Source: Gossypium raimondii (taxonomy: Eukaryota > Streptophyta > Magnoliopsida > Malvales > Malvaceae). Taken from it: DNA of 64,000 nucleotides. Each line of letters opens with the position of its first letter. Positions within the stretch are counted from its first letter, which is position 1. This document shows, in pieces, positions 1 to 64,000 of the stretch. A program made the translations under genes and the position numbers. The stretch covers positions 54,517,924-54,581,923 of the forward strand of contig NC_068570.1 in NCBI RefSeq assembly GCF_025698545.1, read 5' to 3'. The notes under the pieces were generated by a model. That model had not been told where the DNA came from. It searched no databases and was given only the letters and a program-made list of their open reading frames with translations.

Positions 1-2989
1 CTAACATATCATCATCATATTATCATTTGTCTTACTTAATCATCCTATTTAGATCATTATAAAAAAATATATATTAGCTTCACACTCACAAAAGGCATTA
101 ACACATGCATAAGCTTATAATCAACATAAGCCATCATTCATAGTTGTATACCAATTGAACCATGAACTATATTAGGCCAACACATTTGGCCTCATTAACA
201 ATGACACAAAAATTCAAAAGAAAAAGTCCCTATACATGCCACAAACTTAAAAATACTTGCATTCACTTATACCCAAATGATAATGTCATTGTGTGATAGC
301 ATCTCCGGCGATCTCCAACCCGAGCTAGCTAAATAAACCTATAAGATGAGAGAAAGGAAAAGGAATAAACTATAAAGCTTAGTAAGAATATAGATAACAA
401 AAAATTTATTAATATGGTTTTATCAATCTTCACAATATATTCTCAAAATAATACAATCATAAAAGCACATAGTTCTAATATTTACTCAAGTTTGTATCTA
501 GCTATCTACTCAAATCATAGTCACTAAATTATTTACATCTTGAGTTAAAAACTCCAAATTAAGTTTCGCAAATTTTACCTGAAACTAGACTCATATATCT
601 TCTTACCATAAAATTTTTAGAATTTTGGTTTGTCCAATAAGTACATTTTATTCTTTAAAATTTCCTTATTATGCTATCGATAGTTTCGACCTTTCTACAC
701 TAAAATTAATTATCTTCTCGTATGGAATTCAGATGATGTTTCCGTTTGTTTCTCTTGAAAATAGACTCATTCAGGATTTTAAACATATAAATTCTAACCC
801 ATAATTATTTTTTTGAATTTTTAATAATTTTCCAAATTCAGGGATGGGGATTCCAAAATCATTCGACATTGTCTCACTAAAATTCAAATATCTCATAATA
901 TAAAATGCTTTTGCTTACACCAGTTCTTTTATATGAAAATAGACTCAATAAGATTTTATTTCATATCTTATTTAAATTCTAATTCAGTTTCCACAATTTT
1001 GGTGATTTTTCAAAGTTACACAACCATTTGTTGTTCAAAACTGTTTTATTTCTAAATTTCACTCTTTCATATTTTCTTTATATTAACATCCATTTAATCA
1101 TATATATCGCCAAAGTATATCCTTTAACTAACTATTCCAATAGCTAGTCATTATCAAATATTTACATGTCATTCATTGGCCAATTTAACCTATACATCAA
1201 CAACAAAACTTAAACTTATCATGTCTCAATTTAATTTGGCCTAAAAGCCTCACACATGATCATCAATCAAATTTACCACCTACTTATACATCATAAGTAT
1301 AGACCTATAATCGCAAGGTGACCACAATATTATTTTCATAGGTATGACTTACTCATAAATTTTGTGTACATACCTGTACCCTTTCAACGTGATCTTACCT
1401 TGTCATTTCTTTGACATAATCTTTGGATTTACCCGTTGAACCTCTTGGGATACTAAGGATACTCAGGAAAACTCGTACATAATGTATCGTACCAAAGCCA
1501 TGTCTCAGACATGGTCTTACATGGAAATATCATATTGATGCCAATAGCCCAGCTATGGTATTACACGAAAATGCTTGCCGACGCTATGTCCCAGACATGG
1601 TCTTACATTGGCTCACATATCGATGTCGATGCCATGTCCAAGACATGGTCTTACACGAGATCACACGCCAATGCCATGTCCCAAACATAGTCTTACACGA
1701 GATCACACGCCAATGTCATGTCCCAGTCATGGTCTTACACTGGCTCACATATTGCCATGGTCCAACCATGGTCTCTACCGTCAATTCATCACATGTCAAA
1801 ATTCAATCATACTTAGCCCTGCATTTCTCTTAATTTGATCTTTCAATACAATCTCGTATTTTTATATTATTCATGATCCAATAATAACATACGAAATAAC
1901 ACATGATGTCGATTAAGCATTTTAAACATATCAAATTTAATGCTTATTAACATACGAACTTACCTTGGTATGAAATGACGAAATAAGTTAATTACTCGAT
2001 TATCTTGCTTTCCCCCGATCTAATTCTGAATCTCATATTCCTTGATCTATAACAACAAATTTAATTTATTTATTCATCATGTTACTCAAATTAGCCCAAT
2101 TTCACATTTTTGGTAAAATTTTATTTTTACCCCTAAACTTTGTCATAATTACACTTTTGCCTCTGGGATCGTAAAATGAAATTCATTCAATTTCTTTGCT
2201 ACCCATGCCTAATCGAATATTTATCATACTTACATCAGCCCACATTTTTCACATATTCACACTTTTACACACAATTTATCACATTTCTCAATTTAGTCCC
2301 TAATCGACATTTCTATCAAAAATCACTTTACAAATGTTGTTTATCTAACAATAAGGATGTATTTTCTATCATCAATTATCAAAATACACAATTTATCAAC
2401 AATGTCAAAATTCACAAACTTTAACAATTTTTAAAATGAAGGTACGGGATAGCTAAATCGAGTTACCACAACTCCGAAAACATAGAAATCATTAAAAACG
2501 GGACGAAAATCACTCGCCTATCAAGATCCAAAGCTTGGCCAAATGAAACCCATTCCATGGCTGCCATTTTCTTTTCTATTACGGTTGAAGAAGAAAAATA
2601 AAGATGATAGCTTTTGCTATTTTGTTTTATTATACTTATTAACTTATTTACCAATTTAACCTTTTAATAACTTCACCAAATCCACCTATTACATGTCCAT
2701 CTTTGTCTCTTCACTTTTATATTGGTATAATTACCATGTAAGTGCCCAGACTTTTCAATTCTATTGCTATTTAGTGCATTTATCAATTAGATCTCAAGTT
2801 TTGCACCTTACGCGATTTAGTCTTTTTTATTAAATTGAGCACTCAAACGAGGAAATTTCTTTATGAAAATTTCACAAAACTTTAGTATCATACTGTAGAC
2901 ATCAAAATGATAATAAAATAATTTTTTTGATATCGTATTTTTGGTCTCGCAACCACTATTCAGACTAGGCCCAAAATCAGGATGTTACA
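1..2989 (-). mobile_element. Gypsy-type LTR, reverse orientation, cut by window edge
   Basis: Read on the minus strand, this block begins TGTAACATCC at 2989. It continues with a sequence clearly related to the start of the LTR at 3453 (both have an AATAGTGGTT block about 40 bp in). Parts of it also match the LTR at 28491-29773, for example the AGACTCAT-rich stretch near 590 and 760. Its far end lies outside the window, so whether it is a solo LTR or part of a full element is unknown. No coding domain was recognised. The several 60-90 aa open frames here are chance frames in AT-rich LTR sequence. Confidence 0.7.
1497..1780. repeat. Degenerate tandem repeat, 42-48 bp unit, inside LTR
   Basis: A core like GTCCCAGACATGGTCTTAC recurs near 1502, 1588, 1636, 1678 and 1720. 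The last copies are spaced 42-48 bp and alternate with a CACGAGATCACACGCCAATG block. The array lies within the reverse-oriented LTR and inflates its length. It also creates repetitive open frames on the + strand, which are not genes. Confidence 0.75.
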
Positions 2990-3452
2990 TGGAATATGAT
3001 CAAAAGGTTTGAATAAATTTTTGTTAACATGATGAAGTTGTGAATGTGTGTTTATTAGCATCTTAAATTATTGATTCAAGTTGTTATAATATGGTCTATT
3101 ACTTAATGGTTGTATATTATGAAATTGATTTAGTTAGCATCACTAAGATTATAAAAGCTCAATTTGCGGATGTTTATTCTGTGTGCATGTAGCAAGTATA
3201 TTGTGATTGATTTGGACGTTATTCAGAATCTGAGAATCAAGTTTCAACTTATCTCCTAAGTTTTGTAATTTTCCTTTTTAAACTTTTAGTCTTTGGCATG
3301 TACCCAGGTCACTAGGTGGATTTTCATGTCTCTAAATTGGTCCTTAGTTGTCTTGAGATGATTTGATATATTTGGTACGTTTTGATAATGTTTCGGGACT
3401 TTTGATCACCTCTATGTTGGATTTTTAATGTGATTTTTCATGTTATATTAAT
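2990..3452. other. Spacer between two opposed LTRs
   Basis: This AT-rich stretch of about 460 bp separates the reverse LTR (ending 2989) from the forward LTR (starting 3453). No coding, RNA or repeat structure was recognised. Confidence 0.5.
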
Positions 3453-5938
3453 TGTAACAGCTCGTTTTCAGTGAAATTGGAATAGTGGTTTCGGGACCAC
3501 AAATTTTTAGTCAAAAGAAAAATTATTTTAAAATTTTTGAATGGTTTGCATTATGATAGGAATATCGTATGAAAATTTTATTAGGAAAAATTTTACCGAT
3601 TTCTTGTTTAATTGATAAAATGAACAAATTGCATAAAATACAATAATTGAGTTCTAGTAGCTATAGGTGGAAAATAGCTATGGAATTCAAAATTTGAGGT
3701 CCTTATATGGCAATTAGACCATTAAATGGAGTTAGTAGATATTTATGATGATTCATCCATGGAAATTTAAGAAAATAAAAGGACTAAATTGGAAAGATGA
3801 AATAATAAAAGATGATATTTTAATTAAATAGAAAATATCATCATTTTATATCATCTTCCCTAAATATTTCTATGGAAACCTTAGCTAAGAAAGAGAAATT
3901 CAAGCAAGCTTAATTGGATCCGAAAAGACCAAATAAGGAATTAGATCGAGGAAAAGAAAAAGTGTTAGATTAGTAGATTTTCATACGCGAGCTAGTGTTG
4001 AGGTAAGTTCGTGTAACTAAATTGTGTATACTTTCATATTTGAATTGAATATTATATGTAAATTATGAATTTGTTATGTATATGAAAATATTTATATCTG
4101 ACATGCCCAAAAAATGTTAAGTTCCGTTTGAATAAATGAAATTTGATGGATACAAGTTTCCTGATTGGTTGTGATCTAGCATATGTTGCAGACACACCAT
4201 AGCCCAAAAGAGCATCTCGATATTTGGCCCTCACGAGCTTCTCGTTATATGGTTCAGTAAGCTTCCCGTTAATAGCTCTTCGAAGCATCTTGATTGGTTG
4301 TGATACTGCATGTGTTGTAGACACACCACAGCTCTTATGAGCGTCCAGATATATGACTCTTTGTGAGCTTCCTGATTAAAGGCTCTTTGTGAGCTTCCTG
4401 TTAATGGCTCTCTGGTGCTTCCTAATATTAGCTTGCTTGAATTTCCTGATATATGGCTATCTGGAGCTTCCCGATTAATGGCTTTTCGGAGTTACCTGTT
4501 ATAGGCTTGCATGAGCTTCTTGATTATGGCTCGAGAGAGTGCTTCCTATTTAAGTATTCTCATAAACACTCTTGAATATGAATTGATGGATTATAGATTC
4601 ATACACTTTATGTATACTACCCGATGTCCATCGATATTTCATAAGGTTCAACAGGCAAAGTTTCGATACAAGTTAAAATAAGGTTTGAATAAATCAATAA
4701 TTGTATCTACCTGAAAATACATGGAAATGTTTATACAATGAGCTTATCTTTATTACTTGAAAAGTACTTGGAATTCATGACTAACTTGCTTGATTGAGTG
4801 TATGTGTTTAGGCAATTGGCCAATTTGCTTTGGATGCATGTTATTTGTATGCGTACTTTAAATGAACATGATTGGTAAGTTAAATCCATGTTATATGAAC
4901 TTACTAAGCATTAAATGCTTACTTGGTTTTCTTTTCTTTGTTTTATAGTACTCGGAAGCTTGGGAAGGTTAGAACTTGGTCAGAGACACATCACACTATC
5001 TCTCGGACTTCTCGATATATGAAACAAGCTAACTTTTGGTATAATGGCATGCATAGGCTAAAATAGGTCAAATGATGAAATATTTTGGTTGTAGCTAGCC
5101 ATTGGAATGGCTAGTGTTAAACATATTATGATGTAATTATATAATGCCTTATTAAGTTTGATGTGTGTTGAAATGGTTATATGGTGAAAAGTATATAAAC
5201 CTATTGATGAATGGTTTAAAATTAGCATAATTGATCAAGTATACCTATAAGAATAAATGGGTTTTAGGTAAGTTTGAATATATATGAACATATGTGATGA
5301 TATGTCATGTATAATACTTGTATTTGACTCAGTTTAAATGTCTTGAATTGGTTGGTGAATGTACATAAATGTTGTTGTAAATGGAAGGCAAAATTGGTGA
5401 GAAATATGGCCTCGAAAATGACCTATTTTCGTCCACATGGGCAGAGACTCATGCATGTGTCTCAGCCGTGTGTAATACACGATCATGCGCACGGGCGTGT
5501 GGCTTGGCCGTGTGTCCCCTGCACCTAATTTTTGAAAATTAAACTATCCACATGGCCTAGCACATGCGCGTATGTATAGCCGTGTAACCTAAGTCAGAGA
5601 GTTACACTGGTATAGAGACGGGCCGAAATACTGCAGTATGCCTCACATCGAATGCCTACACGGCCTGAGACATGGGGGTGTCACTTGGTCGTGTGAGCCA
5701 CACAGGCGTGTGTCCCTTGCACTAAGGAAAAATTTTGAAATTTTGCGAAAAATTTTCTGAGTTTTTGAATTAGTCTCAATTTGTTTCTAATGCATAAATT
5801 GGGCCTCGAGGGTCCATTTAAGGGACAATACGTTTGAATATGATTGGTTTCAGATATGAATAGTAAATGACCTAAATTAAATGTATCTATTATGTAAACT
5901 TCGGTAATGCTCGCCGGAAATAGGTTAGGGGTGTTACA
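3453..5938 (+). mobile_element. Gypsy-type solo LTR, about 2.5 kb
   Basis: It starts TGTAACAGCTCG at 3453 and ends GGGGTGTTACA at 5938, a TG...CA structure with TGTAAC/GTTACA inverted termini. The 3' third has the GGCGTGTGGCTTGGCCGTGTG type of G/C-rich motif, repeated in the LTR fragments at 31230-32723 and 33590-33884. A stretch near 4800-5030 aligns by eye with 31405-31590, so they are one family. No internal gag-pol follows, so it is called a solo LTR. Flanks TTAAT and TTATA are not an exact target duplication, which leaves the insertion history open. Confidence 0.72.
4150..4560. repeat. Short tandem repeat array inside LTR
   Basis: Degenerate units of roughly 25-35 bp centre on GAGCTTCCTGATTAATGGCT (variants near 4170, 4230, 4370, 4400, 4460 and 4520). 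It occupies the position in this LTR that the CAGACATGG array occupies in the reverse LTR, although the sequences differ. Confidence 0.65.
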
Positions 5939-8900
5939 TTATATTGTTACATTTCACATTTTACTTACCTAGTAATTTCTTGATCTAATGTGTTAATGGC
6001 CTTGAAATTCCATGTTTTAGGCTTATATTGCTATGACAAATATGTTTGCATGAGTTGGTTGCATGTTGGCATTGTTTAGAGACATTTAGGAACAAGTTTA
6101 CAAGACTTGAAATGTTTATTTTTTTGCAATTTTGGGCATGATGTCTTGATACTTGAAGAACATTATCTTATGATTCATGCATTTTTAGGTGCAAGTCTTT
6201 AGACATGAAACTTTGAAGCTAAATAGGGAAGACATGGCTTCACAATCTCGAGACATAGCCCTACATTTTGCTTATTTGACTCAAGATTCGTAACCTAGCT
6301 CCATATTTGACTATCTTTGGCACCAATTTGTTGTATGTGGACTCGTTTAATTTCAATTGAGTTCATTTAATACTTGTAACAACTTTTAATTTAAACACCT
6401 CATTTATTTTGATTATTTGAAGCAAAATTTACATGCTTGTGTTTGGCTTTGAGTTAGTTCAATAACATATGTTGCGTCTTGCATCAGATCGACTTTCAGA
6501 TTGGGTGTAGGTATTACAAAATCAGCCCCAACTATAACTCCTTATTTGCCATGGCCTTTCTCACGAAAACTATTTCTCTTATGCACTTGTCTGCTTTGAA
6601 GTTTGACTCCAAACCTAGACGAACAAACTCATCCTTTATGTCATTGCTATGGCCATTCTGCTCTTCATCAGAAGTGCCATTATCTAGAGCCATAAGAAAA
6701 AAACTGTTGAAAAAATGGTTTAAAAAACATGTTTGTTTGCACAGTGGAAATTTATTTTTTTACAACTCGGGTCATTGTGTTATTTATAGCAATAAAATTT
6801 ACTAGATTAGTACTTGTGTTTTCAGCTTAGCAATTTTGGTTGTTTCTCAACTTTTTACCAACATAATCTTCTGACTATTCTCAAACCCTAAATGTGCTTA
6901 GAGAGTGAGTTCTAATTGAACCAATAACACAATAAAAAACCTTTAACTTTTTAGTGAGGGAAAATCAAATCTCTCTATGGGTAAGAAACTTAACTAAAGT
7001 TTTCATGAAAACAGAAAACACAAAGTTCCATCATATGTTAAATAGGCTTATTGGACTCATTCATGTATTGGGTTCAATTATATCTATTATCTTATCTTTA
7101 AATCAACTCATATAATTTATCCAATCCAATAACCAATTTTCTATTCCCAAAATATTATTTATTTAATAATTTAAATAAATTTAATTAATTTACTCAATTA
7201 AGTTATTTTCTCAACACAATTTTAATTACATTAGTTATGACGACTTTATCATACTAAAATCTATGAGTACATAAATTTAATTGTCTCCTTCCATAAAATT
7301 ACAATGATTAATAATTTAATTTTTACTTTGAATTTCAATTATTTAATTACAATCAATTAAATAATAATTCAAAGAAATTAAATTAATCATTAAGTCATCT
7401 CTTGTCCTTAGTGAGAAAATGCAATCACTACGGAGAATGACACATGCAATCTATATCTCTGTTCATCACTTCCATTAATTCAACGTATTGGTTCAAATGC
7501 AATCCATAAAGGATTGTTGAACTAACGGAGGGACTGATTTAACATATATAATTAGGGCTAAATTAATTTATAATTAAGTTTCAATTCTTCATTTATTAAT
7601 TATATTGTTATTTAGTCATGGAGTCAATCTACTAAAAGCACCATGATTGAACTCTCTCTTTTATATACCATTACAAAAATAATTTATAATTATACTTGTT
7701 CAATGACCTTTTCATTAGTGTGTTACCCTCATAAGATATCTCTTATTCTTTGGGTTAAATTCGTTCGCCCAGTATGATACTATTTTATTTCATGGTAATC
7801 ATTGTATCTTCCTTATGAAAAAGTATATTACTAACATATAGTAATAAAATCATTCGTCCCAAACAAATGACCTGTGACCACGTTTCTTTTTCATCAATTA
7901 TGCAATGTCAATGAGAGGATATAATTTACCCTTTATTGGGCTATGAATTCTATTATTGTAAGTAAAGTTGTGCCATGTATAAGTTGTATGCCCAACATAT
8001 TAGCTTTTTACTCTATTACCAATAGATCTCAGGCTTTTAATATATTAAAATATATGTAAAGGATTGAGGTAAGTCACACCATGAAAGTCATAAACGAAAA
8101 AAATCCATAAAAGAATCTAGGATAAATTCAGCTTGAGTCATGTTCGATATATAGTCAGTCCAAACAATTACACTTATAACTCTATCTTTTTGGGAGCCAT
8201 CCACTTCGATACCGAAGAAAATGTATCTCACAAATTGGATTTGATAGACAACATAATGGTCCATTGAATCATTTTGCTCCATTTTAATTCTTCAGACTAC
8301 GAATCATTTAAATTACCTACTAATATAAGTTGTCTTCCCAAATCATGATCCGACCACATTATGCAACTTAATATTAGTTAATCATTAGGTAATCAATGAA
8401 TCGATATTTGCTTATAAATTTTATTTTCATGTAAAAACATTAAGCACAAATATAAAAGATAATAATATAAACAGTAGAAATTTCTAAGCATAAATCTTAA
8501 AAAGTGAAAATAAATCTTTTGAATTCTTTTTAGAGTAAAACATACAAAAAAAAAAAAACTAGTTACACATTAATTCTCTAGCAATACTATCACTTGCTTG
8601 AAATCACTTCAAAATTTTCAAGTGAAATGGGAGTCTTTTCAGGAAAAGGAAAACATCTACTAATTAAAGTGTGTTTGGACGAATTAAAATTTAGTAATCA
8701 TTTTAATTAATGGGTCGTGTAATTTAATCATTAATTTATTTGATTTTTTATAAAATTATTCGATTTGTATTCTATCGGGGTCAATAAAAATATTTTAATT
8801 AAGATAGATTCGATTTAAATAATTATTTGCATAATAAAATTAAAGCATAAAATTTGGTAGTTTATATTGGAATTCAATTAATTGTCTACATATACTATGA

Positions 8901-10276
8901 ATTAAGTACATAAGTATCACAAATCAATTAAGCATCAACTTAGTTAAGTAATAATCAACATATCTTTATTTTATATAGTAAATTTTATTATTTTAATAGT
9001 GTATTTTTGTCATTTTATCTATACTATATATTAAATACTTAGTGCTACAAATTAACCGAGCACCAACTCAATTGAATAATTACGAATATACCTTACTTTT
9101 ACAAGTAATTTGTTTTTAATTATGGGTTATTTTGTCATTTTATATCTTTTATATATAAAAATATATACTCAATATAATAGAATTTGAACTCAAACCTCTA
9201 TAGTTTTTAACATTTGTACTTTATCAGTCAATCAAAACCTCATATATTGTTTATATTAATTTTTTTTATAAATATATCTTTTACGTAATTCTACTACTTT
9301 CCACCCGTGTGTCATAATCTAACACTTGATTTGGTCTTTATTCTTTTATTCATGGTTTGGTGTTTTCATTACCTTAAATCTATTTATTTTCTCCTTCCCC
9401 TGTTTCAATCATTGTTTTCTAAATCGGACTGTCCGATGCATCGATCCAGAATAAACAATAGAATCAATTGACTCGTGAACTTATTGAACTGGGCTAAATG
9501 AACCAATTTTTTTTACTATTTTTAATTTATACAATCAACCCTATTTATGATAGTCTCATTTGTTTGCCCAGGTTTTACCTATCATAAAGAGGTAGTTGTT
9601 ATAAACCTATAACAACATGTTGTTATAAACCTATATAATTGTTGTAAACTTACTATATAATTAGTATCGTGAATTTTCATCAAATAAAGAATGTGCGAAT
9701 TATGTTCAAAAGAAGAAAGAAAGTTAGAATTAAATCAACAAAGTTAAAAGGCGTATAATAGGTTTATTTTACATGATTAATTATAAAGTCCAAAATATAA
9801 AAAGTTTAATTAATCAATATGAATTATCAAAATTAATTTATCATGAGTTACTAAGTTCAAGTAATCGATTTATAAACTTATGGTTTTCCAAATTCATGAT
9901 AGAATATTTAATTAGAGGACTTAATAGTTTCTTTGAATTGATATCTTTAATTCCACCCATTTAAAATTATTTACATTTAATAAAATATGATTAATAGGTT
10001 TAAGCATTTTATTGAAATAATATTTTAATTAAGATAATTTTCATTTAATAAATTATAATTAATAGCCTTGCTTAGATGAAATAACCATAATTTTAGTCAA
10101 AAATTTAGACAATATAATGTTATAAAGAATTAATTTAATAAAAAATATACTTCATAATTATAAATGTTCCTCTTGTTATAGGGTTAAAATAAAATATAAA
10201 AAATTAATTCTACTGGAAGCTTGATTATTATAACGAAATATTGTTATAAAGGAAGTTAAATTTATTTTAATTTTTA
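5939..10276. other. Gene-free AT-rich intergenic region
   Basis: No gene was recognised. About 6900-8350 looks like decayed retrotransposon or LTR-like sequence, with long AT-rich runs and no intact frame. A 108-codon frame at 6479 and others of 60-65 codons have no recognisable domain. 8500-10270 is low-complexity AT-rich sequence. I could not place element borders here. Confidence 0.45.
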
Positions 10277-11406
10277 GGGTAAATTACACCAACAGTCACT
10301 CAACTTCGGGGTAACTGACAAAACAGTCACTTTGGTTTCAATTTAGTCACTCAACTTTCAAAAAATAAAAAAAACAGTCACTAATGTTACCAAAAAGTGA
10401 CAAATCAATCACCTACTAATAGTTTCCGTTACAGACCTAATAGGATAGGTGATGTAGCCAGTTAACTAGCTGACGTGGTTAGTTAACTGGCCACGTTGGA
10501 TGTCCATAGTGGAAACCGACCCAATTTAAGAAGAAATTAAAAAAAAAACCCTAATAACATAAGAGAAGAAAAAGAAGAAGAAGAAAAAGAAAAAGAGATT
10601 GTAAAATCCCTCTCAAGGTCTCCAACGGCCCCAATACAATCGACCCCACAAACAAACCAGCAGAACCAATAACAAGTACTCCGACCACCACCACTTGCAC
10701 CACCATTAAACTAGGTCAGGGTTTTTCTCCCCAATATTCTTCTTCTTCTTCTTATCTTAGTTGTTACTATTGTGGATAAATTTCAACCTCCCCCCAACAC
10801 TTGCACAACCAAATATATACTTCATTAATTTTTTTCAAGGCTAAACTTTGTCCCATAGAGGAATTTCTTCCTAAAATACTAAATCACCAAAAAAACAACT
10901 TTCTCTGCCTATTTTTGGTCAATAACAATACATAAGTAACCAGAACAAAAAAAACAAATATTGAAGGACAATAAGAAGAATAAAGCATGAGAAAGAGAGA
11001 ATGATATGGGTTTTTAGTATTTTTCCAGTTTCTAAATCCTAATTTCGGTTTCAATTTCTTTTTATTTTTTTCTCCTTTCAATTCAAAGTGATTAGATAGA
11101 GGAAGCAAATAAGGTGAAAAAGAAAAACACTCAACACGGAGAAGAAGGGAAAAAAAAGAGAGCTTTCCCACAGTTTTTCTTTTTCAGATATGAGTTTTTT
11201 CTTTTTTCGTCGTTTCCATGTGGGATGCCAACATGGCAAGTTAACGGGCCACCAGAAAGCATTAACAGGTCATCTCAGCTTTTGGTTACATCTGTAATGG
11301 TAGCGACTATTTTGTTATTTTTTAAAAGTTGAGTGACTGAATTGAAATCAAAGTGACTATTTTATCAGCTATCCAAAAGTTGAGTGACTATTAGTACAAT
11401 TTACCC
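10277..11406. mobile_element. Terminal-inverted-repeat (MULE-like) non-autonomous element
   Basis: The left end reads GGGTAAATTACACCAACAGT and the right end (minus strand) GGGTAAATTGTACTAATAGT. Both continue into CACTCAACTT and then an AAAGTGACT-type stretch, giving inverted repeats of about 80 bp with a few changes. The flanking 9-mers TAATTTTTA and TAATTAGAA match at 6 of 9 positions and could be a decayed 9-bp target duplication, which would fit Mutator-like elements. The interior holds purine-rich and (TTC)n-like sequence but no transposase. Family assignment is tentative; the inverted-repeat structure is clear. Confidence 0.6.
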
Positions 11407-11491
11407 TAATTAGAAAACCGGCACGTTTTACATCAACATTGAACGACAAAACATGTATGGTGTCGTTCACTTCACAACAGGCTCTCTAAAC
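11407..11491 (+). promoter_or_regulatory. eIF3g 5' leader left by adjacent TE
   Basis: Only 85 bp separate the inverted-repeat element from the eIF3g start codon at 11492. An in-frame upstream ATG lies at 11453 (13 codons earlier). I chose 11492 because homologues begin close to the RWGELEEDD motif and the upstream codons look like leader sequence. No clear TATA box is present in these 85 bp, so promoter elements probably lie within the transposon. Confidence 0.45.
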
Positions 11492-13409
11492 ATGCCGATC
11501 GACAAATCCGACCCGAACCCGAACCAATCTAAAGCGAGCAAATTTCGATGGGGGGAGCTAGAGGAAGACGACAATCTTGACTTTTTGTTACCGCCCAAGG
11601 AAGTGATCGGACCTGATGAAAATGGGATCAAGAAAGTGATCGAATACAAGTTCAACGACGAAGGCAATAAGGTGAAAATAACGACGACGACCCGAGTCCG
11701 AAAGCTAGCCAAGGCCCGATTGAATAAACGGGCTGTGGAGAGAAGGAATTGGGAGAAATTCGGTGATGCCGTGCATGAAGATGTGGGGAGTCGCCTCACC
11801 ATGGTTTCCACTGAAGAAATCATTCTCGAACGACCTAGAGCCCCTGGTTTGATTCTCGATTCTCACTCTCTCCCTTTTTCTTTTATTATTGTTTTCATTT
11901 CTTCTAGATTTGATGAATGGGATGGAAATGGACTGTGTGCATTCGGATATTTGTCGATATTTGATCTGCTTTTTGCGGGGATTTCGAATTCAGATATTCT
12001 AAGTAACAACTGATATCTAAAATTTGTGATTTCAGATTTAGATATCCTATTTCTTGCGGTGTCCGATAATATTCGAGTTCATATAATATTTGATCAAGGA
12101 ATTTTTTATTTAATTTTTCTATGGAAAATTTTTGATAGAATTGGTGTTTGAACAAATAATATTCTTGCAGAATTAAAAGCTAGAACTTGTGATTTTATCG
12201 AATAATAAAATGCCTAAGTTTGTGAACAACCTTGGCCTAACTGCAAGCGTATTGCGTTGTATGAGAGCTTGGTTTCGATTAGCCAATCACATACCGGCTT
12301 GTTAGTGGCCTTTTTTCACAGTGAAAAACATCTCTATGTTTCACTTTTGAGCCATTAGCTACATTCTTCGGATGCATGATTTTGCATTCGTATTTCCGCA
12401 CTTACCTTACTAGCTGTGGAAACTGAAATTCCGCTCCTATTTTTGTTCAATCACTTGATTTTTTGTTTTAAATTTTAATGCTTGCATATTTTGTTTCGGT
12501 TTCGTGTTTCATTCGAACACAATGGCTAGGTTTTGCTAATCTCATATTAGCTGAATGGCTGTTTGTTTCATGTGGACTGGCCATGAGGCCACCAATAGCA
12601 TTGTGTTTTGTTGGCATTTCATTGTAAAACTGCAAAGCCGAATTCTTGGTTTTGTCCCAAGGCCATAAGCAACATTCAAGACATGTGTTTCCCGCACTTC
12701 ATGTTTCTAAGTCTAGACATTGAAGGTTTCTATCATGATGAAGACTATGTTAGAATTGCTGGAAGACGCTCATGGTTAAATTAGGTTGTAAATTTCTGGA
12801 CTTTCGGTTTCTATCATTAGTTCATCTTTTGGATGTCTAAACTTCTGAAACACAGAGTTATTATTAACAGGTATGAAAGCCGAAGAAATAAAGGTACCAG
12901 GGGACAGCTTGGCTCAGCTAAGCAAAGGAGGTGCTGTTCTCATGGTGTGCCGCACATGCGGTAAGAAAGGTGATCACTGGACTTCCAAATGTCCATACAA
13001 GGATCTCGCTGCTCCGGTTGAAACCTTTGTCGATAAACCTGTGGCATCTGAGGCCTCTGTGGCTGCTTCTGGATCTGGAAAGGGAGCTTATGTTCCACCA
13101 AGCATGAGAGCAGGTGCCGAGAGAACTGCTGGATCAGATATGAGACGTAGGAATGATGAAAACTCAGTGAGGGTAACAAACTTATCTGAGGATACCCGGG
13201 AGCCCGACTTGCTTGAGCTATTCCGTCCATTTGGTGCCGTGACTCGCGTGTATGTTGCTATGGATCAGAAGACGGGCACAAGTCGAGGCTTCGGTTTTGT
13301 TAACTTTGTAAATCGAGAGGATGCGCAAAGAGCTATTAACAAGCTCAATGGCTACGGTTACGACAATCTCATCCTTCGAGTCGAATGGGCCACACCAAGA
13401 GCAAACTAG
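11492..13409 (+). CDS. EIF3G: Eukaryotic translation initiation factor 3 subunit G
   Basis: Exons are 11492-11846 and 12871-13409. The donor at 11847 and the acceptor ending 12870 join in phase (355+539 nt) to give 297 aa, the usual length of plant eIF3g. Seen: an N-terminal eIF3g domain (residues about 15-115) with WGELEEDDNLDFLLPP and RLTMVSTEEI; a zinc knuckle C145-x2-C148-x5-H154-x4-C159; and a C-terminal RRM at 217-294 with RNP2 VRVTNL and RNP1 RGFGFVNF. In the family, eIF3g is a cytosolic eIF3 subunit that binds RNA and supports 43S scanning and reinitiation. The gene converges on the BPM gene, with stops about 0.9 kb apart. Its upstream region is occupied by a transposon from 10277 to 11406. 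The call is secure; the exact start codon is less so. Confidence 0.95.
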
Positions 13410-14327
13410 AACTCATTCAGTTGCAATTCACTCTGTAAGTGCAGATTTTAACCCTTTTTTCTTTAAATTATTTTCCCCGGTTATTTATGTAAGTTGATTT
13501 CATGGTTGGCATTTGTGTCAATGTTATCATTTTTTTGACTCAAGTGGAAACAGGAGAAAGAAAGTGTTCTTTTGTTTTTCTCAAATAATAAAAGATTAAC
13601 AAAATTTTCAATGTTAGATTTTGTTGACTGTTTGTATGCTTGATTTTCTTTTCTAAATTTATACATGATTTAATGTAGAAATGTATAAAAATACATATTT
13701 GTACAAAAACTATATAAAGATAGAGATGGCAAAACTCAAACCACTCATGGAATTCAAACCGATTTGTTCGAATGAAATAATATTTTTTAAATAAATTTAA
13801 ATTTGTTAAAACTTTTGAACAATCTATTATAAATTCAAAATCTACTCTTTTTAACACAATACTTAAAACTATCTATAATCCCTTTGCAACCCATGAATAA
13901 GAAGATAATATGCCTTAACACACTCGAACTAAAATTCAATCAGCCAAATTTGTTACACCTATGTATTGCTCAAATTTAAATTTCTTCGATTAGGTTTAAT
14001 TATACTAATATATTAGTCTTATCTAATGTTAATTATAGATAAAAAATACATTAAACTCACCAACTAGTCAAGCTAAATATTAGAAGTACGGACTCCAAGT
14101 ATCTTTTAAAAAAGACGGCGAAACTGAAACTAATAGCTTATTTAATTGCCCCAGAAACCATACATTTCAGCATCAAGAAAACAGTTCCTTTATACACAGA
14201 ACCAAAAAAGGCATTTCCAGTTCTAACTAATATATTACCCACATGTAAATACATAACAATCCACTCCAAATATTTCAATGGTATGCCCCCAGAAACACCC
14301 CCAAACACACTTACCGTTGACTGCCAA
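13410..14327. other. Convergent intergenic region between eIF3g and BPM
   Basis: This tail-to-tail spacer must hold both 3' UTRs. It is AT-rich, and AATAA-type signals are plentiful (for example near 13585), so I cannot choose the real poly(A) sites. No further gene was seen. Confidence 0.5.
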
Positions 14328-17300
14328 TCAACGCCTCCGAACTCGCCTGCCATTGGGATTCATCGGTTCTGCTGCCGGACCTTCTGCTGCAAGATCCATC
14401 CCGTATACACTGCTGACACTCCTCTTCCGACTTGAAAGCAGACTCGAGCTCTCCTCGCTGGATGCAAAGGCCTTCAACATCTCCGATAACAAAGATGGAC
14501 AACATTCCTCCAAGTGCTTGAACCCTTCTGATTGCATCACCGCTGCAGAATAACGGAAATATACATTAGCTTAAGCATTACCATTGCCAAACAAGAAAAT
14601 ATGTTAGTTTGTAATGTAATACTAATTCCAACTTTTCAACAGAACCAGGTTCATGTGATAAAAAATGATCTATCACAATCACTTTCCATTGTCCTCGGAA
14701 CAAACACATTCAGAGCTTGTCAACGATTGACCGGCCATGCATAGAATTGACTGAAAGAGACAAATGACTAACTGGTGCATCCAACCAAAACAATTTCACT
14801 TTACTACGAACAAATTTTCAGGGATAAATTCCAACATCTAAAGCATTTAACAGTTTTGAGCACACAACTTGCTATGCCTAGACCAATATCATGCACTAAT
14901 TCGTTTCCCAGCATTTTGCAGAACAGTTTTATCTAAAAATTTCAAGTACCAAACTGCTTGGAGGTTAAGGGATTAGGTGCATTAACCTTGAGGAGGGTTT
15001 TGTACTTGAAATACAGGCATCTATCGAAGAGTTAGACATGCATAGGAAAGCAGACTTCTGATGCAAACAATACAAAAACCCAAGTTTACATAACCTGGAA
15101 TTTGCACCGGTAGTATTTTGAACACACACCTCCCAAGTTTGACGGAGTTGCAGCAAATTTTAAACATATGGCCTTAAGCTGTGCACAATGGTGCTGCTCA
15201 GCAAGTGCAAGGGTTGTTGCCACCGTATCAGCATTAAGTTCTTCACACAATTTTGCCTCACACAATACTTTGAGTCTATCTAAATTGTACAGATCAGCAG
15301 CAGCCAAAAGATGCTGAACCATATTGGTAGATGTACACATAGATGTGGAGTCTACAATTTCTTGTACATCAGGAAGCTTGTCGGTATAAATAAACAAGAG
15401 CATTGCCTGGAAGAACAAGAAGAAGAACAGGTAAGGGTAATGATGAATTCTCATTTGAGATGATCTTCATTAGCCAATAAATGAAAAAGCACATCAACAT
15501 AACTAAAATCTATACTTGGATCTTCACATCCAGGCAAATATAAGAACCACAATTTGTTGAATCCTATTTCTAATCAAATGGATTACGAAGAATCACATTA
15601 TTTCAAGGGTTTGCTTGTGCAATATTCTTAATTTTAGGTTCATTCTTCAAAGTCCAAAAGAAACTAATAGGAAGCATCACCTTGAAGATAGAAGACTCAA
15701 AATCTTTCATTACTTCTTTATCCAAATGAATTCTCATTTGAGTTAATCCTTTCATTAGCCAATGAATGAAAAAGCACATCTATCTAACTAAAATCTACAC
15801 TTGGATCTTCACATCCAGGCAAATATAAGAACTGCAGTTTATTGAACCCTATTTCTATTTCAATTAATTGAGAAGAATCATATATTTATTGCAAGTTTTT
15901 CCTTATGCAATATACTTAATTGTTGGTTTATTCTTCAAAGTCCAAAACCAAAAGAAAGTAAAAGGAAGCATCACCTTGAAGATAGAAGGCTCAAAATCTT
16001 TTACTACTATTTTATCCAAGTTAGGGTCTCCAACGAGCCCGAAAAACTGTGCTTTAAAAACAGGTGAACGTGCAGCAAGGATCAACTTATGTGCTTTAAA
16101 TGTCTCATCACCAACTTGAAACATTATATCACACCCAACTTCGGATTCTAACAAAGCTCTAAGATTCTGACCCATGTCTGATGGCGGTACAGGAATAGAA
16201 GACAGTTTTGGTCCCTCAAGGCGAGTTCTGACTACTCCAACAGTGCAGTTCATGATTAGGCAATCATCCTTAATGTAGTCAGAACTTTCTAAAGTTGTTC
16301 TTCTAAAGAATCGTTTGTAGCCCCTGAATGCATGGAAGAAAAGAGGTAAAAGCAATATAATATGCACATATTATAGATTAAATATTATAGTAAAGCTGAA
16401 AGAAACTTAGATGCTCAAAATAAAATGCACATATTTTAACAACAACAGAGATGAACATGAAACATCGAAAGTGATGTTAAAGGAAATCACCAATAAAACA
16501 CTTCTTCAAAAAGAGAAAAGTTACTGGTTTCTGCCCCTAGAACCATTTTCTTTTTTCTTGTTTCAGTCATTGCCTCACTGGGTCCTGTCCCAGGCTCACT
16601 TAAGTTATACTAACAGCTTCTAAGTGGTTTTTACCTTATATGAGTTCATAATTCTCAGACACCTTAAATTGGTGCAATGCTTAGATCCTCAAAAATAAAT
16701 GTAGGAGAATTTGCCAAAAAGATGTAACCCTACCAAACGCTTAATAACAACTCCATTGAACCTTACGGAAAAATAACTACAATTCAAAGTGACTACACAA
16801 ACGTCTCAAAATCTATATAAAACAATTATTTTCATATCAACTTATAGCTTAAACACGATAATGACATGGGAAATTTAACGAACACACACGAATTGCTGAA
16901 CCTCCATTTTCGATAAAAATTCACCAACATATAGAACCATATCACTATAATGTAAAAAAAAGCAAGTACCCAATAAATTATAAAATTATTCTCCCAATAC
17001 ACAAATATATATAGAGTTTCAAAAAAGAACATAAAATTATGAACCAAACTCCTAAAGTCTAAACCAAAATTATTACCACATGCTTCCTCTGTACTTCAAC
17101 GTATAAGGCCCACTCTCCAACGCTCTGTCAAAGTGACTATGAACCTTATGCTTCCCTTTCCCGCTCTGGTCAATAAGGGTGAGCTCGAAAAGCGCTCGAA
17201 CATCCGTACCTTCGCTAGCCAAGGCAATGAAAACCGAAACATACATCGCACTATCCTCCGGATTTTTACCGTCGGGGTAGAAGTAAATCGCCCAATCGTA

Positions 17301-17480
17301 GCCTCCAACCGTAAAAATATCGCTTTGTATACATTTCCCGGCACCCATCCCTTTCGCCAACGAGTAACCCTTGATCGTGAATTGGTGTGACCCGTTCACC
17401 GTCTCACTCACCGATTTCGATTCCGAATCCTTGAAATCTTCCATGTTGCTTTTCTTTCTTTTTTTCATCGAGTTCCCCAA
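14328..17480 (-). CDS. BPM: BTB/POZ and MATH domain-containing protein (BPM family)
   Basis: Minus-strand exons are 17480-17077, 16323-15975, 15406-15130 and 14542-14328. All junctions are GT-AG and in phase (404+349+277+215 nt), giving 414 aa, close to the family length of about 410. A MATH domain spans about 33-165 ([39 protein letters not shown]). A BTB/POZ domain spans about 199-315 ([20 protein letters not shown]). A BACK-like helical tail follows ([20 protein letters not shown]). The C-terminus GRRVRRR could be a nuclear signal. BPM proteins are substrate adaptors of CUL3 ubiquitin ligases: MATH binds targets such as ERF/RAP2.4, class I HD-ZIP and PP2CA proteins, and BTB binds CUL3. In-frame ATGs also occur at 17468 and 17444, so the N-terminus may be shorter. 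Intron 2 contains a duplicated exon-2 end (separate entry). Confidence 0.93.
15442..16020 (-). repeat. Tandem duplication of the exon 2 end within BPM intron 2
   Basis: Two direct copies of about 285 bp, roughly 15442-15723 and 15727-16020, share blocks such as CTTGGATCTTCACATCCAGG and AGGAAGCATCACCTTGAAGA. The higher-coordinate copy includes the last codons of real exon 2 (ending ...KDFEPSIFK at 15975) and its splice donor. The lower copy repeats this as ...KDFESSIFK with the same GTGATG donor, now inside intron 2. It could act as a decoy donor or partial exon, or be a neutral duplication. Confidence 0.8.
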
Positions 17481-18035
17481 AACCCTAACCCTAGAAATTG
17501 CATTTATTGGGTAAATTTGGAGAAATAAGTGAGGGTATAATGTGGAAAATAAGAGGTTAAGGCTATTTCCTTATAAAAATAGAGGTGACGGTGATTGTGG
17601 TGGCAGCAGCGACAGCAGCGGCGGCGGCGATAAAATGACCGGAGGGGAAATGTTAAAGAGGTTTCTTAGAGTTTTTTTTTCCTTTTTCTCCTGCTTCGGT
17701 GGAGTTTGGGGGTTGGTTAACGGGAATTGTGTATGCAATATATATTTTTAAACAAAATTAGCATTTTTTTATGATGTAAAAAAGTAAATAATAAATGGCT
17801 AATATACTAAAAAGCCCTTAAACGACTACTAAACTTTGAAATTTTGATGCATTAGAAATTTAAAATATATAAAATTTATAAATTTATAGAAAAAATCATT
17901 TTATAATATCAGATTTTATAAAATATCAAATTTTATGTATTTTAAATTTAATAATAATATAAAAATATGATAATTTATAAAAAATTTAAAATATATAAAA
18001 TTAATAAAAAAAAGTTTGGAATGAATCTAATTTAG
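17481..18035. other. BPM upstream region
   Basis: This stretch lies upstream of the minus-strand BPM start. 17500-17660 has leader-like G/C-richer sequence with short GGCGG/GCAGC trinucleotide runs (near 17600-17630), probably 5' UTR or proximal promoter. 17750-18035 is AT-rich. A 69-codon + strand frame at 17542 is treated as non-coding. Confidence 0.4.
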
Positions 18036-18558
18036 AAGTGTTCGTGGATTGGGTTCAGGTCGGGCTTAAGTATGATATTAATATACTTTATGCTTGCTTA
18101 AGCTTAGCCCGGCCCAAAAGATGAGCTTAAAATTTTGCCCAAGCCCGACTATATTTGTAAATAACTAACCTAAGTCTGTTTTTGCCCACTCATATTATTT
18201 TTAAAATATATATTTATATTATTTTAATTTAATATTTAATATTTTAATATTTTTTATTTATTAAAATTTTATATTTAGTTTTCTTAACATTTTTTTAATA
18301 ATTACATTATAGTAGTATTATATATTACTATAGATTTAATTTTTATGTGTTATAAATTATATAATATAAAACATTACAAACTTAAAAATATATTTGGTCG
18401 GGTTGGGCTTGGGCCTTAAATGTTGAAGCCCAAGCTCGGCCCATGTTTTAAATAGGTCATTCAAACCCATTTTTCAGACCTAATATATTTTTTTTCAAAC
18501 CCTCCCAATTTCGAGCAAGCCTTCGGGCTTGGACGAGTAACTCAATCCATGAACAGGT
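18036..18558. mobile_element. hAT-like MITE with near-exact target duplication
   Basis: The left end reads AAGTGTTCGTGGATTGGG and the right end, reversed, ACCTGTTCATGGATTGAG. Flanks CTAATTTAG (18027-18035) and CTAATCTAG (18559-18567) match at 8 of 9 bases, fitting the 8-bp duplications of hAT elements. The interior has GGGCTTGGGC and CGGCCCA runs and no coding capacity. Length is 523 bp. Confidence 0.68.
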
Positions 18559-18567
18559 CTAATCTAG

Positions 18568-21500
18568 TCAAATGATTATCCAGATTTAAATGTATTTGGA
18601 GAATTAGTTGTCTAAGTTCATTCTAGTGATGACAAATAATAGTTTTAATATTTTTATAATTTTATATAATTTTAAATATTTTAGATTGTATATATTTTAA
18701 ATTTCAAAATAATAATATTAAATTTAAATATGTACATATATAAACTAAAAACTTATGTCTAAAATAAACTTGGGCAAATGGTTGTCCACATTTAGATGAA
18801 CTTGGAGAACCATTTGTCCAATTCATTCCCTATATGTTAAAAATTTATATATTTTTAAAAAATGTTAAATACTTTTAAATATTTTTTCACATATCAAATG
18901 TAAAGCTATCACTTATCACCGTGCTATTGATCATTAATACCACATTAGTGTGTTTTAATGGTGTTAATCAGGTACCTAGGAAAAGTACCAAGTTAGCTTA
19001 CGGTGTTTAAGTTTAGTTCCCAATTAGATCCAAAAAAAGTTAGGCATCTAGGTACCAATTGTTAAGTTTAAATAGTTTCGATGAAACCTTCAATTTCTGT
19101 CGTACGTTAGGACGAGTGAGGAGTGTTACAAATGTTTCCCATATGTAATGCTAGAAAAACAGGCTCGAGCCAGAAAAGCCTGCTCGTGCTGATCCAAGCT
19201 TGTAACAAATATGATCTGAGAAAATTCGAGCCTAACATTGCTTGAGCTCAAGAAAGCCCGAATCTATAAGAATTTGAGTCTGAGATCAATTTGGTCCAAG
19301 ATCGAGATAAATCCAATCTAAAGCCCGAATTTATAGCTGAACAACCATAATAGACCATAATTAATATAATTTTATGATATTACTTAAAATATGTTCATAA
19401 GCCTTACATATTTATATTAAAATTTTATTAATAGCAAAAGTAATTAATAATAAATCTTTATGTTAAATTATAAAGTGAAATAAATTTTAAAAATATTAAT
19501 CGAATATAAAATATTTTAATATTACAATTACATAATGTATAATAATTATTAAAATTAATAATTATTAAAATTTATAAAATTTAAATTTAATGATAATATA
19601 AAATATATAATAACATAATATATTAATTTAACAATACGATAAGTACTTATAAAAATTGATTAACATGATTTATTATGCGATACTGAGAATATTACTAATA
19701 ATTTTAATTTTAATGATTTGGGAATTTAGGTTTTGTTTTTATTGATTAATGTTTAATGTTTTAATTAATCTTATTATCTTTATATTAATTTTTAATTTAG
19801 AATGAGTTTATTTTTATTTAGGTTGGGTTTTGAATTAAAGTTTAAATTGGGCCTACGTTTGGGTTTGTTTGGTATTGGATATGGTTTTAAATATATTACA
19901 CATTTAATAAGTGTAAAGTTGGTTAATTTCGTTTGAACAATTTTTAATTTCAAAACCGAAATTGAACCGATAACATCAAATCAACTGCTTACCGAACCCA
20001 ACCTTTGCATATATAAACTAGTAATATAATAACTGATAATATTTAATCATTAATACATATATAAACTATTTATTATATTATATTATATTATATTATATAG
20101 TAGGAGGACTAACTTTTAAATGTATGAAGAGTATAGAGACTTAAAACATATTTCAACCAATATAATAATAAACAATAATATGTAATAATTAATATATTAT
20201 GTACTACTATTATAGTATATGATCTAGTATTACATAATGTAATAATATATTATAAAACTATTAATACATATATAACTATTGATTAGTCCAAAATCAAAAT
20301 CGAATTAACTAATCGATTTGCTTGAATTGGCTCGATTTAGTCAGTTAACAGTGGCGTAGCTAGGGGCTGGTAGGAGCCCCTAAAATGGAAAATTTTCCAT
20401 TTAGGTGCTTTAAAATTTTTAAAATTTTAAATTAGTAAAGGTCAAATTACATTTTGGCCCCCTAAAAATGATAATAATTTTATTTAATCCTTTAAAATTT
20501 ATAAAAATATAGGCTATTCAAATGGTAAAATTGCATTTTTAATTTTGTAAAAATTAAAATTTAATTTTGACCCCCCTAAATTTTTTTTATGGTTTAGCCC
20601 TATCGGTTAAGTAGGTCTTAATAGCTAACTATAATAGATGATATACTATTATATAATAGAATAATATAGTATGTAACTATTACTAAAACTTTAATACATA
20701 TATATAACTATGATTATATTATATATTATAATAAAAGATATAGTATTACATAATATTATAATGTTTAATTATTAATGCATGTATAAACTATTAATATATT
20801 ATATATCATATGCAGGGGCAAAGCTAGAAATTTTTTTTAGGGGGATCAAAATTAAATTGTAATTTTTATGATAGTAAAAATGCAATTTCACCGTTTTAAT
20901 AGCCTATATCTTTATAAATTTTAAAGGATTAAATCAATTTTTTATCATTTTTAAGGGGTCAAAGTGTAATTTTACCTGCACTAATTTAAAATTTTAAAAA
21001 TTTTAAAAGGCCTAAATGAAAATTTTTCCATTTTAGAGGGGACCGCAGGCGTTGCTAGCCCCCTAACTATGCCCATGATTATATGAATATGATATAGTAT
21101 TATATAAAATAATAGTAACGCTAACTTTCAAGTGTACAAAGAGTATAGGAACTTAGAGTATATTTCAACCAATATAATAATAAACAATAATATATAATGA
21201 AAAGTAATATATTTAAAACTATTAATACATATATATAACTATTAATTGGTCCAAAATCAAAACCGAATTTATCAATCGATTTGCTTGAATTGGCTTGATT
21301 TCGTTGGCTAAGTCAGTTTAAATCTCTAACTATAATAGATGATATACTATTAAATAATATAATAATATAGTATATGAGGAGGATCCACTTACACCGATGT
21401 AAACCATTTTGTATCTCTTTGTATGACTAATATTTTAATAATCTAATTATTGAATTTATCGATATAATTTTACTTGTCCTGCACGTAAAATTTTTAATCG

Positions 21501-22393
21501 ATCAATATTTCTATCATATTGATCTAAAATACTATATATATTTATATTTATTGAAGCAGTTAAAATTTTTCATAAAACAAAATAGTTAGAATTTTTAATT
21601 TACATAAAATTTGACATACATAATATATATGAATGAAATACAAAATATAATGGTTGGATCGTGAAAATATTAATCATACAAAAAATACGAAATGTAGTAA
21701 AACTACTTTAGTTTTATACTTTTACACTAATGTAAGTGAATCCTCCCATAGAATATAACTATTACTAAAACTATTATGCAGTATATATAACTATTATTAT
21801 ATTATAAATTATAATAAAAATATAGTATTACATGATATTATAAATTTTTAATCATTAATTCATATATATATAAGTTATTAGTATATTATTTATTATATGA
21901 TATGATATAGCATTATATAATATAGTAGGAGGCTAATTTTAAATGTCTTGAGAGTATAGAGAATTAGAACATATATATAAACAAATATAATAATAATTAA
22001 TAATTAATATAGTATTACTATTATAGTAGGTGCTATAGTATTACAGAATGTAATAATATATTTTAAAACTAATAATACATACATAACTATTAATTGGTCT
22101 AAAATCAAAATCTAATTGACATCTTGATTTGCTTGAATTGGATCGATTTGGTCAAATAAGTTTGTTTTAGTAACTAATTATAATAGATTATATACTTTTA
22201 CATAATATAATAATATAGTATATAGCTATGACTAAAATTATTAATACATACTAGTATTCCTATCACAAGCATATGCGTGTGGAAACGATGTATTTGGAAT
22301 ACTGGTGTGCGTTAGAATATAACATACAATAAATAATAAAAATTTTAGGTTTGGAAGTAATTAATAAGGACACATGCAATTTGTAAAATATTT
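18568..22393. repeat. AT-rich repeat cluster with repeated segments and MITE copies
   Basis: No gene was seen. A segment with GTATAGAGACTTAAAACATA-like sequence, followed by AATATAATAATAAACAATAA, recurs near 20125, 21140 and 21945 with drift. Each copy is followed by a CGAATT/GATTTGCTTGAATTGG block. Between the first two copies lie two opposed copies of a GTGGCGTAGCTAGGGG-type MITE (separate entry). The arrangement looks like nested insertions plus segmental duplication of about 0.9-1 kb. Confidence 0.55.
20345..21085. repeat. Inverted pair of a CAGTGGCG-type short element
   Basis: A minus-oriented copy (about 20345-20610) and a plus-oriented copy (about 20812-21085) share blocks such as AATGGAAAATTTTCCATTTA and TTTATAAATTTTAAAGGATT in opposite orientation. 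The GTGGCGTAGCTAGGGG end and its partner near GCTAGCCCCCTAACTATGCC form the terminal inverted repeat. A related end (CAGTGGCGGAACTACG) lies in RCA intron 3 at about 44751. There is no coding capacity. Confidence 0.6.
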
Positions 22394-22409
22394 ACTACAC
22401 CAAAACAGA

Positions 22410-22715
22410 CTTTTAGCGGCACGTTAAGAAGCGCCGAAAAAACGCCGCTAAAGAACGTGTGGCTAACTTTAGCGGCGCTTGTCCCACAAACGCCGCTATA
22501 GACCGAGACCTTTAGTGGCGCTTATCCCACAAACGCCGAAAGACCGAGACCTTTAGCGGCGTTTTTCCCACAAATGCCGCTAAAGACCAAGACCTTTAGC
22601 GGCACTTCTCCCACAAACGCCGCTAAAGACCAAGAACTTTAGCGGCGCTTTTCCCACAAACGCCGCTAAAGACCAAGACCTTTAGCGGCGCTTTTGCCAC
22701 AAACGCCGCTAAAAA
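22410..22715. repeat. Left subterminal AGCGGCG palindromic array
   Basis: About six units of roughly 45-50 bp of the form TTTAGCGGCGCTTTTCCCAC-AAACGCCGCTAAAGACC. Each unit can fold as a hairpin. Such arrays bind transposase in CACTA systems; that role is inferred here. Confidence 0.8.
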
Positions 22716-23059
22716 CATGATTTAAAAAAATATTTTAATTAAATAATATTTATTTCTATCATAAATATTATATTATGTTTTATTTTTAAAATTTAAACTT
22801 TAAACTATAACTTTTAAGGATAAAAAATATTAAATTAAAATTTATATTAAAATTTTAACTTTAAAGCTAAATATAAAAATTAATGAATTTAAATTAAGAA
22901 AATTAAAACAAGTTACATTCTATATTAGAATTACATAAGAGAATTGTTTACATTCTATATTAGAATTACATAAGTTCTGTTTACAAGTTACATTCTATAT
23001 TAGAAAATTGTTTACAAGTTACATTCTCTCGTGACCAACTCTCAAAATCAACTCTTTAA

Positions 23060-23232
23060 GGGATCTTTTTTCCCTTTACTCAGTGTAACCGAGTTGCAAC
23101 AGGTGGTTTATCCATACTTTTTTTGCCATCCCACATGTAAACATCACCTATAGCAGTAGCAGCCCAGTACTTACCAACAGAAATGCTTACGATTGTTTTC
23201 TCACAAAGGGAATATAGCTGTACAAATTCATC
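23060..23232 (-). pseudogene. RCC1-repeat protein fragment (captured exon)
   Basis: Reading 23232 down to about 23064, the minus strand gives a short piece ending ...GDVYMWDGKKSMDKPPVATR then LH and a stop. I recognise the style of plant RCC1-repeat/ankyrin proteins, whose blades end in motifs like GDVYMWDGKKGKDKPPVATR. A preceding EKTIVSISVGKYWAATAIG stretch fits one RCC1 blade. Only one blade is present and it ends in a stop, so this is a gene fragment inside the CACTA-like element. Confidence 0.6.
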
Positions 23233-23657
23233 CAAATGAAGTGAAGTAGTTTTAGAATTTAAAATAATAAATTAATAACACAATTAAGAGATCAGTTAGC
23301 ACATTAGGAAGGGAGAGAAGTATATTGTGAGAGAATAACTTGAGTGCCCACATGACTTTCGCAAAGTAAAATATATCAAGCAATTACAATTAGGATTTTC
23401 AACCTTTCACTGTCCTTAAACCTTTAGAAAGTATGATTACAGAACATACTTTAGCATTTTCCTAAATAGATAATTTTGCCAGTCTCTCTTTCTCAGCACT
23501 CTGGAATGCAGATGGATCTGATCCTTCATTGAGCCCTCCTGAAACCTTCATGAACTGCACCAACCAGTAACAGCATGAACTTGAGCTTCAATGATAGAAC
23601 AGTTTCTAGTGGTACAATTGTAACGGGCAAAAGAAGATAGGAACGCCTAGTAGGTAC

Positions 23658-23831
23658 ATGGGTGCTCACCTCTTCATAACATTCATTACAAAGTCCATAG
23701 GCAAAAGGTTTTCTCTCCTTGTGCCTACATAGCACTTCATCTAAGCTGGTTTCTTTTGACCCAGTATTTGGTTGTTTTCTAGTTAGTGAACTAGTTCGAA
23801 GCTCCCTCTCCTTTTCCTTAAAATCCTCCAT
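23658..23831 (-). pseudogene. Unrecognised exon-like fragment with Cys motif
   Basis: A minus-strand frame starts at ATG 23831. It encodes a charged N-terminus (MEDFKEKERELRTSS) and then LCRHKERKPFAYGLCNECYE, a C-x13-C-x2-C arrangement that could bind metal. A good donor (GAG|GTGAGC) follows at about 23670. The open frame continues past it to 23526 with hydrophobic sequence that looks intronic. I do not recognise the family. Its position among captured pieces on the same strand suggests another captured exon, or the start of a chimeric reading frame. Confidence 0.4.
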
Positions 23832-24950
23832 CTGGTCATAAGTTTAAAACAGTGGAGGTATTTTCAAGAAATGAAATCAATATTTAAAAAATAAATGCAA
23901 CAGAGGATAAGTTAACTACATGCAGAAAACAACAAATTCAACATAACACTTGTTGTAATGATAAAAAATTGGCATCAAATTTTTCATAAAATTATTTAGA
24001 TACTCCTTAGAGTGGACATAATCAATAAGAGTAATAGAAGTAAAGATTCACTAATCAAATTCTACCATACAAAAAAATAATAGCAATGACACGTGTTACA
24101 ATTACGACAACAACAACATAGCTTTTCTCCCAGATGGTAATTATAAACAGAAATAATTAAAATTGAGAATTAAATATACTTTTTTTCATATTTCATTTCT
24201 TTGGGTCCTTTTCTCTTTTTTTAATGTGCCAAAAAAAAGAAGAAAAAAATCCAACAACATGCCAACTATACTTGCTGTTCCTAGATCTCCATAGTGAAAC
24301 AGCAAGGGAAACCACAATGTAGCAGACATGTCATTAACAAAACATACCAACATATAATTGTCAACATAAATGATACCATTTTTCAAAAGATAAAATCAAG
24401 GCTTTGCTTGGTAAAATGGAAAAAAAATTGGAAAGATTAAAGATTGAAGGAGAAAAATAGAAAGAAAATATTTTTGTCCTTTCTGTTGGTGCACTTGATA
24501 GGAAAGATGGAAAAATAGAAAGAAAAGGTAATTTATTTTCATCCATTGCTTGATAGATTAGAAAAATGAGAGGAAAGCAAATTAAAATTTAAGATGTGAA
24601 AGGCAAATTACCAATGAGCTTGAATACATTTTATTACTTTACATAGTGTTAAGCATCCAACCTAAAACTACTTGGCAGTATATGAGGAAACAAAACTTGA
24701 ATATAAGACAAGAAACCAAAGACTTAACAGACATGAGGTTACACCAATTAACACTGCCCCTCACGAGCTCAACAAAAGCCCACATGTGACCAACCTCATG
24801 TTAAGCATCCAACATAACACGGAATTCATATTCAATCACATTGTTCACATAGGCTTAATGAAAGGCGCATAAATCTATTGCTAAAAGTTGGGTTTGAATC
24901 TCCTTTTCTCTACTCAAAGATTACTTCCAATGCCAATTGAAACAAATACC

Positions 24951-25384
24951 TTAGCAGGAATCCATTTTACATGACCAATAGCATCCATAGCAGCCTGATG
25001 AAAGCCTTCCATTGATGCAAACCATTGTTCAGTTGCCCTAAATATAGTAGGCTTCTTTGTACGCCAATCATATAGATACTTATGTTCTGCATAACAGAAT
25101 AGGTATGGTGATTACTGGCATGGGTACCCTTTTTTGTTTAACACTCAGAAAAAGAATAGCAGCCAACAACAGACCTTTATAAAATTATCACAAAGAATAA
25201 TAATAACAACAATAATAGAAGTAGTAGAAAGATGGGCTTTAAATGAAAAACCTACCATATGATTCCTCCATTATAATGGACAATTTTTCATCCAAGTATT
25301 TGATAACTGCAGCATTACCATCTCCAAGAACATCAAGCCCATTAAACTGCCCAGCTTCCTCGGTGAACTTTCCATTATCATGGT
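24951..25384 (-). pseudogene. Organellar isoleucyl-tRNA synthetase fragment, two exons
   Basis: Minus-strand exon A (about 25384-25260) reads NGKFTEEAGQFNGLDVLGDG and then a KYLDEKLSIIMEESY stretch. Exon B (25087-24951) reads [20 protein letters not shown] followed by [20 protein letters not shown] and WIPAK. These match the editing-to-catalytic-domain part of class I IleRS of the plastid/mitochondrial type (OVA2 in Arabidopsis). The intron between them has GT-AG ends and the donor after exon B is intact. Only about 85 residues of a roughly 1,100-residue enzyme are present, without HIGH or KMSKS motifs, so this is a fragment, not a gene. Confidence 0.85.
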
Positions 25385-25390
25385 CTTAAC

Positions 25391-25618
25391 TTGTTCCAGG
25401 TTTATCATAGATCAGAATATGAGAACTGCAAGTTTCTATTATGTATATCTTACCTGAGTCACCAAAGCATAGAGTGGATGAGTCACATAACTGAAAAGGA
25501 ACTGTATGATAACCCTGAAAAAGTTGCAAATTTTGCATTTTATGAGAAAAGTTTTCACTTTGTTAAATCAAAATGTTGGCCTAAAAAGTTGCATGAACCC
25601 ACCCCATTGAGACTCTAA
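25391..25618 (+). other. Unrecognised open frame within the CACTA-like element
   Basis: A 75-codon + strand frame holds SIEWMSHITEKELYDNPEKV and then a FAFYEKSFHFVKSKCW stretch. Its composition looks protein-like rather than AT-rich random, and it lies between the IleRS and MLO fragments but on the opposite strand. No family was recognised. It may be a further captured fragment or chance. Confidence 0.25.
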
Positions 25619-25842
25619 TGATAACGTCTTCAATATGTTCATGGTAGCAAGATCTTATCGTAAATTCATACTGAAATTTGATGAAAAAATGACTTATTAG
25701 ATAAGGTGATCAAACAATTGCATATGAAACACACAACAGAAAGGAAAGAACTACATGTACAAATTTGCATATCAAACAATTTGCTCATAATCCCAAACCA
25801 GAAATACATGTACAAATGAATCAAACATGCTATTGTACTTAC

Positions 25843-26384
25843 AATTAAGGGGATAAAAGGTAGCCATAAATATGAATACCATCCTGTTGATGAAGAGCAA
25901 ATTGATCATTAATCATTAGTAAGCTCAAAAATATCCATCACTATGTTCATATGATGACACTATTGAACTTAATTTTTTATGAATATGATGAGATACTTAC
26001 CATGTGTATAGGCAAGCAAGAACAAGACAGCAATGAACCAGATGATTGGACTGCAAACACAATCATTAACTTAGCATCGTAAAGTTTTAACTAATAAAAT
26101 TGAAGAACACTTGGTTAGCTTGAGACTACCAACCTGATCCCTATAACAACTTTAAAATCATCCTCTAATGATCTCTTGATGTATTTCTGGAAATCGAATT
26201 TTGTTTCGTTTTCAAGTGCCAAATGTGCCTGAAAGCATTGCAGATTGAAGTTTCAATTAGAAACAAGAAAATAGGAAAAATAAAATAACATAAAACTCCA
26301 TAGAAATCCATGGCTTAGCTTACCATGATAAATCCATGCCTCAATGTCAGGTAATCAACCTTTGTGACTGACCCAAAGAATTGT
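25843..26384 (-). pseudogene. MLO-like protein fragment, four exons with introns
   Basis: Minus-strand exons are about 26384-26324 (QFFGSVTKVDYLTLRHGFIM), 26228-26150 ([20 protein letters not shown], continuing [11 protein letters not shown]), a third near 26050-26000 (SPIIWFIAVLFLLAYTHG) and 25883-25843 (GWYSYLWLPFIPLI). Each junction has GT and AG, and phases join without a stop. This is the conserved central part of plant MLO seven-transmembrane proteins (powdery-mildew susceptibility and calmodulin-binding family), covering the third cytosolic loop and following membrane segments. About 65 of roughly 500 residues are present. Retained introns show the capture was from genomic DNA, not mRNA. 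Confidence 0.88.
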
Positions 26385-27214
26385 CTAAAGAAACAGACCT
26401 ATAAATAAAGAATCAAATCAGAATTCATAACCATAAAATGTCACCTAAAGAAAAAGAATCCCATGCTATAAATTCAATGGTTGCTGGACTTCTTTTACAA
26501 AAAGGACTCGGATTTTTCATTTTTCTTGAAATGCTCAAGTTTTTTCGTAGAAGTCGGGCCCTCCAATTATATGAAAAAAAGTTCAAATGTTCATCTGATT
26601 GTACTTACAATCCAAAGAGTTAAGGTAGAACGGCTCCAAAAGCTCAGATGCCTAAACCTGAAAACTAATAATCATAAAGTAAACCAACAGAATTAGAAGT
26701 AAAAAAAATAGTTCTAAAACTAAAAATATAAATGAAAAGGCAAAAGACAAAGAGAAAGACATAAATGAAAACGCAAACACAAGTAAAGATTCATACCTGA
26801 AATCAGTCTCCGACAAAGCAACCAAAAAGAAACAGACAGACCCACAACAATAGATTTCAAACAAAGAGTGACACAGTGAGTTTTGCAATAGAAAGCTTAG
26901 GGATTATCCCTCACGAAAGTAGACAAATAAAAAACCAAAAAGAAACAGACAGACCGACATCGATAGATTTCAAACACATAGCGAAAACAGGGGATTTCAA
27001 TATCACCAAAAAAAAAGAAACGGCAGACAAAATCTTTGGGTTTCTCCCTCTCACGAAAAAGAATGAGGGGAAATATTGAAATGAAACCGAGAGAGAGAGA
27101 GATAATGAGAAGGAAGCGGGATATGAAAAGTCTGAAGAAAACGGGAGTGAAGAAAAGTCTGAAGATTAGGGATTCAGGGGGAAAAATTGGGGTAAAATGG
27201 CGGGATTTTATAAA

Positions 27215-27730
27215 GTTAAATGATTTTTGCGGCGTTTTCTAAAAAAAACACCGCTATTGTCATTTTGAACAAAAATTATTTTATTTTTTTTATTTTATTT
27301 AATATAAATAAATTTTTAGCGGCGCTTTCTCGAAAACGCCGCTAAAGACTCCAACATTCGTTGCAATTTTCAAAAACACCGCTAAAGACCCCAACATTAG
27401 CGGCGCTTTTCCAAAAACGCCGCTAAAGACCCCATCATTAGCGGCGCTTTTTCAAAAACGCCGCTACAGCCCCCAAAGGTAAGAAAATGACGCCGTTGGG
27501 CTTTGGTTTTTTGTGGCGTTTTTCCTAAAAAACGTCGCTAATGCTCATTTTTAGCGGCATTTTTTTGAAAAACGCCGCGAAGGCTCATTTTTAGTGGCGT
27601 TTTTTGAAAAACACTGCTAATGAAAAACCCGCTAATGCTCGATCTTAGTGGCGATTTTCTTAAAGCGCTGCTAATGCTCAATTTTTACCGGCGTTTTTTA
27701 TCCAAACGCCGCTAAAAGTGTCGCTAAAAG
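27215..27730. repeat. Right subterminal AGCGGCG palindromic array
   Basis: Eight or so units such as TTAGCGGCGCTTTTCCAAAA-ACGCCGCTAAAGACCCC run up to the right inverted repeat. They are more divergent than the left array (for example TTAGTGGCG, CACTGCTAA). Confidence 0.75.
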
Positions 27731-27746
27731 TCTATTTTTGTGTAGT

Positions 27747-28490
27747 TTGAAAAAAATAAAACATATGGTGTTGTCATCAATCACAAGTTAGTGTCAAATT
27801 GACTCGTGAAACTAATTCAATCAACAACATTTTGTCATTTCCCTAATCAAGTTGGTGTCCGGTTGACTCGTGACATCAACTTAGTCTGTGGCTTAAATAA
27901 TAGTATAAATAAAATTGGTGGAGGGAATAAAATGTGCTTAATAAAATTAAAATGCTTGGCAAAAAATCAAAATAAAGCTTTGGTGAGTAGTAAGTTAAAG
28001 GTTTTAACAATTCAATCAGTGTGAGTTCAAATTCAACAATATGCATTTTTTATTGTATTTTTTAAAATATAAAAAAAACCTAAAGTACCCTTGAATTATA
28101 TAAATTATTTTAAATACAAAAGATAATTTTGTCATTTCCCTAACCAAGTTGGTACTCAGTTGACTCATTACACCAATTTAGTAAAGGGCTTAAATAATAA
28201 TATAGATATATAACTATTATTATATTATAGGTTAAAATAAAAGATAAAGTATCAATAATTATGCATAATTTAGTATATTATAAAACATATCTATAACTAG
28301 TAATACATGAAATGTTATTAAAATTTTAATATTTTAATAAAATATTTTTTTTATTGAATTAGATTTTGAATTGAGTTTTAACTTTTACAAAATGCATTTG
28401 GGTATTGAGTTTTTTTTTTTAGATTGAGAGTTGACTTATAATTAGTTTATTTTGACTTTTCGTAATAATGAGTATAAGATTCAAGTTTGG
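27747..28490. other. Gene-free spacer
   Basis: AT-rich. A CAAGTTGGTGTCCGGTTGACTCGTGACA-type block (near 27848 and again near 28145 and 27787) is repeated, indicating a degenerate local repeat. No gene was seen. Confidence 0.4.
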
Positions 28491-29773
28491 TGTAACACCT
28501 CTTACCCGTATTCGATGCCGGAATAGGGTACGAGGCATTACTAAAACACATACACTTGTATACGTATTAAACCGATTTATAAAATTTCATTCGAATTAAA
28601 ACTTTTTAAATTATTAACGTGCTTTTATAATTCTTTACAACCTATCCTCGAATTATTATATTCATAAATAATAGAGCCTATAAGACTCGATACAAACTCA
28701 TTCATATACTCAATTTATCCATTAAATTATTTCAATCTTGAATAATTCACATTATGCTAAAATCAACACTAATAACAATCATAAATCTCTTCATATTAAT
28801 TTCACATATTACTACATTACATATCACGAGCATATGCCAAAAGTTCGTATACACAACCATCAACAAGCTCATTTCTCCTTTAGTCGACTAGTAAATTAGC
28901 CTTAATATTCATACCAACCATTAAATCTCACCATTTTATAACATCTCATAACCAAATGATTCTAATAACAAGATATTTTATAATCATCCTTATGACTACA
29001 GATATTTCACAAAGCATGATTATCACCCAACATTATCTATGTACCAAAATGACTAATTCACAAGTAATAACAATTCAATGTTTTATTTCAGTTCCATTCA
29101 ATTCATAACTCTTCGTGTTCACAATTCAAATTAATTTCTCAATCCAATTTGCATTTCAATACTACAATAATTCTTTTAATTCAAATCATATCATAATAGT
29201 TTTCATTCAACTCACAAACAATTCAATATCGATATTTACCTTATGTTTATTACTAAACATATTATTCAAATTTCAACAATTTCTATTAATAAATTCAATA
29301 CCAATACGAATCTACTATTCAATTCGGCGTCTATCGATTATAAACGAACATATGGCCAATTATACACGAATCATTCATATATTTTATTTTTCCTCCTCCT
29401 CCTCTCCATTCCACAACCTTAGTGTACATAACACTTTTAGAAATAGCATTCTCTATAGTTTCACTATCCATTCAACTTCAAATAAGTTGTCTAGTCGAGT
29501 TACAGTCACTAAATTATTTTTATCCGGAGCTACAGAGCTCCAAATTAAGTTTCGTTAATTTTTCCCAAAACTAGACTCACATATCTTCTTACATAAATTT
29601 TTTAGAATTTTTGGCTTGGTCAATCAGTACAGTTTATTCTTTAGAGTCACTCATGTTTCACTGCTCAACATCTCTGACCTCTCTTCACTAAAAATGAATT
29701 ATCTCATTGTACAGATTTCAGATGATATCTTCGTTTGTTTTCTTTGAAAATAGACTCATTAAGGGGTGTTACA
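28491..29773 (-). mobile_element. Short solo LTR of the gypsy family, reverse orientation
   Basis: It starts TGTAACACCTCTTACCCGTA at 28491 and ends GGGGTGTTACA at 29773. The left end is the complement of the CATCGAATACGGGTTAGAGG-type LTR end seen at 33884. Blocks near 29490-29760 match the window-edge LTR (about 490-770). A TTTGG pentamer precedes it and recurs one base after its end, a probable target duplication. At 1.28 kb it is half the length of its relatives and probably carries an internal deletion. The 147-codon frame inside is AT-rich chance coding. Confidence 0.68.
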
Positions 29774-30117
29774 TTTTGGCTCAATATAGTATATTTAGGT
29801 TTTGGAATATGAGTATTATGTTTATAAATTTAATAATAAAGATAAAAGTTATTCAATTATCAATATATTATAATAATAAACAATAAAAGATATGTTTGTC
29901 AATTAACATACATATCGTATAATAATTTTTACATATAAATAGTAATTTAATTATTTTATATAAAATAACTTTATTAAATATATATCATTTATGCTTTTTA
30001 TAAGGTAAATTTGAATTGTGTTCTCATTGTATAAAAGTAAAATGAATCATTAAATTTGAAATTAAAATATTTATAACTTAAAATGAATCATTCACTTTTG
30101 AAGAAAATTTATTCGAC

Positions 30118-30258
30118 CGAGTGTCTCACCATGGGGTGCACTGTTTTTCTTTGTAAAGAAGAAGGATGGGTCATTACGATTACGCATAGATTATCACCAG
30201 CTGAATCGGGTGACCATTAAAAATAAATACCCTCTTGACCTGCTACTAATTATAGTGG
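30118..30258 (+). pseudogene. Ty3/gypsy reverse transcriptase fragment
   Basis: A frame beginning near 30123 reads [20 protein letters not shown] and then [18 protein letters not shown], the N-terminal RT block of gypsy polyproteins (usual form SPWGAPV..VKKKDGS.R.C.DYR.LN..T.KN.YPLP). It breaks off in degenerate sequence after about 45 residues. It is a non-functional remnant. Confidence 0.85.
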
Positions 30259-30519
30259 TAGTTTAGATATGTTTCGACATTGAAGGAACTTATTTTCTAG
30301 CTATTTTAGTATTAATTATTGCATTTCCGATACTTAGTAGTTCAATATTAAATATCAGTAAAATAAGTGTTTTTACACAATTTTGAATGTTATTGACTTA
30401 TGTGACCACTAATGCAACCATTAATTTTGAATGAAATTGAAAATAATTTAGATGCAACCACTAATGCGGACGAGCCCATGGAGGAAGTAACCAAACCAAT
30501 AGCTAAGTCGGAGATCTAA

Positions 30520-31190
30520 AAACTGAAAACACCAAAGATATCAATCCCATCAAGGCTAGAGGACGAACAACAGAGGGACGAGGCTTATTTTGTAAGTATT
30601 CCTAACTTAGGGTAGGTTTGGATGGGCGATTGATTGGGTGCAGTGCGGTGCATTTAGTTTAATTTTTGTCTCACGCTACAGTATCGCTAAAGTATCTAAT
30701 CTCACCGTCACTACTGTTTTTACACTAACCGCAGGTAAACGCACCGTCCATCCAAACTCACCCTTAGTTAAATCCCTCAATATCAAATTTTCACTATTAT
30801 AACGTATTAATAAAATCCCAAAATATGCCAAGTATTTAAAAGAAACAATTGCACGACATAAGAAAATGGAAAGAGGAGAGCAAGTTAACATTGATGCCTT
30901 ATGTAGTGCGTTAATTGTGAAAAAGATACCCCTAAAATTAAAATATTCGAGTGGTTTTACGATTACAATAAAGATAGGGGATTAGTATTTTAATAGGGCC
31001 CTTTACGATTTAGGGGCCAGTATAAACTTAATGGCCCTATCGATTTATCAGAAACTTGGAATCAATGAGTTAAAGAACACATCTATAATGATATAGTTAA
31101 CCAATAGATCTTTGGTACAACTGAAAGGTGTACTCGATACGGGAATTTATAATCCCTGTCGACTTTGTAGTCCTCGTCACATTTCCTGGT
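30520..31190 (+). pseudogene. Degenerate gypsy gag/aspartic protease remnant
   Basis: Near 30540 the frame SRLEDEQQRDEAYF resembles the end of gag. Near 30890 NIDALCSALIVKKIPLKLK precedes the protease. At about 31008 ALYDLGASINLMALSIYQKL contains the DLGAS form of the DTG/DSG active-site motif. The order and style fit the Athila/Tat branch of Ty3/gypsy. Stops and frame changes interrupt it, and a MITE sits inside. The RT piece lies upstream rather than downstream, so the locus is rearranged. Confidence 0.75.
30610..30763. mobile_element. Tourist-like MITE nested in gypsy remnant
   Basis: It begins GGGTAGGTTTGGATGG and ends CCATCCAAACTCACCC, a 16-bp inverted repeat with one mismatch. TTA flanks it on both sides, as expected for PIF/Harbinger insertions. 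It is 154 bp with no coding capacity and interrupts the gag-protease remnant. Confidence 0.8.
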
Positions 31191-31229
31191 TCAACGGGCA
31201 ATGTTCTGATACGATATGACATGAGTTCG

Positions 31230-32723
31230 ATACGAACTATTACAGGTATAGATATGAATTACATGGAAAATGATATTACATGGTATATGGGTATATAAAA
31301 TGGATGATACATGTATATGCAATTTGATTAATTGTTAAGCTTATCTATGACTTGGTTTATATATCTGTTTACATGACTAACATGGTTGAGGTATATGTAC
31401 TTAGGCATTTGGCCAATATATGTTGGGATATGCTTTGATTACTTACCTTATATGTGAATAAATGGTAAGTTAAATTCTATGATATACGAACTTACTAAGC
31501 TTAAATGCTTACTCTATGTATTTTTCGTGTTTTATAGTGAATCTAAAGATCATTTGGGTTGGAAGCTTGTCAGGGCTATATCACACTATCCATCAGCTCT
31601 TTTGGTACTTTCGGTTGGTTTAATTTTGGTTATAATGGCATGTATAGGTTATTTTGGCTAATGTTGACCTACATGTTTTGTTGTTATTTTAGCCATCTAT
31701 ATGCCTTGTGTCTTAGCACTTTATTGATAGTATGAGTTTAGTATATGGTATGTAAATATCTGTTCTCTAATGGTTGATGTTTGGATTGCTATGCTTGAAT
31801 TATGGAATATGAAAACTATAGCATGAATGTGCACATTGTATATATGCTTTGTGATAGAATGCAATCGTGGTAAATTAACACTTTTGTGGATATGATTTAC
31901 ATGGTCATTTGATGCTAGTCTTAGAATGGTGTTTTGGTACCAAATGGTTACGTTTTGGTAAGAAGTTTACATGGTAATATTTGGTACAACTATGCGTATA
32001 TGTTAGTTAATCAATTAGGTAAGTTTGAATACATGGTTAACATGTTTATAAATTATCATTTGGGGTGCGTAAGGGCATATTGGTTGTATGTGATTATACC
32101 ATTTGTATAAGGCTAGAAAATTCATAGATTTAGTATCATATTATGGCTTGCTTATATGCATAATGTTGGGTGTAGGTTTATGCCAAATTGGGTGAGAAAA
32201 ATGGCTTGTAAAATGGCCTATTTTCGTCTACATTGGCATGTGTCTCAGCCATGTGTGACACATAGCCAGGTAGCACGGCCGTGTGTCCCCTGTAATTTTT
32301 AAAGGGTTACAAGTCAGGCTGTTACACGGCCTAGCACACAGGCGTATGGCTTAGCCATGTGACCAAGTCAGAGAGTTACACAGGTACAGACATAGGCTGG
32401 GACACGGCTGTGTGTCTCCATTTCGAAGGCCCACACGACCTAAGACACAGGCATGTCTCTTGGCCGTGTAACCCCTTCAGCTTTAAAAATTTTCAATGTT
32501 TTCCAAAAATTTCTTTGAGTTTCTGATTTAGTCCTAACTTGTTTCTAACGCGTTTTATGGCCTCAAGGGCTTGTATAAGGGATAACATGAATGATTTTGA
32601 TTGGTTTTTTATATGAATATTGTTATGTTATGAAATGTTCAAAATTTTGTTTATTTGTACTGTAACCTCTGGTAATACTCAGTAACTCTGTTTCGACGAT
32701 GAATACGGGTTAGGGGTGTTACA
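31230..32723 (+). mobile_element. 5'-truncated gypsy LTR
   Basis: It is homologous by eye to 4690-5938 of the solo LTR: the GGTAAGTTAAAT / GAACTTACTAAGC / ATCACACTATC landmarks occur in the same order. It includes the GGCACGTGTGTCC-type G/C-rich block near 32270-32470 and ends GGGTTAGGGGTGTTACA at 32723. The 5' part is lost against the protease remnant. Confidence 0.72.
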
Positions 32724-33589
32724 TTATTCCATCCTTGTGGTAAGACATGGGCATGCCTAAGAGGCATTATCTGAAAGAATTCTCAGCAATGAACCCGTGT
32801 AATGATTTTTTCATGGTGACTATCATAATAGGGAACTTGGGGTATTTGGAATGTTGATGGTGCAACTGTTTGGCAAACTTGGAATTTCTTAGTTCTTGTA
32901 TTTAAGTTATATGGGATTATTTCTTGAATTAAAACGTTGTATTCTTCTAACAAATATGTCTGTCTGGACTAAATTGAATATACGATGTAACTTGTGTTTT
33001 AATAATTATTGGGTATTGTAAAGGAATCCGTCAAAAGTAGTATTTATTGAGTATCGTTCTGAGGATCGTATCTAACTAAACTGCAAAGGAATTGTGTAAC
33101 GAGATTCAAAATATGGTGTAAAGTCTAAAATTCATCAGTCAAGTGAAATGAGTATAAAAAGGTTAAGTGCAAAGACTGACGTATGGTTATCCGCTAACCA
33201 ATAACTTGAAAAGTATCCGCCAAGGTTTAAGAAGGATTCCAAACCCTTAGGTCGAAGACTTTTACAACACTTTTTAAAGGAAATAATGAGTGAGACCCAC
33301 TAAGTTCCTTTGAACTTGTATGTATCTTTTGGTATGCAAGTCTGATAATCGAACTAGTGCACGAGGGATGACCAAGCCAATGATGTGCCATGGTGGTAGA
33401 TCGAGGGCAATATTATGCATACAAATGGACATTCTTAGAAATATGTTTGTCAAATGACAACTAGTAATACACACTACGAATATGTATGTTAAATCAAACA
33501 TTTATGTTGTAAAGGTTTATACTACCTTTGAAAGCCTGTGACAAACGATGTATGTTTTATTCAAACTTATTATCTTAGAAAGTTTTATA
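32724..33589. other. Gene-free spacer between LTR fragments
   Basis: No gene was seen. 33000-33300 (around GTATCGTTCTGAGGATCG) has the look of retrotransposon sequence but no domain could be read. Confidence 0.35.
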
Positions 33590-33884
33590 CCCATGTCTCT
33601 CGGCCGTGTGTGACACACTGCCTGGCCATATGGGTGTGTGTCCCCTGCACCTTTGAAAAATTTTAATATTTTTTGAAAAATTCTTTAAGTATCCGGTTTA
33701 GACCCGACTTATTTTTAATGTTTATTTTGGGCCTCGAGGGCTCATATTAGGGATGAGATGATGGAAGTTAATTGGTTTTTGACTTGGATGTGATATGAAA
33801 TGAAACGTCCGTTTGTTTGGTCTGTAAGTCAGGTAATGCTCCGTAACCTTGTTTCGGCATCGAATACGGGTTAGAGGTGTTACA
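33590..33884 (+). mobile_element. LTR 3'-end fragment
   Basis: Contains CTCGGCCGTGTGTGACACAC and GGGTGTGTGTCCCCTGCACC and ends CGAATACGGGTTAGAGGTGTTACA (landmark only), the same 3' terminus as the LTRs above. Only about 0.3 kb remains. Confidence 0.65.
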
Positions 33885-33984
33885 TGGAAGGTATGGAATA
33901 GGTACCAAAATGTACATTTTGCCAAAAACAGGGGACATGTCTCGACGACCAACATCCCTCGTCATAACGTCGACTGACGATAAG

Positions 33985-34311
33985 TGACACCGCAATGTTA
34001 AATTGCATGAAGTCATGACATGACTTACTATGTTGGTGATGTCACGGCGTGGAAGTGATATAATTGCAATGTCGATCCTGAATTTTTAAAATTTTTCAAT
34101 TTGGTCCTATTTCATACTCGGGTTAACAAAAGAGCTTTCATAAGCTCATATAAGACCCAAAAATGATTATTTAACATAAATTAAATGTGATTGATGCTTA
34201 ATTGCATGTGTGAATGATTAAGTACTACCTAATTGATTGTTGTTGTTCCGGTAACAAATATAGCATTCCGTAACTCAGACCCGGTGATCGGGTTGAGTGA
34301 GGGGTATTACA
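33985..34311 (+). mobile_element. Second LTR 3'-end fragment, divergent
   Basis: It ends GGGTTGAGTGAGGGGTATTACA after GTAACTCAGACCCGGTGATC, a related but divergent LTR terminus. Lying directly after the previous fragment, it suggests serial insertion and truncation. Confidence 0.5.
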
Positions 34312-34631
34312 CAAGGTATGATAAGTCAAACAAGATAACAAATGGCTTAACATAAACTCAAGTAACTTAAGGATCAAAGTGAGAAATAAATATTAGTTCT
34401 TCCTTCCCCAATATTCACTTAATTTCATTTTCAACTCAACCCTTTTTGTCTCACCCCTCGTATATCTCCAACATTCAATAATAAAACATATAAGTAAAAG
34501 TAATACCAAGACAATGAAATAAAAGTCACTAGCACTTTTTTTTAAGAAACAAAAAGAATATGTTTTATCTTCTCTCTTCAATTCATTCACCATAATACTC
34601 ATTCTATTTTTAAGCTCAAAATAATGATATT

Positions 34632-37091
34632 TGTCGAAACCATCTTTTATTTTGAAAAAAAATCTAAAGGGATCGACTTTGAAAATAAAAATGGGAGTCG
34701 CCACCGATCTTTTATTGGGGTGTGATCGGATCACCTTGAAAACGATTTTAGGTCTACGAATTTTGAGAAAACAAGTTTGGGAGTAGGTTACACATGAGAA
34801 AGGGTTAACACCCTCGCAACGCAAAAAAATAGGTACCGAATTGATTGCTTAATATCTTAGTTTTGAAATTTTGAAAAGATTTTAAAATACGATCCTTTGA
34901 AAAGAAAACTTGAATAATTGAATTGGATGATAAGACATACCCATTTCAAAGAAATAAATTGTCACACCCAGTGAGATAGGGTGCAACAGTCCAATCTTCG
35001 AAATTAAGTTTGTCTTTTTTAAATTTAAAATTCATGCCTTTTTAGAAGGATATTTGGTTATTTGGGTCAAACGAGAAATCAGAATCCAGTAAGTTAGGGT
35101 TCAATTTCTCGAAATTCCTAAACACCGAATATTGTCTTTATTTTAAAATCCTTAACTCGAGATAACAAAATGTCATATCCAGTGAGTTAGGATTCAACAT
35201 TTTGAAATCCTGAAAAAATTTATTTAGAATTTGTATGGTTTTATTGCAAAAGAAATACTTCGCTATCTAAATTCATCAAAAAAAAATCAAAGCCCAGTAA
35301 GTTAAGGCACAATCCTCTCAAGAATTGCAAATACCAAGTATTTTGACAATTTACGAAATAAGATGATTTTAATGAAACACAATTTTTTTAAAAAATGTAG
35401 TGTGATTAAGCGGCAACGAACCATGCAAAATTCGAATACAACATGCACACCAATGAGTAATGAACAATAAATAAACATAACCTAGTATAACAATAATTTC
35501 AATCATACATTATGCAAATATCAACATCAACATTTAAAAATTATTAATCTAAAGAAAAATAAAATGTAACTCATAAAAAACAAAAATGAGAGAAAAGAAA
35601 TTTGGAATTAAAAATATGTACACAAAATTTTAAATTTACAAAAAAATTAGTAATTAATGTGAAGATTTGAAATAATTTAATAATAGAACTAAAATGAATA
35701 AAATGTTTAGATAAATTTTAAAGAAAGAATTATGAGAAGAAAATAAAATGAATAAATCTTGAAATTAATATATATATTAATCTAGATAAGTAAAACCTAA
35801 TGTAAATAATAATGTACATATAATAATAATATACCAATTAATTTAATGGTAAAAAAAAACAATAGATTAATTTAGAACTAAAACAAAATCTCAGGGATGA
35901 ATTTGAAACAAATGTGTAAACGACCAAATTAAGAACTGTTTAACATCAGAGGGACTATTGCAGCAATTAAACGCACAAATCCTCTCTAGCGTACAGATCA
36001 ATCCTTCCAAAGCGGCGTCGTTCTATTATGTATTCAATTGGAACCAAAACCAAATATAATGTATAAATTAAAATAATGATAAAAATTGAATTAAAAATAT
36101 ATAAAATACAGAAGGACCTGTTGCGCAAATGGACCATTGAGACAAAACGCGCAGGTCATTCCCTCAGATCGAGTCACCATGCGGGTCTGAGCTCATTACG
36201 ACGCCATTTTGAGGTCACCTCAATCAGCCTCAAACGACACCGTTTCTCAACGTATATAAATGCCACATTAAACCCTAATTAGTAACTTTTATCATTTTTA
36301 AAACAAAAATTAAAAAAAAGGAACCCTAGGCCCTTTTTCTTCTGCCACAAAACTATTTCACCCCCTCTCAGACTTCGATTTCGACCAAGCGAGTGAGGTC
36401 CGGCGTCCAGGTAAGCTTTCTAACCCCTTCTCTATTACTGCGTTTGAATAAAAAAGAGACGAAATAAAAAAATAAAGAAAAGCAAAGAGTTTATTCACCT
36501 TTCGATTTTTTTCGTTTTCTCGATTTTTTGTTTTTTGTATTCAATATCCGTGTGTAATCCTTTTACGCTTCGAGATGACCTTTTATAGCCAAAACTAAAG
36601 ATAAAAATCAAGAAAATTTACTGAATCCTCTTTTTTCTATCATTTTCTTTTTTTCTTTATTCTTGCTTGTTGCTTGCTTGTTGCATGTGTACGACCGACT
36701 GGAGGGCAGCGTGGATCCGGTGTGCGAGGAGTTGAAGGCGTGCATGTGCTTGGATGCTAGAGTGCTGCGACGCTGCTGACGCCAGAAGGATCTAGAAACC
36801 CTAGGGGTTTCTGGAAAAATTTGGGCCGTTTGAGCCATTATAGCTTGGTCAAATTGAGTTAATTTTGGGTAGTTTAGGTTAGAATGACTTGGGTTATGTA
36901 TTTGGTATTTTTAATTTCGGTTTGGGCTGATTGGGTCGTGAGTCTGTAAATGGACATTTATTTAATTGAATTTTTAGTTTAATTTTAATATTTGTAAAAA
37001 AACTAGGCTGTTAATAGTGGATATTTTAATTTAATTTATTTATTTTTCTTTTTTTTGGTATTTATTGGGTCGGGCAAAATGTGTTATTATA
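34632..37091 (-). repeat. 3' LTR of the non-autonomous element
   Basis: 2,460 bp. On the + strand it starts TGTCGAAACC and ends GTGTTATTATA, where the expected terminal CA has become TA. It is colinear with the other LTR throughout. Confidence 0.9.
36240..36420 (+). promoter_or_regulatory. Gene-like promoter and leader antisense to the LTR
   Basis: On the + strand, TATATAAATG at 36253 is followed by AAACCCTAATTAG, a pyrimidine-rich leader and a strong donor CCAG|GTAAGC at about 36411. The second LTR has the same arrangement (TATATAAATG at 40973, donor at about 41130). This looks like the start of a plant gene (TATA box, telo-box-like AACCCTAA, 5' UTR, first donor) but runs opposite to the element. 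Confidence 0.4.
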
Positions 37092-37107
37092 GCTGCCCCT
37101 CTCTGCT
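37092..37107 (-). promoter_or_regulatory. Polypurine tract of the LTR element
   Basis: The minus strand reads AGCAGAGAGGGGCAGC directly before the 3' LTR, the place and composition expected for plus-strand priming. Confidence 0.65.
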
Positions 37108-37249
37108 CATTGTCGTAAAATAGGAATGAAGCAAAGACTTTAAAAATTACCAATTTTACCCAGTTGTACTGGACCTTGGTACTCATTTTCTTCACGTAGC
37201 CTCATTCCATCCTACTACATCTTCAGAGTCATAGGAATTGATGCCTCGA

Positions 37250-38115
37250 TCCACTCATTGCGACGTCAAGGAGATAGGATTATTGGCTTTAATCTGCTCC
37301 ACTGCAACCTTAGGGAGATAAGATTTGCCATCTTCAGTCTACCCCACTGCCACTCAGGGAGATAAGGCTAGTGGCTTAAATCTACTTCCCTACTACCTTG
37401 GAAAGATAAGATTCGCCGTCTTCGATCTGCTCCACTACTACTTAGGGAGATAAGATCTCTAATCTTCAACCTATTCCACTACTGTCCAGGGAGATAGGAC
37501 TTATAATCTTCAACCTATTCCACTGCTATCCAGGAAGATAGGACTGGTATCTTCGATCTGCTTCGCCGTCAGTACAGGAATGCAAGGTCTGTTATTTTCA
37601 ACCTACTCCACTGCTGCTCAGGGAGACAAGGCTGGGGACTTCGACCTGCTCCAGTACTACTTAGGGAGATAAGATCTGTAATTTTCAACCTACTCCACTG
37701 CAGCTCAGGGAGACAAGGTTGGGGTCTTCGATCTACTTCGCTGCCAATACAGGAAGACAAGATCTGCTATTTTCAACCTACTCCACTGCTGCTCAAGGAG
37801 ACAAAGCTGGGGACTTCAATCTGCTCCACTACTGCTTTGGGAGATAAGATATGTAATTTTCAACCTACTCCACTGCTGCTCAGGGAGATAGGATTCATAA
37901 TCTTCAGTCTATTCCACTGCTGTCCAGGGAGATAGGACTCACAATTTTCAACCTATTCCACTGCTGTCCATGGAGATAGGATTCACAATCTTAGACCTAT
38001 TCCATTGCTGTCCAAGGAGATAGGATTCACAATCTTTAACCTATTCCACTGCTGTCCAGGGAGATAGGATTCACAATCTTCAACCTATTTCACTACTGTC
38101 TAAAGAGATAGGATT
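37250..38115. repeat. 44-bp tandem repeat array in the element interior
   Basis: About 18-20 units with a core like CCACTGCTGTCCAGGGAGAT followed by AGGATTCACAATCTTCAACC. Late units are spaced 44 bp (near 37871, 37915, 37959 and 38003). Early units are more varied. It forms about 40% of the internal region and has no sustained open frame. Confidence 0.85.
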
Positions 38116-39271
38116 TATAACTTCACCGATCTGTTCTCTAAGAAACATGACCTGTATAATTCATTTTATGAACCTAATTATGCCTAGTGATTAGGATGTC
38201 ATGATCAAAATAAATCAAATTCTCCTAACTAGACGTGTATGAATGGTGTTTGCATGAATGTAGAATGCTATTTTTTTTAGGATGATCCTTCTTTATCACT
38301 TAGGTTATCATTGCTCGAAATTTATTAAGGCTTTATCACTAACGTGCTACAACGCCTTCTTGCTCGGCTGGGGTTTTCAAAGAAACACTTAGTCAGATTG
38401 CCCCCACTGTAAACCTCAAAGTTCAATCCACTGAGACGCAAAATTTGTACCATCATTCTCCCACTGTAACCCAAGGGTAGAAATATATGGCTTTTCCTCA
38501 ATCATCTCCTATCACAATTCAAGGATACAGGATCTAAATCTCTCTGGTCCCTTACACCATTCCCAGGGTGTCGTACCAAAGGCTCATGCACAAATGGAAG
38601 CTTTCTTCTTCGAGGAAACCTCTTCCTATTGCCTGGTGATCATTGCTTGCTTGTTTATTTAAGTTTTTTCATCAACACGACATCTTGTCATTTTGTTCAA
38701 TCAATATTTTTGACAGCAAAATCTAAAGAGAAAGTCCTAATTTAGACTCTTCCTTTTCAGATTTTCAACCTTTAAACTTGGTGCGTTCTAAACAATAGTC
38801 CTGTTTCAGACTCCTGTATTATTTAGAAACTTCTAGAGTAATATGCAAAACTTCCATTGTGAAAGTTTTATTAGTCCATTAATCATTATTCCAATGCAAC
38901 ATGCTTGCAAAAAAGGTCATAACAATAGATAAGAATAAAGTTGGTTCTGAGCATAACTCGAAAGGAATAAATTATCAAAAATAGCAAAAAAATTGATTGG
39001 GAATGTGTATATTGGAAAAGAATGAAGTATTCCAAGAACAACAAAATCAAAATAAATAGTATGAAAATTGAGTGCCCTAAATATCGCAGCTTGAACTTCT
39101 CTATACAAACTTTCTTAAGACCATTCTGAGTTTGACATGTGTTTAGGAGATCTATAGTGCTTTGTCGATGCCCCAAGATGTCGCTTACCCTTTCATGTTG
39201 ATTGAAAATCAAATTTTCAATTTTCGACAATAAAACAGAAAACAATCAATTTTGCGGCTTGACTTTCTAAA

Positions 39272-39293
39272 TTCCCCAGCGGAGTCGCCAAGC
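39272..39293 (-). promoter_or_regulatory. Primer binding site of the LTR element
   Basis: Immediately inside the 5' LTR, the minus strand reads GCTTGGCGACTCCGCTGGGG. TGGCGACTCC is the start of the site used by Tat/Ogre-lineage elements, in the family tRNA-Arg primed. The assignment rests on recall of that lineage. Confidence 0.7.
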
Positions 39294-40505
39294 TGTCGAA
39301 ACCATCTTTTATTTTGAAAAAAATCTGAAAGGATCGACTTTGAAAATAAAAATGGGAGTCGTCACCGATCTTTTATTGGGGTGTGATTGGATCACCTTGA
39401 AAACGATTTTAGGTCTACGAATTTTGAGAAAATAGGTTCGAGAGTCGGTTACGCACGAGGAAGGGTTAGCACCTTCGCAACGCCAAAAAATTGGTACCGA
39501 ATTGATTGCTTAATGTTTTAGTATTGAAAATTTGAAAAGATTTTAAAATACAATCCTTTGAAGAGAAAACTTGAATAATCGAATTGGATGATAAGACATA
39601 CCCATTTCAAAGAAATAAATTGTCACACTCAGTGAGTTAGGGTGCAACAGTCCAATCTCCGAAATTAAGTTTGTCTTTTTAAAATTTAAAATTCATGTAT
39701 TTTTAGAAGGATATTTGATTATTTGGGTCAAATGAGAAATCAGAATCCAGTAAGTTAGGGTTTAATTTCTCGAAATTCCTAAACACCAAATATTGTCTTT
39801 ATTTTAAAATCCTTAACTCGAGATAACAAAATGTCATATCCAGTGAGTTAGGATTCAACATTTTGAAATCCCGAAAAAATTCATTTAGAATTTGTATGGT
39901 TTTATTGCAAAAGAAATACTTGGCTATCTAAATTCATCAAAAAAAATTAAAGCCCAGTAAGTTAGGGCACAATCCTCTTGAGAATTGCAAATACCGAGTA
40001 TTTTGACAATTTACGAAATAAGATGATTTTAATGAAACACGATTTCTTTTAAAAATGTAGTGTGATTAAGCGGCAACGAACCATGCAAAATTCGAATATA
40101 ACATGCACACCAATGAGTAATGAACAATAAATAAACATAACCTAGTATAACAATAATTTCAATCATACATTATGCAAATATCAACATCAACATTTAAAAA
40201 TTATTAATCTAAAGAAAAATAAAATGTAACTCATAAAAACAAAAATGAGAGAAAAGAAATTTGGAATTAAAAAAATATGTACACAAAATTTTAAATTTAC
40301 AAAAAATAAAAAAATTAGTAATTAATGTGAAGATTTGAAATAATTTAATAATAGAACTAAAAATGAATAAAATGTTTAGATAAATTTTAAAGAAAGAATT
40401 ATGAGAAGAAAATAAAATGAATAAATCTTGAAATTAATATATATATATTTTAATCTAGATAAGTCAAACCTAATGTAAATAATAATGTACATATAATAAT
40501 AATAA

Positions 40506-40554
<49 letters not shown>

Positions 40555-41833
40555 CCAATTAATTTAATAGTAAAAAAAACTATAGATTAATTTAGAACTA
40601 AAACAAAATCTCAGGGACGAATTTGAAACAAATGTGTAAACGACCAAATTAAGAATTGTTTAACATCAGAGGGACTATTGCAGCAATTAAACGCACAAAT
40701 CCTCTCTGGCGTACAAATCAATCCTTCCTAAGCGGCGTCGTTCTATTATGTATTCAATTGGAACCAAAACCAAATATAATGTATAAATTAAAATAATGAT
40801 AAAAATTGAATTAAAACTATATAAAATACAGAAGGTCCTTTTGCGCAAATGGACCATTGAGACAAAACGCGCAGATCCTTCCCTCGGATTGGGTCATTAC
40901 GCGGGTCTGAGCTCATTACGACATTGTTTTGAGGTCACCTCAATTAGCCTCAAACAACACTGTTTCTCAATGTATATAAATGCCACATTAAACCCTAATT
41001 AGTAACTTTTATCATTTTTAAAACAAAAATTAAAAAAAAAGGAACCCTAGGCCCTTTTCCTTCTGCCGCAAAACTATTTCACCCCCTCTCAGACTTCGAT
41101 TTCGACGAAGCGAGTGAGGTCCGGCGTCCAGGTAAGCTTTCTAACCCCTTCTCTATTACTGCGTTTGAATAAAAAAGAGACGAAATAAAAAAATAAAGAA
41201 AAGCAAAGAGTTTATTCACCTTTCGAATTTTTTCGTTTTCTCTGATTTTTTTTTGTTTTTTTTGTATTCAATATCCGTGTGTAATCCTTTTACAGTTTCT
41301 TAGACGGCCTTTTATAGCCGAAAACTAAAAATAAAAAATCAAGAAAATTTACAGAATCCTCTTTTTTTTTCTATCATTTTCTGTTATTTTCTTTGTTATT
41401 GCTTGTTGCTTGTTTATTGCGCAGGTGCGACCAGCCTGGAGGGAACGCGCATGGATCTGGTGTGCGAGGAGTTGAAGGCGCGTGCATGTGCTTGGATGCT
41501 AGAGCTGCTGACTGCTGCGGCGCCAGAAGGATCTAGAAACCCTAGGGGTTTTTGGAAAAATTTGGGCCATTTGGGCCATTATAGCTGGGTCAAATTGGGT
41601 TAATTTTGGGTAGTTTAGGTTAGAATGACTTGGGTTATGTATTTGGTATTTGTAATTCGGGTTTTGGCTGATTGGGCTGTGAGTCTGTAAATGGACATTT
41701 ATTTAATTGAATTTTTGGTTTAATTTTAATATTTGTAAAAAACTAAGCTGTTAATAGTGGATATTTTAATTTAATTTATTTGTTTTTCTTTTTTTTTTGG
41801 TATTTATTGAGCCGGGCAAAATGGGTTATTACA
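39294..41833 (-). repeat. 5' LTR of the non-autonomous element
   Basis: 2,540 bp, starting TGTCGAAACC and ending GGTTATTACA on the + strand. It is longer than its partner mainly because of an expanded TAA run at about 40505-40553 and small insertions. Confidence 0.9.
40503..40553. repeat. TAA microsatellite
   Basis: About 14 TAA triplets, expanded relative to the matching position near 35825 in the other LTR. Read on the minus strand it makes a poly-tyrosine chance frame. Confidence 0.9.
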
Positions 41834-42126
41834 ATATTAATCATCTAAAATAAATGTGAGTTAAGTTGAAGTTTTAAGCTCAATTCACGAGGAATAAGCA
41901 ACCAATTAATATGAGTAAACAAGAAAAAAAAATACTTTCAAGAGTTAATTAGATTTTTTTTAAAATTTTAGGAATATTTTAGAATTGAAAGAGGATGTGT
42001 ATTGAAATTAATCCAAAAAAAACGAGAATAACTTGGAGCAAACCCCAATCTAGCAATCTAGTGTGTGGTAATAGATGGAGCAAACTATTGAGTGGCGAAG
42101 AAGCATCCATAAATAGTAACCTCAAA

Positions 42127-42388
42127 GATAAATCAAGACTCAGGAATTGCAATCAATCGACATCTGCCACGTGTATACATGATCCAACTTCATTGTGTGG
42201 CCTTCAACGAATGAGAAAATTTTAAGACCAAAAATGAAAATTCCTTGATTTTGGTACACAAAAAAATCATAAGCTTATCCCCTATAAATGTTGCTCCCCC
42301 ACCCACAGTGACTTAAGCTCCTCAAAGCCCACACTCTCAAATTCAGTTAACAATTTCACAGTTGTTTTCTTCAGTCTCTCTCTCAGCC
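42127..42388 (+). promoter_or_regulatory. RCA promoter and leader
   Basis: CCACGTGT at 42167-42174 is a G-box. GATAA at 42127 and its complement in CTTATCC near 42274 are I-box-like. TATAAA lies at 42283-42288, about 100 bp before the start codon. This combination is typical of light-regulated photosynthetic nuclear genes. The retrotransposon ends about 290 bp upstream of the I-box, so it has not entered this proximal promoter. Confidence 0.65.
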
Positions 42389-45300
42389 ATGGCTGCAGCC
42401 ATCTCCACCGTCGCTGCCGCTGCCGCCGCCAACCGAGCTCTGGGAGTGTCAGTCCCAACCTCAGCTTTCATGGGGAAGAAAGTGAGCTCAAGATTCAACA
42501 GCACCAGGCAGGTTCCTTCGGGAAGTTTTAAGGTGATGGCGGCGGAGAAAGAGATAGACGAAGAGACACAGACCGAAAAGGACCGATGGAAAGGGTTGGC
42601 TTACGATATTTCGGACGACCAACAAGACATTACTCGAGGGAAAGGGATGGTGGATTCCTTGTTCCAAGCTCCCATGAATGATGGAACTCACTATGCCGTC
42701 ATGAGTTCCTATGAATACCTCAGCCAAGGTCTTAAAACGTAAGTACTCTCCCACTCTCCTATACCGGAGCGTTATCGATTACCATCTACCTCTTATATGA
42801 TGATTATATATAATTTTAGGTACAATTTGGACAACAACATGGATGGTTTCTACATTGCTCCTGCATTCATGGACAAGCTTGTTGTTCACATCACCAAGAA
42901 CTTCATGTCCCTCCCTAACATTAAGGTTCCTCTAATCTTGGGTATTTGGGGAGGCAAAGGTCAAGGAAAATCTTTCCAATGTGAGCTTGTGTTTGCCAAG
43001 ATGGGTATCAAGTGAGTTCCTGATTTTCTTATGTTACTCTTTTTTTTTTTTGAAGTATTCTTATTTTCTCGGTATTTAAATTTAGATACGAGTAATGTTT
43101 CTTCAAATACATGAAAAGAATTACCTATATTAAATTAAATTTATTGAATTATTTTGATAATTATGTTGAGTTTGGATAAAAATTTTGTTGATTTAATAAG
43201 GAAGTCATAAATATTGTTCCTTTAAGAAAAACAAATATTTTTATTTTAATATAGTTATAAATATATTAAAGTAATTATATTTTTTAATATTGTTTACAAA
43301 TGAATCTATATTATATATTAAGTTTTTAATTGAGATGTCACGAATTAATCAAATATCAACTCGAGTAATAACTAAAATATTACTACTTTACAGAATGAAT
43401 TATATTATTTTGAGGATGTATGTATCATTTTATATCTTTTATATAAAAATAGAAAAATATGGATTTAAATTTAAAATATTATAGTTTTCAATAAATTTTC
43501 TTAGGTCTAATTTTGCTATTAAACCTTATGCAAGTTATGGATGTAGTACATGTTCTTTAATTTGGTCATTTTAGTTTTTCTACTTTTAGAATTTGAAAAT
43601 TTTAGTCATAACCAAATGATAACTATTAAATTTATTAAGTTAAATTCTGTTATTTTTAAATTTTGATGTGTCAAACATATTATCACGTAATGTTATGTTT
43701 ATTATTTTCACATATTACTCACAAAAAATTAGTTAATAGATTTAATGGTTGTTGTCTGCATTAAATCTAAAATTTTAAATTTAAAAAATATAGTCACTAA
43801 GAATAATCTAATTGGTGAATTGGACTAAATTTTAGGCATAATACAGGACTAATTACATAATTTAACCAAATAGATTTAACTATTGTTGTTGGGTTAAGAT
43901 TAAAATTTTAAAACTTGAAAAGTATAAGGGACTAAAATTGATCAAATTAAATTACATGTATTAAATCCATAATTTATACAAAATACAAAGTCTAATAACA
44001 AAATTTGTCCATTTTTCTTATCATTTCATCTAAAAACTCGTTTATCCTTTATATCAATTTATTTTAAATAAAATTATTACATAATATTGTTTTTATTCAA
44101 CAATTATGCTGTGATAACTGATAAATTATTAACAATGAATAACTTCCAGCCCCATCATGATGAGTGCCGGAGAACTGGAAAGTGGAAACGCCGGTGAACC
44201 AGCCAAGTTGATCAGGCAAAGGTACCGCGAAGCTGCCGACATAATCAAAAAGGGCAAAATGTGCGCCCTCTTCATTAACGATCTCGATGCTGGTGCCGGT
44301 CGTATGGGAGGAACCACCCAATACACCGTCAACAACCAGATGGTTAATGCTACCCTCATGAACATCGCCGATAACCCCACCAACGTCCAGCTCCCCGGTA
44401 TGTACAACAAGGAAGAGAACCCCCGTGTCCCCATTATCGTCACTGGTAACGATTTCTCCACACTGTATGCTCCTCTCATCCGTGACGGTCGTATGGAGAA
44501 ATTTTACTGGGCACCAACTAGGGACGACCGTGTCGGTGTTTGCAAAGGTATTTTCAGGACCGACGGCATCCCAGATGAAGACATTGTTAAGCTCGTCGAC
44601 ACCTTCCCCGGCCAATCCATCGGTAACTCTCATTAATTTTTTTTTCACTAGGTTTAATTATTCTTACAGTTCCTATACGCTTCACAATTTGAAATTTAGT
44701 CCTCCACTACTTACTTGAAAATATGTTATTACGTGGGTTCATTGTTTTCAGTGGCGGAACTACGTTAGAGCCAGAGGAGATCCTGGCCACCAAAATTTTG
44801 AATTTTTTTTTATTAAATCCTTCAAAAATTTTAAAAATTTTAATCAAGTTTTTCTTAAAGTTTTGAAAGTTTTAAATAAACCCCAAAACTCAATGACACG
44901 TTCTGTCACTGTTTCAAGTACGGATCATTCGATTGATATATTACGATTAACAATTGTTTTTCTTTTTGGATTGATAAATTGTAGATTTCTTCGGTGCCTT
45001 GAGGGCTCGGGTTTACGATGACGAAGTGAGGAAATGGATCAGTGATGTCGGAGTTGCAGGCGTAGGGAAGAAGTTAGTGAACTCAAGGGACGGACCTCCA
45101 ACATTTGAGCAACCGAAAATGACCATTGAAAAGCTATTGGAATATGGAAACATGCTTGTTGCTGAGCAAGAGAATGTTAAGAGAGTCCAATTGGCTGACA
45201 AATACTTGAGTGAAGCTGCCCTTGGTGAAGCTAATGAAGATTCTATCAACAGAGGAACTTTCTATGGTTAGATAGATTACCCCCTTTCATCTTTTCTCTT

Positions 45301-45508
45301 AACTCAAATTCGGGTTTTGTAAAATCGACCCGAACTCGAATTTCTTTTTACAATTTGACCCTAGTGACAAAGAATGTTGTGTTTGTTGGCAGGCAAAGCA
45401 GCACAACAAGTTGGGGTTCCAGTTCCCGAAGGATGCACTGATCCAAATGCTGATAACTTTGATCCAACGGCTAGAAGTGATGATGGAACTTGCACTTACC
45501 AATTTTAA
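42389..45508 (+). CDS. RCA: Rubisco activase, chloroplast precursor (redox-type alpha form)
   Basis: Exons are 42389-42738, 42820-43011, 44150-44622, 44985-45266 and 45393-45508. All introns are GT-AG and phases close (350+192+473+282+116 nt), giving 470 aa. The first approximately 58 residues are an Ala/Ser/Val-rich plastid transit peptide. The AAA+ core shows Walker A GGKGQGKS (161-168) and Walker B FINDLD (222-227). The C-terminus carries Cys447 and Cys466, spaced 19 as in the redox-regulated alpha isoform controlled by thioredoxin-f. The enzyme is a stromal ATPase that frees Rubisco from inhibitory sugar phosphates. I chose 42389 over the in-frame ATG at 42362 because MAAAISTV matches the usual N-terminus. 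Intron 2 (1.1 kb) is AT-rich repeat sequence, and intron 3 contains a CAGTGGCGG-type MITE end near 44751. Confidence 0.97.
45267..45392 (+). promoter_or_regulatory. Retainable last intron of RCA (alpha/beta switch)
   Basis: This 126-nt intron begins GTTAG. If retained, codon 433 stays Gly and the next codon is TAG, giving a 433 aa protein ending RGTFYG without the two regulatory cysteines. That is the form known as beta in other plants, where it can arise by alternative splicing. The sequence shows the possibility; use is not shown. Confidence 0.5.
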
Positions 45509-48460
45509 CCTTGTATTATAGTAGTATTGGGTTGAAAAAGAAAACCCTTTTTCTATTTTATGTCATGATGTGAGATTGTTCCAAAACTATCGTTTGCCTT
45601 TTGTTGTTCCAATTATATGATTTTGCTCTTTTTTTCCCCAGTTATTTTATCTTCAAATTTCACCTTTCCGGATTTAATTAAAGTTCTATTAAATCTTTCT
45701 TTCCTAAAAAAAATGCATGATATATGTTATATTAAAATATATTTATTTTTGTTTTAACTTAAATAAAGTGGTGGTTAAAGTTCTTATCAAACACTTGTTT
45801 AGCACTAGTTCGAACGGTTTGTGTTACTCTTTTCCCGTACCCCTATTGTATCACCAAAAATACTTATTATCTTCTACTTAAAAGTAGTTTAATCTACTAA
45901 ACAAGTTTTTGTTAACCACACCATTATTATTCAATGCATGTTTAATGATTTAGATAATTGGATTTTTATGATTAAACAAATGAAAAGAGAATCAAAAGTG
46001 CTTAGATATCTTATGATTTCGATAAAGCTTTTACGATTTATTAAGATCCTCTTCTTAGTTGTATCAAAGTTTGCTATTAAACTATTAGTATGATTATGTT
46101 TTAGTACTCAACTTTAAAAAGTTACAAAATAATTACTGAATCATTCGAAAATTTTTATGTAAGTCACTAGACTATTAAAATCGTTGTTGTATAGCCTTCT
46201 CAATTTACAACACCTATTCTCTTCTATAGTTCAGTTTTTTAATGAAACAACTTTGAATGTCACGAATTTGCGAATTGAAATCCAAGCAACTTTTTTCTCT
46301 GATCTTTAATACTAACTGTCAGATCTACCTCAATCTAAGGTATATTCTTCTACTTATTGATGGGTACTGATCCACCATATCGATCGTTGAATCGTTGCTT
46401 AAACTCATTAGTCAAACTTTTTTTATTAAAAAAAAAGGTAATAACCCAATAACTTAAGTTAAAAACTTTCAAATAATTCATTATTATTTTGTAACTTTTT
46501 TTTAAAATTGAGTCAACAAAACGTAAAATTCCTAATAATAATAGAATGGCATTGGATGTAATTTAACTTAAAAAAAAGTATTTTTTTTAAATGGTAAAAC
46601 CGAAACCTCAGATGGAGATGAACAAGCAAAAGCCCAAAAAAGAAATCTATGGGCTCTACTGAAGAAAACCGTAAACCTAGCTCAAATCCATTATAAATAC
46701 ATGAAAGTTTCCATTAATAAAATTCTCAATCGAAAAACCCTAATCGCCTCCCTCAAAAAACCCCTTATCTTCCCTTCTCAAGAATCCAAAAAAACAACAA
46801 ATCTCTGCAATTTCAAAAGCCTTCCTTCTGTTAAAATTCCCCTTAGATTTCGTTTACGAAAGCTAATTTTCCGAGGATCCAAACAAAGGGCGGTGATTAA
46901 AAGGAGAGAGGCTTGAGTGGGATCATTAAAAAAAGAAAAAAATATCGAAGATGCCGCCTTCCTTCCAAGGCTTTGGTGTCCCGCTTTTTTTTCTCTCTTT
47001 TTTTCTGCCCATTTCAAATCTGGGTTTTTACCCCACAATGACTTGAAAATCCTAAATTTACACTTGATATGAGCCCTAATTTGTTTTCTTTTTGTAATTT
47101 TTTTATAAGATATTTGCATTTGTTGTATTTTTAGGAAATAAAGCAATTATTTATAAGGCTTTGTTTCTTCAACAACAGTGCAGAAATTAAAGGTTTAATT
47201 TTTTTTTTATATTTCTTTTTTGAAAAGAAAAGAAAGAAGAAAAATTAAGCAGCGGCCAGACAACCGTAGGGATGGTATCCACAGATGAAGGGTTTTTAAT
47301 CCTTTTTTGTCTACTGATTCCATCTCACATCTCTGTTTTTAATTGTTTGTTTCATATTTTATATTGATTATGTTTTTATACAAATTTTACAAAAGAAAAT
47401 TCGTATAATCTTACATCCTCTTATTAATGTGAGATTTAAAAAAAAATAATTTTGCATTTATTTTTATTCATTTTATTCAAACGATAATGAAATAATAATA
47501 ATTAATGAATCAAAATTCAGAAGAAAAATTAACATCTTTGTCTATTATGTTACATTTTCCATTAGGTTTTGTCCAAAATGTCACTTTTATAATAATTTTA
47601 TTGTTCATTTTATTATCATTTACGTCAATTTCACCTTTATTTGTTCCTTCAAAAATAAAAAAATTACAGTAAAAAGAATTTATAATTAATATATATTAAA
47701 TTTGATATAAACTAAAATTTTTAACTATTTAATTTATATAAAAATTTAATTGTTTGATAAATATATAATATTTAGATTAATATGTTAAAAATATTAGATT
47801 GGTTTGAATATTTATTTTGCATGGTGATTATAATTATATCAATAAGTTTGATGCTTAAATTGTTAAAAATATAGTATTTTAATTTTACATTCATATGAAT
47901 AAGATCCTGAAAAAGAAAGAACTTACTCTTTAGTAAATAAATATATATTTCTTATTTCTTTTATTTGTCACTTTGATGAAAGAAAAGCTTTAAGTACATT
48001 TGGTCTACTATAATAGAATAGAATGTAATTGAATAAGGTTCTAATGGAATAGAATTGTAATTAGTAATTCAATTATTTGGTTGAATCTAATGAAATAGAG
48101 CTGTAATGGTATTATTGTATTTGGTTGAATAGAATTGTGTTGTAATAGCATAAGGAAAAAAATTAAAATAACTAGAATACTCTTAATGTAATCTTTTAAG
48201 TAAATGATTATTATTAGTGTTACTAAATTTTAATAAGATTATTATTAAAATAATTTAATAAAAATAATAAATAATTTAAGCATATTTAAACATAATTTAA
48301 TAAAATAATATATAATTTAATAAAATTCTTAATATAATTATTATATGAATTTATTAAAATTATAATATATAATACTATAAAATAGTATATAATCTATATT
48401 ATATATAATCTACTTTATTATTTTTAAACTACAATGGCTATTTTACCAAACTAGTCCAAA
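45509..48460. other. Intergenic region downstream of RCA
   Basis: The RCA 3' UTR probably ends within about 200 bp. 45700-46600 and 47300-48460 are AT-rich with MITE-like remnants, such as a GAATAGAATTGTAATTAG stretch near 48050. A promoter-like island at 46625-47300 is listed separately. No confident gene was seen. Confidence 0.45.
46625..47300 (+). promoter_or_regulatory. Promoter-like island with telo-box, no recognised product
   Basis: AGCCCAAAAAA (46632) and TGGGCTC (46649) are site II-like. TTATAAATAC at about 46691 is TATA-like and AAAAACCCTAATCG at about 46734 contains a telo-box. This set marks plant translation-related and snoRNA genes. A 71-codon basic frame starts at 46701, only about 10 bp after the TATA-like box, so its first ATG is unlikely to be in a transcript started there. 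The transcript, if any, is unidentified. Confidence 0.3.
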
Positions 48461-49620
48461 AAAATATTATATTTACAAAAATAACTCAGGTTTAAAAACA
48501 ATCACCAAAATAACCTAAAAGGAACAGTAAAATTTGGTTGTGGCCTGTCAATGGCCGGAACCCACTCGTATTTTGCACCCATTATTGCCTAATAATTGTG
48601 TCAGACTTAAAAAAAGTAATTTTTTGGATTTTGGCCTGTCAATGGCTGGAACTTATGTATTTTTTTAAATTATATAATACTGATATACCAAAAAAGGAAA
48701 AAAAGAAAAACGAAAAAAAAATTATTTTTTGGGTGCTGGCCAGTCCATGGCCGGCACCTAGTACAATTTTAAATTTTTTTTTCTTTTTTTTGTGTCAGAG
48801 TCAGATATCAGTATACGAAAAAAATAAAAAAAATTGGGTGTTGGCCTGTTAATGGCCGACACCCAGTACAATTTAAAAAAAATTCTTTTTTTTTGTGTTA
48901 GAGTCAGATATCAGTATACGAAAAAAATAGAAAAAAAAATTTGGATGTTGGTCCATCAATGGCAAGACTCACCAAGACAATTTAAAAAATTTTTTTTTTT
49001 GTCTCGAGTCGATATCAAGATATCTGAAAAAATAAAATAAAAATTTTTTGGGTGTTGGCCTTTCAATGGCCGGCACCCAATACAATTTTTTTAAAAAAAA
49101 TTCTTTTTTTTATGTTAGAATCAAATATCGATATCTGAAAAAATAAAAAATTTGGGTCTTTGGCAATCAATTGCGGCACCAGACAATTTAAAAAATTCTT
49201 TTTGGGGTCGAATCGATATCGATATACAAAAAAATTTGGGTGCTTAGAAGTACAAATTAAAAAAATTTCTTTTTTTTTTGTGTCAGAATCAGATATCAGT
49301 ATACGAAAAAAATAAATTGTACTGGGTGCTGGCCATTGACAAGCCAGCACCCAAAATTTTTTTTTTCGTTTTTCTTTTTTTCCCTTTTTCGTATATCAGT
49401 ATTATACAGTTTAAAAAAAATACATGGGTTCCGGCCATTGACAGGCCAAAACCAAAAAAATTAATTTTTTTAAGTCTGACATAATTATTAGGCAATCATG
49501 GGTGCAAAATACGAGTGGGTTCCGGCCATTGACAGGCCACAACCAAATTTTACTGTTCCTTTTAGGTTATTTTGGTGATTGTTTTTAAACATGTGTTATT
49601 TTTATAAATATAGTAATTTT
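48461..49620. mobile_element. Foldback element 1, arms of about 0.55 kb
   Basis: The left arm's CACCAAAATAACCTAAAAGG, GGCCTGTCAATGGCCGGAAC and TATTGCCTAATAATTGTGTC recur as complements, in reverse order, at the right end. The fold centre is near 49040. Internally, units of about 110 bp repeat GGTGTTGGCCTGTCAATGGC and a T-rich/GTATACGAAAA block. There is no transposase. Transcription would give a long hairpin RNA. Confidence 0.8.
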
Positions 49621-50028
49621 AATATAGTATTTAATGTGCTAAAATATCATTAGTGAAACAAATAATTTAATTATTCTACAATAAAAAAATAAAATATTAG
49701 AAGTAATAAATAACTTGAGAATTATATTTTACATCCAAACATAATATTCATATATTAACAAAAAGTTAAATGATTTTTTTAGCTTATATGTCATAATCCA
49801 TATGTTATAAAATTTTACAACACTAGATTACCTTCATGTCAAAGCATTTTAACTTTGAGATCCAACACTACCATACATTCATGGTTTTCTTCATTGCAAA
49901 AGCCAATTAAGTTCACATACAATAGCATTGACTGGATGAGGTTTCAACTGTCCACCATGTATATATGGTTCTTTTCATACATCTAGCTCATCTTTACAAA
50001 AATTGTACGGTAGGATACCTAAAGTTAA
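49621..50028. other. Spacer
   Basis: AT-rich, with no feature recognised. Confidence 0.4.
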
Positions 50029-50305
50029 TTAGAAAATGGTGGCATCACCACCACCGCCATCAAGAGTAGTTAGATTTATCGTAGTGCCCCCTAGTGCTTC
50101 TGCTAGTGACACCCTTTTGTTGACAATAAGATCATTTCCATCTCTTTTGTAAAGATTATAGGGTTTCTCATCAATTACAAATACAAGGTCTGCTAGAAGC
50201 TGATTTGGCTGCTTATTTCCTTTATCTGGGAAAGTAATTTTTGTTCCTTTCTTCCACCCTGGCTTCACATCAATGGTTAATATTTTCGATTCCTGTGCTT
50301 GCCGC
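50029..50305 (-). pseudogene. DnaJ (Hsp40 type II) C-terminal domain fragment
   Basis: An acceptor (TTACAG) on the minus strand is followed from 50305 by RQAQESKILTIDVKPGWKKG, then TKITFPDKGNKQPNQLLADL, then an EALGGTTINLTTLDG stretch. This is the substrate-binding C-terminal domain of DNAJB-type co-chaperones. The frame leaves the family after LTTLDG and stops. J-domain, G/F region and the rest are absent. It is a genomic fragment of one exon with its preceding splice site, lying between two foldback elements. Confidence 0.85.
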
Positions 50306-51849
50306 CTGTAAGGATCCAAAATATTGTCCCATCAGCAAGATCAAAAATATAAAGCTACCAATAATGATGCCATTATCACAACAGTGTAATTAAGGTGAGA
50401 ATATCTCAGTTGAGTTCATAGTTTTCAGCATGAAAATAATATGCAAGCATAGAAAACACAATATCAAATATGGTGTTAGTTACCTGAGAAATGTTTTTGT
50501 GGTTGAAACTGACAACTGAAAATACAAGAAGTTTAGAACTTTGCTCTCCATTTTCAGCACCTATCATGCAATTAGAATCAGGAACCTTGCAGCCATGTTA
50601 CTCGGATATGGATATATTTTCGGCAGAGGTATCTCATATATATGGAGGGTAATATATATTCCCATATTCATGTTTGAATGAGATGTCAGACACAAATGCT
50701 TTAAGAAATATGAAAAAGTTCAAGCAGCATAGAATGTAACAACTATACAGCATGTAAGGAACCGTTTTTAGAATTTTAAGGAATTCCTCGTAAAATGACT
50801 CAACCTAAACCATAGACCAGAGCGACTTTTATTTTTAATTACATGAATGAATAAAAGTGTTATTGAGACTAAGAAATGTGTTGAGAGTTAGGCATAATTT
50901 ACAAGGAGGCCTTATAGAGTTAGACAATCAAGCACATCTTATCCAGCGTTCAAGAAGTGGAGATGCAACCATATTGACTTACCTCAACTAACCAGTCAAC
51001 CAAAATTCCCCAACAACGAATCAGCATTCGGTGGAGAGGAGAGGGAATAGAAATGCTCATTAAGCAAACAATCAATTTTAAAAAAAGAAGAACATGATCA
51101 AAAAGTACAGAAGAGAAACGTTAAAAAGAAGGAAAAATCAAATAAGGAAAAAATGCCATTACCTGAAATATGGGAACAAAAGGAGAGAAAGTTACAGATC
51201 TGTGGGAGAAGATGAAAGAGAATATCTGAAATATGGTAAGAGAGTTTGAGGGCAGAAATTATGTAAAGAGTTTGACGGCAGATGAAAGACGGCAAAAATT
51301 GGAAAATGGGAAAAAAAGAGCCGAACGGAATAGCTATCCAGGTATGTGAGCAATGAATGGGCCAACCAAACGTTGGTTTGCTGGTGGGCCCACCGAATTG
51401 GGGGGAATGCATTCCTATTCCTCCAACCAAACATGTTGTTAGATGCTTAATGCTTCTCTCTAATTTTAATTTATTTATTGAATGAATTTATATTTCGGTT
51501 GTTTAATTTTAGAAGTTTATAAATTGTGAATTATTTAAAAAAATTTATTTAAGTCAGTGAATTATTTTAAAGTTTTTATTTGAGTCATTAAGTTATTTTA
51601 AAGTTTTATTGGAGTCATTGAGTTGTTGAGTTTTTTTAAAGTTTGATTAATATGATAAATCTATCAATAAGTAGAAGGATATGTATAAAATTTAAGTCAA
51701 TATACAGTAGTGATTTAAACAATTAAATGATTTAAATGGAAATTTTGAATAGTGTAATATCATTTTATAATTTGTTAAAATTGAACAACTAAAACATAAA
51801 TTTATTATCAATTTAATGACCTTTAGTGTAATTTACCTTATTTATTTGA
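50306..51849. other. Region upstream of the DnaJ fragment
   Basis: No further DnaJ exon was recognised. 51150-51430 is somewhat G/C-richer on the minus strand, with overlapping open frames of 80-110 codons but no domain. 51480-51840 is AT-rich MITE-like sequence. Confidence 0.35.
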
Positions 51850-53375
51850 CAAAGTCGGGTTTTTACCTAAATAATATTAAAATATATATACTAAAATGAT
51901 ATGTTCTAAAAATTATGTACCAAAATGGTATATTTAAAAGGGTGGAGGGTGGTGCATAGGCAGCACCGCCCTGATATTCTGACATAATTTAGTTAAAAAA
52001 TAATAACAATATTTTAGTAGTGGTGCCTATCTGATAGGTGACACCCTTATCTGATAGGCGGTATACCTAACATTTTTCCCCATTTGGCTCAATTTTAAAG
52101 TATCAGTTTAAAAATATATATCTTTTACCTCCATAAAAAAACAAAAATTTTATATTAAAATAAAAAAAATGACAATAAAAAATATAACAAAAACATAACG
52201 TAAACGATACATAATAAATACAAATATTATTATTATTATTTTAAAATGATAATAAGTAAAATGTATTGGTTTAAAATATAATAAGGTTTTTTATACCTAA
52301 ATAATATTAAAAATATATATACTGAAATGACATGTTCCAAAAATTATGTACCAAAATGGTACATTCAAAGGGGTAGAGGGTGGTGTATAGGCGGCACCGC
52401 CTTGATATTCTGACATAATTTAGTTAAAAAATAATAATATTTTAGTAGTGGTGCCTATCTGATAGGCAATACCAGTGACCCCTATCTAATAGGCGGCACT
52501 TGTGGTGCCTATCTGATAGGCTGTACACTTAGTATTTTCCCCATCCGGCTCAAGTTTAAAGTATCAGTTTAAAAAATATATATTTTACCTCCATAAAAAA
52601 TAAAAAAAATATATATTAAAATAATAAAAATAACATGCCAATAAAAAAAATATAACAAAAACATAACATAAACGATACATAATAAATACGAGTATTTTTA
52701 TTATTATTTTAAAATGATAATAAGTAAAATATATTGGTTTAAAATATAATATATATAATAACATGCCAACTTAATTATTGTCAAAAATATACTTTTTTTT
52801 TGCATAGAAGGATTCAAAAGAAACTTCATTTATAATATTTATAAAAACATAAAATAAAATTTAAAAACATAAACTCTTATTCTTAATTATAAAATCTAAA
52901 AAATTAGAACATATAAACTAATTCCTAATTTATCTCATAAATTCCAAATTCTATATCAATGGTCTCATCTTTTACCTACATAAAAAATAAAAAAATAAAA
53001 TCAAAATAATCAAAATAACATGCCAAATAAATTACATACAAAATAAATCTAATCAACCTAAAACACACATAACAAATAAATTACATAAAAAAATAAAACA
53101 TTTTTTGTACATAACATAAATAATCTTTTTTACTTCAATCAACATTAAAAATAAATTTAGTCAGATGGGGAGTGGGGGGGAAATGCTAGGTGTGCCGCCT
53201 ATCAGGTAGGCACCACCAGTGCCGCGTATCAGATAAGCACCACACCCCCGTATTTTTAACTAAATTATGTCATAATATCATGGTGGTGCATACCATTTTA
53301 GTATATAATTTTTAGAACATACCATTTTAGTATATATATTTAATATTATTTAGGTAAAAAATCCAACAAAGCAGG
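51850..53375. mobile_element. Foldback element 2 with internal duplication
   Basis: The left end (GGGTTTTTACCTAAATAATA at about 51857) reappears inverted at the right end (near 53340-53365). GGTGCCTATCTGATAGGCGG-type blocks on the left (52020-52070 and 52440-52520) are mirrored by CCGCCTATCAGGTAGGCACC near 53200. The left half is itself partly duplicated (51855-52140 and 52285-52600). There is no coding capacity. Confidence 0.72.
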
Positions 53376-53793
53376 TATGAAATTAATTTACTAAAAGAAA
53401 ATACATTCATGTAAAATAAAATGCCACAAGCTTTCAATCTTTGTGTATTAAAGAATTAAAAAACCAAATTAGTAAAAAGAGCTTTTCAATCTCTTTTAAA
53501 ATCGAAATTAAACATACCTTTCAAGAAAATTAAAATAATTTAATCTCGATAAATTTAAATGTAAGTAAATAAAGACAAATAATTTAATCTGAAATAAATT
53601 TAAATTTAAGTAAATAAAGACAAATAAATAACGACAGTGACATTTTCCATCCAAAAATCCTCCGTGGCAAAAGAGAAAAAACAAAAGAAGAAAAGATAAA
53701 AGCTTTATTTTCACATGTTAAATTATTATGACATAATTACATAAAATACCATTAAAGTTAGGAGTTTTTAATTTTGTGCCTTTGATTTTTTTT

Positions 53794-56700
53794 GGCTATT
53801 TTACCTATCCAATCCAAAAAAATTTAATATTTATAAAAATAACCCTAGTTCAAAAACATTCATCAAAATGACCTGAAATGAACAGTAGATTTGAGTTTTA
53901 AGAACCCAATGGCTGACACTACCTAGTGTAAATGGCTGAGAAATTTTTTTATTAAGAGAGCCATCAAAATGAGAGTGTTTTTTATTATATCATCAAATGA
54001 GTTATTTGTAGTGGATTGTAGATGGGAGTTTTTCGTAGTGTACAACCGAATTTCGGGGTTAAAATATATATTGTCACGTTTTAACGGAGTTGAATTATAT
54101 ACTGTCATAACCACCCCAAATGTTATGCCATTAAGAGTTGAATGACTTTCTGCGCCATAGATGGCTAACCGAGATGTCCAACACAGATGGACATTATCTA
54201 TGGTGTAATAGTGTTTATTCCACAACTTATAAGTGGGGTACTAATGCAACGTAGACCTAATTCAAGTAGAAGACAACTAATCGTGAAGAAACTTCTATTC
54301 AAAATAATAGTATTATTTCTTTAGAATGTTTGTATTTTTTTATATCTATAAATTTAATGTAGTTGTTTAGAATCTAAGGTTTCATTTTATATTTTCGTGT
54401 ATTAATTTCTTAGAATGTTTGTATTTTTTATATCTATAAATTTAATGTAGTTGTTTAGGATTTAAGGTTTCATTTTATATTTTCGTGTATTAATTTCTTT
54501 AAATGTTTGTATTTTTTGTATTTGTAAATTTAATTTAATTAAGTATTATATGTAGTTTGAATTTAAAATTTGTGTGTATTAATTTTACCATCCGTTTGTA
54601 GTGTTGGGTTTTAAATTTAATTTAGTACGTATTATTTTTGTTTGAATTTTATATTTTTGTATTAATATTGTAGGATGTTTGTATTTTATTGTGTCGTAAA
54701 TTTAATTTGTCGTGTACTATTACTTATTCAATTATATATTTTTTATTAAATATTTTGAAGTCATTTATTCAAACAAATAATTATTTTAGAGAAATTAAAT
54801 TAATATTAAAAACAGAATAATTACAAAATAAAACAAATATTTACATATAAAAATTAAAATTACCGTGATCTCAGTCAGCACCAAAATAAAGTAAATATCT
54901 ACTGGCCAGCACCAATTTTTTTTTATTAAATGTACTTGGTGCCAGCTATTACATGGTTAGCACCTAAATATATATATAAAATACACTGGTGTCGGCCATC
55001 AATACTCCAAAAAAATGCATTGGGAGCCGAAATTGTAAATTTTTTTAAATACACTGGTGCTGGTCATTAGTGTCCCAAAGTAAAAAAAGTGTCTTGGTAA
55101 GCGAAAATTGTACCTGGTGCCGGCCATCTACTGGCCGCACCAAATTTTTTTAATGTGTTTGGTGCCAGCCATTACGTGGCTAGAACCAAATTTTTTTAAA
55201 TACTAGTATTTTTGTATACCAATATAATACGATTTAAAAAAAATACCCTGGTGCCGGCCATTGGGTTCCCAAACTCAAAAAAACAATTTTTTTAAAGCCT
55301 AACACAATCATCAAGCAATCATGGGGCCAAAACACTCGGCAGTGCTAGCCATTGGATTCCCAAAACTCAAATCTACTGTTTATTTTAGGTCATTTTGGTG
55401 AATATTTTTGAACCAGAGTCATTTTTATAAATATTAAAATTTTTTGGGTTAGATGGGTAAAATGACCGATTTTTTTTCATTTACATTCTTTAACGTTATA
55501 ATTTTTTAGCTATTTTACTCATCTAACCCAAAAAATTTAATATTTATAAAAATGATCCTGGTTCAAAAACATTCACCAAAATGACTTAAAATAAACAATA
55601 AATTTGGGTTTTGAGAATTTAATGGCCGGCACTACCTAGTGTTTTGGCCCCATGATTGCTAGATGATTATGTCAGGCTTTAAATTTTTTTTTTGAGTTTG
55701 GGAACCCAATAGTCGGCACTAGGGTATTTTTTTTAAAAATCGTATTATACTGGTATACAAAATACCAATATTTAAAAAAACATTTTGGTTCTGGCCACGT
55801 AATGGCCTATACCAGACACATTAAATTTTTTTCTTTTTTGGTGTTGGCCAGTAAATAGGCGGCACCAAGTACAATTTTTACTACCCAAGACACTTTTTTT
55901 TTTTTTACTTTGGGATACTGATGGTCGGCACTAGTGTATTTAAAAAAAAATATTTGGATGTTGGCCATGTAATGGCCGACACCAAGTACAATTTCGGCTC
56001 AATGCATTTTTTTTTGGAATATTGATGGCTGGCACCAGTCTATTTAAAAAAAAATTTGGTGCTGGCAGAGATCAAGACAATTTTAATTTTTATCTGTAAA
56101 TATTTACTTTATTTTGTAATTATTCTATTTTTAATATTAAATTAATTTCTCTAAAATAATTATTTGCTTGAATAAATGACAATTTACAGACACAATAAAA
56201 TACAAACCTTCTACAATATTAATACAAAAAATATAAAATTCAAACAAAATAGTACGCACTAAATTAAATTTAAACAACCAACAAACTACAAACAGATGAG
56301 CAAAATTAATATATGGAAATTTGAAATTCAAACTACATATAATACTGATTAAATTAAATTTACAGATACAAAAAATACAAACATTCTAAAAAATTAACAC
56401 ATGAAAATATAAAAATGAAACATTAAATCCTAAACAACTATATTAAATTTACAGATATAAAAAAATACAAACATTCTAAAGATATAATACAATTATTTTG
56501 AATAGTAGTTTCTTCACAATTAGTTGTCTTCTGCTTGAATCAGGTCTACGTTGCATCAATACCCCACTTATAAGTTGCGAAATAAACGCTATTGCACCAT
56601 AGATAATGTCCATCTGCATTGGACATCTCGATTAGCCATCTATGGCGCAGACAGTCATCCAACTCTTAATGGCATAACCTTTCGGGTGGATATGACAGTA

Positions 56701-57589
56701 TATAATTCAACTCCGTTAAAACGTGACAATATATAATTTAATCTCGAAATTCGGTTGTACACTACGAAAAACTCCCATCTACAATCCACTACAAATAACT
56801 CATTTGATGATATACTAAAAAACACTCTAATTTTGATGGCTCTCTCAAAAAAAGATTCTAATCCATTTACACTATTAGAACCCAAACCACCCACTATATA
56901 TAGGGTTTGGTGCCGACCATCTGTGTTCCAAAATAAAAAAAAAGAAATTTTTTAATGTGATAAAGTTGGTGTCGGTCATCGCTATCCCAAAACCAAAGAA
57001 AAAAAATTTTTTGGGACCCAAAAAAAGTGGTGCCGGTCATCAGTGTCCTAAAATAAAATAAAAATTTGTATTGGGAGGCAAAAAATGTACTTGCCCAATT
57101 TTTTTTAAATACACTGGAGCCGACCATTATTTTTATAAAAGAAATTCATTGGGAGCCGAAAATTGTACTATAATGGCCAACACTAAAATTTTTCTTTTTC
57201 TTTTTAAATACACTGGTGCCGGCCATCAGTGTTCCAAAAAAATACACTGGGAGTCGAAATTGTACTTAGTGCCGGTAATTACATGGCCAACACCCAAATT
57301 TTTTTTTTAAAATACACTGGTGCCAGCCATCAATATCCAAAGTAAAAAAAAGTGTATTGGGAAGCGAAAATTAGACCTATTGCCAGCCATCTTCTGGCCA
57401 ACACGAATTTTATGTGTCTGGTGTCGGCCATTACGTGGTCAGAACCAATTTTTTTTAAAGTCTGACACAATCATCAGACAATCATGGGGCCAAAGCACTA
57501 GGTAGTGCTAATTATTGGGTTTCTAAAACCTAAATCTACTGTTCATTTCAGGTCATTTTAGTGAATATTTTTGAACTAGGTAAAATAGC
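53794..57589. mobile_element. 3.8 kb foldback palindrome (paired elements)
   Basis: The left end (GGCTATTTTACCTATCC, then TAGTTCAAAAACATTC and GAACAGTAGATTTGAG) is mirrored at 57520-57589. A middle block at 53940-54560 is mirrored at 56370-56830, and the two halves meet near 55490 in two head-on ends (ATGGGTAAAATGACC and TAGCTATTTTACTCATC). Each half also carries its own GGTGCCGGCCAT / ATGGCCGGCACC inverted units. The structure is either two related elements in opposite orientation or one element doubled into a large palindrome. Confidence 0.72.
53945..54225. other. Conserved block in the left arm, paired with 56570-56860
   Basis: The minus strand here and the + strand at 56570-56860 both encode a run such as TIDNVHLCWTSRLAIYGAES and then NSTPLKRDNI and TTKNSHLQSTTNNSFDDI. 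Only one frame in each copy stays open and I recognise no domain. Similarity follows from the palindrome, so it is not proof of coding. It could be a remnant of the mobilising element's ORF. Confidence 0.3.
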
Positions 57590-58524
57590 AGAAACTCTGC
57601 TCGTACAAGCAAATTTTTTAATATCAGGATTTGATCCAGGCTCTTGTCCCCCGAATTGATTGCTAGGGAAAGCTAGAATCTCAAATCTTGTGATAGAGTT
57701 TTTTCAACAAATCTTACAAAAACATGATGACATTATTAAGGAACAAAATATCAAGGTAAGAATGCTTAATGTAATATTCCCCAAGCTTTTACCTTTACTG
57801 TGTAGTCGTATAGTGTTTTATCTCCGTAGCTGCTCTTGCATGAATGCCTGAAGATGAGTTAAAGGCAAACCCAAAAGCAGTAAGCGATGGCAAGGAGAAC
57901 CCATGTTGGAAAAAGGCTGATTTTGAAGACCCAAGCGAGGGTTTGATGGAAGGAATTGAAAAAGACATGGAAGGCTATGATGAAGAAAAAATTGGGTTCT
58001 TTTTTGCTTGGGAAAAATCAAGAAGAGGAGACAGAATAGTTGCAGAGAAAGGCATGGAAGCCATAGTTTCGTTTTTTGTCTCCTTTGTGTCTGTCTAATT
58101 GTCTAAAATGATGGAGGTGGAGGTGATGGCATTGCTAGGTCGAAACCCGGTTGGAAGAGAGGTGGGGTGGTTGTGGAAGTGGCAGAAGCAGCAATGGTGG
58201 AGAAACAGATTTTTTTTTTTTTTTTTTGTGTTATAGCAGTAACGGGAAGAGAAGGAGGGGGATGAAGAAAGAATATGAAACAAAATGAAAAGAAAAAATT
58301 GAAGTCATAGATGTAACATAGGCTTACATCATTGATCGGTGTTTAATTAGCGGTTAACTCACGTTAAAATTGGGTTGATTTCTAAAAAAAATCAATAGCA
58401 CAAAACCAAAAATCTATAAAGCAATAGGTTTATCTCTCTGAATATTATCAGTCTGTAAAGAAGAAATATCAGTATCAAAAATACGCAAAAGAAACGTGGG
58501 AGAGACCTCGAGATAAGGTCACTC
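57590..58524. other. Orphan open frames, unrecognised
   Basis: 57660-57830 reads [20 protein letters not shown] in one + frame. 57844-58098 reads an acidic/charged stretch (ENPCWKKADFEDPSEGLMEG). A G-rich block follows at 58110-58270 (GGAGGTGGAGGTGATGG). The composition is more gene-like than the surroundings, which suggests a truncated gene or captured fragment, but I recognise no family. Confidence 0.25.
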
Positions 58525-59079
58525 TTACGAGCTCGTGAGCCGTCTTAACCATTCGTTTAGTCCACCAAAAGGAGTCAAACAGTCTTGAAGAACAAGCCTA
58601 AATTCAGATAAGTCATGCCGTGAAGAGTTATACGCGTCTATAACATCCCCACAATCCGATTCGAAAATTACCTTTCCAAAATTTAGTGTTTTCAACCAAG
58701 AGAGAGTCATTCGTATGGCCATCAATTCAGCCATTTGTACCTCCCAAACAGTAAGGGCCGTTCCTAAACAACCTCGGATAAAAGACCCAGTATGATCTCG
58801 AACAATAGCTGCAAAAGAACCGCTCGATGTAGAAGAAACGACGGTGTCAACGTTGCACTTTACCCAACCATCAGCCGGCTTCTCCCAAGTGACTCGACTA
58901 TTGCTCCCTCCCGACGGAACGCACTGCACCCTGGAGAAAACAGTCGGAGCATCTTGCCACTCCTTCAAAAACCTGTCAGCCTGGTCGACAATCACAGATA
59001 CTGGCGCATCTGTTTGCTTCCAAACGAACAGGTTTCTATGAAACCATAGACACCAGGCTAGCGTCAGAATTCTGCACTA
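58525..59079 (-). pseudogene. RNase H-like (RVT_3) fragment of a plant LINE-type element
   Basis: The minus-strand frame reads WCLWFHRNLFVWKQTDAPVS upstream, then VTWEKPADGWVKCNVDTVVS and an AAIVRDHTGSFIRGCLGTAL stretch. Candidate acidic residues of the RNase H fold are present: NVD, the E in VQMAELMAIR, and D in FESDCGDVIDA. In plants such domains occur at the 3' end of LINE reverse transcriptases and as stand-alone genes. No reverse transcriptase lies beside it, so it is called a 5'-truncated remnant. The 157-codon frame is intact, so a domesticated gene is not excluded. Confidence 0.7.
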
Positions 59080-60307
59080 AATTAGTAGAACCTGAAAAGT
59101 AGACAGCTGAATTTTGAAATCTGAAAAAGTAGAGAGATTAATTTCCTAGAAATAAAAGTATAGGGGTTAAATTATAAATTTACAAAAGTAGAGTGACTTA
59201 TGGAAAAATTTATCCTTTATCCGATTTATAATCGACAGCCACGTGGTAATTCCTCCTTTCTAGTTTTCTGACAGCGGGAAACTATGGGTTTAATTACCTC
59301 CAACTGCCGGTGAACCAATCTCTAATCCACCGGCTCAACCGGTTTATTGGTCAATAACTATGGGTTTAAGCCTTTTATTTTGTAATGGCGGTTTTTTTTT
59401 ATTTCTTTTAAGCTTTGCAGGGTTTTTGTAAAAAAACTCCTTCGTTTCAAATTACAACAACTTAACCAAAAGAAAAATCTGATATTTGTTTAAGCTGAAT
59501 TTTCATTAAAAATATTGCATTTTCAATTGTTTTCTTTGTGTATATGCGTGTGTGTATATATATTGGGATTTAAGAACTGAAGATCCTTTCAATTCAAAAG
59601 GTGAGTTCTTGAACCTTTTTACTTGAATTATAAGGTATCTTCCTTTTTATGGTTTACTATTTGGAGTTTTTTAAATTTCCCGTTGAATTACGCCAAATTG
59701 TGAGTAAATTTGGGCTTTACGTGATTAAATTTCGAATCGAATTATAATTTGGATCGAGATCTGAGCTTCTTTTTTCGCTTCGAAAATGTTAATCGTGCCA
59801 AAGTTGGAATTTCGGTTGAACTTTTAGTTTTATGGGATTTTTTTAGTTTCCACTAATTATTTTAAAAAAAACAAAGAGAATAAGAATTTAACCATTTTTT
59901 TGCTTTGTTTAATTGTATAATTTCTTGTTTAAGTTCAAGATTTTCAATCAATTCTAATTTAAATTTCACAGTGGAAATTTTAATTTTAACAGAAATTTGA
60001 ATTTGATCAAAGCTAAGCAACTGTATTCTTCTCTTAATATACCGTTTTGGGATCCGTAAATTTGATATGTTCATTTTAAAAAAATTCTGGCCGTTGAATT
60101 TCCTTGTTTTTTTCAGTGATCAAGCAAAATTAATTTGGGTTATATACACAGATATAATATATATATATTAAGGTTTGTTGTGGTTATCTTTGTTATTATT
60201 CTGATATATGAGCTACTCTATTTTTGGATTGGTTTATGTGCAGAGAATTTGAGTCTGGAATATTTTCTTTTTGTTGATGGATTGAATTACCTTAACATGC
60301 CTGTGAT
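59080..60307 (+). promoter_or_regulatory. TRP gene upstream region and 5' UTR
   Basis: TATATATATTGGG lies near 59556. A leader ends TTCAAAAG|GTGAGTTC at about 59601, a strong donor. Acceptor-like TTTTTTTCAG at about 60116 and TTATGTGCAG at about 60243 precede the coding start. One or two 5' UTR introns are therefore likely. The 1.2 kb region holds no other gene. Confidence 0.45.
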
Positions 60308-63300
60308 ATGGTGTTTAAGAAGAGGTTAGATTATGGATTCAATGCCTTCAATGTCCACGATGTACCCCGAGCCGCTCGATCGATGCGGGTATGTTTCATT
60401 TTTTGTAATTGTCCTTTAAGGTTCTGTTTGATCCTGTTGATGTGCTAACTCGATCTATAAAATACAATCCATTTGGGTATGTTTTGTTCTATTGTTCCTC
60501 GTCTTTTAAGGTTGCATGTTGAACTTGTGCTAGTTTTGATCTCCAACTTGATGATAAAACTATGGTCCTCGATTGATTTGAGTATGTTTCGATTTTTTTA
60601 CATTGTCTTTTAAGGTTGGCTGTTGATCTTGTACTAGTTTTTGATCATGTTGATGTTCTAATTTGATGTATAAAACTATGGTCATTGTTGATTACAGAGG
60701 AGGAGTCAAAGTAAGTGGACAGTTCAGGAAAGTCAGTTTTGCGCATTTGAAATGTTAGCTTCTCTAGCTGGGAAGCTACTGCAGGAGAGTGAAAGTTCTG
60801 CTTCGAGCAATGCTTCAGAAGGACATGAATGTGATTCTATAGGTAAAAATTGTTTTAAACAGGAAATCCAGTACGATGATAAGCCTTTGAAACCCAAATG
60901 TTTTGAGCAAGGAAGGTGTGAAGCAAGCGTTGCTGCCTCAGAGTTGACTACTGAAAATGGTGATGATTCGAAGGACTTTAGATGTGCTGAAAATAATGCC
61001 ATCTTGGAATGCACTTTGACAAAGACGGATCCTGCTTGCTCAGAGGAAATCAATGGCGATTTAAACTATGGGAGTTTTCCGGGTAATGTAGATGACCATT
61101 CCCCTTATTTTGGGGAGTCTTATAATGGTAAAACTGAGAATGCATTTAAACAAGAGCGAGATCCTACGGGTTTGGAGACTCAGGCTCTAAATATTGCTAA
61201 TAATGGCCCCTCAAAGGATCCCGTTAAGTTTGATAGAGTTGTCAAATTGCTATCATGTCGGGACCCTGTTCCTAGTGTTCCATTTACAAGACGTAGGAAT
61301 GATATTAAGTTAGGCAGTAGAGATGATGAAGAAAACTTTTCTAGGTTTAAGAGACTTAGCAAGAGGTTTAAGGCTTCTAGACCTCCAACATGTACCGGAG
61401 ACCGAAGAATAAGGAAGTTGCTGACATCCAAATACTGGAAAGTTGCTACAAAGTTGAAGGATTTTGAACATTCTAGATTTGGTGAGTGGTTCCAATAGTT
61501 TTAGCATTCATAGCATGTCACCCTTTATGTGTCTGCTTCTAACCAAAGTCCTTGTGCATCTTATTTTGAAGTACCAAGTTATTTCTTGCTGATTTTTGTT
61601 TTTCATATATTTCAAGGAGGAAAAAGGCCTCTGTATCGCAAGTGGAAGACATACTACAACTACCACAGATATCAATATGACACGCTTTATAAACAGAGGA
61701 AGATCTTTGACCGTAAAAGCATTACTAGTTCTCCTGAGAAGGATATGAATGGTGATAAGTGTAGCACAGCTGCAATGTCAGATAGAGGTGCTTCGCCATT
61801 GCAATTGTCTGTAATGCACTTAATAGTTTACAGATTTCTGGATTGGGATGTAACTAGTCTTTCAAAACTATTTTATTCTGCTTTGTAGCCTGTGGGATAT
61901 CATCCGTGTTTACAGGTCATCACTCATCAAGCATCCTACCAGCTCAAGGATTCTTGTGGTGCAGATGGTTTTTGATAGACTGTTGCATGTTACTTGCATA
62001 TATTTTTTGCTCTGATTTTGGGGAATGTCTTATTTGGATTTGTTCTCTGGTACAGTGAAATTTAGCATCAAGTCCTTTAGGATTCCAGAACTTTACATCG
62101 AGGTGCCCGAAACTGCAACTGTTGGTTCACTGAAGGTATATAAATGCTGTGTTTTTATTGTGCATCGGTTAATATAATTATTTAATTAGTCCATATATTC
62201 TAACTTTTACCATTGATGTTATGTAAATGTGAATAGAGGACCGTAATGGAGGCAGTGACAGCCTTAATTGGGGGTGGAATACGTGTCGGGCTACTCCTTC
62301 AAGGGAAAAAGGTGAGAGATGACAGCAGAACTCTATCACAGGCTGGTATTTCCTGTGATGATAATCTGGATGCTCTCGGTTTCACTTTGGAGCCTGGTCC
62401 TGCAAAAGCTCCTCCAACCATGTGCTCTGAAGAACCACCTCTTTTATTATCATATGACGCCGCCCCACAAAATTTAACAAGGTGATTTTTTTATGGTTTA
62501 TGATAGGTTGTTTTATTACTGGTTGTTGATTCATATCACTTTATTTCATGTATCTATATTGTGAGTTAGTTGTACTGTTGATTAATTACTGCTTGGTTTC
62601 CAGCTCTCTGGCCACTCCAGCTGTAAATACTGGCATTCCGAATTGCACATCCAACCTACATTTACTGACCAATTCAGAAAATCCTGCGACTGACCATGAA
62701 CCCATTTCCTCCAAAACTGACATGCCAACTGATCAAAGTCTGTTGGAGCCAAGGGCTCTGGTTCCGGTTCCAGTTCCAGTTCCAGCAACAAATGTTGAGG
62801 CACTAACTGCTGTCGCAGTCAACCAGAGTTTCCAAAAATCTGAGCTTGCACAGCGTCGAATCTGGAGGCCATTTTCCATATCAGAAGTCGAAGCATTGGT
62901 ACAGGCAGTTGAGGAGATTGGTACTGGAAGGTATAATATATTATGCTGCCACTGTTTCTGTTCACATTTCTAGTGAGCACTACTATTTCTTTTCATGGGT
63001 TTGTGGAGGAGGGTAAAAGTAGTTGTAGGATTGGCTCTTTGAAGAGGATGCAGTTATAAATATTCAAGATTAATATCGTTTTCTCTCTTATGTAGGTGGC
63101 GTGATGTTAAATTGCGAGCTTTTGAGAGTGCTGACCATCGGACTTATGTGAATTTGAAGGTAACATTACTCATCTTTTTCTTCTCGTTCTTGTTCAATGA
63201 AGAGATATGGGCAATGAATGGGACTTCCCATGTACGATAACCATTAGAGCAGATTTCTGAGGCCTGGGTGTACCATTGAGAAAGAAACCTATCAACTCCA

Positions 63301-63828
63301 GGACAATTACTGAATTTTTATTTATCCATCGTGCTTAGATGCCTATGCAAAAGCTAGTAAAATTTTGTTGTGAATTAGCTGAAGCCACACTGGTCTCCCA
63401 AGACCGATAAGCCTCGTTAACCAATGCTTTCATTATTTATTTTCATTGCAAGCTCTATTTTGGTAACTGATCTTTGAGCTTATATATGCATTTGGGGTAC
63501 GGATTAAGCAACATGTTTTGTACAACCAGGAGTATCTTATCGGTAATACCTGTATCAACTGTTTCTAATTACGGATCACTACCATCTTCAGGATAAATGG
63601 AAAACACTGGTTCACACAGCGAAGATTTCCCCACAACAACGGCGAGGAGATCCAGTACCTCAGGAACTCCTGGACAGAGTTTTGGTTGCCCATGCTTACT
63701 GGGCTCAGCATCAAGCTAAAAAGCAGCAAAGTAAGCATCACCATCATCGTCATGGAACTCCGAGCATCACAGACACCACTGAAGCTGACAGAAAGGGTGT
63801 TGCACGTGTCCCAATCGGTACAATGTAA
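60308..63828 (+). CDS. TRP: Telomere-repeat-binding protein (TRP/TBP1/TRFL family 1)
   Basis: Eight coding exons: 60308-60388, 60698-61481, 61617-61787, 62056-62135, 62237-62481, 62604-62930, 63096-63159 and 63592-63828. All junctions are GT-AG and in phase, giving 662 aa. The N-terminus MVFKKRLDYGFNAFNVHDVP is the family signature. A ubiquitin-like domain spans about 346-428 (IKSFRIPELYIEVPETATVG, LLQGKKVRDD). A single C-terminal Myb/telobox domain spans about 538-600 (RRIWRPFSISEVEALVQAVE, VNLKDKWKTLVHTAK). In this family the Myb plus its extension binds double-stranded TTTAGGG repeats in the nucleus. A His-rich stretch (KHHHHRHG) lies near the C-terminus. The exon 3 donor was chosen at 61788 because only it keeps frame into exon 4; a nearby GT at about 61808 would run into a stop. 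Confidence 0.94.
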
Positions 63829-64000
63829 GGAAAACAAAAGGCACACATACCCACACTGACATGAAACATTGTACAAATTATTCACATTTTATGTAATGTT
63901 GCACTCTCACTTGATTTATTGGCCTGGTCTTTTCTTGGTGGGGGAGCCATTGGCACTTTCTGCAAATAAAATGATGAGATGAAATAAGATGGGTCAACTA
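63829..64000 (+). other. TRP 3' UTR
   Basis: Downstream of the stop. AATAAAATGATGAG at about 63966 contains a candidate poly(A) signal. The window ends before any further gene. Confidence 0.5.

Follow-up and report, generated by a model that had tools for sequence, protein, structure and literature searches.

Members of the CACTA superfamily are defined by terminal inverted repeats that begin with CACTA/G and by 3-bp target site duplications, and duplications of this length also accompany Pack-CACTA elements. Autonomous members with the same ends encode a TNP2-type transposase, whereas Pack-CACTA elements have none of their own. Pack-MULEs belong to the Mutator superfamily and have other ends and longer target duplications. 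Among the described systems, Tgm-Express1 of the soybean wp allele is a 5.7-kb member of the CACTA superfamily in which five captured gene fragments, with exons and introns, undergo splicing as cassette exons (PMC1947982). In Arabidopsis and maize, Pack-CACTA elements combine CACTA ends with coding DNA from several loci and include fused elements (PMC8903248; PMC13317346), whereas Pack-MULEs of rice, mentioned in the first of these reports, are TIR elements that capture genomic gene pieces. Capture is explained differently in the accounts cited here: for plant Pack elements the model is tandem insertion followed by re-mobilisation (PMC8903248), and for animal TIR elements, which show microhomology at capture breakpoints and, where multicopy, moved after capture, it is template switching (PMC8277862).

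The element considered here lies in the window, i.e., the whole 64,000-nucleotide stretch of Gossypium raimondii DNA that was analysed; it is 5353 bp long (approx. 5.4 kb), and the recognised cargo reads in sense on its minus strand. The kind is already known from Tgm-Express1 and Pack-CACTA, and relatives of the element show how such a mosaic was built. Like Tgm-Express1, it is a CACTA element of similar kind with several intron-bearing gene fragments. However, the genes and the plant are different, and the chimeric transcripts described for Tgm-Express1 start at the host F3H promoter, whereas here a TATA-leader trunk common to six copies lies inside the element. With the Pack-CACTA elements of Arabidopsis and maize it shares ends, duplications, multi-locus coding DNA and fused elements; its host coding DNA has donors elsewhere that lack element ends, and copies occur at several sites. 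Unlike those elements, as far as the cited reports describe them, its lineage carries fragments of a single donor in changed order, shows microhomology where some of its pieces meet, and combines one common 5' trunk with differing 3' cargo. It resembles the animal captures, as outlined in the report cited, in breakpoint microhomology and multicopy spread after capture, with a mechanism that, here, we infer. Like Pack-MULEs, it is a TIR element with genomic gene pieces, but it does not have Mutator superfamily ends and duplications. No earlier description of it was found among the titles and abstract openings of open-licence literature on CACTA/Pack-CACTA gene capture and Gossypium. Taken as a whole, the explanation that we regard as very probable is that this is a Pack-CACTA element, non-autonomous and degraded, in which a trunk was joined to an MLO gene piece, then to IleRS pieces and then to BRF1 and RCC1 modules. 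Its boundaries are as follows.

22394..27746, minus strand: whole element; inverted ends identical at 33/40 positions, both ends common to relatives
27707..27746, minus strand: 5' terminal inverted repeat, ACTACAC..., without the terminal C
27223..27706, no strand assigned: 5' subterminal AGCGGCG / CGCCGCT repeats in units of approx. 40 bp
22438..22713, no strand assigned: 3' subterminal repeats in 43-bp units
22394..22433, minus strand: 3' terminal inverted repeat, ...GGTGTAGT, without the terminal G

The two AGCGGCG-rich inverted ends of the original prediction were confirmed: besides the match between the 40-bp termini, the window contains 12 copies of TTTAGCGGCG, all of them inside the two end zones (shuffle mean 0.03), and short subterminal repeats are present in both orientations at both ends, as expected of the CACTA superfamily. 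The genome contains six complete elements related to the window copy, each with part of its sequence, and these establish the class itself. These start with CACTACACC (exact in four, with a single substitution in two, CATTACACC and CACTAAACC) and end with GGTGTAGTG, and all six are flanked by perfect 3-bp target duplications (TTT, TAT, TTC, TTG, AAT, and AAA). The window copy, by contrast, starts with ACTACAC rather than CACTA; its ends read ACTACAC at both sides, the terminal C/G is absent, and its flanks (TCA/AAT or CAA/AAA) hold no matching 3-bp duplication. It is filed as a degraded CACTA member because its relatives carry good ends. No transposase domain was found by Pfam in five of the six reading frames of the element, as expected of the Pack-CACTA kind, although it should be noted that such single-frame read-throughs also missed MLO, whose exons switch frame. 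The end motif had no matches in viral contigs, and no mention of it was found in the literature.

The interior of the element, in the sense direction, is composed of the following parts.

27206..27212, minus strand: shared-trunk TATA box (TATAAAA), kept in 6/6 aligned trunk copies; putative promoter element
26797..27180, minus strand: presumed 5' leader exon, CT-rich, with a putative start, ending CAG/GTATGA (exon/intron border at the slash)
26658..26796, minus strand: presumed first intron (GT...AG), acceptor kept in 5/6 copies
25377..26653, minus strand: MLO gene piece with seven exons, approx. 344 bp of the donor (L013) missing
25756..25777, minus strand: 22 bp of filler where the MLO piece has its internal deletion
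24328..25381, minus strand: IleRS piece Y, two exons with introns, from donor L023 4937-6064
24129..24331, minus strand: IleRS piece Z, from donor L023 2199-2399, which precedes the part that gave Y
23247..24132, minus strand: BRF1 piece with exon-like stretches 23831-23670 and 23554-23462, common to the U group of CACTA elements
22394..23245, minus strand: R-group 3' end: an RCC1 exon extending to approx. 23060, then an AT-rich stretch, followed by the subterminal repeats and the 3' TIR

Pieces of at least three unrelated genes had been proposed; all three named genes stand, and BRF1 raises the number to at least four. The MLO fragment placed at 25843-26384 was correctly identified but is longer than proposed, since the piece runs to 25377 and its seven exons, spanning 26653 to 25454, join in frame into 145 stop-free codons that match Pfam Mlo at 5.7e-64, with approx. 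70 profile columns absent internally; a PDB search with the piece gave no matches. The MLO donor, at C10:56.25 Mb, is an ordinary gene without end motifs: it lacks both the AGCGGCG motif and any end match, it retains the exon missing from the element, and its cargo match is confined to 26653-25377 (97.4% and 94.1%). The organellar isoleucyl-tRNA synthetase fragment was likewise upheld, at 6e-17 to S. aureus IleRS 1ffy vs. 8.6e-9 for the best chain labelled cytoplasmic, and at 1.2e-20 to TIGR00392, a score far below that model's full-length cut-off because this is a fragment. Its donor, at C9:32.37 Mb, is also an ordinary gene without the AGCGGCG motif, carrying IleRS domains in several frames and matching the cargo at 25381-24328 and 24331-24129. 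These two donors and the intron-bearing pieces agree with the proposal that introns were kept and capture was from genomic DNA.

The exon-like piece at 23658-23831, previously listed as unknown, is identified as BRF1 through a gene-like homologue at C11 (L038) that lacks the end motif, an identification that leans partly on a model score below the curated cut-off; PDB and family searches with the BRF1 letters alone gave no identification. Assignment of this stretch to the IleRS donor was rejected, L038 being a separate locus. The BRF1 piece occurs at 18 places, counting the window, L014 and the gene-like locus (15 further places), and in a tree of 11 copies and the window, rooted on the gene-like locus, the window and L014 cluster inside the U copies. 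The RCC1 identity proposed for 23060-23232 is likely rather than certain, because its own 50–63 amino acids have no family match (best PDB hit E 0.011) and a longer relative (L042) matches the RCC1-like model PF25390 at 8.7e-6, short of the curated cut-off for this model. Apart from the window, L012 and L014, 26 of 40 scored rows contain the RCC1 part, and all nine R copies examined continue into the same 3' end. Comparison within the genome yielded the MLO and IleRS parents and five further elements with the MLO piece, but not an RCC1 donor gene. As originally stated, all recognised pieces lie on one strand, the minus strand. They also appear confined to the element: the flanks (16992-22393 and 27747-30748, minus strand) have no Pfam match to MLO, IleRS or RCC1, a weak test for single exons; self-comparison found no second cargo copy in the window; and, as far as tested, the pieces do not occur together at a locus without AGCGGCG ends.

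Six elements at different sites, five besides the window copy, carry the common TATA-leader-MLO trunk. Three run on into IleRS and RCC1 (two of these with BRF1), and three into other cargo, which in the elements scanned includes MOB1 and diphosphomevalonate decarboxylase. Two of the relatives have different target duplications, TAT in L012 and TTC in L014, which speaks against L012, L014 and the window copy being segmental duplicates of one locus. Assembly very probably went in steps: an MLO gene piece was attached to the 5' end of a CACTA element, which brought the TATA box and leader exon; IleRS gene pieces were added in one branch; and the BRF1 piece and the RCC1-bearing 3' end were gained last. 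The BRF1 and RCC1 pieces were probably acquired second-hand, not captured directly from host genes, because two further multicopy CACTA groups contain them too; copy number and range suggest the direction of transfer. Outside the MLO lineage, U1, U2 and R1 were followed end to end, and the other BRF1/RCC1 places are called CACTA by their shared modules. A transposase encoded elsewhere presumably moved these elements.

Template switching, while DNA was being repaired or replicated, might have joined the pieces, or microhomology end joining might have done so. Two junctions show microhomology, of 5 bp (P 0.007) and 4 bp (P 0.024), and together with the 22-bp filler and the disordered IleRS pieces, in which the later gene part (Y) precedes the earlier part (Z), this favours either route over simple capture by tandem insertion. 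The Y/Z junction has a computed overlap of 0 bp, or 3 bp if one window-copy base is a later change. In the tandem-insertion model of Arabidopsis Pack-CACTA, elements neighbouring each donor would have been mobilised with the intervening DNA and then suffered internal deletions. That model is published with examples of fused elements (PMC8903248), and it would predict that the BRF1 and RCC1 modules arrive with parts of other elements, as they do; moreover, one IleRS gene supplied pieces to the U group as well as to the lineage of the window copy, as if elements had once been nearby. Nonetheless, no AGCGGCG motif lies around the MLO and IleRS donors (stretches of 9.5 and 10 kb), the IleRS pieces are out of order, and MLO adjoins IleRS directly, with a 5-bp overlap and no element remnant, so that we consider this route unlikely, although it deserves some weight. 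Derivation of piece Z from present U copies was rejected, since the window copy lacks the changes specific to U; the comparison covers only 138 sites, and at one T-run site the window copy and U agree against the donor.

The trunk may be able to start one sense transcript through the exons, with the TATA box and splice donor kept in all six copies and the acceptor in five; parts of the leader exon stretch are similar to sequences close to contig ends. That the element is a transcribed chimeric gene serving the host, its trunk driving an MLO-derived protein, would fit these conserved signals and the open MLO frame, but it is very improbable. Read by eye, the sequence has no in-frame ATG before the second MLO exon ends, and the splice sites considered leave IleRS in a different frame from MLO; everything after MLO is replaced in sister copies; and nine codons are changed relative to the donor, five of them nonsynonymously (C to F and L to H are among these). 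A host-selected MLO protein was rejected on these codon changes. No host function is indicated, and the present role is most likely none, beyond possible chimeric or silencing-prone RNA, because the MLO coding part is altered at residues that the donor keeps. A chance patchwork of unrelated fragments between two AGCGGCG-rich repeats, which would suit the missing target duplication and inexact CACTA termini of the window copy, has a negligible probability and is refuted by L010, L012 and L014, where much of the arrangement recurs with good ends and perfect duplications.

A broader idea can be put forward only tentatively, and it is probably not correct in full: the 5' trunk (TATA box, leader exon, first intron, and MLO exons) might act as a promoter-bearing, exon-trapping platform. 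Template switching guided by microhomology would let it exchange its 3' cargo with host genes and with other CACTA groups that carry genes and are present in high copy number; pieces would persist in the sense orientation only, yielding a set of chimeric transcription units.

With two donors, several junctions, sisters with swapped cargo and two source groups in one genome, it becomes possible to test directly in which order events took place and how the pieces were joined, a mechanism on which the plant and animal accounts differ. Moreover, the CACTA-type end pattern (one mismatch at most) has 1757 matches in the genome (855 + 902), vs. none for the reversed-pattern control, which suggests a very large population of elements for such tests.

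The AGCGGCG-rich ends proposed at 22394 and 27746 are confirmed: the window contains 12 copies of TTTAGCGGCG (0.03 expected), every one of them confined to the two end zones. Arrays of approx. 40-bp units lie at both ends, and the outermost 40 bp pair as inverted repeats, with 33/40 positions identical. In three other elements carrying the MLO piece (L010, L012, and L014) and in their relatives U1, U2 (U group, with a BRF1 piece), and R1 (R group, with an RCC1-bearing 3' end; read end to end), the ends are CACTACACC and GGTGTAGTG, the first of which reads CATTACACC and CACTAAACC in two of them. All six of these complete elements have identical 3-bp flanks; no 3' end was found in L009 and L011, two further MLO-bearing elements. 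The end pattern, allowing at most one mismatch, gave 1757 matches genome-wide, and a reversed-pattern control gave 0. Both the terminal C and G and matching 3-bp flanks (22391-22393 vs. 27747-27749) are absent from the window copy, which is therefore taken as a degraded member; it is possible that its ends were trimmed or that it was inserted by another mode. Judged by its relatives, the element belongs with Pack-CACTA, i.e., non-autonomous CACTA transposons carrying host gene pieces.

The MLO piece proved larger than originally predicted, comprising seven exons from 26653 to 25454, with GT donors behind all seven and AG acceptors ahead of the last six. The exons join in frame (145 codons) and match Pfam Mlo at 5.7e-64, with profile columns 309-378 missing. 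A search with part of this piece in the genome in which the window is C6:54517924-54581923 gave 16 matches, seven of them at 96-100% identity across the full 542 bp. One of the seven, L013 (C10:56.25 Mb), aligns to no part of the cargo but MLO (26653-25778 at 97.4%, 25755-25377 at 94.1%), keeps approx. 344 bp absent from the element, has MLO exons on either side of the captured stretch, and lacks the end motif looked for there; it is the MLO donor. The remaining six, the window among them, are elements, so that the search for a parent locus and further copies yielded the donor and five more MLO-bearing elements. The window differs from the donor at 9/435 exon and 32/842 intron sites, and five of the nine changed codons are nonsynonymous, which counts against a conserved protein; constraint on the donor would by itself produce exon divergence lower than intron divergence.

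The claimed organellar IleRS piece is borne out by matches to S. aureus IleRS in the PDB (6e-17; best chain labelled cytoplasmic, 8.6e-9) and to NCBIfam TIGR00392 (1.2e-20), which agree with a bacterial-type, organellar enzyme. Four genome matches were found: the window, L012, L014 (first 255 bp only), and the parent locus that had been sought, a donor at C9:32.37 Mb (L023) with IleRS domains in several frames. The two pieces stand in reversed order, donor 4937-6064 coming before donor 2199-2399. In a comparison of 138 sites, the changes common to U copies are absent from the second piece, with one T-run site shared with U against the donor; on this basis, the piece was probably derived from the gene and not from a present U element. 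Within an IleRS intron (24647-24810), approx. 150 bp flanked by two GTTGGATGCTTAACA copies, also seen by eye in the donor, resembles a small and old insertion.

The exon-like piece left as unknown in the original prediction is real, being a pair (23831-23670 and 23554-23462), and it can now be named. It matches a gene-like C11 locus, L038, at approx. 80%; this locus has a TFIIB repeat (Pfam, 1.3e-10) and a BRF1 TBP-binding domain (2.4e-4, below the curated cut-off), and on this likeness the pair is read as a BRF1 piece. Counting the window, L014, and the C11 locus, it occurs at 18 places; of the 15 others, two (U1 and U2) were read end to end and are CACTA elements. In a tree of 11 copies and the window, the window and L014 pair, nested among U copies. 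The exon read as RCC1 gave no match in family searches on its own, and the assignment stands through a relative with a longer piece, which gives an RCC1-like domain (8.7e-6, below its curated cut-off). From the RCC1 part onwards (23245-22394), the element is the 3' end of the R group. Among 40 scored rows of 416 candidates, the RCC1 part is in at least 26 besides the window, L012, and L014, and the remaining 11 match only the first 54 bp, on the U side; in all nine R copies examined, the sequence runs on to that 3' end, and in two of them the end motif has a substitution. Because these modules recur in the U and R groups, respectively, BRF1 and RCC1 are probably second-hand, taken over from other elements.

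Six elements share a trunk consisting of the 5' end, a TATA box (6/6), a CT-rich leader with a CAG|GTATGA donor (6/6), an acceptor (5/6), and the MLO start. In the window, L012, and L014, the trunk is followed by IleRS, with RCC1 at the end; the BRF1 exons have been lost from L012, and part of IleRS from L014. L009-L011 depart from MLO at 25629. Beyond MLO, pieces of MOB1 and diphosphomevalonate decarboxylase (MVD) that share its strand were detected in L010 (at L010:4258-6758; six frames scanned) and L009 (two frames), with which L011 aligns throughout (95.6-96.5%). Three other BRF1 places also have approx. 228 bp of the trunk approx. 2 kb upstream, and parts of the leader (26680-27145) resemble sequences at C3:22693, C6:5757, C13:1215, C1:12692, C8:4549, and C6:60381943, all within approx. 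25 kb of contig ends and, by position, perhaps a subtelomeric family. Thus, the leader itself may have been captured as well.

Elsewhere in the window, a direct repeat of approx. 2.5 kb (34632-37089 and 39294-41831, 91.7% identity) possibly represents the two ends of an LTR element, a tandem array with a 44/88-bp period spans 37266-38120, and two further features were recorded:
~17121-17390, - strand: MATH domain coding stretch (PF22486, 2.5e-18)
47167-47332, + strand: snoR143 H/ACA snoRNA (73.4 bits)

How the pieces were joined appears to differ between modules. Tandem insertion followed by re-mobilisation is the model published for plant Pack-CACTA (PMC8903248, section 9), and the BRF1 and RCC1 modules agree with element fusion. 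For animal Pack-TIRs, template switching with microhomology has been proposed (PMC8277862). The MLO/IleRS join has a 5-bp overlap and the IleRS/BRF1 join a 4-bp overlap (probabilities of at least as much in random joins of the same sequences, 0.007 and 0.024), and the join between the two IleRS pieces scores 0 bp, or 3 bp on the assumption that one base mutated afterwards. A deletion in MLO bears a 22-bp filler, none of whose 11-mers recurs as an exact same-strand match in either the element or the fetched donor stretch. The BRF1/R join has a few extra bases. The MLO-IleRS evidence leans towards template switching with microhomology.

As predicted, the cargo lies on one strand: the recognised MLO, two IleRS, BRF1, and RCC1 pieces are all sense to the trunk, as are MOB1 and MVD in the sister elements. 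No antisense domains were found on the window + strand (two of three frames) or on the minus strands of L010 and of L042, the relative with the longer RCC1 piece (three frames each). A sense transcript starting from the trunk is plausible on this arrangement. In soybean Tgm-Express1, captured exons are reported to be spliced as cassette exons (PMC1947982), which the transcript predicted here would match.

The U group also draws on the IleRS gene at L023, from which a further block (at most L023 2262-3176) is present in five of nine loci examined (L025-L028 and L030-L034, all with the full BRF1 query). One gene (L023:2199-3176) has thus contributed to two CACTA groups, with one block in U and a different one in the MLO lineage, which is unexpected under random capture. 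The element works like other Pack-CACTA and is an unusually well-documented addition to this known kind.
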